IMG/VR virus record: IMGVR_UViG_3300017788_000049
Span: 1 to 43,886 of that record
Strand: one strand, 5' to 3'
Length of the DNA: 43,886 nucleotides
From: a virus
Shown here in pieces: positions 1 through 43,886 of the stretch. How positions within the stretch are numbered: the stretch's first letter is position 1; the number at the start of each line of letters is the position of its first letter. The notes beneath the pieces are model-generated. The model was not told where the DNA came from. It made no database searches and saw nothing but the letters and a program-made list of their open reading frames with translations. A program made the translations under genes and the position numbers.

Positions 1-3000
1 AAAAATTTTACATTACAACATTGTGGTATTACAGCAAACTCAGATGCAATTTACATTAAGAATCACGGACTAGATACTGGAGAACCGGTAATATTTTCAA
101 ACTATGGTCAAGCAAACTCGGGCGGTGCTAACATACCTGTAAATAATGCGATTTATTTTGTAAATAAAGTTGACAATGATTCGTTTACTCTACACAGTAA
201 CGAAAACATTGCAACCTTGACCGGACCGTATGCTACTGCTACAGCCAACTTGGCCATCGACTTTTCGGCAATGACTACTATTTCTGGCGGCTTTATGGCA
301 ATCCATCCGGGTTTTACAGTTAACACCACAACTTTGGCGGCTACTGGTGGTTCAGGTCAAGCTCGTGATAGATTGATTTGTTTATATCAAAGTGTTCCTG
401 CATACCTACACGAGGGTCAACGAATTATTCTAAAAACAGGAGTAGGCTCTACATGGGCAACCGGTATCGTCAATACTCCAGATACTGTTACTTCGTATCA
501 ACCATATTATGTTAGAAACGTATGGACTGGTGCTGACGTTATAGAATTTTCTATCAGTCTAGCGCCAGAAGGAGCTACTGTAGATTTTACAGGTAACTCG
601 ACAGTGGGTTCGGGTGGTACTGCCACAACTGGTGGTGGTAGATTTATCTGCTGCGCGATTGATGAAAATCAATTTAGTAATAGTTTTTTCCTACAGAATC
701 ATGGAGGAACAGCTACTACGCAACGAGTACCGAATATTTCTGGAAATCCTTCTGGACCTAGTGATGCAGTATCGGGTGTACTCACTCAGGGAACTTTCCC
801 TACAGCCCTAGATTATCCCGGTCCCTTATTTGATCTTATTACTGATGCTACCGGATCTAATTGGCCTAAAGTCAGGGCTTATCTAACTTCTACGAATCAA
901 ACGATTCCCGGCTTGACTAATGCCAACCAATATTACATGATTCCAATAAACAACGACGTATTCAAGGTGCAACTTGCCAGTGTATCAGTATTACCTAGCG
1001 GAAGTCCAACTGTTCAGATAACTGGAATTACAGTATCCACTAACGCTTGCGGAGCAATTGCATTTGCATCTCCATTTGTACAGAACATTAATGCTAATAA
1101 AATTATAGTTCCGGTTCAGCAGCAGGTATTTGTTGATGGTGCAGTTGTAAGATATAGAACCAACGGTGGTATAGAATTAGGCAGTGGATTTGCAGGATAT
1201 CCCGGTCTCGCTAATAATAATAGTTACATCGTAAGAGGTGTTAACAACAATGTGATAGCAAATGTTCCAGGAACAGTGTCTGCCAAAGTTTCTAGCTCCG
1301 GAACTTCAATAACATTAACTGCGGCTACTGGGCTATCAATTGGTGATACTATTAGAATCAACAGAGAATTCCTGTTAATCACAAATATTGTTTCTACTAC
1401 TCTAACGGTTACCAGAGCAATTAGATCAACTACTGCTGCAGTGATTCTAGTCGGTTCGAGAGTAGAAAAACTTTATGGTAGTTTCCAATTGTTTGAAACA
1501 ACTCAGGGACGTTCGAGAATTTTAACAGCGGGTGCTGCTGATACCGCGAACGATTGGTGGACTATTACCAATCACAATCTAAAAGCAGGCGAAACTGTAT
1601 CGATTGCTTCAACAGCGGCAGGTACAATTGCTGCATTCTTCGGATCAACAATCTTTGTAAACGGAACGCAATTGTTATATGCTATTGTCTATAGTGCTAA
1701 TACATTCGGTCTAGCATTAACTCCAGCATTAGCGTTTGCACAATATCCCGTAGATATCACTGCTGCTGGCACCGCTTGGTCATTTATACATTACTATAAT
1801 GCAATCCCAATTACTGGATTGTCCAGTGGTAGTACTCAGACATTTGAAGATGTTAGTACCACGGGAACGTTAGATGGTGGTTATACTGCCACTACTATTG
1901 GAAACAACACATTTGCCCTTGCAGCAGGAATTCAAGTTCCAAGTAGAGTGTTTTACTTTGAACCAGTTGACACCCTAATAGCAGATAGAGGAGAATTCCA
2001 AATCCGCAATCATGGTTTTATTACAGGAACTAAGGTAAGATACAGTCGAGGGGCACTGGCTTTTGCGATCGGTGAAGGTGCTGTTCCGCCGACTGGGAAT
2101 AACTCATATTCTGTGTTGATTAATAATACAGACTATTTTGTAATCAGAACAGGTCTAGACAGCTTCCGACTGGCAACCACTAAGACCAATGCTTTACAAG
2201 GCATCGCAATTAAAGAATATGGTAGTTTAGGTTCTACTGGTGCCCATACATTTACTACCGATCAAATCTACGGTGAAAGTTTAGCTGGCGGCCTAGCAAC
2301 AATCGTTGCTAGAGACGTAGTAGTTAATGGTAGCTTAAGTACCGTTGTTCAGGCAGCATCTGATAGAATAGTGTTTAATGCCCACGGTTTAACGACTGGA
2401 GACCGTGTCGTGTATCGTGTATGGGCCGGAGGAAGACCTATCAACGGGCTAGTTAATGGAAGGCAATATTTCGTTAATAATACTGCAACTACAGCTCCTC
2501 GAGGCGGTGCAGCATCGGGACAAGCAGCTAACCAATTCTCCCTACATAATACATGGGTAGGTGCTTACACCAACACTGACTTGGTCGATATGTTTGGTGT
2601 TGGTTTTGGTACTGTACATCAATTTAAAGTTTCTAACCCAACGTTACGGGGAACGGTGTTCAAAGGCGAGTGGAACGCGGGCGATATCTACGTCTACGGT
2701 GATGTTGTGCTGTATAATAACACGTTCTTTATGAGCACTGTAAATGCTAACGGTAATGAAATTCCTGTCGCTGTGGCTTCAGGGTTAGACAGTCTGAGAT
2801 GGCAGCGTTGCCCAACGCTACCTAGCTACAATACTAGATTCTTAATCAGCTACAGAGGTGGTAGCACTATTAAAGTTAGCAATCAGATTGTAAAACGAAC
2901 CATCACATTCAGTGGAACTTCGGCTGCTAACGTAGGTACTGAAGTGCTGACAATTACCAACCATAATTTACAAACTGGCGATGCTGTTAGATACGAAATT

Positions 3001-6000
3001 GACGCCATTGGCGGAAACCATCAAGGATCCACACCAGCTACTGGTAACTTTAACAATATAGTTAATACTGCCGGCACAACTGCTCTACAGACTCCGATAG
3101 GCGGACTAGTAGCTAATAGAATCTATTATGTAAATAGACAAGATGCCAACAATATTACTTTACATAATACCTATCCGGAAGCCATCGAAGGTGGTTCGGC
3201 AGGCGGTGTGGCAGCTGTCAATACCGCTATCAACTTAACCGCAGCCAGTAACGGAACCATCCATAGATTTGCTCTGTTAGAAAATGTAGTCTATGATATG
3301 ACCGTACTTTCAGTAACTAACGATTTTGAAATGATCGTAACAGATCCGTATGATGCTAGACAGATACAATTTAATCCCCAGGATAGCTTTATACCACCTA
3401 GTGGTTTGGTTACTCCGGTTGTTAATACCACAACCAGAGAATTTTATCTTCCAAATCACGGATTAGATACCGGTGTTAAGGTAATTTATACATTTGGATT
3501 ACCAGGCAGCGGCACAGCAATTGGTGCACTGACCGATGGTCAGTCTTATTATGTGATTAAAAAGACTGATGACACTATCATGTTAGCTGCCAACGAAAAT
3601 GATTGTTTAAGATTAGTGCCAGTGGCTGTTTCTTCAACTGGCACTGGTTTCCAACACTATTTGATTGCAGCAACAGCATTTGGTAATAGTGCTATCAAGT
3701 ATGATAACGCAGGACAGTTAACCACTAACGTCCCCGGCGGAACATTATTCTATACAGGACAACAAGGTTCAGGTATCAGAAACGGTGTTCTACAGGCATT
3801 GCCTATCATTCAAGAAACAGAGCTATATGTGAGACCAGACTGCACTAACGTTCACAGACCATTTGATGGCGGCGTAGAAATAAACGCCTCGACTTCTCCA
3901 GGTGCTTCGATTATTCGTCAGACACGCAAGTACTTTCGTTATCAATCTGGTAAAGGTCTACAGTACTCTACAGGTTTAAATTTCAGTCCCAGCATTGACG
4001 TGAGTCGTATCACTCATGATGGTACAACATATGCAACCGTTGTTACAAGAAGACCGCATAAACTCAGTGTTGGAAATACTATCAAAATTGAAAATGTAGG
4101 ATTCTCCGACGAGTACGAAGCAACAAGATGCGAAAGAGATCTTACATATCTGTTCAACGGTGCAGCATTTGATGTAGCATTAGGTACCAACTATAACGCA
4201 GTATTTTTAGGTATTGCCGAAGTGAATAGCAAAGAACTATCGCCTCGCGTAGTAAATGCTATAACAAATTCTAGAAATGCAGTGGCACAACTAGCAGGGG
4301 TTAGTGCCAGCGCAACAGCCACAACTCGTAGTAATAATTTCTGGAATGAAGTGTTAGATATTATCGCTAACGGTAGATCATCTGCCGATGCCCTTTCTTA
4401 TCCGAACCCAGGAACTGCGACTGCAAGCCAGATCGCTGCCAAAGAAAGATTAATCAATAATAGAGATTTCTTAGCTCGAGAAGTAGAAAAGTGGGTAGAA
4501 GAAACATATCCAAACTATGATCACGATACAGCAAAGTGCGAACGAGATGTCAAATATGCTGTCGATGCACTAGTCTATGATATTATCTATGGCGGCAATA
4601 GTGCAACAGTTGATCAAGCAAGATTCTTCTTTTACGGATTTGCTGATGAAAGTTCAACTATCGCCGCTGATCATAGATTACAAACCGTGGCAGCATACGG
4701 TCGTTTAAAAATTATCGTTGGCCAGGTATTGGCGGGAACCACGGTTACTAAGTCTGCAGGCAACCTTCTAACTCAAAACACCACTGGTGACAATGCAAAT
4801 GCTGGCGAAATTACCAAGGCTCAAGATTTAGTACAAGTAACAGCCGATGTAGTTAACTCCACCAGCGAAAAGCAGGCAATTGATCTGTTACCGATCAGAG
4901 TTGCTCCAAGTGTATCATGGACAGCAGTTGAGCTCCAGACAGCTAAAACAGCAATCGAAACCAATGCTCAATCAATCATTGCTAACATTGTTCGTGGAAG
5001 ACCTTACACTACACCAGTTAGCGGGCCCTTCTTCCGTGTGGCACAGATTGTTGACGACTTTACATTCCGTTATGTTACTAATGGAATTCCTTATGATTTA
5101 ACACCACCCGGATTTCCAAATCTACTGGTTTATGAGTGGAAAGATGCGGTCGTAAGGGCAGGCATGTTTGATGATCAGAATGGATTATTCTACGAATATG
5201 ATGGTCGAGCACTCTACGCTGTTAGAAGAAGCTCAACTACCCAGTTGGGTGGTAAAGGAAATGTAATTAAAGACAGCAGATTAATCACAGGTGTAGATAC
5301 TAATTTTACTAAACAGTTAGTAGCAGGTGAACAGATCGTGGTTCGAGGGATGAGTTATAAAGTTATCGCTGTTATTAGTAATACCGAAATCCATATAACT
5401 CCAAGATATCGAGGAACTACTAAAACTGGTGTTGTAATAACCAAAACTATCGATCTTAGAACTCCTCAAAAAGACTGGAGTATAGATCCTTGTGACGGAA
5501 CTGGACCAACCGGTTTCCTACTAGATATCAATCGTATGCAGATGGCATATATTGATTATAGCTGGTATGGTGCTGGTAAAGTTCGTTACGGATTTAAAGG
5601 AGCTGACGGTAAAGTTATATACGTACACGAATACATTCATAATAACCGAGAGGTTGAAGCATATATGAGATCTGGTAACTTACCAGCTCGATACGAGATT
5701 AGGAATGGTACAGCTCCAACTTATGCACCAAGCTTATATCACTGGGGTGCTTCTGTGATCATGGACGGACAGTTCGAGGACGACAAAGCATACTTGTTTA
5801 CAGTTGCTTCTGGTTCTGGCGGTAGTGATACTATTAGTATTCCTCAGGCATTGGCTGGTTTACCTGTTCCGATCTTAAGTATTCGTCTAGCACCTAGTGT
5901 TGACAGTAGCTTAGTTGGTGCCTTGGGTGATAGAGATGTAATCAATCGCATGCAAATTGCGTTGCAACAGGTCGGTATTGTTGTTCAGAATACTAATAGC

Positions 6001-6348
6001 AGACCGGCTTCGATCAGACTGATACTTAATGGAGCGCTGGCACAACAGGTGTATTTTAATAATTACGGAGCTCCATCGTTGACACAGATTATCAAGCATA
6101 CTGGACAGGCCACTGACAGCATTGTTGGAGGAGTTACTGTTTACGAATTCCGTGCAACGAGCTCAACAGCAGGTAATGTAACTGTTCAAGAGCTGGGAGA
6201 GCTCATCGAATTAGGTAATTCAATCCTAGGTGGAGATTATGTGTTCCCGAATGGCCCAGATGTTATCACCCTTGCGGTTGTTCCAACAGATACTACAGCA
6301 GTTACATCGGTAACTGCTCGATTTACCTGGAAAGAATCACAAGCATAA
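1..6348 (+). CDS. Giant fibre/baseplate-type virion structural protein, 5' end outside window
   Basis: The frame is open from base 1, so this is a C-terminal fragment of at least 2115 residues; the TTG at 217 is not a real start. The N-terminal half holds at least six short modules of the type NHGLxTGxxVxY (about residues 20, 522, 664, 790, 983, 1147), beta-rich repeats seen in large virion proteins of marine T4-like phages. Around residue 887 a segment with W, YGDVVLY and a following F resembles a small carbohydrate-binding module. Two Cys-containing helical segments (CERDLTY near 1377, CERDVKY near 1513), an HRPFDGG...RYQSGKG block near 1285 and a DGTGPTG...YSWYGAG block near 1835 are all shared with the gene at 7510, so the two are paralogs. 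It ends before a clear terminator. The exact place in the virion (long fibre or baseplate) is inferred, not shown. Confidence 0.75.
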   Translation, partial: KNFTLQHCGITANSDAIYIKNHGLDTGEPVIFSNYGQANSGGANIPVNNAIYFVNKVDNDSFTLHSNENIATLTGPYATATANLAIDFSAMTTISGGFMAIHPGFTVNTTTLAATGGSGQARDRLICLYQSVPAYLHEGQRIILKTGVGSTWATGIVNTPDTVTSYQPYYVRNVWTGADVIEFSISLAPEGATVDFTGNSTVGSGGTATTGGGRFICCAIDENQFSNSFFLQNHGGTATTQRVPNISGNPSGPSDAVSGVLTQGTFPTALDYPGPLFDLITDATGSNWPKVRAYLTSTNQTIPGLTNANQYYMIPINNDVFKVQLASVSVLPSGSPTVQITGITVSTNACGAIAFASPFVQNINANKIIVPVQQQVFVDGAVVRYRTNGGIELGSGFAGYPGLANNNSYIVRGVNNNVIANVPGTVSAKVSSSGTSITLTAATGLSIGDTIRINREFLLITNIVSTTLTVTRAIRSTTAAVILVGSRVEKLYGSFQLFETTQGRSRILTAGAADTANDWWTITNHNLKAGETVSIASTAAGTIAAFFGSTIFVNGTQLLYAIVYSANTFGLALTPALAFAQYPVDITAAGTAWSFIHYYNAIPITGLSSGSTQTFEDVSTTGTLDGGYTATTIGNNTFALAAGIQVPSRVFYFEPVDTLIADRGEFQIRNHGFITGTKVRYSRGALAFAIGEGAVPPTGNNSYSVLINNTDYFVIRTGLDSFRLATTKTNALQGIAIKEYGSLGSTGAHTFTTDQIYGESLAGGLATIVARDVVVNGSLSTVVQAASDRIVFNAHGLTTGDRVVYRVWAGGRPINGLVNGRQYFVNNTATTAPRGGAASGQAANQFSLHNTWVGAYTNTDLVDMFGVGFGTVHQFKVSNPTLRGTVFKGEWNAGDIYVYGDVVLYNNTFFMSTVNANGNEIPVAVASGLDSLRWQRCPTLPSYNTRFLISYRGGSTIKVSNQIVKRTITFSGTSAANVGTEVLTITNHNLQTGDAVRYEIDAIGGNHQGSTPATGNFNNIVNTAGTTALQTPIGGLVANRIYYVNRQDANNITLHNTYPEAIEGGSAGGVAAVNTAINLTAASNGTIHRFALLENVVYDMTVLSVTNDFEMIVTDPYDARQIQFNPQDSFIPPSGLVTPVVNTTTREFYLPNHGLDTGVKVIYTFGLPGSGTAIGALTDGQSYYVIKKTDDTIMLAANENDCLRLVPVAVSSTGTGFQHYLIAATAFGNSAIKYDNAGQLTTNVPGGTLFYTGQQGSGIRNGVLQALPIIQETELYVRPDCTNVHRPFDGGVEINASTSPGASIIRQTRKYFRYQSGKGLQYSTGLNFSPSIDVSRITHDGTTYATVVTRRPHKLSVGNTIKIENVGFSDEYEATRCERDLTYLFNGAAFDVALGTNYNAVFLGIAEVNSKELSPRVVNAITNSRNAVAQLAGVSASATATTRSNNFWNEVLDIIANGRSSADALSYPNPGTATASQIAAKERLINNRDFLAREVEKWVEETYPNYDHDTAKCERDVKYAVDALVYDIIYGGNSATVDQARFFFYGFADESSTIAADHRLQTVAAYGRLKIIVGQVLAGTTVTKSAGNLLTQNTTGDNANAGEITKAQDLVQVTADVVNSTSEKQAIDLLPIRVAPSVSWTAVELQTAKTAIETNAQSIIANIVRGRPYTTPVSGPFFRVAQIVDDFTFRYVTNGIPYDLTPPGFPNLLVYEWKDAVVRAGMFDDQNGLFYEYDGRALYAVRRSSTTQLGGKGNVIKDSRLITGVDTNFTKQLVAGEQIVVRGMSYKVIAVISNTEIHITPRYRGTTKTGVVITKTIDLRTPQKDWSIDPCDGTGPTGFLLDINRMQMAYIDYSWYGAGKVRYGFKGADGKVIYVHEYIHNNREVEAYMRSGNLPARYEIRNGTAPTYAPSLYHWGASVIMDGQFEDDKAYLFTVASGSGGSDTISIPQALAGLPVPILSIRLAPSVDSSLVGALGDRDVINRMQIALQQVGIVVQNTNSRPASIRLILNGALAQQVYFNNYGAPSLTQIIKHTGQATDSIVGGVTVYEFRATSSTAGNVTVQELGELIELGNSILGGDYVFPNGPDVITLAVVPTDTTAVTSVTARFTWKESQA

Positions 6349-6358
6349 TCCTTACACA

Positions 6359-6386
6359 AAAACCCCACTACGGTGGGGTTTTTTTT
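6359..6386 (+). terminator. Intrinsic terminator after first giant structural gene
   Basis: An 8-bp perfect stem (AACCCCAC/GTGGGGTT, 6361-6368 with 6373-6380) around a TACG loop is followed by a run of T residues. It lies 12 bases after the stop codon. Confidence 0.9.
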
Positions 6387-6401
6387 GTGCCTTTAGTTAT
6401 G

Positions 6402-6409
6402 GATAAATA
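6402..6409 (+). promoter_or_regulatory. T4-type late promoter octamer GATAAATA
   Basis: GATAAATA matches the T4 late consensus TATAAATA at seven of eight positions. The expected start of transcription near 6415 gives a short leader with an AAGG Shine-Dalgarno before the ATG at 6431. It directly follows the terminator, so it would restart transcription. Confidence 0.7.
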
Positions 6410-6430
6410 ATGTAAAGGTAAAAGATTAAT

Positions 6431-7498
6431 ATGCCACAACGAGAAATACTTGCTTCGAGATTACGATTATTACCGATACCTCTAAAAACTAGTAGAGAGG
6501 GGTTCCGTGGCGAAATCACCTATGATTATGATTCAAAAACTCTGCGATTGTATGATGGAACATTTCGTGGCGGGTTTGAATTACTACGAGCAGATCTTTC
6601 TAATCTAGGAGGCGCAAATACTGATGTATTATTGAGATCAGTAACAGCTTCTGGAGGGTTTATAGGTAACCTCGACGTTCTTAATAACCAAAAAATAGAA
6701 TTTAAAAACTCTAGTAATCAAAATGCAGGAACTCTTAGTTTTGATGGAACCGATTTTATACTACACAGTACATCTAATTCAAATTCTATTAAAATTCAAA
6801 ATTCAAATAACTCTAGTTTCTTACAAATATCAGAATCTGGATCTGTGGCTATTTCTGCAGACCAGAGGGTGACTGTGGAATCTATATATTTTCAAAATAA
6901 TCAGATTGGTTCTAGCGATTCAACTGATGTCGAATTCAACAGCAATGTCGAATTTAATTTTAATCAAATTAACAAAGGTAATATATTATCGTTTACTAAT
7001 AATAATTCACAAATAGGATCGTCGCCAAACAGATTTAATAAATTATGGCTAGGTAGTGGTGGTATTGATATAGAAACAAACGTATTAACAAAAACAGCCA
7101 ACGGAAAAATAAAAGCATCTGCTGGATACGAAACAGATGTTGCGTTTGATACCAGCGGCGGTATCAATTTACAACAGGCTGGATACAATGGAACCTCGAT
7201 CACGGGTCAAACAAATTTAAGTATTTCTAACGGAGCCTTTACCAAGGGAGCAGGGCAATTAATCCTTACAACTACAAATGCACTAGATAATGATAGAAGA
7301 TATGTCCTAGTTCCAGCAGTAAATAATCAGTATGCAATAGGTAATCCGAGTTATAGATTTAAAGCTGGATATATATCGGAATTAGTATTCGATGATGGAA
7401 CAACTCAAACGACTTCACCAGAAACAAATCCTCTGGTTTCAACTAAATCGTTTACAAATAAAAGAGCAACTGCATATGCAATTGCATTGGGTGGTTAA
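6431..7498 (+). CDS. Small tail-fibre-like protein
   Basis: This 355-residue protein lies between the two giant structural genes and is probably cotranscribed with the next one (11-base gap). The N-terminus (residues 25-45) has the RGEITYDYDSKTLRLYDGT pattern common at the start of phage fibre modules. Two copies of a fibre repeat, IGSSPNRFNKLWLGSG near 200 and AIGNPSYRFKAGYISEL near 303, are spaced through a Ser/Asn/Thr-rich beta-type sequence with no catalytic motif. It is likely a fibre segment or adaptor. No chaperone or peptidase domain is visible. The role as fibre is inferred from composition and repeats. Confidence 0.65.
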   Translation: MPQREILASRLRLLPIPLKTSREGFRGEITYDYDSKTLRLYDGTFRGGFELLRADLSNLGGANTDVLLRSVTASGGFIGNLDVLNNQKIEFKNSSNQNAGTLSFDGTDFILHSTSNSNSIKIQNSNNSSFLQISESGSVAISADQRVTVESIYFQNNQIGSSDSTDVEFNSNVEFNFNQINKGNILSFTNNNSQIGSSPNRFNKLWLGSGGIDIETNVLTKTANGKIKASAGYETDVAFDTSGGINLQQAGYNGTSITGQTNLSISNGAFTKGAGQLILTTTNALDNDRRYVLVPAVNNQYAIGNPSYRFKAGYISELVFDDGTTQTTSPETNPLVSTKSFTNKRATAYAIALGG

Positions 7499-7509
7499 AG
7501 AGATAAAAT

Positions 7510-10500
7510 ATGGCAAAACTACAAGTAAAACAGTATAATTTTAAACCGGGTCTTTCTTATCTTAGCAATGCCAGACCCAATGCTTATGATTTAATATTAG
7601 CAAATAAAACATTTCTAAAAAAAGAAGTTATAGGATTTCTAAATGAACAGGTTTTAGATTCAACTAAGTGCGCTAGAGACTTAGGCTATTTAATCGATGC
7701 TGTTGGATATGATATTACTCTGGGAACCAATTATAATTCATTATTTTTAGGCCTAGCTGAATACAATTCCTTAGAGGTAACTCCTACAGTACTAAGAACC
7801 ATAGCCAGAGTCAGAGACGAAATTCCAGCACGTGTTATTCTTAATGCCACCGCACTGACAAGATCAAACGCATTTTTTAATGAAGTAATTGATATTGCTC
7901 AAAACGGAAGGAATGCTGCCAATCCTGTTTCATTCACTAATCCGTCAAATGCCACTGCTAGCAGAATAGCCGCTAAAGATAGACTAGTAGCAAATAAAGA
8001 TTTTCTAGCAGCAGAAGTTAATGCATGGGTAGGAGTAACATATCCAAGTCATAATCACGATGTATCGAAATGTACTAGAGACGTAAAGTATGCTATTGAT
8101 GCTTTGTGCTATGATATTTTATATGGCGGAAATAGTGCAACCTATGATCAGGCTAGATTTTTCTTTTATTTTGATTCTGCAAATAATCCCGGAATTGATC
8201 CAACTCATAGACTGCAAACTGTGGCAGCATATGGTCGTTTAAAAACCATAGTATCAGAAGTAGTACGTGGAATATCAGTAACAAAAACAACCACAGGAAC
8301 TACCCCGAACAATTTAAATCAGTCGATTTCAGGAGCCAACGCCGATGCCGGTGATGCCACCATATTGCAGAATTTGGTACAGATCACAGCTGATGTGGTT
8401 GCAGCCACTACAAGGACCGCGGCAGACGCTGTTCTAGCAGGGATTACAAAAACTTTTCCTTCAGTAACCTGGGCTGATGGAGATCTACAGTTAGCAAAAA
8501 CCGGAATAGATTCTAATAAAAATAATATTATTAACTTTGTAAATGCTTTTGCCAGTTATATTTTTAATACTGAAAAATGCGAACGAGATCTTGGATACGT
8601 GCTAGATGCATATCTTTTTGATTTACGTTACGGCGGAAATGAAGAAACTAGAGAAGTAGCAGCAAAATATTGGATCGGCGATGTTCCACAGATTGACGGA
8701 AATAGGATTGTAGAGATTGAGGCTCATCTATTTTTAAGAGATTTAATCAATACTAATATTTTAACAAACACGCAGGCCGATACTTATCAAGTTGTAGTAA
8801 GTCAGGTTATCGATCTAACAAAAACTGCTGAAAGTTCTAGCACCACAATTATTACTAATCTTGCAGGAATTTTAACTTCTGTGATAGAATTTGGTACCAC
8901 AGTATTGCCTTTATTAATAACTGGTGTAGGAAGAATAAAATTTCCTAAAAAATACGAACAAAGCCAGATATTGTTAATAACTAATACCACCAAAAACGAA
9001 ATTATCTACGACTTCAGTGATCCTGGTGCAGGTGGTGTTTGGGAATTTATTCGAGACGAGTCAGATATTTTTCCAAGAATCCTTGAGGCGGCACAGGGAT
9101 ATACTCAGCTGACATTCTTTTATAACACATCAAATCACAGTGAAACTGATTCTATACAGATTTTTGTAGATGTTGCTGAATTAAAAACAAGACCATATGA
9201 TTTTGGTACTGATGCAATGGAACGTATGCGTATGGCAGCACCACAGGCCATGCTTGATGCTGATTTTGAATATGGACTACAGCCAACTAAATGGCAAACT
9301 ATAGCTACTTCTAGAGGATATCCATCAACTTACGAAATTCCAGGTAGTGATTTGTTGGTTACAACAGTGTCGACTGATGCATCGACCTCTACAAATAGTA
9401 TCGGTCCTAGTTTGATTACGGTAACAACAGTAAGTCCGCACTTTCTGTCTGTCGGAATTCCGATTAGTATTAAAGCATTGGCTAGTTCTATAACAGGATT
9501 CAGCAGAGCAGAAGGAACATTTTTAGTTAATAGCATTATAAATTCTAACTCTTTTACATATTATTCTAAGTCTAGAGTTGGTAATATCAACGGAGAAGTT
9601 TTATCAACAACGTATACTCAACTGCGAGTAGCAGGTTTTTATACCGGTGCAAGTATTGGATCACCAACATTTACGGTGTTCAGCCAAGGTGCTAGCGGCA
9701 ACAGTACTGTGTCGTTATTATCAGCACAAGGCGAAAATACAATTGCGTTCACCGGAACAGCACCTAGTGTTGGAGACCCAGTGGTGAGCACTACATCTAG
9801 ATTTTTTGCTACATCGAGCGGTACTTCTATGATTGTAACCGCTGTAAATATTGGCTCTATTGCTGTGGGTCACCGACTAACAGGGGGATCAATTCCCGCA
9901 GGAACATTTATCGTTAGTCAACAAACAGGAACCTCTGGAGGTCCGGGTACATATATAACCAGTGTTCCGACATCTTTGCTTGCATCGACACAAGTTACTG
10001 GATCTTCCTTTTCATTAGGTACTCAGGTAACTGCTGTAAGAGGATCTGGCGGACCTACAGTTACCGCTTATGCAAATCAAAATGTTGAAGTTGGTGCAAC
10101 TTCTTTTAATTTAATCGATGCTTCTGGAATTTCTGTAGGACAAGGTATCGATAACGGATCTGGAAGAATACAAGAAATCAGTTCAATCTCTGGAAATACA
10201 GTAAGCTTCCTTTCAGCCAGAACAACACGAATTATTGGTTCAAATGCCAGTTATACTAATTTAGCTTCTACATCTATTACCGGAAACGGCACTGGGCTGA
10301 TAATCAGCCTTAGTAGCAATGGTTCTGATCAATTTAGTACAGTTTCTGTTGACTTCGGTGGAGAAAATTATAGTGTTAACGATACAATTAAAATATTAGG
10401 TACAGATTTAGAATACTATACAGATACTAAGTTGTTAGCACATTTTAATGGAACAAATAATGCCACTTCTGGAGATGGTTTTCTTAATATTGCTAATGGT

Positions 10501-13500
10501 GAGGTTGCCACAGTTTCTGGTAATGCTAGTATTTCATCTGCAGCATCGGTATTTGGCGGTACATCGGTAAGATTCTTTAACACTGTTGTAGGAACTGCTG
10601 GTGAAGTATCGAACGATCACATAACATTTGCACCTTCGGGTGATTATAATATATTTGGAAATTTTGTTATAGAGTTTAATTTTATACCAATTACATTATC
10701 GTCTACAAGAGATTCTATAATTTTAGATAGAAGGCTAGCGGAACCTGAGTCTTCTATAACTATTGGAGTTGACGACGCAAGCTGTTTATTTGTTTATATA
10801 GACGGAGGCAAAGTCATACAAGGAACAACAGTATTAACAGCAACAGATACATACCATATTGCACTTTCGAGATTTAACGGAGAATTAAAACTATGGTTAA
10901 ACGGCAATCAAGAAGGCTCGACATACAACGACTTTACTAATTATCTTGCTGATAGACCAGTTAGATTGGGTGCAGACTTTGATGGAGAAAACGGTATTCG
11001 TGGATATATCGACGAACTTAGAATTAATACCGGAGTTGCTAATATCTACGTCAATCCATTTACTCCGCCAGTTTCTGAATTTGGAGAAGATATTGTTGGC
11101 GCATCACCCGCTAATGATGTAACATTTAAAGTAGCTTCGATCGGGCCTAGCGGGGAAGTATTAACTGTTAATCAATTCACTGGAACAGCCCCAGTATCAA
11201 ATAAATTATTCTTAAGAAATTCTTCCGGGACTCTTCAAACTCCTGTTGGTTCTGGTGCATCGTTTAATCTATCTAGAATTAATGGTGCATATACCGGATT
11301 ATCGATAGCAACAGCAGGTAATGGATATTTGCCCAACAATCTGATTAAAATTGATCAATCACTATTAGATGGCGCCGGCGACGACTCTCGTAGTGTTATA
11401 CTTCGGGTTATATCATCTTCTGTTACCGGACAAATACAATCTATATCTTTGGTATCCGGTACTCCTATTTCAACAGGAACTCCTATCGAGATCTTTTCGA
11501 CATTTGATATTAATGATGCGTTAGTCGCTGATTTACCGGCCACTAGCACTTTTAGCTTTAGTGCAATCGCAAAGATAACAGTAACATTTCCGACAGGTCA
11601 TGGGTTAATTCCTGGTTCTGGAGTATCTATATCTGTAACCTCAGGAGGAGTAAATCATTCTCTGCTAAATGGTCCTGCATTTATAGAAGAAGTTCCTAAC
11701 AAGCAATCATTTAGATTTACAGTTAGATCTAGCGGCAATATTGCTACTTCTCCTCCTATTACTGGCGTAGTTTATCCGAGGACGGATGCATTTTTCTTGC
11801 ATAGACCGTTCGACGGCGGAGTTTTATTAAGTACCGGTTCTCCGAGCCACGGAGCTCAGGCAATTCGTATGAGTAAAAAATATATTCGATATCAATCTGG
11901 TAAAGGAGCCATGTATACTACCGGTGCTCTATTTGCCCCTTCGTATGATATTCGATCAATGTCTGCAGATGGTATCGCGGTTAATAGTGTAATAACTGTG
12001 GTTGTAGATGATAACGATCACGGATTACAGATTGGATCGGGCATTAGAATCTCGGGTGCTGTTACTGTGGGATATGATGGTGATTATTCTGTAGTGGAAC
12101 TTGTTGACGAGCGTGTATTCAGAATAAGAGCTAACACGCAATTAGGATCAACAAGTCCAGAAATTGGTTCTAGTTGTCAAATGGCACACATTTCTTGGCA
12201 CGGTGCGTTTGTTCGAGCAGGTGCGTTCGATGATCAAAATGGAATCTTTTTTGAGTACGATGGTCAAGAGCTAGCGGTAGTGAGAAGATCTGCTACGTTT
12301 CAACTTGCCGGAACAGTTTCTATTAATGCAGATTCTAATCTTGTAACAGGTTCAAACACTAGATTCACCGAACAGCTGATAGAGGGAGATCGCGTAGTCA
12401 TACGGGGAATGACACATGTAATTTCGGACATTATCAATAATAACTCTATGACCGTAAATCCAGACTTCCGAGGTTTTACAAATGTTACAAATGCTAAACT
12501 TTGTCTTATAAAAGATTATAGAATACCACAAAGCGAATGGAATCTTGATAAGTGCGACGGCACAGGCCCCAGCGGTTACATTCTTGATGTTACTAAAATG
12601 CAGATGATCGGTTTGCAGTATAGCTGGTACGGTGCCGGATTTATTGATTGGATGTTTAGAGGACCAAACGGCGATTATGTATTTGCGCATAGATTAAGAG
12701 GAAACAATTTAAACACAGAAGCTTACATGAGAACCGGTAACTTGCCAGTGAGATACGAAGTACTCAACGAAGGAGCAAGATCTCCATTAGTTTCAGAGAT
12801 TTCATCTACAGCATCATCGATGACAGTAAAGGAAGGAAAATATTTTCCAGAGGCCGGAGTAGTGTATGTTGAGAACGAATTGATATCGTATACTTCTAAA
12901 TCTGGAAACTCTTTGGGTGGATTAACCCGAGCTGCACCTTATGTAAATTTCTCTGCAGGTTCTCAAAGAACATTCACAGCGGGTCCTGCTGCAACTCATC
13001 CTGTAGGTTCCGGAGTGATATTAATTTCAACAACAGCAAGCCCGTTAATCAGCCACTGGGGTAGTGCATATCTAATGGACGGACGATTTGATACTGATCG
13101 TGGTTACATTTTTAACTATCAAATTACCAACATTACAGTAACAAACATTAAAACTACTGCATTTGCGATTAGACTAGCACCAAGTGTATCTAATGCGATC
13201 ACAGGAGACTTGGGGGAAAGAGAGTTGTTAAATCGAGCTCAATTGTTATTGAACTCCCTAGAGGTTGTAGGAGGTACATCCGCATCGATAGACTCTTTTA
13301 TTATTGAAGGCGTATTAAATCCTTTAAACTATCCGGAGAGTCCTGCTAGTATTACGTGGTTTAGTCTTACATCAACTGCGCAAGGTGGGCAACCATCATT
13401 TGCTCAAATTGCCAACGGTTCTAGTATTACATTTGCAGGTTCTGGTAGTCAAGCGGCTAACCCAACACAAAATTTTGCAACTACACCCGCTATTAGATTA

Positions 13501-13917
13501 AGACAGGCGGTATTTACAAGTTCTACAGTAAATCTTGTGCGATTGGGTTGGGTAGTAAGTTCTACCGCTGGTATTCAACCGGGAACAGTTGTTGAAAGAA
13601 TCCAGGTAAACACGCCGTCGATAAATCAAACAACTATCACAATCAGTAAAGACGTTACCGCTGGCCCTGGCGTCACTATAACGTTTGCATCGCCACAGTT
13701 TGCACAACCGGGAGAACAGGTGTTTGCGTTCGCCGCACCGCAAGGCTCTCGAGAAGTTCTTGATTTAAGTGAATTAAAAGAGCTAACATCTACAGCAATT
13801 GGAGGAAGAGGTACGTTTCCTAACGGCCCGGATGTGCTAGCCATTAATATTTATAGCACTGGTTCTACTCCAGTTATAGCTAACTTGATTCTTCGATGGG
13901 GTGAAGCGCAAGCCTGA
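7510..13917 (+). CDS. Giant fibre/baseplate-type virion structural protein with LamG-like domain
   Basis: Complete 2135-residue paralog of the first gene. The N-terminal part has three Cys-containing helical segments of one family: CARDLGY near residue 53, CTRDVKY near 188 and CERDLGY near 356; the preceding gene has only two. Residues about 972-1185 form a LamG/concanavalin-type jelly roll, starting LLAHFNG and ending GYIDELRI, a fold that often binds sugars. The HRPFDGG...RYQSGKG block is near 1431 and the DGTGPSG...YSWYGAG block near 1683, as in the paralog. The start ATG at 7510 follows a weak AAAGAG. It ends two bases from the convergent small gene, with no terminator hairpin between. 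Virion location (fibre or baseplate) is inferred; the sugar-binding domain suggests host recognition. Confidence 0.75.
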   Translation: MAKLQVKQYNFKPGLSYLSNARPNAYDLILANKTFLKKEVIGFLNEQVLDSTKCARDLGYLIDAVGYDITLGTNYNSLFLGLAEYNSLEVTPTVLRTIARVRDEIPARVILNATALTRSNAFFNEVIDIAQNGRNAANPVSFTNPSNATASRIAAKDRLVANKDFLAAEVNAWVGVTYPSHNHDVSKCTRDVKYAIDALCYDILYGGNSATYDQARFFFYFDSANNPGIDPTHRLQTVAAYGRLKTIVSEVVRGISVTKTTTGTTPNNLNQSISGANADAGDATILQNLVQITADVVAATTRTAADAVLAGITKTFPSVTWADGDLQLAKTGIDSNKNNIINFVNAFASYIFNTEKCERDLGYVLDAYLFDLRYGGNEETREVAAKYWIGDVPQIDGNRIVEIEAHLFLRDLINTNILTNTQADTYQVVVSQVIDLTKTAESSSTTIITNLAGILTSVIEFGTTVLPLLITGVGRIKFPKKYEQSQILLITNTTKNEIIYDFSDPGAGGVWEFIRDESDIFPRILEAAQGYTQLTFFYNTSNHSETDSIQIFVDVAELKTRPYDFGTDAMERMRMAAPQAMLDADFEYGLQPTKWQTIATSRGYPSTYEIPGSDLLVTTVSTDASTSTNSIGPSLITVTTVSPHFLSVGIPISIKALASSITGFSRAEGTFLVNSIINSNSFTYYSKSRVGNINGEVLSTTYTQLRVAGFYTGASIGSPTFTVFSQGASGNSTVSLLSAQGENTIAFTGTAPSVGDPVVSTTSRFFATSSGTSMIVTAVNIGSIAVGHRLTGGSIPAGTFIVSQQTGTSGGPGTYITSVPTSLLASTQVTGSSFSLGTQVTAVRGSGGPTVTAYANQNVEVGATSFNLIDASGISVGQGIDNGSGRIQEISSISGNTVSFLSARTTRIIGSNASYTNLASTSITGNGTGLIISLSSNGSDQFSTVSVDFGGENYSVNDTIKILGTDLEYYTDTKLLAHFNGTNNATSGDGFLNIANGEVATVSGNASISSAASVFGGTSVRFFNTVVGTAGEVSNDHITFAPSGDYNIFGNFVIEFNFIPITLSSTRDSIILDRRLAEPESSITIGVDDASCLFVYIDGGKVIQGTTVLTATDTYHIALSRFNGELKLWLNGNQEGSTYNDFTNYLADRPVRLGADFDGENGIRGYIDELRINTGVANIYVNPFTPPVSEFGEDIVGASPANDVTFKVASIGPSGEVLTVNQFTGTAPVSNKLFLRNSSGTLQTPVGSGASFNLSRINGAYTGLSIATAGNGYLPNNLIKIDQSLLDGAGDDSRSVILRVISSSVTGQIQSISLVSGTPISTGTPIEIFSTFDINDALVADLPATSTFSFSAIAKITVTFPTGHGLIPGSGVSISVTSGGVNHSLLNGPAFIEEVPNKQSFRFTVRSSGNIATSPPITGVVYPRTDAFFLHRPFDGGVLLSTGSPSHGAQAIRMSKKYIRYQSGKGAMYTTGALFAPSYDIRSMSADGIAVNSVITVVVDDNDHGLQIGSGIRISGAVTVGYDGDYSVVELVDERVFRIRANTQLGSTSPEIGSSCQMAHISWHGAFVRAGAFDDQNGIFFEYDGQELAVVRRSATFQLAGTVSINADSNLVTGSNTRFTEQLIEGDRVVIRGMTHVISDIINNNSMTVNPDFRGFTNVTNAKLCLIKDYRIPQSEWNLDKCDGTGPSGYILDVTKMQMIGLQYSWYGAGFIDWMFRGPNGDYVFAHRLRGNNLNTEAYMRTGNLPVRYEVLNEGARSPLVSEISSTASSMTVKEGKYFPEAGVVYVENELISYTSKSGNSLGGLTRAAPYVNFSAGSQRTFTAGPAATHPVGSGVILISTTASPLISHWGSAYLMDGRFDTDRGYIFNYQITNITVTNIKTTAFAIRLAPSVSNAITGDLGERELLNRAQLLLNSLEVVGGTSASIDSFIIEGVLNPLNYPESPASITWFSLTSTAQGGQPSFAQIANGSSITFAGSGSQAANPTQNFATTPAIRLRQAVFTSSTVNLVRLGWVVSSTAGIQPGTVVERIQVNTPSINQTTITISKDVTAGPGVTITFASPQFAQPGEQVFAFAAPQGSREVLDLSELKELTSTAIGGRGTFPNGPDVLAINIYSTGSTPVIANLILRWGEAQA

Positions 13918-13919
13918 TA

Positions 13920-14177
13920 TTAAATAATAGAATTTAGTTGTTGCTTAATTTCTTGCAGTTTCTTTGAATCTGATCTTTGACGATCTAAAGATCTATTAAT
14001 ATCATCAAACATAATATTTTCTATGTTTGTATCCATCTTGTGAACAAGATTTTTGTAGTCTCTTAGCAGAGATTGAAATTTCAATCGTTCGCTGCTATCC
14101 GATAACTGATCTATCTTCTTTTGATATCGATCACAATCTATTTTATAGTGTTCTAAATTACTGATTCGTAGGCTCAC
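13920..14177 (-). CDS. Small charged coiled-coil protein, unknown function
   Basis: An 85-residue protein, last gene of the minus-strand gp14/gp15 unit. Its start overlaps the end of the upstream Nudix-like gene by 20 bases, which supports translational coupling and a real gene. The sequence is almost entirely charged helix with heptad-like spacing (YKIDCDRYQKKIDQL, then LKFQSLLRDYKNLVHKM), one Cys and no signal peptide. I do not recognise a family. It could be a small assembly or neck accessory factor given its operon, but this is context only. Confidence 0.6.
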   Translation of the reverse strand: MSLRISNLEHYKIDCDRYQKKIDQLSDSSERLKFQSLLRDYKNLVHKMDTNIENIMFDDINRSLDRQRSDSKKLQEIKQQLNSII

Positions 14178-14562
14178 GATAATCCTTGCTTATAATTAAT
14201 ACTGTATCAATTTTAGCTTTGATTAAAGGATTGGTTATTGTTGATTTTAAACCGGAATGCAATCCTTTAGGCAAATCCCCTAATGAACTCCAGCATAATG
14301 TTTTGGACTCTGTAGTTAAAAATTCTTTTTCTGTTAAACATATATAGGTTCCGTATTCGAAGCCCCGGTCTTCTGATAGATATAATTCAATAGGAAGCAA
14401 TTTTCCACGATTTCCGGTGTATTTTAATATCAGGCGTTGACCATCTTCAAAAATATTATTTGATATTTCAAAAGTCGGAACAGTCCATTTTGAATTCTCG
14501 TATATTAATAATATACGATGTGTTTCTAAAGAAATGAATAGTATACCAGCACGTTTCTGCAT
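14158..14562 (-). CDS. Nudix-fold-like protein with a degenerate catalytic box
   Basis: The 134-residue length and pattern resemble a Nudix domain: an N-terminal AGILFISLETHRILLIYEN strand pair, then WTVP near residue 27, and a C-terminal W..LGDLPKGLHSGLKSTI near 91-105, the usual layout of phage Nudix proteins. The Nudix box (GX5EX7REUXEEXGU) should follow WTVP, but the region FEISNNIFEDGQRLILKYTG lacks the REXXEE core, so pyrophosphohydrolase activity is doubtful. It is located 12 bases after gp15 in the minus-strand neck/tail unit. It may be a structural or binding derivative of a Nudix enzyme. Assignment rests on fold pattern by eye. Confidence 0.5.
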   Translation of the reverse strand: MQKRAGILFISLETHRILLIYENSKWTVPTFEISNNIFEDGQRLILKYTGNRGKLLPIELYLSEDRGFEYGTYICLTEKEFLTTESKTLCWSSLGDLPKGLHSGLKSTITNPLIKAKIDTVLIISKDYREPTNQ

Positions 14563-14566
14563 GCTG

Positions 14567-14574
14567 TACTTATC
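14567..14574 (-). promoter_or_regulatory. Possible weak late promoter octamer GATAAGTA
   Basis: On the minus strand GATAAGTA lies 4 nt before the ATG at 14562. It departs from the late consensus at the sixth base and overlaps the end of gp15 coding sequence, so it may be chance. Confidence 0.25.
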
Positions 14575-16005
14575 TTACAGTATAAAGCGCCAATAGCCAG
14601 AACGATACTCACCTTCGAACGATTTTAACCATTGTTCGCCGTCCCAACGATATTGGATTCCAGTTTTTAAATTTTGAGTATACACAGGTAAAGTATTATT
14701 TTCAGAATCGGAATCAAATACTATAGTCCAGGTAGAACCATTCCATTCGATAATATCGTTAGCACCAGCCTGAAAATTACCCCAGGCATAAACGCCCGGT
14801 ACAATAGTTCCGGTATTATAGCTATTATCTTGTTCCCCGTCGTGTGTTCTTCCTGCAGTGGTAATATCATCTAAAATGAGATATCTAGCTCCTGTTGCCG
14901 CCTGTCCTGGATTAAATTTATTAGGATCTATAATTGCATCTACAGTAGTTCTATTGGAGATTACGGTATTAGAAGGTTTTTCGTCAATAGTTAATAACAG
15001 ATAAGTTGAATCAATTTCATTAATTACAAATGTTCCCTGTATTTCGTATCCACTGGGCTGCAGGAATGCAACTTTACTGATACCCGGCCTGTAAGATTCG
15101 TATTGAGAAAGTACAGTAAACCAATCTATTCGTTTTCCTTGCTTTTGAGGAACATCGTTTTCTATGGTTTTGACCGCTTCGTTTTGATCTAAAATACTTA
15201 GATCGTAATTATTTGTAGTACCATTATTACTCTTAAGAAGAAGAACTCCAAAGTCACCGGAAGTTTTTCGAACAGAAATTGGCGGAATTCCGTTATAAAC
15301 AAGATTTTGAATATCGTCAACATCCCCGTAATTAGTAAAAATATTCATAATAATATTTTGTACAACACCTAGTCGTTTAATCTTGGCAGGCGGGGTTATA
15401 TAAATCGGCATTTCGCATTCTAAAGTACAAATATCTATATCAGATTCTGTCCCTTGCGGAATAGTTCTAGAACTAAAATTTACTGATTTCAAATCTACAA
15501 CACTTAAACTAGTCCAGTCGATATAATTATCTGTGGTTTGTATTTCGAGACTAGGATTAAACAATACCAGTATCTGTTCAACCAATTGTAATTTTTGGTC
15601 CGTATTAGAAGTCCATATATCAGTTTTCATACTTAATTTATAAGGAGTTGGCATTAATCGCTCAACAGTATATGATGCTCCTTGATAATCTTTATAATTT
15701 ATATTACCGTTTTCAGTTTCATCATATGCACGTTCTCTGATATGCATTTTACTAACAAAACTAGCATCTGCTAACCTACTGATATCCAATTCTAATCCAC
15801 TGATATAACAACTAACCCTAGGTACAGTTAGTAATTTATTTTCTGAATTTTCTTTGATGATACTGGCTACCTGTCTAGATAAATCACCATACATTACAGG
15901 AACATGTTTTTCTTCACCGTCGCCGGCCTTATATTTAAAACCAATGAAAATACGCATAAATTGTGTTACATATCTTCTTATTTGGCCATCATAAAAAAAA
16001 TCCAT
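14575..16005 (-). CDS. 15: Tail sheath stabiliser/completion protein gp15-like, extended C-terminus
   Basis: The first ~250 residues match the layout of T4 gp15: YDGQIRRYVTQFMRIFIGF at the N-terminus (T4 has a similar FYNSSFRRYATLMGDLF), HVPVMYGDLSRQ near 34, and PTPYKLSMKTDIWTSNTDQKLQLVEQIL around 118-146 followed by FNP. gp15 caps the tail tube and sheath and joins the tail to the head neck. At 476 residues it is far longer than T4 gp15 (about 270); the extra part, about 260-476, ends with WNGSTW and YRWDGEQW motifs like those in the sheath and gp14 of this phage. The ATG overlaps the gp14 stop by one base (TAATG), so the two are translationally coupled. Confidence 0.85.
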   Translation of the reverse strand: MDFFYDGQIRRYVTQFMRIFIGFKYKAGDGEEKHVPVMYGDLSRQVASIIKENSENKLLTVPRVSCYISGLELDISRLADASFVSKMHIRERAYDETENGNINYKDYQGASYTVERLMPTPYKLSMKTDIWTSNTDQKLQLVEQILVLFNPSLEIQTTDNYIDWTSLSVVDLKSVNFSSRTIPQGTESDIDICTLECEMPIYITPPAKIKRLGVVQNIIMNIFTNYGDVDDIQNLVYNGIPPISVRKTSGDFGVLLLKSNNGTTNNYDLSILDQNEAVKTIENDVPQKQGKRIDWFTVLSQYESYRPGISKVAFLQPSGYEIQGTFVINEIDSTYLLLTIDEKPSNTVISNRTTVDAIIDPNKFNPGQAATGARYLILDDITTAGRTHDGEQDNSYNTGTIVPGVYAWGNFQAGANDIIEWNGSTWTIVFDSDSENNTLPVYTQNLKTGIQYRWDGEQWLKSFEGEYRSGYWRFIL

Positions 16006-17198
16006 TAATTATCTGCCTTTGGTTTAAGAGCCTTACTAAGACTCTGTTTTTCTTTGATCTGTTTTCCATCAATCACATTTATAGTATCATTGTTAATAAA
16101 TGTGGATCTTTGATTATTTCTTACTTCCTTACCTTCAAATCGTTCACCGCTGGATACATCAGTAGCTCCGAGATTACTCATTGTTGCTCGATTAACATCA
16201 TCTATTTTAACCCAGTATCTTCCATTATATCTAAAGAGTCTATTAGGTTTATAATCTGTTCTGAGATGATATTGACCTTCTTGTGCGTTAAAAGGAAAGG
16301 CAATTCCACTGGTAAAAGGAGCTCCATTTGGTGCTTCGGCAACCCCTATTAAATAACCGTCATAGCCTTCTTTTTCGGCAGTTTTAAGTATAAGACTCAC
16401 ATCAATAGAACTGTTCGATGCTCCTATCATTTCCGAGTCGGCTGTTAGTAGCTCTGGTTTTCCATCGTCACCTAATTGCAGTGTATAAAACTTTTTGGTA
16501 TCATAACCACTATATGGAGCATCTGATTCCGCTTGATCTAAAACTGCTTTGGTAATTTGCATTTCTTTTTCATAGGTGCTCATGATATCTAGCAGCGTCT
16601 GATTACTGCTTTCATCAGCAACTCCATCTAATATTTGTTTAAATTCTTGACTATCTACCAAGGGTTTACATTTAGCTCGATAGAGATGTGGATACCAAGT
16701 GACAGAAAAACCTTCCGCCGCTCTGGTAACTTCTTCGATAACATAAAATCTTTTTAGTGCAAATTGTAAATCATTTAGTGCATGATCATCTTTTAGATGC
16801 GGCAATTCAATAACATCGCCGCTGATTATTTTTCTTCCAATTTTTTCCACAGTGTCGTTTATGTGAAATGTAATAAAAATAGTGTCGTTTTGTAAAAACA
16901 GACCAAATTGACTCAGATTAAAATCCAAATCTTGAAGATTATACACTCCTCTTAATACATAAACATCTGGATCGTATTTTCTATCACGATTTTCTAAAAA
17001 TAAAAGATCTTGTATCTGTGTTTCGGAAGTGGTGTTGTATACCGGAGTTGCTGGAGTATTTTCACCGCCAGATCCAGGCCCGATGTATTTGTGTATTAAA
17101 ACATCGGTACCGCCAATTTGGAACATTTCCCAAATAGTATTGTCGATGAATTTGTAATCTTTCCCTTTTTCGGGACGATAGAGACTGAGTCTTGGCAT
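16005..17198 (-). CDS. 14: Neck/head completion protein gp14-like, extended C-terminus
   Basis: The core, about residues 60-180, fits the gp14 neck family: an ENRDRKYDPDVYVLRG segment, then LSQFGLFLQNDTIFITFHI, GRKIISGDVIELPHL, KRFYVIEEVTR and VTWYPHLYRAKCKPL, the usual order in T4-like gp14. The protein joins the head to the tail with gp13. At 397 residues it is longer than T4 gp14 (about 256); the extension carries NRLFRYNGRYWVKI near 319. It is the first gene of a minus-strand unit with gp15 and diverges from gp13 across a 33-base gap with a late octamer for each strand. Assignment is from motif order and neighbours; identity to T4 is low. Confidence 0.75.
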   Translation of the reverse strand: MPRLSLYRPEKGKDYKFIDNTIWEMFQIGGTDVLIHKYIGPGSGGENTPATPVYNTTSETQIQDLLFLENRDRKYDPDVYVLRGVYNLQDLDFNLSQFGLFLQNDTIFITFHINDTVEKIGRKIISGDVIELPHLKDDHALNDLQFALKRFYVIEEVTRAAEGFSVTWYPHLYRAKCKPLVDSQEFKQILDGVADESSNQTLLDIMSTYEKEMQITKAVLDQAESDAPYSGYDTKKFYTLQLGDDGKPELLTADSEMIGASNSSIDVSLILKTAEKEGYDGYLIGVAEAPNGAPFTSGIAFPFNAQEGQYHLRTDYKPNRLFRYNGRYWVKIDDVNRATMSNLGATDVSSGERFEGKEVRNNQRSTFINNDTINVIDGKQIKEKQSLSKALKPKADN

Positions 17199-17204
17199 AG
17201 TATA

Positions 17205-17212
17205 TATTTACC
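17205..17212 (-). promoter_or_regulatory. T4-type late promoter octamer for gp14 unit
   Basis: GGTAAATA on the minus strand lies 6 nt before the gp14-like start at 17198. No Shine-Dalgarno is visible between. It is back to back with the gp13 promoter. Confidence 0.7.
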
Positions 17213-17218
17213 GCTACC

Positions 17219-17226
17219 GATAAATA
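17219..17226 (+). promoter_or_regulatory. T4-type late promoter octamer for gp13
   Basis: GATAAATA is followed by the 5-nt spacer CTAAT and the ATG at 17232. With the T4 geometry the start of transcription would be the A of ATG, and no Shine-Dalgarno is present upstream. Confidence 0.75.
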
Positions 17227-17231
17227 CTAAT

Positions 17232-17990
17232 ATGAGCCAAATTAATCCAGATAAACAATCTGTATACGATTACTGTCGAACTATGCTAGGCGATGGGATG
17301 ATCGACGTCGAGCTAGACTCTAAGCATTACGAAACTGCCCTAGATAGGGCATTAGCTGTTTTTCGTCAAAGAAGCGATAATTCCGTCGAGGAAAGTGTAG
17401 CATTTTTAACCTTAGAAGTAGATAGAAACGAATATATTCTACCCAAAGAAATACAGCAGGTCCGGCAGATTTTTCGTCGAAGCATTGGTTCTAGATCAGG
17501 GGGTGGCGGGGGTGGAACGGTATTCGAACCATTCAATCTAGCATATACAAATACCTACCTATTAAGTTCCACTAATATGGGTGGACTAGCTACCTATGAA
17601 TTGTTTGCTGGTTATCAAGAAATGGTAGGTCGTATGTTCGGAGCATTTATTAATTTTAATTATATACCGCAAAGTAGAAAATTAACTATTATTCAGAGAC
17701 CAAGGGGCAATGAAGAAGTTATGCTTTGGGTTTATAATACAAGGCCGGATAGTTCTCTTATTAATGATACATACGCAGGACAATGGATCAAAGATTATAG
17801 TCTAGCCAACTGTAAAATTATGCTAGGCCAGGCCCGTGAAAAATTTGCCAGTATTGCAGGACCGCAGGGAGGTACAGCACTTAATGGAGCTGCGATCAAA
17901 GCTGAGGGGCAGGCGGATTTAGATCGATTGACTGTAGAATTAACAACCCTTGTCTCTGGTGGACAAGGTTATACATTTATTATTGGATAA
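17232..17990 (+). CDS. 13: Neck protein gp13-like (head completion)
   Basis: A 252-residue protein with the conserved gp13 pattern of marine T4-like phages: VYDYCRTMLGDGMIDVELDSKHYETALDRAL near the N-terminus, IRQIFRR-type VRQIFRRSIGS, EPFNLAYTNTYLLSS, ATYELFAGYQEMVGRMFGAFINF, then WIKDYSLANCKIMLGQAREKFASI and AGPQGGTALNG. gp13 binds the portal vertex with gp14 to close the filled head and accept the tail. I chose the ATG at 17232 over an upstream in-frame codon at 17118 because the latter lies inside the antisense gp14 gene and the late promoter lies just before 17232. The stop overlaps the next start (TAATG). Confidence 0.9.
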   Translation: MSQINPDKQSVYDYCRTMLGDGMIDVELDSKHYETALDRALAVFRQRSDNSVEESVAFLTLEVDRNEYILPKEIQQVRQIFRRSIGSRSGGGGGGTVFEPFNLAYTNTYLLSSTNMGGLATYELFAGYQEMVGRMFGAFINFNYIPQSRKLTIIQRPRGNEEVMLWVYNTRPDSSLINDTYAGQWIKDYSLANCKIMLGQAREKFASIAGPQGGTALNGAAIKAEGQADLDRLTVELTTLVSGGQGYTFIIG

Positions 17991-18328
17991 TGAAAGCTTC
18001 TGAATTTATATTTGAATCAGACGAAGAATACTATACCGAAACTGCTAAAATGGTTTGGGGTGTAGGCAAACACGATACCCGTGGTGGAAAAGCTAAATTA
18101 AAATTTCGCTGTACCACAGGCCCTAGAGCAGGTAGACAAGTCAGTCATCCTAACAAGTGTCATCAACAGCTTGATGTAGCTCAGGCCCAACGGATGAAAA
18201 CCACCCGGGCCCGAACAAAAGTACAGGCGGCTCGAAGAACTGATAGAACCAAATCTATTAATACAGCTAGCGTTTTGGCTAACAGACTTAATACTGGTAA
18301 ATCAAAAACACCAAAGCCTTATTATTAA
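17990..18328 (+). CDS. Small basic protein with a capsid-targeting-like N-terminus
   Basis: A 112-residue protein, strongly basic after residue 30 (many Lys/Arg, for example KTTRARTKVQAARRTDRTK), coupled to gp13 by a TAATG overlap. The N-terminal ten residues, MKASEFIFES, resemble the T4 internal-protein targeting peptide (remembered as MKTYQEFIAE) and end in I-x-E, the type of site cut by the T4 prohead protease gp21. A basic body behind such a peptide would fit an internal head protein packaged with DNA. Cys residues at about 41 and 58 occur in KFRCTTGPRAGR and NKCHQQ. No family name is known to me; the internal-protein role is inferred. Confidence 0.65.
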   Translation: MKASEFIFESDEEYYTETAKMVWGVGKHDTRGGKAKLKFRCTTGPRAGRQVSHPNKCHQQLDVAQAQRMKTTRARTKVQAARRTDRTKSINTASVLANRLNTGKSKTPKPYY

Positions 18329-18330
18329 GG

Positions 18331-18360
18331 TTGATTATTAACTGTCAAATTTGCTATAAT
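18331..18360 (+). promoter_or_regulatory. sigma70-type early promoter with extended -10
   Basis: TTGATT at 18331-18336 and TATAAT at 18355-18360 are 18 bases apart, with TGC directly before TATAAT as an extended -10. Expected start is near 18367, giving a short leader with GGAGG at 18371. This suits an early nucleotide-metabolism gene among late genes. Confidence 0.75.
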
Positions 18361-18380
18361 GTCTTAAACTGGAGGACATT

Positions 18381-19061
18381 ATGATTATCGGTATTTGCGG
18401 ATTCATCGGCAGCGGCAAGGACACAGTCGCTGACTACTTGGTAAATTTTCACGAGTTTCGGAGGGAAAGTTTCGCCTCGACTCTTAAAGACGCTGTAAGC
18501 GCAGTGTTTGGATGGGACCGGACACTACTGGAGGGTAGAACCAAAGAAGCTCGTGAATGGCGTGAACAGGTAGATCCTTGGTGGGCAGAACGATTAGACA
18601 TGCCTACGCTGACTCCTAGATGGGTCCTGCAATACTGGGGCACAGAAGTTTGCCGAAAAGCCTTCCACGACGATATTTGGATTGCTAGCTTAGAAAATAA
18701 ACTACGCAACTCTAAAGATCATGTAGTAATTTCCGATTGCCGTTTTCCTAATGAAATTTCTAGTATCAAAAATGCTGGTGGTAAGATTATTTGGATCAAA
18801 CGTGGGGAACTACCCGAATGGTATAATACAGCACTAAAAGCCAATCAAGGGTCCAACATCGATATTAATGAACTTAAAATGAAAAAAATTCATGTTAGCG
18901 AAACGTCATGGGTCGGTACAGAATTTGATTACATTTTAAATAATAACGGAACAATAGATCATCTCTATTCACAAATTAAAAATCTGGTGTTAGGTCACCC
19001 TGTTTCCATCGAACACCCTCTTTCTGTAAAAGTCTCTGACAGTTTGCGCATACTGACTTGA
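18381..19061 (+). CDS. 1: Deoxynucleoside monophosphate kinase, T4 gp1 family
   Basis: A 226-residue P-loop kinase. GFIGSGKDT at residues 7-15 is the nucleotide-binding loop, followed by FHEFRRESFASTLKDAVSAVFGWDR, a lid-type stretch with TKEAREWREQVDPWW, LTPRWVLQYWGTEVCR, and VVISDCRFPNEI near 113-125, the standard order of T4 gene 1 dNMP kinases. These phosphorylate phage dNMPs to dNDPs in the cytoplasm to feed DNA synthesis. T4 gp1 is 241 residues, so the length is normal. It has a strong GGAGG Shine-Dalgarno and its own sigma70-type promoter. The last 29 codons lie antisense to the HNH-like gene. Confidence 0.9.
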   Translation: MIIGICGFIGSGKDTVADYLVNFHEFRRESFASTLKDAVSAVFGWDRTLLEGRTKEAREWREQVDPWWAERLDMPTLTPRWVLQYWGTEVCRKAFHDDIWIASLENKLRNSKDHVVISDCRFPNEISSIKNAGGKIIWIKRGELPEWYNTALKANQGSNIDINELKMKKIHVSETSWVGTEFDYILNNNGTIDHLYSQIKNLVLGHPVSIEHPLSVKVSDSLRILT

Positions 19062-19308
19062 GATTCATAGGTTTACAGTTATTAAGATCACCATCGATGT
19101 GATAAACGTCAAATTGTTCTAGATGTTTACTGGCAAAACCGCATTTGTCGCATTTTAGTTTTTTACGATATCCTGATCTATACCACCTAGGAATAGAATT
19201 TTCGTTACCATAAAGACAAGATTCGCATCTGCTACGATAATAGGTCTTTCCGTTTTTGTGATAATTGACTGCCGAGGGTCTTAAACCACACTTACATAAG
19301 GGTCTCAT
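18976..19308 (-). CDS. Small zinc-ribbon/HNH-like endonuclease
   Basis: A 110-residue protein with four cysteine pairs or singles arranged as CKCG (6-8), CESC (28-31), CDKCG (53-56) and CANC (87-90). The part FDVYHIDGDLNNCKPMNLKSVCANC matches the HNH/His-Me finger pattern (H-I-D-G-D-x-x-N ... N-L-x-x-x-C-x-x-C), though the usual Asp or His before the catalytic His is Tyr. It may be a free-standing homing-type nuclease or a zinc-binding regulatory protein. It faces the dNMP kinase and overlaps its end by 86 bases. A late octamer GGTAAATA sits exactly 5 nt before its ATG. Family call is moderately sure, activity is not. Confidence 0.7.
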   Translation of the reverse strand: MRPLCKCGLRPSAVNYHKNGKTYYRSRCESCLYGNENSIPRWYRSGYRKKLKCDKCGFASKHLEQFDVYHIDGDLNNCKPMNLKSVCANCQRLLQKEGVRWKQGDLTPDF

Positions 19309-19313
19309 AAAAA

Positions 19314-19321
19314 TATTTACC
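19314..19321 (-). promoter_or_regulatory. T4-type late promoter octamer for HNH-like gene
   Basis: GGTAAATA on the minus strand is followed by the 5-nt spacer TTTTT and the ATG at 19308. No Shine-Dalgarno is visible, which fits a leaderless message. Confidence 0.7.
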
Positions 19322-19373
19322 CTTTTTGGCCCCTTTATCGTGGGGATAAAGCAACCATTTTTTTCAAACTAAC

Positions 19374-19381
19374 GATAAATA
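19374..19381 (+). promoter_or_regulatory. T4-type late promoter octamer for tail sheath
   Basis: GATAAATA with expected start near 19387, leaving a 28-nt leader that contains GGGAGA at 19401-19406 before the ATG at 19415. This is a conventional leadered late promoter. Confidence 0.75.
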
Positions 19382-19414
19382 TCTTGAGTACATCAATACC
19401 GGGAGATTTATCAG

Positions 19415-22400
19415 ATGGCAAAACTTAATTCACCAGGCGTAGAAGTTACCGTAATAGACGAGAGCTTTTATACGCCAGCAGAGCCAGGTACAGTTCCACT
19501 AATTGTAGTGGCAACCGGACAGAATAAAATTAATGGTGCAGGTAGCGGAACAGCCGCTGCTACTACCAAAGCAAATGCGTTAAAAGCATTTAAAATAACC
19601 AGTCAGCGTGATCTGGTAGAAAATTTCGGAGTTCCGTTTTTTGAAAAGACAGTGAGTGGAACTCCTATACACGGTTCAGAAAGAAATGAATTTGGCCTAT
19701 TGGCTGCATATAGCTTGCTAGGGGTAAGCAATGCAGCATTCATTGTTAGGGCAGATATTGATCTCAATGAGCTAACAGGCACAGCAACAGCCCCGGGAGC
19801 GAATCCAGACAACGGAGACTGGTGGTTAGATACCAGGAATACTGCTTGGGGAATTTTTGAGTGGAATGGCAACGCAGCCTCAACAACAGGCGGTCAAAAA
19901 TTCGCAACAAAAACACCTATCGTACTAACAGCCGACGACGCTACTAAAGTAGAAAATAACGCCACATATGGTAGAGCTCCTAAATCGAGTGTCGGATCTG
20001 TAGGTGATTATGCAGTTGTAATCGAAACGCCGTCAGAATACAATGCAACCAAAGAGCCAGCAAGAATTTTTTATAAAAGAGATACAGTCCTTTTAGGCGG
20101 CGAGGCTTGGGTTCTTCTGGGATCTAACGAATGGACAGCCAGTCACCCTACTGTAAAGGGAACAGTTACAAGTCCAAACGTTCCAGTAAATACATCATTT
20201 ATAATCAACGGAACTGTTGTTGTTTCGACAGGAACGACAGCGGCAGCTTTAGTACAAGATATCAACAGCTACGGTATAAATGGGGTAACTGCCGCTAGAG
20301 TGTCTGACAGAGTATACATTTTTTCCGACGGAACTAATGATGATATAGGAGATTCTGCGTTATCAAATGCTATCGTTATATCAAATGGTGGCCCGGCCCC
20401 TGGCAATATACTAACAGCTATCGGAATCCAACCAGGAACATATTATGGACCTCAGTTACAGATGAGTCCTCATACCCAGGTTCCTGAATTTAGATCAACT
20501 GATACATATGCTCGCCCAAGCGGAAGTGTGTGGGTCAAAACTACCGAACCAAATATCGGTGCAAGGTGGAGATTAAAACAGTGGAGCTCGGCAACTAATC
20601 TATGGACCAATATTAATGCTCCGCTATATGCAACACCGCATGCTGCCATTTATTTTTTAGATAGAACTGGTGGAGGTCTTAATATACCTAGAAACTCTGC
20701 ATTCGTTCAATACAATTTTTCCGAAGATTTCGGATACGATAGCACTCCACAGACCGCTACTTTTAGAATCTGGAGACGCAAGCAAGCCGGAGTTACATCG
20801 ATAACCTCTGTTCCGATCATAGCTAACACTTTTACTGCAGGAACTAATACATTTGTCATTAGAGAAATGGTGAAAGGACAATTGGCTCTTGATAGCGGTA
20901 AAACTGTATCTTTTAATGCTGCAGGAACAGTTGTTGATGCTGACAGATTAGCGACCGCTATTAATTCTTTGGGATTAACACAGGTAGAAGCCAGCGTAAC
21001 TGCCGCAAATGAAATTGTGATCATCCATAAGACAGGCGGTGATATTAGATTTAATGACGGAACTAATGTTCCATTAAGTAAAATCTTTACAGCATTTAAT
21101 TTAGGATCGCTAACAGGTACAGCTAATCTATATACCATGCCTGCCGGTGACGGAGGAACATTCCTTGCATCAAATTGGATTCCATTAACATCAAAAGATA
21201 CTGATTTCATTGCTAAAGGAACATCGCCACAAAACGAACCAGCTGACAATCAACTATGGTTCAATCCATCTTTCGGCGATGTGGACATCATGGTACACAA
21301 CGGAACCACGTGGAAAGGATACAGAAATGTATTTGCCTCTACCGATCCTGCCGGTCCTATTGTTTCTGCTTCTAGACCAACCACACAGAGTGACGGTACA
21401 GCGTTAGTTGCCAACGATTTGTGGATCAGCACAGCTGATGCTGAAAATTATCCACAAATTTATCGTTGGGATATCAATGCTCTAGCATGGCAGTTAGTTG
21501 ATAAAACTGATCAAGATTCAGAAGACGGAGTAGTATTTGGTGATGCTCGTTATGGAACTAGCGGAGCGACCGGTAATACAGCCGCATCAATCGTAGATCT
21601 TCTAACTAGCGATTATCTAGATACAGATGCTCCAGATCCAGCATTGTCACCGAGGGGAATTCTCTTGTTTAACACAAGACGCAGCGGAGGAAATGTAAAA
21701 CGTTATAGAAATAATTATATCGATCTTACCAAGGATAATGAAAGATTCAATGGGGAATCTATGTCTGGTTACGCAACAGATCGTTGGGTTACAGCCAGTG
21801 GTAATCAGGAAGACGGTTCGGGAACATTCGGAAGGAAGGCACAACGGCAGGTAGTTGTGCAGGCTCTTAAGGCCACAGTCGATACCAGTCAGGAGATTCG
21901 AGACGAAGAACGTAGAAACTTTAATTTAATTGCTGCGCCTGGTTATCCAGAATTATACAGCAATTTAGTTAACCTGAATCTTGACAGAGGTGTCACTTCG
22001 TTTGTTATCACTGATAGTCCGCTAAGATTAAAAGCAGATGCAACAACATTAACAAACTGGGGGACTAATGCCAACGGAGCTGTCGATAACGGAGAAAAAG
22101 GCATTGTTACTTACGATGATTATTCGGCAGTATTTTATCCCAACGGATTCACCACAGATTTGAGTGGAACCAACGCAGTTGTTCCAGCAAGCCATATGAT
22201 GCTGAGAACCATTGCATTGAGCGATCAAGCAAGTTATCCGTGGTTCGCACCGGCAGGTACACGTCGTGGAGGTATTACCAATGCAACTGCGGTTGGATAT
22301 ATCGATGCTGCCAGCGGCGAATTCCAGCAAGTTGCATTAAACGAGGGGCAAAGAGATACACTGTATGATATTAAAGTAAATCCTATCGCATTTTTCAACG

Positions 22401-22765
22401 GCGTCGGGCATGTTAATTACGGTCAAAAAACTCGTTCAAAAAATGCTTCTGCACTCGATAGAATCAATGTGGCAAGACTAGTAGTGTATCTACGTAGTCA
22501 ATTAAGTAAGTTAGCTCGTCCGTTTGTATTTGAACCTAATGACAAAATCACTAGAGATGAAATCAAACAAGCTTGCGATAGCCTATTATTAGAACTAGTA
22601 GGTTTACGAGCCATTTATGACTTTGCTGTTGTGTGTGATGAAACTAATAATACACCTAGCAGAATTGACAGAAATGAGCTCTATGTAGATATTGCAATTG
22701 AACCAGTGAAGGCCATTGAGTTTATCTACATTCCATTACGTATCAAGAATACAGGGGAGATTTAA
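19415..22765 (+). CDS. 18: Contractile tail sheath protein gp18, enlarged
   Basis: The N-terminus NSPGVEVTVIDESFYTPAEPGTVPLIVVATGQNK and the C-terminal region from about residue 730 (SPRGILLFNTRRSGGNVK, then the EFQQVALNEGQRDTLYDIKVNPIAFF and LDRINVARLVVYLRSQLSKLARPFVFEPND segments) are typical of T4-like gp18. The C-terminus IKNTGEI is also typical. The sheath surrounds the tube and contracts during injection. At 1116 residues it is well above T4 gp18 (659). The extra mass lies in the middle, about 120-730, with repeated Trp-rich units: GDWWLDT...FEWNG, NQLWFNP...HNGTTW and NDLWIST...YRWD. It has a GGGAGA Shine-Dalgarno and is followed three bases later by the tube gene. Confidence 0.95.
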   Translation: MAKLNSPGVEVTVIDESFYTPAEPGTVPLIVVATGQNKINGAGSGTAAATTKANALKAFKITSQRDLVENFGVPFFEKTVSGTPIHGSERNEFGLLAAYSLLGVSNAAFIVRADIDLNELTGTATAPGANPDNGDWWLDTRNTAWGIFEWNGNAASTTGGQKFATKTPIVLTADDATKVENNATYGRAPKSSVGSVGDYAVVIETPSEYNATKEPARIFYKRDTVLLGGEAWVLLGSNEWTASHPTVKGTVTSPNVPVNTSFIINGTVVVSTGTTAAALVQDINSYGINGVTAARVSDRVYIFSDGTNDDIGDSALSNAIVISNGGPAPGNILTAIGIQPGTYYGPQLQMSPHTQVPEFRSTDTYARPSGSVWVKTTEPNIGARWRLKQWSSATNLWTNINAPLYATPHAAIYFLDRTGGGLNIPRNSAFVQYNFSEDFGYDSTPQTATFRIWRRKQAGVTSITSVPIIANTFTAGTNTFVIREMVKGQLALDSGKTVSFNAAGTVVDADRLATAINSLGLTQVEASVTAANEIVIIHKTGGDIRFNDGTNVPLSKIFTAFNLGSLTGTANLYTMPAGDGGTFLASNWIPLTSKDTDFIAKGTSPQNEPADNQLWFNPSFGDVDIMVHNGTTWKGYRNVFASTDPAGPIVSASRPTTQSDGTALVANDLWISTADAENYPQIYRWDINALAWQLVDKTDQDSEDGVVFGDARYGTSGATGNTAASIVDLLTSDYLDTDAPDPALSPRGILLFNTRRSGGNVKRYRNNYIDLTKDNERFNGESMSGYATDRWVTASGNQEDGSGTFGRKAQRQVVVQALKATVDTSQEIRDEERRNFNLIAAPGYPELYSNLVNLNLDRGVTSFVITDSPLRLKADATTLTNWGTNANGAVDNGEKGIVTYDDYSAVFYPNGFTTDLSGTNAVVPASHMMLRTIALSDQASYPWFAPAGTRRGGITNATAVGYIDAASGEFQQVALNEGQRDTLYDIKVNPIAFFNGVGHVNYGQKTRSKNASALDRINVARLVVYLRSQLSKLARPFVFEPNDKITRDEIKQACDSLLLELVGLRAIYDFAVVCDETNNTPSRIDRNELYVDIAIEPVKAIEFIYIPLRIKNTGEI

Positions 22766-22768
22766 TAA

Positions 22769-23422
22769 ATGGCAATTACTTCATTAAACAAATATACAGT
22801 ACCTTTAGCTAGTAATCAATCTAGCGCAACACAGGGTCTGTTAATGCCCAAACTTAAGTATCGCTTTAGAGTAATACTTCAGGGTTTTGGTGCAGCTGGT
22901 TCTATTTCAACTGAGTTGACCAAACAGGTTGCCGATGTTACAAGACCTAAAGTTAGTTTTGAAGAAATGGAGATTCCGGTATATAATTCCAAAGTTTATC
23001 TAGCTGGAAAATATACATGGGAAACTATGACTTTAAATCTACGCGACGATGCTAGCGGAAATGTACAACGACTCGTCGGCGAGCAGATACAGAAACAGTT
23101 CGACTTTATGGAACAGGCTGCTGCACGTTCTGGTATTGATTACAAATTTACAACCAAAATCGAAATCCTCGATGGCGGTAATGGGGCGCAGACTCCAAGT
23201 ATTTTAGAAACATTCGAAGTATATGGTTGTTTCGTTCAAAATGCTGATTACGGAGAAATGAACTACGGTACTAATGAACCCGCAACGGTGGCCCTAACAA
23301 TCCGTTTTGATAATGCAATCCAATACAAGGGAGGCCAAATTGACGGTATTGGTCGTGCAATTGGTCAACGAGTTGCTGCAGGAGCAGGCAGTACCGGCGG
23401 TGGAGCCGCTACGATCGGCTAA
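22769..23422 (+). CDS. 19: Tail tube protein gp19
   Basis: A 217-residue protein with the gp19 tube fold pattern: LMPKLKYRFRVILQGFG near 25, VADVTRPKVSFEEMEIPVYNSKVYLAGKYTWETMTLNLRDD at 47-88, and a final FEVYGCFVQNADYGEMNYGTNEPATVALTIRFDNAIQ. It forms the inner tube through which DNA passes. Length is above T4 gp19 (163), mainly because of a Gly/Ala-rich tail after about residue 190. It is three bases after the sheath gene and is closed by an intrinsic terminator, so sheath and tube form one late unit. Confidence 0.95.
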   Translation: MAITSLNKYTVPLASNQSSATQGLLMPKLKYRFRVILQGFGAAGSISTELTKQVADVTRPKVSFEEMEIPVYNSKVYLAGKYTWETMTLNLRDDASGNVQRLVGEQIQKQFDFMEQAAARSGIDYKFTTKIEILDGGNGAQTPSILETFEVYGCFVQNADYGEMNYGTNEPATVALTIRFDNAIQYKGGQIDGIGRAIGQRVAAGAGSTGGGAATIG

Positions 23423-23438
23423 TTTTAGTAATTATAAA

Positions 23439-23467
23439 AAGCCCAGGAAATTCCTGGGCTTTTTTTA
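23439..23467 (+). terminator. Intrinsic terminator after tail tube gene
   Basis: GCCCAGG (23441-23447) and CCTGGGC (23453-23459) pair around AAATT, followed by eight T residues. It closes the sheath-tube unit. Confidence 0.92.
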
Positions 23468-23469
23468 TC

Positions 23470-23477
23470 GGTAAATA
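23470..23477 (+). promoter_or_regulatory. T4-type late promoter octamer for second tube-like gene
   Basis: GGTAAATA is followed by the 5-nt spacer AACGT and the ATG at 23483. It begins three bases after the terminator T-run; no Shine-Dalgarno lies before the ATG. Confidence 0.75.
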
Positions 23478-23482
23478 AACGT

Positions 23483-24589
23483 ATGGCAAATAAATTTACT
23501 AGATTTCTAAGCGGTGTTGTAAACGGTGCCCTTAACCCCAAAGGTAACATGGCTAATTGGAGGCATGCTACTCGATTGTTTGTTGATAATAATTACGCAT
23601 TATCTCCAAGAACAAAATTTTTATTTTTTGTAAAATTTGACATCAATCCGGAAGCTGCAGGTGCCACTGCTTGGAAGACAAGACATGGCGAAGAAGTTGG
23701 AATGCTGGTCAAATCGGCTGATTTACCTAAATTTAATTTTGATCAAGTAGTTAAAAATCAGTATAATAGGAAAAAAATTATTTATAAACAAATTAATTAC
23801 GATCCTGTTAATATTACATTGCACGATGATAATACCGGAATAGTCAATGCTCTATGGGCATTATACTACGGAACTTATGTTCAAGATAGACTACTTCCTA
23901 ATGCTGCGTGGTCTGCAAATCATTATAGACCCTCATCGCAGCAAATGACTAACTATCGATACGGTTTAGATAATGATGTTCTAGATCCATTTTTTAATAA
24001 AATACATATCTATACGATGAGTCGTAGAAGATATAACGGATATACATTAATTAATCCCAGAATTCAATCGTGGCAACACGGAAATATGGCATATGCAGAA
24101 GGCGGGACTGCAGAAAGTCAAATGACATTAACCTATGAAGCTGTTCAATATTCGTCGGGAAGGGTTTATAGGGGATCCCCTAACGGATTTGGAAATTTAC
24201 ATTACGATTTAGTTCCTAGTCCTCTAAGTGTTGCCGGCGGAGGGACAGCTTCTTTACTAGGTGACGGGGGAGTTTTGGCAGGTATCGAAGAGATATTTGG
24301 CGATGTAGCATCGGGAAATATTTTTAAATCAGGTGGCGGTTTTTTAAATACAGCAATCACAGCAATTAACACCGCACAAAATTTAAAAAATCTTACTAAA
24401 GAAGGACTTAAGGGGGAATTTCTCAATGTAATTTCGAGTCCTGCAGGCATAGACAGCATTGTAAACACCGTTGGGGGTGTAGTAGGAACGATTTTTCCCG
24501 GCAATAGCCAAGTTACATCGGGAGGGGGCCCTTCTAATGCTACTTCTAGACCCATAATACCCGATGCGTCAGGAGGAACGTTAGTATGA
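23483..24589 (+). CDS. Tail-tube-like baseplate or tube-initiator protein
   Basis: A 368-residue protein with gp19-like sequence features: RTKFLFFVKFDINPEAA near 43, EVGMLVKSADLPKFNFDQVVKNQYNRKKIIYKQINYDPVNITLHDD at 70-115, and a later MTLTYEAVQYSSG, the strand set of tube-type proteins. The C-terminal third is Gly-rich (GGGTASLLGDGG) and less structured. In T4 the tube-fold proteins besides gp19 are gp48 and gp54, which cap the baseplate and start the tube, so it may fill that role. Its place right after gp19 supports a tube or baseplate hub role. I cannot tell gp48 from gp54 here. Stop overlaps the next start (ATGA). Confidence 0.65.
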   Translation: MANKFTRFLSGVVNGALNPKGNMANWRHATRLFVDNNYALSPRTKFLFFVKFDINPEAAGATAWKTRHGEEVGMLVKSADLPKFNFDQVVKNQYNRKKIIYKQINYDPVNITLHDDNTGIVNALWALYYGTYVQDRLLPNAAWSANHYRPSSQQMTNYRYGLDNDVLDPFFNKIHIYTMSRRRYNGYTLINPRIQSWQHGNMAYAEGGTAESQMTLTYEAVQYSSGRVYRGSPNGFGNLHYDLVPSPLSVAGGGTASLLGDGGVLAGIEEIFGDVASGNIFKSGGGFLNTAITAINTAQNLKNLTKEGLKGEFLNVISSPAGIDSIVNTVGGVVGTIFPGNSQVTSGGGPSNATSRPIIPDASGGTLV

Positions 24590-24954
24590 GCACTAACTTA
24601 CCTCCAAGAGAGTACAATGACAGTGCTCAAGCAACAAAGTTATTTTTTGATAGCTATGGACGAGCACCTTTAGAATTTAATACCAATGAAGTAGGTGCTG
24701 CTATTGCTTTTTTTGAATCAAAAGGTTTTGATACTGATGCAGCAGCATTAACAGCAGCGGTTCTGTTGAAACAAGCGAAAATAGACAGCATATCTGTGTT
24801 TATTCTTTTAGATAATTTATCAGGATTAAACTCAGTTCAATTAAGCTCTATAGTTGCAGAAATACTTAACAACAATAGACCGGCTACTTCGACTTTAGGT
24901 TTTAGAGCTATTAATGTTAAAAACGAATTCGTTAATAGAAACATAGTACCATAA
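24586..24954 (+). CDS. Conserved small virion-region protein of unknown function
   Basis: A 122-residue, mainly helical protein with a strong GGAGGAACGTTAGT Shine-Dalgarno region and ATGA overlap with the gene before it and TAATG overlap with gp4 after it. The core FFDSYGRAPLEFNTNEVGAA followed by FFESKGFDTDAAALTAAVLLKQAK and FILLDNLSGLNSVQLSSIVAEILNNNR looks like a compact helical domain that I recall seeing beside gp4 or tube genes in marine T4-like phages, without a function. No membrane segment or catalytic motif is visible. Confidence 0.65.
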   Translation: MSTNLPPREYNDSAQATKLFFDSYGRAPLEFNTNEVGAAIAFFESKGFDTDAAALTAAVLLKQAKIDSISVFILLDNLSGLNSVQLSSIVAEILNNNRPATSTLGFRAINVKNEFVNRNIVP

Positions 24955-25394
24955 TGTCTAGATTTGCCCAAGGAATATTTGAAATGAAAAATCCCGACAA
25001 ATATGTCGGGAAAAAAAGACCTTTAGCAAGAAGCAGTTGGGAATTTATTTTCATGAAGATGTTAGATGAGCATCCCAGCATAGAAAATTGGGCTAGCGAA
25101 AGTGTACAAATACCTTATAGGGATCCATTGACTGGAAAATACACAATTTATGTTCCAGATTTCTTTATTGTATATGCAGATAAGAATGGAAAAAAACATG
25201 CAGAAGTTGTAGAAGTTAAACCTAGCAATCATACTTTAAGAGAAAGAGTAGGTAAAAGTCTTTATAATCAAGAACAGTATATTAAAAATTTAGCTAAATG
25301 GGAAGCCGCCATGGCATGGTGTAAACAACAGGGTATCAAATTTAGGGTTATAAATGAAGATGATATTTTCCATCAAGGCAAAAAAAGAAGATAA
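24954..25394 (+). CDS. 4: Head completion protein gp4-like, nuclease fold
   Basis: The 146 residues follow T4 gp4 closely in layout: GIFEMKNPDKYVGK near 8-20, RSSWEFIFMKMLDEHPSIENWASESVQIPYRDPLTGKY at 26-63, and PDF with EVVEVKP at 68-70 and 84-90. Glu30, Asp69, Glu87 and Lys89 give the E...PD...EVK arrangement of TnsA/restriction-type nucleases. In T4 gp4 acts late in head completion, probably on packaged DNA ends. Its start overlaps the previous stop by one base. The active-site residues appear intact. Confidence 0.88.
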   Translation: MSRFAQGIFEMKNPDKYVGKKRPLARSSWEFIFMKMLDEHPSIENWASESVQIPYRDPLTGKYTIYVPDFFIVYADKNGKKHAEVVEVKPSNHTLRERVGKSLYNQEQYIKNLAKWEAAMAWCKQQGIKFRVINEDDIFHQGKKRR

Positions 25395-25402
25395 GTATTG
25401 CT

Positions 25403-25891
25403 ATGACTAAAAAATTAGAAGAGTTATTTAATTTAGAAAATTCAAAATCTTCAAATCTGCCCAAAGCAATCAATAAAGAAATCATCGAAAAAGCAGAAGA
25501 AGTAAAAACATTAGAAGATAGTCTTACACAAATTTCTAATATAACCAAAGATCTTCCTAGAATAAAAGAATTAGATCAATTAGAAGACACTGATTTAGAT
25601 AATCTAGCTAAAAAAGCAGAAGAAGCTTATGATGATTTAATGGATTTGGGTATGAACGTAGAAGTTCGCTACGCTGGTCGTATTTTTGAAGTAGCGGGCA
25701 CTATGATGAAAAATGCTATAGATGCTAAAGCGGCCAAAATTGATAAGAAATTAAAGTCCATAGATCTACAATTAAAGAAATACAAGATTGATAAAGACGC
25801 TGGCGAAGATCCAAATGATATTATAAATGGTCAGGGATATGTTATCACCGATCGAAACGAACTGCTTAAGAAATTGGGCCAAAAGGAATAA
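25403..25891 (+). CDS. 16: Terminase small subunit gp16-like
   Basis: A 162-residue, highly charged helical protein, close to T4 gp16 (164). An N-terminal acidic coiled region is followed by NVEVRYAGRIFEVAGTMMKNAIDAKAAKIDKKLKSIDLQLKKYKID at about 86-130, similar in layout to the central coiled-coil pair of gp16 (which ends NREILKLHKDMKDI). The tail ITDRNELLKKLGQ resembles gp16's final segment. gp16 forms a ring that recognises the phage DNA concatemer and activates gp17. The large subunit lies 1.2 kb downstream on the same strand, with two small genes between, which is consistent. No sequence match was run, so this is a family call by pattern. Confidence 0.7.
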   Translation: MTKKLEELFNLENSKSSNLPKAINKEIIEKAEEVKTLEDSLTQISNITKDLPRIKELDQLEDTDLDNLAKKAEEAYDDLMDLGMNVEVRYAGRIFEVAGTMMKNAIDAKAAKIDKKLKSIDLQLKKYKIDKDAGEDPNDIINGQGYVITDRNELLKKLGQKE

Positions 25892-25894
25892 ATA
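25887..25894 (+). promoter_or_regulatory. T4-type late promoter octamer inside end of small terminase gene
   Basis: AATAAATA overlaps the gp16-like stop codon and is followed by the 5-nt spacer CTAAT and the ATG at 25900, the same spacer as at gp13. AAGGA lies 12 nt before the ATG, so a Shine-Dalgarno cannot be ruled out on readthrough transcripts. Confidence 0.6.
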
Positions 25895-25899
25895 CTAAT

Positions 25900-26472
25900 A
25901 TGAAAACTTTTAAAGAATATCTAACGGAAAGCCAAAAAGTTTGGTCATTCAGGATCAAGGTAGCTGGCGATTTACCAGAAAACTTTCAGCCGACTGTTAG
26001 AGAAAAATTACAAAAATTCGGTGTTTCGAGATTTGAAAAAACTAAACAAACACCAATTCAAAAAACAGCTATCGATTTTCCTCAACTTGAAAACGTAGAA
26101 GTTTCTGTTTTTGAATTAGAAACTGCTTATCCTGTGACTCCTCCAGAAATTTCTAACATTGTAAAATCTTGCAATTTGATCAAAGAAGAATATTTATTGG
26201 TTAGATACACCACAGAGGAACTCGATTATGTAGATTTTGAAGAACCCAAGGATCCACTTCTAACCGATTCGAGCTATAGTGAAGTTACTAAAATCAAACA
26301 CAAAGACTATTTTGGAGATGATTTTAATAAAGGATTTTTAAAAGAACTAGAAAAAACTGCTAAGGCACGTAAAAAAGAGTTGAAACATGATAAAGCCAAT
26401 CCAGATGTACTGACTTCGGCTCCCAAAGTAAAAGCAGATAAAGCAGGTTTCAAAAGCGCCATAGGGAGTTAA
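25900..26472 (+). CDS. Putative internal head protein with a capsid-targeting-like N-terminus
   Basis: A 190-residue protein whose first eleven residues, MKTFKEYLTES, closely resemble the T4 internal protein III targeting peptide (remembered as MKTYQEFIAE): M-K-T, aromatic, acidic and aromatic positions agree, and L-T-E ends it like a gp21 cleavage site. The rest has a folded region KVWSFRIKVAGDLPENFQPTVREKLQKFGV and FPQLENVEVSVFELETAYPVTPPEI, then a Lys-rich tail. It sits between the terminase subunits. I recall related proteins in marine T4-like phages but no assigned function. Packaging into the prohead core and cleavage after Glu10 are inferences. Confidence 0.6.
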   Translation: MKTFKEYLTESQKVWSFRIKVAGDLPENFQPTVREKLQKFGVSRFEKTKQTPIQKTAIDFPQLENVEVSVFELETAYPVTPPEISNIVKSCNLIKEEYLLVRYTTEELDYVDFEEPKDPLLTDSSYSEVTKIKHKDYFGDDFNKGFLKELEKTAKARKKELKHDKANPDVLTSAPKVKADKAGFKSAIGS

Positions 26473-26476
26473 ATAA

Positions 26477-27082
26477 ATGAATTTCCAAGAATTATATAAA
26501 AAGATCGCAGATTTAGATAAACCAGTCAGTGAAGAATGCGGAATGTCTCCCGATATGTCTCAGGAGCCCCCGACAGCTCCTCCAAGTGTAAGCATTAATA
26601 TGAATGCACAAGGGATGGATAACATCGAAAGTTTATTAAAATTAGTATCCAAAGTAAATCCGGATATGCCAGAACCATCAATGACTGATCCAATTATCAA
26701 AATCGGAAGGCTCGATCAAGACAATATGAATCCTGTAAAACCTGGATTTGAAAATTCACCAAATGAACAGTATGCCGACATTGACGATGTAACAGTTAAC
26801 GCAGGCGGAGGAATGAACGGTCCAAAACACCCCAAGGACATTCGTATAAAAGATCCGAGTCCTTATGAAAACGAAGCGTATGAAAACGAACCAAATGAAA
26901 AGTATGATGATCATTTAAAAATCATTAAACATCTATCGGGCGGAATGAACAGAGAAAAGGCTATGATAAAAAGAAGTTATAAACAGGGTGATAATCCGAT
27001 GGCTATGCCTGAAGGGGAAGACCTTGTTTCGTCAATAAAGGCAGAATTAAGATCTAAGTTAAAAGAATATAAAGAACGATAA
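26477..27082 (+). CDS. Virion-region protein of unknown function, low complexity
   Basis: A 201-residue acidic protein, rich in Pro, Met, Asn and Glu. Visible segments are NFQELYKKIADLDKPVSE at the start, MDNIESLLKLVSKVNPDMPEPSM near 47, NAGGGMNGPKHPKDIRIKDPSPYENEAYENEPNEKYDD near 106, and a C-terminal KAELRSKLKEYKE helix. It has mostly disordered character with short conserved pieces, as in scaffold or linker proteins. A GGGAG Shine-Dalgarno lies 9 nt before the ATG and it is 4 bases downstream of the preceding gene. It is closed by a strong terminator. No function can be assigned. Confidence 0.6.
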   Translation: MNFQELYKKIADLDKPVSEECGMSPDMSQEPPTAPPSVSINMNAQGMDNIESLLKLVSKVNPDMPEPSMTDPIIKIGRLDQDNMNPVKPGFENSPNEQYADIDDVTVNAGGGMNGPKHPKDIRIKDPSPYENEAYENEPNEKYDDHLKIIKHLSGGMNREKAMIKRSYKQGDNPMAMPEGEDLVSSIKAELRSKLKEYKER

Positions 27083-27096
27083 AATACTATCATTCC

Positions 27097-27124
27097 AAAT
27101 AGGCTCTTCGGAGCCTATTTTTTT
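27097..27124 (+). terminator. Intrinsic terminator with UUCG tetraloop
   Basis: AATAGGCTC (27098-27106) pairs with GAGCCTATT (27111-27119) around TTCG, a stable C(UUCG)G hairpin, followed by T residues to 27124. It separates the head/terminase small subunit unit from the large terminase. Confidence 0.93.
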
Positions 27125-27125
27125 C

Positions 27126-27133
27126 AGTAAATA
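27126..27133 (+). promoter_or_regulatory. T4-type late promoter octamer for large terminase
   Basis: AGTAAATA is followed by the 5-nt spacer ACAGT and the ATG at 27139, directly after the terminator. No Shine-Dalgarno is present before the ATG, so expression from this promoter would be leaderless. Confidence 0.75.
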
Positions 27134-27138
27134 ACAGT

Positions 27139-28728
27139 ATGGGAAAAAGTCTAGACGGTAATTTAATTAAAAAAGCACATCTTCCTCAAAAATACACCCT
27201 TGAGGAAGTTAAACATCTTGAGGCCTGTTTAGATCCTGTAACAGGGCCATTATATTTTTGTAAAAATTTCTTAAAGATACAACATCCTATTCGAGGTGCC
27301 ATTCCTTTTGATCCGTATGAATATCAGGAAAGATTGATACAGGCCTATCACGAAAACAAACAATGTATTGCCATGTTACCTCGACAAATGGGCAAGACTA
27401 CCTGTGCTACAGGTTATTTACTGTGGTACACAATGTTCGTACCAGAAGCACAGGTACTAATCGCTGCTCACAAATATGAAGGTGCGCAAGATATCATGAA
27501 TAGATATCGATTTGGTTATGAAAATTTGCCAGACTTTATACGTGCTGGAGTCTACACCTATAATAGAAATTCTATAGAATACGACAATGGCAGTCGAATA
27601 CAAGCAACTACTACGACAGAAAATACAGGGCGTGGTAAATCTCTTTCTTTAATTTATTGTGATGAGTTCGCATTCGTTCAACCCCCAGAAAAGGCCAAAG
27701 AATTCTGGACTGCATTATCTCCGACATTGTCTACAGGCGGTAAATGTATTATTACATCGACACCAAATTCAGACGAAGATCAGTTTGCATTAATTTGGAC
27801 AGAAGCTAATAAACGATTTGATGAATTCGGCAATGAACAAAAACTAGGTACTAACGGTTTCTTTTCATATTTTGCTCATTGGAATGAACATCCCGATAGA
27901 GACGAAGAATGGGCAAAGGTAGAACGTGCCAAGATCGGCGAAGAACGTTTCCGTAGAGAATTTGATTGTGAATTCTTAATCTTTGATGAAACATTAATTA
28001 ATTCAGTACGTCTTGCTGAATTACAAGGTATAAATCCTGTGATGTCTATGGGGCAAACCCGTTGGTACAAAGAAATAAATCCCCAAGCGACTTACTTAGT
28101 TGCACTAGATCCTAGTCTAGGTACAGGCGGAGACTACGGTGCCATACAGGTATTCGAGTTGCCCACAATGGAACAGGTTGCAGAATGGCATCACAATATA
28201 ACTCCTATCCAGCAACAGGTGAAACATCTTCGAGAAATCTGCAAGTACATACAGGATAGAGGTGAAGAGCTTGGCGGAGTCCCCCAGATTTATTACAGTG
28301 TCGAAAATAATACTCTAGGTGAAGCTGCTTTAATAACTATCAGAGACATTGGGGAAGAAAACTTTCCAGGTTTATTTTTAAGTGAACCTATAAGGAAAGG
28401 GCATGTTCGCAAATTCCGTAAAGGGTTTAACACGACTCATAAAACCAAAATTACTGCTTGTTCTAAACTAAAGCAGTTGATCGAAACACAGCAGATGAAA
28501 TTGCATTCGAAGCCCCTAATATCAGAATTAAAAACTTTTGTAGCACATGGAGTAGGATTTGGTGCTAAAACTGGAGAGCATGACGATTTAGTGTCGTCTA
28601 CGTTGTTAGTTATACGCATGGCGAATGTTCTCAGTGATTGGGACCCTAAAATCTACGAAAAAATGACGGAAAAACTGTCCGAAGAACAGATGCCCATGCC
28701 TATTTTTATAAGTACAGGCATCTTTTAA
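27139..28728 (+). CDS. 17: Terminase large subunit gp17
   Basis: A 529-residue packaging motor. The N-terminal ATPase has Walker A-type PRQMGKTT (81-88), Walker B LIYCDEFAFV (171-180, catalytic Glu176) and the coupling motif ITSTPN near 206. The C-terminal RNase H-like nuclease starts at about 320 with LVALDPSLGTGGDYGAIQVFEL, has VENNTLGEAAL near 390 and ends with the acidic EHDDLVSSTLL near 494. It docks on the portal, cuts the concatemer and drives DNA into the prohead. It is somewhat shorter than T4 gp17 (610), mainly at the ends, which is usual in marine relatives. All catalytic motifs look intact. Confidence 0.96.
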   Translation: MGKSLDGNLIKKAHLPQKYTLEEVKHLEACLDPVTGPLYFCKNFLKIQHPIRGAIPFDPYEYQERLIQAYHENKQCIAMLPRQMGKTTCATGYLLWYTMFVPEAQVLIAAHKYEGAQDIMNRYRFGYENLPDFIRAGVYTYNRNSIEYDNGSRIQATTTTENTGRGKSLSLIYCDEFAFVQPPEKAKEFWTALSPTLSTGGKCIITSTPNSDEDQFALIWTEANKRFDEFGNEQKLGTNGFFSYFAHWNEHPDRDEEWAKVERAKIGEERFRREFDCEFLIFDETLINSVRLAELQGINPVMSMGQTRWYKEINPQATYLVALDPSLGTGGDYGAIQVFELPTMEQVAEWHHNITPIQQQVKHLREICKYIQDRGEELGGVPQIYYSVENNTLGEAALITIRDIGEENFPGLFLSEPIRKGHVRKFRKGFNTTHKTKITACSKLKQLIETQQMKLHSKPLISELKTFVAHGVGFGAKTGEHDDLVSSTLLVIRMANVLSDWDPKIYEKMTEKLSEEQMPMPIFISTGIF

Positions 28729-28740
28729 AAGATAAATTAA

Positions 28741-28748
28741 ACTAAATA
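28741..28748 (+). promoter_or_regulatory. Late promoter-like octamer ACTAAATA
   Basis: ACTAAATA lies 4 nt before the ATG at 28753. It departs from GATAAATA at the second and first bases, and spacing is one base short of the common 5 nt, so support is weaker. No Shine-Dalgarno is visible before this ATG. Confidence 0.5.
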
Positions 28749-28752
28749 TATT

Positions 28753-30981
28753 ATGGACCCAATAAAAAGTATCAGTACAGATTTGTTCTATAAAATTAGA
28801 AGTCGCTTCACAGGATTAAAGTTAGGTGAAAGTATGGGTGCGATCACTATTAATCCGGAAGATGCGGTGTTTTTTGATTTTGATTACAAAATAGATGAAC
28901 AGATTTTAGGACACGTTAGTATCAGCCTTGCGGAACCGAGATCGATGAAGGTTTATTTTAGCAATGGAATTACTGAAAGCATGACCGGTTCTCAAAAAAC
29001 ACAATGGTATAATTTTTTAAAAGAATTAAGGTTATTTGCTAAGAAAAGATTATTACACTTTGATACACGAGATGTAGCAAAAGATAATTTAGATCAAAGA
29101 GATTTTAAATTTTTAAGTCAATATAATGCGTCAAGCCCCGTCGGAGAAAGTATTATGAGTGAAAGCAACCTTTATGGTTCAAGAACTATTAGCTATCAAA
29201 AACTAATGGATACCAAATTAATTATTAAACATAGCAAACCTATCCAAGATGAACAAATTGGTTCGCGAGCAAGAAATATTTCTGCGCTATTTGTCGAAAA
29301 TCAAGACGGGGAAAGATTCAAATACCCATTTATTCATCTAGCTGGTGCTCGTGCAATGCAACGTCACGTAGCCAACGGCGGTCTTCCTTATGATGATTTA
29401 GGAAAACATATCGTCAGTATGAGTGAGCAAATTGCTCAGTTAAAGGGTTTTGGAAATTATGTTGTTAGAAATGATTTGTTGAATTCTGATACGAATTCAA
29501 TCTATGAGAGAAGTTCAGAGGCATTAAATCGATTAAGAGAAGAAATTTCAAAATTATCAAAACAAGCACATTACGAACAATTTAAAAATTCTTTCCAATT
29601 ACAAGATCATTTAGAAGTTCCAGAGGATGTAGTAGAAGACTTTACAGAAAAATTTACTGTCAAAAACTTTAAAGAGGACATTAAGTCTGTTTTCCCAATT
29701 TTGTACAGACTTATGAAGGAAGAGTCCCAGGTAGGCTACGACGACATAGTCGAAATGACAGGTCAAGAAGAAATAGAAATCGATGAAAGTGATAATGATC
29801 ATATTTTTGATCCGTTCGTGAAATTTGAAAACTGGGTTTACTCTTTAGGTGAATCTAGTGCGATTGCCAGCGAGGATGAAGAAGAAAGATCTCTAGCTAT
29901 ACAGAAATTAAATGAACTAACACAAGAACATTTTCCAGCAGGAGTCGGCGGAACCAATGCTATCGAAAGTTTAAAAGGTATTATTGAAGATCCCGAATTA
30001 GATAAGGCAATTAAACAGGTCGCAGAACAAGACCCGGACACATGTGTTCGGGGTCTTGTTAAAAATTGGTTAGAAGAAAACGCACCAGATGTATTGGATC
30101 AAATTGATTTTGGCGATTTCGTAGAGGATGAAGAAGATATTGAAGACCCGATGCAATATGCCAACGATTCAGCAGATGCAGATGCAATTGCCTACGGGCA
30201 GAAAGAAGAAATTGCTTCTGAAGCAAGCGCACCCGGCGACTATGAATTAGAAGTAGAAACAAAAATTTATTTTGATAGAGATGAAAGCGGCAAGGCATCA
30301 GTTTCAAAAGTCATGATGGGAAACATTGATATCAAAGAACTAGTTGATATAGACGAAATCACACAAACTATCGAAGATGGGGAAGAGAGTCCCTTAGACG
30401 GTCTCGAATATATAATGGTTGACGCCGATTATGATGTTCATGGAAGTTATCGTCCGGCTACATGGGGATATCATGGCGGAGATCCCCCGGAGTATCCAGA
30501 AGTCGAAATTACAGATATTACAGCCTACGGAAACGGAAACAGTCTAAATCTCGAGTTTAACGATCTAAGTGCAGCTAATCAGAAATACCTACAAGATCGA
30601 GTTGAGGAAAAAGCAGCCGACAGCGGTTATGGTGCCAATGATTATGACGACTACGACGATCGTCGAGATATGTATGATGATGCACACCAACCAGAACTTC
30701 AAGAGAAAAAATCAGGCATGCAAGAATTAGCTGAATTTATTTTCAGCTTCTATGACAAAGAATCTAAAACATTCCCTAAAGGACCAGAAGGCGTTTGCAC
30801 AATGGTAGGTAAGAAGTTTGGTGAACAGGCAGAACATATGGCAAGAAAACTAGTTGAAAAATTAGCACCTCAGCAAACTTATGAAGTTCAAGAAGATCCG
30901 ATAGAGGATCAATCAGATCAAAATGATGAACTGACTAGAATTAGGAAATTATCAGGCATATCGCAAGGTCTAGGCATTTAA
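28753..30981 (+). CDS. Large acidic virion-region protein, unknown function
   Basis: A 742-residue protein. Residues 1-300 look folded (DAVFFDFDYKI near 37, MKVYFSNGITESMTGSQKTQWYNFLKELRLF near 64, FIHLAGARAMQRHVANGGLPYDDLGKHIVSMSEQIAQLKGFGNYVVRNDL near 196-245); the second half is very rich in Asp and Glu, for example QEEIEIDESDNDHIFDP and DFVEDEEDIEDP. It ends in a helix, LTRIRKLSGISQGLGI. LGES at about 26-29 fits a gp21-type cleavage site. It sits between terminase and gp32 and is closed by a terminator. I recall similar large proteins in marine T4-like phages without a role; a packaged or scaffold protein is possible but not shown. Confidence 0.65.
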   Translation: MDPIKSISTDLFYKIRSRFTGLKLGESMGAITINPEDAVFFDFDYKIDEQILGHVSISLAEPRSMKVYFSNGITESMTGSQKTQWYNFLKELRLFAKKRLLHFDTRDVAKDNLDQRDFKFLSQYNASSPVGESIMSESNLYGSRTISYQKLMDTKLIIKHSKPIQDEQIGSRARNISALFVENQDGERFKYPFIHLAGARAMQRHVANGGLPYDDLGKHIVSMSEQIAQLKGFGNYVVRNDLLNSDTNSIYERSSEALNRLREEISKLSKQAHYEQFKNSFQLQDHLEVPEDVVEDFTEKFTVKNFKEDIKSVFPILYRLMKEESQVGYDDIVEMTGQEEIEIDESDNDHIFDPFVKFENWVYSLGESSAIASEDEEERSLAIQKLNELTQEHFPAGVGGTNAIESLKGIIEDPELDKAIKQVAEQDPDTCVRGLVKNWLEENAPDVLDQIDFGDFVEDEEDIEDPMQYANDSADADAIAYGQKEEIASEASAPGDYELEVETKIYFDRDESGKASVSKVMMGNIDIKELVDIDEITQTIEDGEESPLDGLEYIMVDADYDVHGSYRPATWGYHGGDPPEYPEVEITDITAYGNGNSLNLEFNDLSAANQKYLQDRVEEKAADSGYGANDYDDYDDRRDMYDDAHQPELQEKKSGMQELAEFIFSFYDKESKTFPKGPEGVCTMVGKKFGEQAEHMARKLVEKLAPQQTYEVQEDPIEDQSDQNDELTRIRKLSGISQGLGI

Positions 30982-31007
30982 TTACAATTGTTCGTAGCAG
31001 TTAGATT

Positions 31008-31032
31008 GGGCACTTAGGTGCCCTTTCTTTTG
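31008..31032 (+). terminator. Intrinsic terminator after large acidic protein
   Basis: GGGCAC (31008-31013) and GTGCCC (31018-31023) pair around TTAG, followed by TTTCTTTT. It isolates the gp32 unit from the late gene upstream. Confidence 0.85.
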
Positions 31033-31064
31033 GTAATCTTGTTCCTTTTTTCGTTGTTATTTTA

Positions 31065-31093
31065 TTGACATTGATAAATAAAATGCGCATAAT
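31065..31093 (+). promoter_or_regulatory. sigma70-type early promoter for gp32
   Basis: A consensus TTGACA (31065-31070) is 17 bases from CATAAT (31088-31093). Expected start is near 31100, leaving a leader of about 47 nt with a strong AGGAGG at 31132-31137. This is the best sigma70-type promoter in the window. Confidence 0.85.
31073..31080 (+). promoter_or_regulatory. T4-type late promoter octamer within the gp32 early promoter
   Basis: GATAAATA lies inside the 17-base spacer of the sigma70 promoter. Its expected start, 31086, is the first base of the 8-bp hairpin at 31086-31104. It would keep gp32 expressed late. Confidence 0.55.
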
Positions 31094-31104
31094 TACATTA
31101 TGCG
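31086..31104 (+). other. Hairpin in gp32 leader
   Basis: CGCATAAT and ATTATGCG form a perfect 8-bp stem with a TAC loop. It overlaps the -10 of the early promoter and would be at the 5' end of the late-promoter transcript. T4 gp32 represses its own translation through a 5' leader structure; this could play that part, though I see no pseudoknot partner downstream. The leader after it is AU-rich and holds two copies of GGCAAATTA (31122 and 31136). Confidence 0.45.
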
Positions 31105-31146
31105 AAAGGCATACATTTTAAGGCAAATTATAGGAGGCAAATTAAA

Positions 31147-32121
31147 ATGGCTACATTAGCAGAAATCCGTGCAAAACTTCAAGAAGCACAAAACAAGTCT
31201 ACAGGAAACTCCACCGGCGGTGGCGACAACGCAATTTATCCACATTGGAACATGCAAGAAGGCAAAGAAGCTGTCGTTCGTTTCTTACCTGATGAAAATC
31301 CTAACAACACATTCTTTTGGGTAGAGAGAGCAATGATTAAGCTCGAATTTGCCGGAATCAAAGGAGAGACTGATTCACGCAAAGTTCAGGTACAGGTTCC
31401 CTGCGTAGAAATGTACAATGATGGTTCTACATGTCCTATTCTAAGCGAAGTTCGTGGTTGGTTCAAAGACAAGAGTCTTGAAGAAAAAGGCCGCCAATAT
31501 TGGAAAAAACGTTCATACATTTTCCAAGGATTCGTCGTTGATGATCCTATACGTGAAGAATCTACTCCGGAAAATCCCATCCGTCGATTTATCATCGGTC
31601 CTCAAATCTATCAGATTATTCGTTCAGCATTAATGGACGCAGAACTAGAAGAACTGCCAACAGATTATCTAAGAGGTTTAGATTTCCGTATCGCTAAAAC
31701 CAGCAAAGGCGGTTTCGCTGACTACTCTACTTCCAAGTGGAGCCGTCGTGAACGTTCATTATCTGATGTCGAAAAGACAGCTATTGATCAATACGGACTG
31801 TTTGATCTTAAGAGCTTCTTGCCTAAAAAGCCCGGTGATGTTGAACTTAAAGTAATTCACGAAATGTTTGAATCATCGGTTAACGGCGAAGCTTATGATC
31901 CGGATCGTTGGAGTCAATATTATAAACCTGCCGGTATTGGAAGCCAAACTGGCGATCCATTAAAGCCAGCTTCTCGTCAAACAGTTGACGAAGATGAAGT
32001 CGAACCGGTGGCCCCTGTTAGGGGAGTCAATCTAGCAGATGCAGGTACATCATCTGGATCTAGCGAATCGGCAAGTCGTGCGCAAGACATTCTTGCCAAG
32101 ATCCGAGCTCGCCAGAAGTAA
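31147..32121 (+). CDS. 32: Single-stranded DNA-binding protein gp32
   Basis: A 324-residue protein with the gp32 layout: basic N-terminal LAEIRAKLQEAQNKS (LAST-type region), the OB-fold start HWNMQEGKEAVVRFLPDENPNNTFFWVER at 33-61, the binding core KKRSYIFQGFVVDDP near 119-133 and FRIAKTSKGGFADYSTSKWSRRER near 186, then an acidic linker and short C-terminal helix. It coats single-stranded DNA in replication and recombination and contacts UvsX, UvsY and the polymerase complex. The T4 zinc site is reduced: Cys86 and Cys96 remain in PCVEMYNDGSTCPIL, but the third Cys is Leu99 and I see no equivalent His. It has an AGGAGG Shine-Dalgarno. Confidence 0.95.
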   Translation: MATLAEIRAKLQEAQNKSTGNSTGGGDNAIYPHWNMQEGKEAVVRFLPDENPNNTFFWVERAMIKLEFAGIKGETDSRKVQVQVPCVEMYNDGSTCPILSEVRGWFKDKSLEEKGRQYWKKRSYIFQGFVVDDPIREESTPENPIRRFIIGPQIYQIIRSALMDAELEELPTDYLRGLDFRIAKTSKGGFADYSTSKWSRRERSLSDVEKTAIDQYGLFDLKSFLPKKPGDVELKVIHEMFESSVNGEAYDPDRWSQYYKPAGIGSQTGDPLKPASRQTVDEDEVEPVAPVRGVNLADAGTSSGSSESASRAQDILAKIRARQK

Positions 32122-32135
32122 TAAAGATAAAGTAC

Positions 32136-32160
32136 AGAGTGCGAGATTATCTCGCACTCT
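32136..32160. other. 10-bp hairpin between gp32 and uvsX
   Basis: AGAGTGCGAG and CTCGCACTCT pair perfectly around ATTAT. No T-run follows, so it is not a standard intrinsic terminator. It may protect the 3' end of processed gp32 mRNA, attenuate transcription, or be a protein site. The uvsX start is 25 bases further on. Confidence 0.6.
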
Positions 32161-32185
32161 CTTTCGACATCACAGGATAATAATA

Positions 32186-33265
32186 ATGGCAAAAGCTTTT
32201 GATATTTCTAAATTTAGAAAGTCGATTACTAAGAATATTGAAGGTCTTAGCATCGGCTTTAATGATCCAACAGATTGGATCTCTACAGGCAATTACGCCT
32301 TAAACTATTTGATCAGTGGAGACTTCCATAAAGGAGTTCCACTAGGTAAAGTTACAGTATTTGCAGGTGAATCAGGTGCGGGAAAAAGTTATATTTGTTC
32401 AGGTAATCTAATTCGCCATGCACAACAGGAAGGTATTTTTCCTATACTCATTGACAGCGAAAATGCACTTGACGAAGATTGGCTCAAAGCACTAGGTGTT
32501 GATACTAGCGAAGATAAACTTCTTAAACTTAATATGGCAATGATTGATGATGTTGCCAAAACAATTAATGAGTTTATGACAGAATATAAAGCGATGCCAG
32601 AAGAAAATAAACCTAAAGTATTATTCGTAATTGATTCACTGGGTATGTTGTTGACACCCACCGATGTCAATCAATTTGAGGCAGGTGATCTTAAAGGTGA
32701 TATGGGTCGTAAACCTAAGGCGCTGACAGCGTTAGTTCGTAACTGTGTTAATATGTTCGGTTCAGCCAATGTTGGTTTAGTTGCTACTAATCATACCTAT
32801 GCTTCACAAGACATGTTTGATCCAGATGATAAGATTTCGGGTGGACAGGGTTTTATCTATGCAAGTAGTATTGTTGTTGCTATGCGTAAACTAAAATTAA
32901 AAGAAGACGATGATGGCAACAAGATTACTGAAGTGCGTGGTATTCGTGCTGCCTGTAAGGTAATGAAAACACGTTATGCAAAACCGTTTGAAAGTGTACA
33001 AGTAAAAATTCCTTATGAAACAGGTATGAATCCATATAGTGGACTGGTAGATCTGTTTGAAGCTAAAGAGATGCTCAAGAAAGAAGGAAATAGTCTTGTA
33101 TATGTAACTAAGGACGGAGAAATCATCAAGCAATTCCGCAAAGCCTGGGAAAGAAATGAAAATACCGGTCTTGATCGAATGATGGAAGACACTTCAAAAC
33201 ACAGTGAAAAATCCGCTTCGGAGATAATTAATAATGTTGAAACCGAAACGGAGAGCGTCGAATGA
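32186..33265 (+). CDS. uvsX: RecA-like recombinase UvsX
   Basis: A 359-residue RecA-family strand-exchange ATPase. Walker A GESGAGKS is at 61-68, Walker B VLFVID at 145-150, SENALDEDWL at 91-100 covers the catalytic Glu region, and KALTALVRN and GLVATNHTYASQDMFDPDDKISGGQGFIYASS carry the DNA-binding loops. T4 UvsX is 391 residues, so the C-terminus is somewhat short. It acts with gp32 and UvsY in strand invasion and recombination-dependent replication. I chose the ATG at 32186 because AGGA lies 8 nt upstream and the in-frame extension to 32039 would overlap gp32. The stop overlaps the next start (ATGA). Confidence 0.96.
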   Translation: MAKAFDISKFRKSITKNIEGLSIGFNDPTDWISTGNYALNYLISGDFHKGVPLGKVTVFAGESGAGKSYICSGNLIRHAQQEGIFPILIDSENALDEDWLKALGVDTSEDKLLKLNMAMIDDVAKTINEFMTEYKAMPEENKPKVLFVIDSLGMLLTPTDVNQFEAGDLKGDMGRKPKALTALVRNCVNMFGSANVGLVATNHTYASQDMFDPDDKISGGQGFIYASSIVVAMRKLKLKEDDDGNKITEVRGIRAACKVMKTRYAKPFESVQVKIPYETGMNPYSGLVDLFEAKEMLKKEGNSLVYVTKDGEIIKQFRKAWERNENTGLDRMMEDTSKHSEKSASEIINNVETETESVE

Positions 33266-33501
33266 AAGAAGATTTAATTGCCGATATCTGGAATACTGTC
33301 ATTGAACATATTCCAGAAAAATCTAGGAATGATGTAGCTAGCGATTTTGTTAATACTCTACTGGATCATGGTGTCAAAGATAGTACTATCGAATCTTTAT
33401 TAGGTGTTGATCCATATCTTGATCAAGCAATCGAATATGTCATCGATGGTGAAGAAATTGATAACGATGATGATGAAGAATTTTACGAAGACGAGGAATA
33501 A
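33262..33501 (+). CDS. Small acidic protein between uvsX and uvsY-like genes
   Basis: A 79-residue protein starting in an ATGA overlap with uvsX and abutting the next gene. The pattern LIADIWNTVIEHIPEKSRNDVASDFVNTLLDHGVKDSTIESLLGVDPYLDQAIEYVID is compact and helical; the last twenty residues are nearly all Asp/Glu. I recall homologous small proteins next to recombination genes of marine T4-like phages, with no assigned role. The acidic tail could contact gp32, UvsX or a DNA-binding partner; this is inference. Confidence 0.7.
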   Translation: MKEDLIADIWNTVIEHIPEKSRNDVASDFVNTLLDHGVKDSTIESLLGVDPYLDQAIEYVIDGEEIDNDDDEEFYEDEE

Positions 33502-33957
33502 GTGAATTGGTACGATCGAGTTTCTAAAGATATTAGTACTATTCCAGATGCCGTAATATTTTATGAGGCTGAATTATTAGAAGCTAAAAAAGATGCTCGA
33601 ATAGCAGGAAATATTGAACGAGCATCGGCAGCTATGCCTGGTATTGTGGAAACTCGATTTAACCAACTCCAAGAGATTGAGGCCATCTTAGAATATCTTA
33701 ACATAGAACTAAGGCGTCTTCGCAGTCAACATTTTCGTAAGTACCTTGAAAATTATCAACGCAGTCTGTCCTCACGTGACTGTGAAAAGTTTGTTGAGGG
33801 CGAGGCCGATGTTGTAGATTTTGAAAAAATCATCAACGAATTTGCTCTGTTAAGAAATAAATGGCTAGGTATCATCAAAGCACTGGACCAAAAACAATGG
33901 CACCTCAGTAACATCATTAAACTTCGTGTTGCCGGCATGGAAGACGCCACTCTGTAA
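33502..33957 (+). CDS. uvsY: UvsY-like recombination mediator (probable)
   Basis: A 151-residue helical protein with GTG start directly after the previous stop, preceded by GAGG. Length is close to T4 UvsY (137). The second half, RDCEKFVEGEADVVDFEKIINEFALLRNKWLGIIKALDQKQWHLSNIIKLRVAGMEDA, has the same layout as the C-terminal helices of T4 UvsY (RYEKSEMKTVLSADKD, then LQYWGILLDFCSGALDAIKS and FAIKHIQDMRAFEAG). UvsY loads UvsX onto gp32-covered DNA. Its place right after gp32 and uvsX supports this. The match is by pattern only, and no search was run, so the name is provisional. Confidence 0.6.
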   Translation: MNWYDRVSKDISTIPDAVIFYEAELLEAKKDARIAGNIERASAAMPGIVETRFNQLQEIEAILEYLNIELRRLRSQHFRKYLENYQRSLSSRDCEKFVEGEADVVDFEKIINEFALLRNKWLGIIKALDQKQWHLSNIIKLRVAGMEDATL

Positions 33958-33972
33958 ATCAAAGAAATATGC

Positions 33973-33988
33973 GCAGATAAATATCTGC
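33973..33988 (+). promoter_or_regulatory. Palindromic late promoter abutting a start codon
   Basis: The octamer GATAAATA (33976-33983) lies inside a perfect inverted repeat, GCAGATA AA TATCTGC, that ends one base before the ATG at 33989. Octamer-to-ATG spacing is 5 nt and no Shine-Dalgarno is present. This appears to drive the plus arm of the glycan island. Confidence 0.7.
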
Positions 33989-34753
33989 ATGAAAAACATT
34001 GTATTGGTTACTGGGGGTTTTGATCCTCTACATTCGGGACACATCGCTTATTTTAAAGCAGCTAAAACTCTCGGCGATATATTAATCGTAGGCCTCAATT
34101 CTGACGAATGGCTACAACGCAAGAAAGGAAGAGCGTTCATGCCATGGAACGAAAGACTATGTATCGTTAATAATCTTTCAATGATCGACGAAGTCTATAC
34201 ATTTAATGACGAAGATGGATCTGCTAAACATTTTATTCAACAGGTTAGAGCACACTATCCCGATTCTAAATTGATATTTGCCAACGGCGGGGATCGAACC
34301 AAAGATAATATACCAGAAATGGATGTGGTAGACTCCAATATTGAATTTGTGTTCGGCGTCGGCGGCGAAGATAAAAAGAATTCTAGTTCGTGGATTTTAA
34401 CTGAATGGAAAGCCCCTAAAACTGAACGTTCTTGGGGTTATTATCGTGTACTACACGAAAATGGAAAGGAAGTTAAGGTTAAGGAATTAACAGTAGATCC
34501 GGGTCGATGTCTTAGCATGCAGAAACATAAGGATAGAGCAGAACATTGGTTTATCGCCGAAGGTACAGCTGAAATTTATACCGTTAATAAAAGTTCTGAT
34601 CATGAGTATTTTGGAACATATCACAAACATCAAAACCTTTTTATAAACAAAAACGAGTGGCATCAATTGTGTAATCCTGGAAATGTTCCGCTTAAACTTA
34701 TAGAAATACAATATGGCGAACGATGCGAAGAAGAGGATATCGAAAGAAAATGA
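33989..34753 (+). CDS. Nucleotidyltransferase-cupin fusion for sugar activation
   Basis: A 254-residue two-domain protein. Residues 1-125 form a cytidylyltransferase-like domain: GGFDPLHSGH at 8-17 holds the HxGH-type motif, ILIVGLNSDEWLQRKKGR follows, and FANGGDR is near 105. This resembles heptose-1-phosphate adenylyltransferases and glycerol-phosphate cytidylyltransferases. Residues about 150-254 form a cupin like the C-terminal phosphomannose isomerase part of ManC: LTVDPGRCLSMQKHKDRAEHWFIAEGTAEIYTV and WHQLCNPGNVPLKLIEIQYG. The pair could activate and epimerise or isomerise a sugar phosphate. It opens the glycan island and overlaps the next start (ATGA). I chose 33989 because it follows the late promoter. 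Confidence 0.8.
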   Translation: MKNIVLVTGGFDPLHSGHIAYFKAAKTLGDILIVGLNSDEWLQRKKGRAFMPWNERLCIVNNLSMIDEVYTFNDEDGSAKHFIQQVRAHYPDSKLIFANGGDRTKDNIPEMDVVDSNIEFVFGVGGEDKKNSSSWILTEWKAPKTERSWGYYRVLHENGKEVKVKELTVDPGRCLSMQKHKDRAEHWFIAEGTAEIYTVNKSSDHEYFGTYHKHQNLFINKNEWHQLCNPGNVPLKLIEIQYGERCEEEDIERK

Positions 34754-35436
34754 AAGATATCATTCCTGTCTTTATAGGTTATGATCCAAGAGAGGCGATT
34801 GCATATCATGTTTGTGCAAATAGCATTATTAGAAATTCTAGTCGACCAGTTTCGATCATTCCTGTAGCATTAAATTTATTTAAAGATTATAGTGAAACAC
34901 ACACGGACGGCAGTAATCATTTTATCTATACTAGATTCTTGGTTCCTTGGTTAATGAATTGGACTGGTCACGCTATATTCATAGATGGCGATATGATTGT
35001 TCGCGGAGACATTGCAGAACTTTGGGATATGAGACAGTTAGGTATGGATATCCAAGTAGTCAAGCATGATTACAAAACAAAAATGAAAGAAAAATATTTA
35101 GGAAGTAAAAATGAAGATTATCCTCGAAAAAATTGGTCTAGTGTTATTCTGTGGAATTGTAATAGCTTTCCTAACAGGAAACTTACTCCCGAGTTCGTCC
35201 AGCGAGCCACTGGTGCCGAGCTCCACCGCTTCACGTGGTTAGATGATGAGCGTATAGGTGAATTACCTAAAGAATGGAATTGGTTACCTGATGAATACGG
35301 GCCGAATCCGGATGCCAAGTTATTACATTATACATTAGGAACTCCCTGCTTTCATGAATTTGCCAATACTCCTATGGGCGATGAGTGGCATAAAGAACGC
35401 ATCTTAACAGAGTATTGTCAACAAAGAAATATATGA
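34750..35436 (+). CDS. Glycosyltransferase, GT8-like
   Basis: A 228-residue GT-A type glycosyltransferase. IPVFIGYDPREAIAYHVCANSI near the N-terminus, FIYTRFLVPWLMNWTGHAIFIDGDMIVRGDIAELWDM at 58-94 with the metal-binding DGD at 79-81, and KNWSSVILWNC near 130 fit the GT8 superfamily. A final HYTLGTPC segment is also GT8-like (His and Gly near the C-terminal metal site). It transfers a sugar from an NDP donor to an unknown acceptor, in the cytoplasm as no signal peptide is visible. Start and stop both overlap neighbours by ATGA, so it is coupled in the island operon. Confidence 0.8.
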   Translation: MKDIIPVFIGYDPREAIAYHVCANSIIRNSSRPVSIIPVALNLFKDYSETHTDGSNHFIYTRFLVPWLMNWTGHAIFIDGDMIVRGDIAELWDMRQLGMDIQVVKHDYKTKMKEKYLGSKNEDYPRKNWSSVILWNCNSFPNRKLTPEFVQRATGAELHRFTWLDDERIGELPKEWNWLPDEYGPNPDAKLLHYTLGTPCFHEFANTPMGDEWHKERILTEYCQQRNI

Positions 35437-36233
35437 GTTGGATTTTTTTAAACAATACTAAAAAATCTCAATATGTTGAATTGTTTGCTAAAGGTTGTAA
35501 TTCGTTTGCAACTTCTTATGACGACTTTATATACGAAGAAAATAAGAATCCTCTAGTTATTAGAGGAATTTTAAAAGATAAATTAATAAAACGTTGTTGG
35601 GAAGATAATAGAACGTTTTATTATTTTGATACAGGATATATCGGCAACGATATCTATGATAAAAATCCAAACGGTTATAAATTTTGGCACAGAATAGTAA
35701 AAAACGATTTACAACACAGAGAAATCATTTCAAGACCGGACGATCGTTGGATTAAATTAGGTAAAAAAATTAAACCCTGGAAATCCCCAGGCCGCAAAAT
35801 AATCATCGCAGCACCTGACGAAAAACCTTGTAAGTTTTATAATATAAACTTAGAACAATGGCTAGAAGATGTTACCAGTACATTAAAAAAATACACTGAC
35901 AGGCCTATTGTTGTTAGACAACGTCCTGCAGATAGGATAGACAGAAAGCAAAACGTTCCATTAGTACAAGAATTAGAAAATGATGTATTTGCTTTGATAA
36001 CATTCAATAGTGTTGCAGCAACAGAAGCAATTTTAAATGGAATTCCAGCATTTACTTTAGCACCAGCAAATGCTGCTAGTCCTGTGTGTCTACAAGATTT
36101 AACCAAGATAGAAACTCCCTATTACCCAGATAAGGATAAATTATATTCATGGGTCTGTCATATAGCGTACGGTCAATTTCATACAGATGAATTAAGAAAC
36201 GGTACAGCAAAAAGAATTTTGGAAGAATTATGA
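35433..36233 (+). CDS. KpsC/KpsS-like glycosyltransferase, copy 1 of 3
   Basis: A 266-residue protein. YTDRPIVVRQRPADR at 154-168 and DVFALITFNSVAATEAILNGIPAFTLAPANAASPV at 184-218 match the C-terminal donor-binding half of capsule-synthesis transferases (KpsC/KpsS type, GT-B fold). A trailing IETPYYPDKDKLYSW...DELRNGT segment is shared with the copies at 36909 and 41812. The N-terminal half is poorly conserved among the copies, as expected if acceptors differ. Length is shorter than bacterial KpsS, so it is one catalytic unit or a reduced form. Overlaps both neighbours by ATGA. Confidence 0.65.
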   Translation: MSWIFLNNTKKSQYVELFAKGCNSFATSYDDFIYEENKNPLVIRGILKDKLIKRCWEDNRTFYYFDTGYIGNDIYDKNPNGYKFWHRIVKNDLQHREIISRPDDRWIKLGKKIKPWKSPGRKIIIAAPDEKPCKFYNINLEQWLEDVTSTLKKYTDRPIVVRQRPADRIDRKQNVPLVQELENDVFALITFNSVAATEAILNGIPAFTLAPANAASPVCLQDLTKIETPYYPDKDKLYSWVCHIAYGQFHTDELRNGTAKRILEEL

Positions 36234-36934
36234 AATTACATTTTATTACAAGTATATCAAAAACTTATTGGAATGATACTGCAAGATTTTGTATTCCTAC
36301 TTGGAAATTGCCCGGTAAGGTAACAATCTATGTCGATCAAAGTGGCGGCGACCTAGATTGGATTGTTGAAATTCCATTTCATAAGGAATTACTAAATGTT
36401 CCAGAATTAAACAATAAAGAATTAGAAAGAGCAAAGGTAAGAAAATTTTGGGGTAAATCTTGGGCACAAATAGATGCTATAAGAAATAGATCTGTTGACG
36501 AGCGTGTAATATGGATTGATTCTGACGTGGAACAGATTGCGGATACAGACGAAAATGATTTTAACTTTAATTTCAGAGAACCATTTGCTATTATGAATTC
36601 TGGTGATAACGAAGATTGTTGGGAAACCGGTTTAGTTATTTTCAATCAACAATATGGTAAATTAAATGTTGTTACTCGTCTATATGAAAAGGTATGGCGC
36701 GATGAAGAGCAATTATTTGGTTTGTTTAGACCATATGATTCATATGTGTTAGGTCATGTTGCAGAAGAACGCACCTTTTTAAATTTATGTGATCAACCTT
36801 GCAAGAATATCGATGCCCTATCTAATTCTAGATTTGGTAAATTTTTTAAACATTGGATTAATAAAGATAATAAAAAACTTTTGCAAGATCTAAAAACAGT
36901 ACAATCAAGTGAAAACAGTAGCGATATATCATAA
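36230..36934 (+). CDS. Glycosyltransferase-like protein, GT-A type with DSD motif
   Basis: A 234-residue protein with LHFITSISKTYWNDTARFCIPTWKLPGKVTIYVDQ at the N-terminus and a DSD motif in VIWIDSDVE at 93-101, the usual place of a GT-A metal site. An NSGDNEDCWETGLVIFNQQ stretch at 123-141 and EERTFLNLCDQPCK near 182 resemble the acceptor-site region of such enzymes. I cannot give a CAZy family. The gene overlaps the previous one by ATGA and the next by 26 bases, so it belongs to the same operon. Confidence 0.65.
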   Translation: MKLHFITSISKTYWNDTARFCIPTWKLPGKVTIYVDQSGGDLDWIVEIPFHKELLNVPELNNKELERAKVRKFWGKSWAQIDAIRNRSVDERVIWIDSDVEQIADTDENDFNFNFREPFAIMNSGDNEDCWETGLVIFNQQYGKLNVVTRLYEKVWRDEEQLFGLFRPYDSYVLGHVAEERTFLNLCDQPCKNIDALSNSRFGKFFKHWINKDNKKLLQDLKTVQSSENSSDIS

Positions 36935-37844
36935 ATCAGTTCCTAATGGAAAAAATTTAGAAAAGATACAACTTTTACAAAATTTTTCTCAGGGAGTTCG
37001 TACTGTAGGTGATACTGTACTTGATATAGATCACTATGGTGTAGTTGCAGCCGATGTTGGCGTAATACAAGGGTGGGTGTCTGGAAAACCAGATGCACAA
37101 CATACAATATTAAGAAACAATGTTATTACTCAACAAAAATTTTTGAATAGATACGTAGTTTGTGCCGATAGTAATTTATTTTTATATGCCGATACAAGCA
37201 ATCCTTTACATTATCTAAGATACAGTTTCAATGATGTTTTTCCTAACCGAGGAATATACTGTGATACAGAAATTGATCCCATGAGGTGGATTAAAATTTC
37301 ACAAAATCTTAATATACATCTTAAACCATATAGAACTTTCGGTGATCATATTTTAATATTATTACAGCGCAATGGTGGGTGGAGCATGTCTGGATATGAT
37401 GTCCAGGATTGGGCAATATCAGTTATTGATACTATACGATCTTTTACAGACAGACCAATTGTAATCAGAGCACATCCCGGAGATAAAGCATCTAGGACTT
37501 ATCTTAATCCGGATAGTCCTCACCGCAAAATTAAATTTTCAAAACGTGTAAGATTAAGTAACAATGTTAAATTAACTGATGATTTAATAAATTGCTGGGC
37601 TGCAATCAATTATAACTCAAGTCCATCTGTGGGCGCAGTGATCGAAGGTGTTCCAATTTTTGTAACAGATCCTCTTAGAAGTCAAAGTGCAGAAGTTGCT
37701 AATAAAGATTTATCACAAATTGAAAATCCACTGCTGCCAGATAGACAAAAGTGGGTCGAAAGATTAAGTATGTTTCATTGGAATTTTGATGAATTAAAGT
37801 CGGGCGAATGCTGGCAGCACATGAGGAAATTTATTAAGATCTAA
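36909..37844 (+). CDS. KpsC/KpsS-like glycosyltransferase, copy 2 of 3
   Basis: A 311-residue protein with GTG start inside the end of the preceding gene. FTDRPIVIRAHPGDKAS at 179-195 and CWAAINYNSSPSVGAVIEGVPIFV at 229-252 carry the same donor-binding pattern as copies 1 and 3; IENPLLPDRQKWVERL...DELKSGE follows. Residues 1-140 include YHKSVPNGKNLEKIQLL and DHYGVVAADVGVIQGWVSGK, unlike the other copies. The Arg-x-His-Pro element is the phosphate/donor contact in related enzymes. It ends the plus arm and its last 11 bases overlap the end of the convergent GT6-like gene. Confidence 0.65.
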   Translation: MKTVAIYHKSVPNGKNLEKIQLLQNFSQGVRTVGDTVLDIDHYGVVAADVGVIQGWVSGKPDAQHTILRNNVITQQKFLNRYVVCADSNLFLYADTSNPLHYLRYSFNDVFPNRGIYCDTEIDPMRWIKISQNLNIHLKPYRTFGDHILILLQRNGGWSMSGYDVQDWAISVIDTIRSFTDRPIVIRAHPGDKASRTYLNPDSPHRKIKFSKRVRLSNNVKLTDDLINCWAAINYNSSPSVGAVIEGVPIFVTDPLRSQSAEVANKDLSQIENPLLPDRQKWVERLSMFHWNFDELKSGECWQHMRKFIKI

Positions 37845-38496
37845 GAGATGCAGCATCTTTTTTAACAACAGCAATCTTAGCCTTTTCGGTGTGTTTAAGA
37901 TTACAATAAATCGATGGCAGCACTACTGTCGGTGGATTATCTAAACAATATCGATTCCAGTGGCTTTCATCGTGCCATTCAGCAATCACTCCATTTTGAT
38001 GATCTATATCGATTCTGTTAGCTAATTCTTTAGCATCTTCTAAGAACCTTTTTCCACCTTGAAACCCACCGCAATAATAAGGAGCGATTATACCCTTTGG
38101 TATTTCTTTTTCAGAGATATAAGCAAGACTTTTTGGATTCCTATCGTAATTACCTGCACGTTTTTTAAATTTTCCGTGAATAGTAGCTACTCTGTCTCCT
38201 AAAATTTCGTCTCCTACTTCTCCTAAGACTAGCATGTCGACATCTATGTAATAATAATAATCTTTTTTAGGATAATTGTTTAATTTTTGAATTAAATGAT
38301 ATCTACCTAATGTCATCCATGGCCATTCTCGATGTTCTGTATGTATCACTGTTACGTTACCCGTAAAAGGTTGATTGGTAAAAAGAAATACTTCAACATC
38401 ATGATTTTTTAAAAAATTCTTTTCTACTGTTTCTAATAATGCAGGAGCAAAATCTATGTATTTGTTTGTTGCTATTACTATCAATCCTACTTGCAT
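37834..38496 (-). CDS. Glycosyltransferase family 6-like (ABO/alpha-1,3-Gal type)
   Basis: A 220-residue protein with the GT6 signature set: EWPWMTLGRYHLI at 57-69, DVD metal motif in YYYIDVDMLVLGEVG at 81-95, YYCGGFQGG at 140-148 and AEWHDESHWNRY at 172-183, the last being the catalytic/acceptor element of the histo-blood group A/B transferases. Such enzymes add Gal or GalNAc in alpha-1,3 linkage. I recall a GT6 member in a marine cyanophage. I chose the ATG at 38496 because it overlaps the upstream stop by 10 bases in the same way as the neighbouring gene; an upstream in-frame start at 38526 is possible. No membrane anchor is present, unlike the vertebrate enzymes. Confidence 0.82.
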   Translation of the reverse strand: MQVGLIVIATNKYIDFAPALLETVEKNFLKNHDVEVFLFTNQPFTGNVTVIHTEHREWPWMTLGRYHLIQKLNNYPKKDYYYYIDVDMLVLGEVGDEILGDRVATIHGKFKKRAGNYDRNPKSLAYISEKEIPKGIIAPYYCGGFQGGKRFLEDAKELANRIDIDHQNGVIAEWHDESHWNRYCLDNPPTVVLPSIYCNLKHTEKAKIAVVKKDAASLRS

Positions 38497-39071
38497 ATTG
38501 CGGCCACCGATTGTGAATGTATCCAATGTAAAGATTCAACTTTTCTCGAAGTATATTTTTCTATGGTATTTTTTAAAGTAAATGGAGTATAATAACAATT
38601 ATGGTCAGGATGGACTACCTCTAAAAAAGTTCCATTAACATATTCTGTTCTAACCTGTAGCAGAAATGCATCAGGTGTTGTAAAAATTAATGTTCCTTTT
38701 TTTGAATCTACTAATTTTAAAAATTCTTGAACATTTCCGACATGTTCTAACACCTCTGGAATTAAAATTATGTCGTAGTTATTTGGAATCTTATTCCAAT
38801 CGTAATAGATTTCTCCGTTGGAAACTCTTAACTTCTCTGCATGTTCCATGTTTGCATCAATGCCATCGATTATTTCGGCATGCTTAGATAGTTCTATATG
38901 TAAACTAGCATTTACATCAGTGATAGGCCAATCAACAAATCCCACATGTAATACTTTTTTGTTTTTAATTAACGGAACTAAAAATTCTAACCTATTTGAA
39001 TTTTTAAGAGAGTCGTTAACTACTGTTTCTTGGACATAATATTTTTTAAAACCTTTTCCGTTTACTTGCAT
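38487..39071 (-). CDS. SAM-dependent methyltransferase
   Basis: A 194-residue class I methyltransferase: VLHVGFVDWP near 40-49 is motif I, HAEIIDGIDANMEHAEKLRV follows with the acidic residue for SAM ribose (IDGIDAN), and NNYDIILIPEVLEHVGNVQEFLKLV around 98-122 is the motif II region. LIFTTPDAFLLQ corresponds to the next strand. It resembles the Methyltransf-11/23 group often found in glycan clusters, so a sugar or O-methyl target is plausible. Start lies in a 10-base overlap (ATGCAAGTAA) with the epimerase gene, and its end overlaps the GT6 start by ATGCAAGTAG. Confidence 0.75.
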   Translation of the reverse strand: MQVNGKGFKKYYVQETVVNDSLKNSNRLEFLVPLIKNKKVLHVGFVDWPITDVNASLHIELSKHAEIIDGIDANMEHAEKLRVSNGEIYYDWNKIPNNYDIILIPEVLEHVGNVQEFLKLVDSKKGTLIFTTPDAFLLQVRTEYVNGTFLEVVHPDHNCYYTPFTLKNTIEKYTSRKVESLHWIHSQSVAAICK

Positions 39072-39889
39072 TTTAATAGCTCTTTAATATTATATATTTT
39101 TTTCATAAATCTAGAAGGATTAGACAGTACGCTTACTTCTAGGTCTCCTTCTCTTCTAGAACCAACAGAAACATCAAACTCGCAATCGTTGATTTCCTTA
39201 AACATACTAACCATTTCTTTTACTGTAGTACCAACGCCGTGTCCTAGATTTTCTATTTGGTTAGTTGACTCTGAAATTCCTTGAATAACAGCGTGACAGA
39301 TTTCATTTACATGACAATAATCTCTGATGCAGGTTCCGTCTTTGGTATTATAATCGTTGCCGAAAATTGTGAAACTTCCTGTATTTGTTGCATTAATTAA
39401 AGCATAGAACAGCCCATCTGGATTAGTTGGATTAATTCCATCGCTACCGACTACATTATAAAATCTAAAAATCGTAAAAGGAATTTTGTTTTTCTTGCAG
39501 AATTGAAATACAATGTCTTCCATTGCTTTCTTAGAAATTCCATAAGGACTGTTAAGTTGTTCGGCGGCCCCAGTTGAGGCGATAACTAATCTTTTAGTTT
39601 TTATGTTTTTAAGAACATTCAATGTCCCTAAGATATTGGTTGTATAAAATTTTACGGGATCTTTAACACTTTCACCTACTGATACTTCGGCAGCTAAATG
39701 TACAATACAGTCGTATTCGCCGTTGATTTGCTGTAAATCTAAAATGTTTTGTTTGTAAAATTTTTTAACAGGTACGATAGAATCGTTTTTATCTAATCCG
39801 TGGATTTCTAATTTATTATCTTTTTTTAGAATCTGTGTGAGATGCGAACCTATATATCCGCTGTTGCCTGTGATTAAAATCTTATCCAT
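39062..39889 (-). CDS. NAD-dependent sugar epimerase, GalE-like
   Basis: A 275-residue short-chain epimerase. GNSGYIGSH at 8-16 is the dinucleotide-binding loop, CIVHLAAEVSVGESVKDPVKFYTTNILGTLNVL at 61-93 follows, STGAAEQ near 106 gives the Ser of the triad, YGISK near 116-120 is the Tyr-x-x-x-Lys pair, and FGNDYNTKDGTCIRDYCHV near 175-193 is the substrate site typical of UDP-glucose 4-epimerase. It could supply UDP-Gal or UDP-GalNAc, which would suit the nearby GT6. It is shorter than E. coli GalE (338), mainly in the C-terminal region. Eight-base overlap with the upstream GT25-like gene. Confidence 0.85.
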   Translation of the reverse strand: MDKILITGNSGYIGSHLTQILKKDNKLEIHGLDKNDSIVPVKKFYKQNILDLQQINGEYDCIVHLAAEVSVGESVKDPVKFYTTNILGTLNVLKNIKTKRLVIASTGAAEQLNSPYGISKKAMEDIVFQFCKKNKIPFTIFRFYNVVGSDGINPTNPDGLFYALINATNTGSFTIFGNDYNTKDGTCIRDYCHVNEICHAVIQGISESTNQIENLGHGVGTTVKEMVSMFKEINDCEFDVSVGSRREGDLEVSVLSNPSRFMKKIYNIKELLKCK

Positions 39890-40568
39890 TAAATGTACTC
39901 CAGAAATCGTTCTTCCCTCTAACTAAAGACTTTTTTCCATCTTCTCCAATAAGTGCTCTTCCCATAATATGACTATGCACTTGTATTTTTACTATTGCCG
40001 ACATCATAGCGTTATCGGATGGTAACCAAGTTGTTTTATACATAGATATCAGTTTTTCTGCAGCTACAGGCTTGATAACATACCCCGGAGTACCGGGCAT
40101 CGAAGACTGCCAGTATCCTTCTGCCCTTGGGTCTCCTGTTGGGTTAGTTAGATAATGATAATACTTAGCTGATTTAGTTGGATTTCCAAAAACTGTAATT
40201 AATACCTCCTCAAACTCTACAGGAAAATATTCTCTAATAAAAAAAACATCGTCTTCAAATACCATAATTGGCTCGTTTAATTTAACACATTTCTCCCATA
40301 ACCTATAGTGACTGTCAAAGCATCCCATTTCTCCCGGTTTCTGTTGACTGTCTCGATATTCATCTGAAAAAGGAGTCAACGGCCCATTTTTAAAATTCCA
40401 TGGGTGATATCTCCGACCTTCTCTAGTATACTTTTCTTTTGTCTGCGGACCGTACGAGCCTTCGAACAGTTCGGCATCGATGCCGAAACTTTGTAATTTT
40501 TCTTTAACATCAGTTGCTGTCTTTAGAGATGCTGGAATTTTACTTAAATGTATGATGAATGCTTTCAT
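39882..40568 (-). CDS. Glycosyltransferase family 25-like (LPS type)
   Basis: A 228-residue protein with the GT25 layout: FIIHLSKIPASLKTA at the N-terminus, PGEMGCFDSHYRLWEKCVKLNEPIMVFEDDV at 78-108 with the EDD metal motif at 105-107, MPGTPGYVIKPVAAEKLISM near 153-172 and WLPSDNAMM near 178. GT25 enzymes include LPS galactosyltransferases. The start is ATG at 40568, in an ATGA overlap with the upstream stop; a TTG at 40574 is in frame but less likely. The gene is the third in the minus-strand arm. Confidence 0.82.
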   Translation of the reverse strand: MKAFIIHLSKIPASLKTATDVKEKLQSFGIDAELFEGSYGPQTKEKYTREGRRYHPWNFKNGPLTPFSDEYRDSQQKPGEMGCFDSHYRLWEKCVKLNEPIMVFEDDVFFIREYFPVEFEEVLITVFGNPTKSAKYYHYLTNPTGDPRAEGYWQSSMPGTPGYVIKPVAAEKLISMYKTTWLPSDNAMMSAIVKIQVHSHIMGRALIGEDGKKSLVRGKNDFWSTFNG

Positions 40569-41374
40569 TGCCAATAACTTTCCGATCGTTTTACCCTAAG
40601 ATCTTTGCTGTGACTTTTTCCATAATTTTTTCTTTCGCCCTTGAGATGATCGAGATATGCTCCCCACTCACAATTAATCAAAGGGTGTCCTTCGCCGGTA
40701 ATAACTCCTTTGCTCCAATTGTGTTGTGTTAGATAAGGGAATTTATTTCTAACTGAATCAAAAACAAAACTATCATGCCATTCGTCTAATTGAAATATTC
40801 CGGATTCTGCTTTATCGTACATTCGTTGAAATTCCATTAAAAACATTTTTGTTTGTTCTGATCGAAGATTCATAGAGTAAAGACCGCATTCTGAAAATTT
40901 GTTATCTCTACCAAGATAACAAATATCTATATTGGCAGGAATTAACCTTTCTAGATCTCTTAGAGAAATAGAACTATGACACACCATATCGGCATCCATC
41001 CATATTAATATATCTGCGTCGGTATTTTTCGCACAGTGAAAAATCGCATAAACTTTGTGTGCAAATCTCACGGCATCCCATTTAAAAGGTTTGTGACTGT
41101 CTTTTCTTGCAGCCAATCTCGGAAATGTTGATATATCTCCATTAGCATGTGGAATGTTTTTCCACGTGTTTTTGAATGCAAGTAGGTCTAGAACACTCGA
41201 TTCGAGATCTATTAATTCGATATTTGATTCTGGGGGTATGCGAGGATTAACTTTTTCAGGATAAAGATAGAGCTTAACTTCGTTAGGCCAATTCTTAACG
41301 AAAGTTTCGATCATTCTTTGAGCATATTGATAGTATCCGCTTTCGTTAAATGTAGTAACAACGGCATATTTCAT
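40565..41374 (-). CDS. Glycosyltransferase-like protein, GT-A type with DAD motif
   Basis: A 269-residue protein: YAVVTTFNESGYYQYAQRMIETFVKNWPNEVKLYLYPE at the N-terminus, RFAHKVYAIFHCAKNTDADILIWMDADMVCHSSISL at 103-138 with DAD at 127-129 as the metal motif, and FQLDEWHDSFVFDSV near 194-208 as a likely acceptor region. The C-terminal INCEWGAYLDHLKGERKNYGKSHSKDL resembles a nucleotide-binding tail seen in marine phage relatives. The ATG at 41374 is preceded by GGAAGAAG and lies two bases after the upstream stop; an in-frame start at 41392 would overlap that gene. Confidence 0.7.
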   Translation of the reverse strand: MKYAVVTTFNESGYYQYAQRMIETFVKNWPNEVKLYLYPEKVNPRIPPESNIELIDLESSVLDLLAFKNTWKNIPHANGDISTFPRLAARKDSHKPFKWDAVRFAHKVYAIFHCAKNTDADILIWMDADMVCHSSISLRDLERLIPANIDICYLGRDNKFSECGLYSMNLRSEQTKMFLMEFQRMYDKAESGIFQLDEWHDSFVFDSVRNKFPYLTQHNWSKGVITGEGHPLINCEWGAYLDHLKGERKNYGKSHSKDLRVKRSESYWQ

Positions 41375-41376
41375 GA

Positions 41377-41772
41377 TTATTTCTTCTTCCAAAAATGTAA
41401 ATCTTTTGTAGAATCAACTAAATCGTATTCGTTCTCGGTCAGTCTTCTTACAATTTTTTTGCTTGGCAATTCTTGATATTTTAGTAGTATACCAGCTCTA
41501 CCCCGATCAGCTACTCCAATAAAATTACCAATTTCTAACAAATATTTTTCATCGATCGCTAAAAAATTAATTCTAGGCAACGTCTTGGTTTCCGAGAACG
41601 ATAATTTGGGAATAATATTTCTTTTTTTAATTTTAGGGCTCTGAATTTCATATAAAAAAACAGTGTTAAAATAATCTACAATCTCTTCTAGGTAAGGAAA
41701 TTCCTCACCGACTACTATTGCAGACTCTTTTTCTGATATAATATGAGATATTCTCGTTAATAATTTGCTCAT
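41377..41772 (-). CDS. Unknown protein opening minus arm of glycan island
   Basis: A 131-residue protein, first in the minus-strand arm, 2 bases before the next gene. The strands IVVGEEFPYLEEIVDYFNTVFLYE and INFLAIDEKYLLEIGNFIGVADRGRAGILLKY suggest a Rossmann-like alpha/beta fold, but no nucleotide loop or metal motif is visible. The GVADRGRAGILLKYQELPSKKIVRRL segment is basic. I do not recognise a family. Context suggests a role in glycan metabolism. Confidence 0.6.
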   Translation of the reverse strand: MSKLLTRISHIISEKESAIVVGEEFPYLEEIVDYFNTVFLYEIQSPKIKKRNIIPKLSFSETKTLPRINFLAIDEKYLLEIGNFIGVADRGRAGILLKYQELPSKKIVRRLTENEYDLVDSTKDLHFWKKK

Positions 41773-41782
41773 CGACTTTTAT

Positions 41783-41790
41783 ATTAAATA
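41783..41790 (+). promoter_or_regulatory. Late promoter-like octamer ATTAAATA for copy 3
   Basis: ATTAAATA lies 21 bases before the ATG at 41812; expected start near 41796 leaves a 16-nt leader with only a weak TGG. It overlaps the divergent promoter region of the minus arm. Confidence 0.35.
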
Positions 41791-41796
41791 CTCTGT

Positions 41797-41804
41797 TATT
41801 TATT
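41797..41804 (-). promoter_or_regulatory. T4-type late promoter octamer for minus arm of glycan island
   Basis: AATAAATA on the minus strand with expected start near 41791, giving a leader of about 18 nt before the ATG at 41772. It would drive the six-gene minus arm. Confidence 0.55.
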
Positions 41805-41811
41805 GGTAAAA

Positions 41812-42645
41812 ATGAAGATAAAATTATATCGAGAAAACGGTGCATTAGGTAGCGACCCCATATTTAATGCCCTCGAAGACGGATTTCGACGACTAGGGCA
41901 TTCTATCGTGAGAAATAATGAAGACATTCCTGTTATCTGGAGTGTTCTTTGGTTTGGTCGCATGCAAAATAATCAATATGTCTATGAACAGGCCAAGAAA
42001 AATCAAAAACCGATCATGATAATTGAAGTAGGTGCATTAAAAAGAGGAAAAACTTGGAAATTATCTCTTGATAATATCAATGGGTTAGGGAAATTTAATA
42101 ATGAATCAGAATTTCAACAGGATAGATCGAAAAAATTAGGTGTGCATCTAACAGAATCAAAAATAAAACGAAAAAATTCAATACTATTGCTAGGGCAACA
42201 TGATCGAAGTCTGCAATGGCAGGGTCAACCGCCAATAAAAGATTGGTGCAAATCAAAAATTGAGGAAATTAGAAAATTTACTGACCGACCAATCATAATT
42301 CGACCTCACCCCAGATGTCACATTGGTGAATTTCAGGCAAAAAACGTGTCTTTCGAGAGGGCAAGTCCATTACCAAACACATATTCTGAATTTGACCTGA
42401 ATTTTGATCATCACTGTGCGGTTAATTACAACAGCGGTACCACTGTGCAAGCAGCCATCGGGGGGATTCCTGTGATATGTGACCCCAGTGCGCTGGCATA
42501 TCCTGTTTCGTCCCCTATCGATACTATAGAAAATCCCGAACTTCGAGATAGGTCAAAATGGTTTGAGAAAATATTGCACACAGAGTGGTTAGTCGACGAA
42601 CTTCAAGATGGTTATCCTATAAAAAGATTGATTTCATTGATCTAA
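41812..42645 (+). CDS. KpsC/KpsS-like glycosyltransferase, copy 3 of 3
   Basis: A 277-residue protein. TDRPIIIRPHPRCH at 157-170 and HCAVNYNSGTTVQAAIGGIPVICDPSALAYPVSS at 201-234 carry the donor-binding pattern of copies 1 and 2, here with the best capsule-synthase-like R-P-H-P. IENPELRDRSKWFEKI...DELQDG follows as in the others. The N-terminus, FNALEDGFRRLGHSIVRNNEDIPVIWSVLWFGR, differs. I chose ATG at 41812 over TTG at 41803, which overlaps the divergent promoter. It reads outward from the island toward the uvsW side. Confidence 0.65.
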   Translation: MKIKLYRENGALGSDPIFNALEDGFRRLGHSIVRNNEDIPVIWSVLWFGRMQNNQYVYEQAKKNQKPIMIIEVGALKRGKTWKLSLDNINGLGKFNNESEFQQDRSKKLGVHLTESKIKRKNSILLLGQHDRSLQWQGQPPIKDWCKSKIEEIRKFTDRPIIIRPHPRCHIGEFQAKNVSFERASPLPNTYSEFDLNFDHHCAVNYNSGTTVQAAIGGIPVICDPSALAYPVSSPIDTIENPELRDRSKWFEKILHTEWLVDELQDGYPIKRLISLI

Positions 42646-42662
42646 TATGTTACAATTGTCCT

Positions 42663-43853
42663 ATGAAATTCGTAGAGGATGTCTTTTTAGTCTTTGCTGA
42701 TGCTGTTGACTTTGGGCAGATACATGTACAAGGTCAAGATCTCTCCGCAATTAGAAGTTTTCAAAACTCGATATTCAATCAGAAGCACTTAACTGAACAG
42801 CAGTCAAAATATATTCTAAAATTACTACAAAAATATAAGACGATATCTTCTATTGCTGGTATTGATCTCCAGAGTGTTCTAGACGAACCAGCATGGAAAA
42901 ATCCTTTCAGGGTGTTAGATACCTCTAAAAAAATATACATAGAGGAGAATAGTCTAGGAAATATTGAAATTTTTGTTAAATTTCCATATTTTCTCAAAGA
43001 AGTATTTGAAACCGAATTCCCTAATTCTAAGTCTATTTGGGATCCGGTAAATTTGGTAAGAAAGATTGATCTAAAAAATATCAATATAATTGCTCTACAC
43101 GAATTTGCTTCAAGGCATCATATAGACATCAGTGAGGATTTTCAAAAATTGCATGATGACATTGAAGAAATATGGAATCAAGAAGAGAACTTTACTCCGC
43201 ATTCTAAAATATTAAACGGAACAGTAGTTTTAAAAAATTGTACTGATTCGGCCGAAGTCTACTTCAATCAACATAAGACCCAAAATATAGAACAAGATTT
43301 ATTTTTGGCGAAGTCCATGGGATTTTGCCTAAAAACGGAAGAAAAAAATATTGGAATAGTAGAAAAAATCGCGTCATCGACTGATAATTACTTTCGTACT
43401 GAAAATATTTTAAACATATTCGAATTATATAAAAAATTAAATCGACCGAGAATAGTTTTAATCATTGACAGGACATCTGATATCAGTGAATTTGTTGAAA
43501 ATTTTGTTGATAACGCCGATATTGCAGAAATTGACAGATCAGATATAAAGGTCTGCTTCAGAATGTCGGCAGAAGAAGATAAATCTAAAAAATTCAATAG
43601 TTGGATCAAAGAAAATAATTTAACTGGGCCTGTATTAGACGGAAAAATTTTCATATTTTCTCATAAACCAGCTAAATGGTTGTTTACTGACTCTTATGAT
43701 ACTAAAATAATTGTAACTAATTCTTTGTTCACTAGTACGAATTCGATATCGTCGAGTTGGATGAATTCGCATCATTGTGTTATTTTTGTAGGAGAAATAA
43801 CTCCTACGGTTAAACACAGAATGGCAAAAGGAAAAAATGTCGTTGAACTGTAA
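42663..43853 (+). CDS. HARP-like protein upstream of uvsW, no ATPase motifs
   Basis: A 396-residue protein. Residues 35-90 (LTEQQSKYILKLLQKYK, then DEPAWKNPFRVLDTSKKIYI) and 100-155 (IEIFVKFPYFLKEVFETEFPNSKSIWDPVNLVRKIDLKNINIIALHEFA) resemble the HARP-type annealing/strand-recognition segment found at the N-terminus of SMARCAL1-like helicases. The rest lacks Walker A and B, though it has strand-helix pieces such as RPRIVLIIDRTSDISEFV and GKIFIFSHKPAKWLF. It lies right before the uvsW-like start with a 17-base overlap, so a DNA-binding partner in recombination is possible. I recall cyanophage relatives of unknown function. I chose ATG 42663 as the first ATG after the upstream gene. Confidence 0.6.
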   Translation: MKFVEDVFLVFADAVDFGQIHVQGQDLSAIRSFQNSIFNQKHLTEQQSKYILKLLQKYKTISSIAGIDLQSVLDEPAWKNPFRVLDTSKKIYIEENSLGNIEIFVKFPYFLKEVFETEFPNSKSIWDPVNLVRKIDLKNINIIALHEFASRHHIDISEDFQKLHDDIEEIWNQEENFTPHSKILNGTVVLKNCTDSAEVYFNQHKTQNIEQDLFLAKSMGFCLKTEEKNIGIVEKIASSTDNYFRTENILNIFELYKKLNRPRIVLIIDRTSDISEFVENFVDNADIAEIDRSDIKVCFRMSAEEDKSKKFNSWIKENNLTGPVLDGKIFIFSHKPAKWLFTDSYDTKIIVTNSLFTSTNSISSSWMNSHHCVIFVGEITPTVKHRMAKGKNVVEL

Positions 43854-43886
43854 ATTAATAATTAAAGACGAAGTTAATATAAAACT
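43837..43886 (+). CDS. uvsW: UvsW-like helicase, N-terminal codons only (runs off window)
   Basis: From ATG 43837 the frame stays open to the end and reads MSLNCKLIIKDEVNIK. The stretch KLIIKDEVNxK is the N-terminus I recall for UvsW of marine T4-like phages, a SF2 helicase that resolves branched DNA and R-loops. It overlaps the previous gene by 17 bases. Only 16 codons are visible, so the call rests on this short match and on the recombination neighbours. Confidence 0.5.
   Translation, partial: MSLNCKLIIKDEVNIK

Follow-up and report, generated by a model that had tools for sequence, protein, structure and literature searches.

Although gene clusters for glycan synthesis have long been known in phages, there is no agreement on what their products decorate. 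We asked this question of an island of sugar-related genes set among the recombination genes of a virus. The DNA analysed here (hereafter the window) is a 43.9-kb virus fragment (43,886 nucleotides; IMG/VR record IMGVR_UViG_3300017788_000049), in which the island comprises twelve open reading frames (ORFs) at positions 33,989-42,645.

A twelve-gene island between uvsY and g13

We numbered the island genes g1 to g12 in order and named the flanking 396-aa gene g13 (Table 1). ORF calls reproduced the number, order and strands of the genes as given in a first-pass annotation of this sequence, with a plus arm (g1-g5; 33989-37844) and a minus arm (g11-g6; 41772-37834) that converge, and one outward gene, g12 (41803-42645). 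The two arms overlap by 11 bp, and start/stop overlaps occur between genes. The GC content of the island (0.315-0.37) is lower than that of the upstream genes and compares with about 0.39-0.42 across much of the remaining window. Eight glycosyltransferases, a GalE-like epimerase, a methyltransferase, a nucleotidyltransferase-cupin (NT-cupin) fusion and one unknown protein had been proposed, and Pfam and PHROGs matches, hhalign and structure models agree with these assignments; the eight glycosyltransferases comprise a GT8, a GT6 and a GT25 enzyme, two GT-A enzymes and three paralogues of one family. These gene identities support the suggestion that the set could assemble an oligosaccharide.

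The flanks had been described as a uvsY-like gene and uvsW-side genes. UvsY was recovered upstream, but the gene on the right is g13, a 422-aa ORF at the window end (396 aa from its first ATG) that is not UvsW, and uvsW itself lies outside the window. As uvsW directly follows g13 in six relatives, the site reads uvsY-island-g13-uvsW. The twelve-gene island between uvsY and g13 is confirmed.

Table 1. Genes and promoter-like boxes of the island and its flanks (positions in the window)
Feature	Position	Strand	Basis or remark
UvsY-like gene	33502..33957	+	Fixed left flank in all relatives; PHROG UvsY 4.3e-18
Late-type box GATAAATA before g1 (first transcription unit)	33976..33983	+	NTAAATA near g1 in 34/49 relatives
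g1 (core), HxGH nucleotidyltransferase and ManC-type phosphomannose-isomerase cupin fusion	33989..34753	+	Pfam CTP_transf_like and ManC-type cupin
g2 (core), GT8-type glycosyltransferase	34747..35436	+	Pfam PF01501 6.5e-8; start inferred, listed ORF begins 34723
g3 (core), Kps-like GT-B paralogue	35415..36233	+	hhalign to g5 family 99.8%
g4 (some relatives only), GT-A-like	36230..36934	+	Invariant DxD; fused to GT8 in L198, L199, L201
g5 (core), predicted KpsC/WbbB-fold GT-B	36909..37844	+	Asp nucleophile replaced by Gly; RXHP kept
g6 (variable cassette), GT6	37834..38526	-	Pfam PF03414 7.6e-30; DxD (DVD) present
g7 (variable cassette), Methyltransf_23-type methyltransferase	38487..39071	-	Pfam 3.2e-6
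g8 (variable cassette), GalE-like NAD epimerase/dehydratase	39062..39889	-	Pfam Epimerase 1.6e-32
g9 (variable cassette), GT25	39882..40574	-	Pfam 3.7e-20
g10 (core), predicted GT-A fold, nearest GT6 and GT8 structures	40565..41392	-	Invariant DAD motif; weak Pfam GT2 5.2e-5
g11, 131-aa protein without family assignment	41377..41772	-	Fast-evolving; often first minus-arm gene
Late-type box AATAAATA before minus arm	41797..41804	-	NTAAATA before first minus gene in 44/55 relatives
Late-type box TTAAATAC before g12	41783..41790	+	NTAAATA near g12 in 30/48 relatives
g12 (core), Kps-like GT-B paralogue	41803..42645	+	RXHP kept; QHxxS replaces QXXXD
g13, protein without assigned function, fixed right flank	42663..43853	+	Directly precedes uvsW in relatives

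The island occupies one site in a clade of uncultured giant phages

The UvsX protein of the window is 63-69% identical to those of the jumbo myoviruses Phosso, Atu_ph07, CBB, GAP32 and Vibrio 2.275.O. The island was absent after uvsY in all four jumbo myoviruses inspected (Phosso, 2.275.O, Atu_ph07 and CBB), and a megablast search with the island against cultured phages returned no match. Searching IMG/VR with UvsX, g10 and g5 yielded about 200 loci, and about 50 IMG/VR contigs bear the island at the same site. A comparison of related phages with and without the island, as the first-pass annotation had proposed, separated the 52 contigs holding both flanks into two states: the distance between uvsY and g13 was either -32 to 415 bp (five contigs, the empty site) or 6.8-12.9 kb (the island). 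The UvsX set included 23 contigs of sufficient length whose UvsY was 80% identical or more, and 20 of these contained core island genes; the remaining three are short, yet already show GalE- or GT25-like genes. The locus is clade-wide among uncultured giant phages and not private to the window phage.

A constant core frames a swapped cassette

Protein clustering of 55 islands identified six core genes, namely g1, g2, g3 and g5 (plus strand), g10 (minus strand) and g12 (plus strand). Between g5 and g10, 34 different gene sets were present among 54 islands, with a repertoire of GT25, FkbM and other methyltransferases, GDP-mannose dehydratase, and RmlD-like, CapD-like (Polysacc_synt_2) and GalE-like enzymes; g6-g9 are the window's version of this cassette. 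Four loci (L187, L191, L195 and L208) have core proteins that are 92-100% identical and cassettes that represent four different sets. DNA alignment of such near-identical phages showed flanks of 92-99% identity around a replaced block, the replacement being whole in L187 and partial in L191 and L195. In the window's closest relative, L089/L090, g2, g3 and g5 are 87-90% identical and the cassette is a different one. Single-ORF fusions in relatives (g1-g2-g9, g2-g3 and g2-g4) indicate that the enzymes act in one pathway.

Bacterial capsule and O-antigen loci have a conserved frame around a variable central cassette that is exchanged by recombination, and by analogy the core/cassette pattern seen here is that of these loci. 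The phage locus differs from them in its late-type promoters, and it lacks a transporter, a polymerase, a lipid initiator and any membrane protein. An island of this kind might also have no function, being either stuffer DNA or a hot spot of recombination at which glycosyltransferase genes gather; 'stuffer DNA' has been raised for cyanophage LPS clusters (PMC3037559), and a GC content below that of the upstream genes would fit. We find this scarcely credible for a locus whose frames are intact, whose six-gene core is constant, whose promoters are conserved and whose catalytic motifs are invariant across at least 20 diverged members. Judged by these invariant motifs, purifying selection on the core genes is visible.

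One other block diverges strongly between near-identical phages, namely the tail module (the sheath gene and its neighbours), with a DNA identity of 67-77%. This divergence is compatible with, though not proof of, a shared cell-surface selective theme.

Predicted folds and active sites of the island enzymes

For g3, g5 and g12, neither Pfam nor PHROGs gave a match and a sequence-profile search of the PDB returned nothing real, so we relied on structure prediction. The three proteins are paralogues within one superfamily (hhalign 100% and 99.8%). The model of g5 (pLDDT 90.3) had KpsC (8fux; Foldseek E 1.4e-8, prob 1.00, TM about 0.5) and WbbB as its top PDB matches, with KrkA weaker. As modelled, g5 has the GT-B fold of the beta-Kdo transferases KpsC, WbbB and KrkA, a prediction that extends to g3 and g12 by profile homology. 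In retaining beta-Kdo transferases, the Asp of an invariant QXXXD motif is the covalent nucleophile, while (K/R)XHP binds CMP (PMC10148158, PMC12887879). At the place of QXXXD, assigned by eye from strand context, g5 has an invariant QRNGG, g12 has QHxxS and g3 has PDEK; the second motif reads RAHP in g5 and RPHP in g12, and g3 has RQRP instead. Relative to KpsC, WbbB and KrkA (GT107, GT99 and GT140), the fold of g5 and the (K/R)XHP motif of g5 and g12 are thus alike, whereas the QXXXD nucleophile is replaced in the phage enzymes. Given this replacement within a KpsC-like fold, a Kdo donor is not supported. The earlier label 'KpsC/S-like' consequently stands for the fold, on the g5 model, but not for the QXXXD motif, which is absent; g3, g5 and g12 are probably KpsC-like in fold, and their membership among the Kdo transferases is not supported.

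The g5 family was present in 2 of 299 Pseudomonadota genomes and in none of 16 NT-cupin-bearing bacterial genomes, where the one matching set was a phage-bearing MAG. Caulobacter phage CcrColossus and Tetraselmis virus 1 also encode structural relatives.

Relatives of g1 keep the HxGH and cupin residues. The nearest solved structures are ethanolamine-phosphate and glycerol-3-phosphate cytidylyltransferases, the ManC and RfaE domains come out on top in NCBIfam, and no NT-cupin match covering most of g1 was found in any cultured phage. A pathway inference from bacterial relatives of g1 was dropped, the SAR11 copy standing alone beside polA and the SAR86 copy beside a MATE transporter gene (one genome each). 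The g10 model (pLDDT 94.2) is of GT-A type and lies nearest to glycogenin, LARGE1 and the GT6 enzyme alpha-1,3-galactosyltransferase/GTB, and its DxD motif is invariant. We assigned g4 as GT-A-like on account of its own invariant DxD, its profile match to g10 (95.8%) and its natural fusions to GT8.

A late-type box marks three transcription units

Late-type promoters had also been claimed for the island. The strict T4 late box TATAAATA was rejected as the box of this clade, since it is not enriched in the window (2 exact occurrences versus 6.7 expected). The claim holds for a different motif: ATAAATA is 33-fold enriched upstream of genes in the clade, and NTAAATA precedes 45/92 structural-gene orthologues versus 0/35 replication/recombination genes (p 1e-8, the orthologues not being independent), including 7/7 sheath genes, at about -40. 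In the window, NTAAATA stands before g1, the minus arm and g12; its frequencies at these unit starts in relatives (Table 1) greatly exceed the 2.6% background, and at internal island genes it was found in 2/46 (g2), 0/75 (g3) and 2/55 (g5) cases. We therefore delimit three transcription units with a late-gene box, and infer from this promoter motif that the island is probably expressed late. In many cases no more than about 12 bp separate the box from the start codon, and some island transcripts may be nearly leaderless.

Candidate acceptors of the glycan

Sugar-modified DNA is common among T4-like phages, and the island lies among recombination genes, so a glycan on phage DNA bases (hypermodified cytosine or thymine) was considered. 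PF00303 (dCMP hydroxymethylase/thymidylate-synthase type) was found in 0/11 related records, which are fragments but include contigs of 364 kb and 327 kb (control positive), and DNA is therefore unlikely as the acceptor. The twelve genes also lack a known DNA-glycosyltransferase family, and six to a dozen variable glycosyltransferases would exceed the need. We regard modification of DNA as highly improbable, in keeping with the preference of the first-pass annotation for virion glycosylation.

The glycan might instead be a host surface structure of LPS core or O-antigen type, remodelled during infection to block superinfection or the sticking of progeny to debris. GT25 and GT8 enzymes, like epimerases and methyltransferases, belong to families of the LPS type, and serotype-like variability fits this explanation, which Iyer et al. 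2021 gave for similar cyanophage clusters with epimerases, cupins, HIGH nucleotidyltransferases and glycosyltransferases (PMC7824862). However, the promoters are late-type and not early, and expression at a late stage speaks more for the particle than for an early remodelling of the surface. The initiating phosphoglycosyl transferase PF02397 was found in 0/11 records (control positive) and no membrane segment was predicted in the twelve window proteins, which makes lipid-linked assembly unlikely; a lipid-carrier initiator, flippase, polymerase or membrane protein was not found, and 15/619 island proteins exceeded a loose hydrophobicity limit. The core glycosyltransferases are moreover rare in bacteria, as the g5 family illustrates, which would be odd for extenders of a bacterial glycan. 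On balance we consider host-surface remodelling unlikely. LPS-core glycosyltransferases are themselves without membrane segments, so that missing membrane proteins are compatible with a host-surface acceptor.

A small soluble or secreted glycoconjugate, or modification of a host protein such as flagellin, would be unrelated to the particle. The enzymes are soluble, and g10 resembles the protein-linked glycosyltransferases glycogenin and LARGE1 as well as GT6, but late-type promoters fit a host takeover poorly, and we rate this explanation as quite improbable.

A virion protein is the most likely candidate acceptor. The giant fibres had been put forward as candidates. Two relatives that lack the island have homologues of the giant fibre protein (2,135 aa; 7510-13917), and no homologue was detected in the island-bearing 327-kb record G002, which leaves the fibres not favoured over other virion proteins. 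Ser/Thr-rich segments are highest in the fibres (maximum 0.38 in 60 aa), a feature that is not informative on the acceptor.

Our best explanation, to which we give about even credence, is a late, cytosolic, serotype-like glycan locus that most likely decorates virion proteins. In such a scheme, g1 would provide the activated building block, a sugar or polyol, from which g2, g3, g5, g10 and g12 would build a constant core on the acceptor. The swappable cassette, which in the window consists of GT6, GT25, GalE and methyltransferase, would extend this core with variable outer sugars and a methyl cap. The product might be a short branched or decorated glycan, its sugar order being conjectural, and one or more virion proteins would receive it before assembly or in the course of it. 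The variation could be driven by adsorption, by the host surface or by evasion. A bolder version, which we hold to be possible but somewhat doubtful, is a true serotype locus in jumbo phages, in which a constant core and recombining cassettes would give the particles of near-identical phages different sugar coats, with a virus-enriched family of beta-Kdo-fold glycosyltransferases working without the covalent Asp nucleophile and fed by the cytidylyltransferase-like NT-cupin enzyme. If the particle is the target, phages would possess serotypes as bacteria do, with consequences for adsorption, host range and phage recognition, and the locus would provide a new group of soluble glycosyltransferases. 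The clade offers a natural experiment in this respect: it includes phages that are nearly identical apart from a single cassette as well as relatives in which the site is empty, and the promoters link the locus to assembly of the particle.

Comparison with known phage glycan clusters

The island belongs to a known kind, the phage glycan cluster; new here are the fixed site, the constant core, the swappable cassette, the late promoters and the Kdo-fold glycosyltransferase family without the nucleophile. It agrees with the definition of the P-SSM2 kind (glycosyltransferases clustered with an NAD epimerase, a cupin isomerase and a HIGH nucleotidyltransferase; PMC7824862). Complete clusters of that kind include a PfkB sugar kinase (PMC7824862), and Pfam found none among the twelve window genes. 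The 'LPS' clusters of P-SSM2, P-SSM5 and S-SSM7 share with the island several glycosyltransferase families, an NAD epimerase, a methyltransferase, a HIGH nucleotidyltransferase and a cupin (PMC3037559, PMC7824862). The GT6 of P-SSM2/P-SSM5 is 44% identical to g6, and the jumbo-cyanophage clusters are likewise polymorphic between relatives; they differ in genome position and in core glycosyltransferases, the core/cassette structure being seen here for the present locus only. Pelagibacter phage Mosig EXVC030M encodes homologues of g10 and g5 (33% and 27%) in one run with methyltransferases and a sulfotransferase, but this run has about 8 genes on one strand at another site (after RuvC), and no NT-cupin was seen.

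We found little literature on proven phage-encoded virion glycosylation. Xanthomonas phage XacN1 is a jumbo myovirus that encodes glycosyltransferases and in which virion glycoproteins were detected by proteomics (PMC5852040); it has only two glycosyltransferases, and is likened to the present phages by this content and not by homology to island genes. Two phages offer positional precedents for a virion role, with glycosyltransferase genes close to tail or head genes. In Caulobacter phage CcrBL9, a g5-like glycosyltransferase gene and FkbM genes lie between tail and lysozyme genes, and in a spring podovirus, glycosyltransferase and methyltransferase genes lie beside the terminase gene.

A second variable block and a clade-specific late-type box

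Besides the glycan cassette, the swapped middle of the island, the tail module (the sheath gene and its neighbours) is a second variable block. When the 327-kb island-bearing record G002 was compared with records G337 and G339, this module (16.5-29.4 kb of G002) showed only 67-77% identity; the replication DNA of the same phages was 92-98% identical. A clade-specific late-type box, NTAAATA, precedes structural genes; it replaces the TATAAATA of T4 and often lies just ~12 bp upstream of the start codon. In many relatives, the minus arm of the island is headed by g11.

Features located in the window
Feature	Position	Remark
g11	41377-41772	small protein, fast-evolving
NTAAATA late-type box	138-160, 6403, 17205, 19375, 23471, 25888, 27127, 28742, 31074	before structural genes

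Related genes and inserts in other records

In Caulobacter phage CcrBL9 (L216 6916-10813, annotated mostly as hypothetical), genes for a tail protein and a lysozyme flank those for a glycosyltransferase resembling g5 (predicted KpsC/WbbB fold) and an FkbM methyltransferase. The nucleotidyltransferase-cupin fusion of the g1 type is also a chromosomal gene, widespread in SAR11 and SAR86 (bacterial loci L257-L333, from SAR86, SAR11 and Rhodobacteraceae genomes), and adjoins polA in one SAR11 genome.

Two contigs of a Neomarinimicrobiota MAG, PBPT01000082 (L286) and PBPT01000016 (L295), are both jumbo-phage DNA and carry a complete glycan island together with genes for SSB, UvsX and UvsY; their presence there likely reflects either a binning error or a host link.

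An in-frame insert, ~140 aa long, splits UvsX at the Walker A motif in L208 (3761-5250) and likewise in L187 and L186. Judged by its termini, with Cys first, HN last and Ser following (GESG/C...HN/SGKS), the insert reads as a putative mini-intein.
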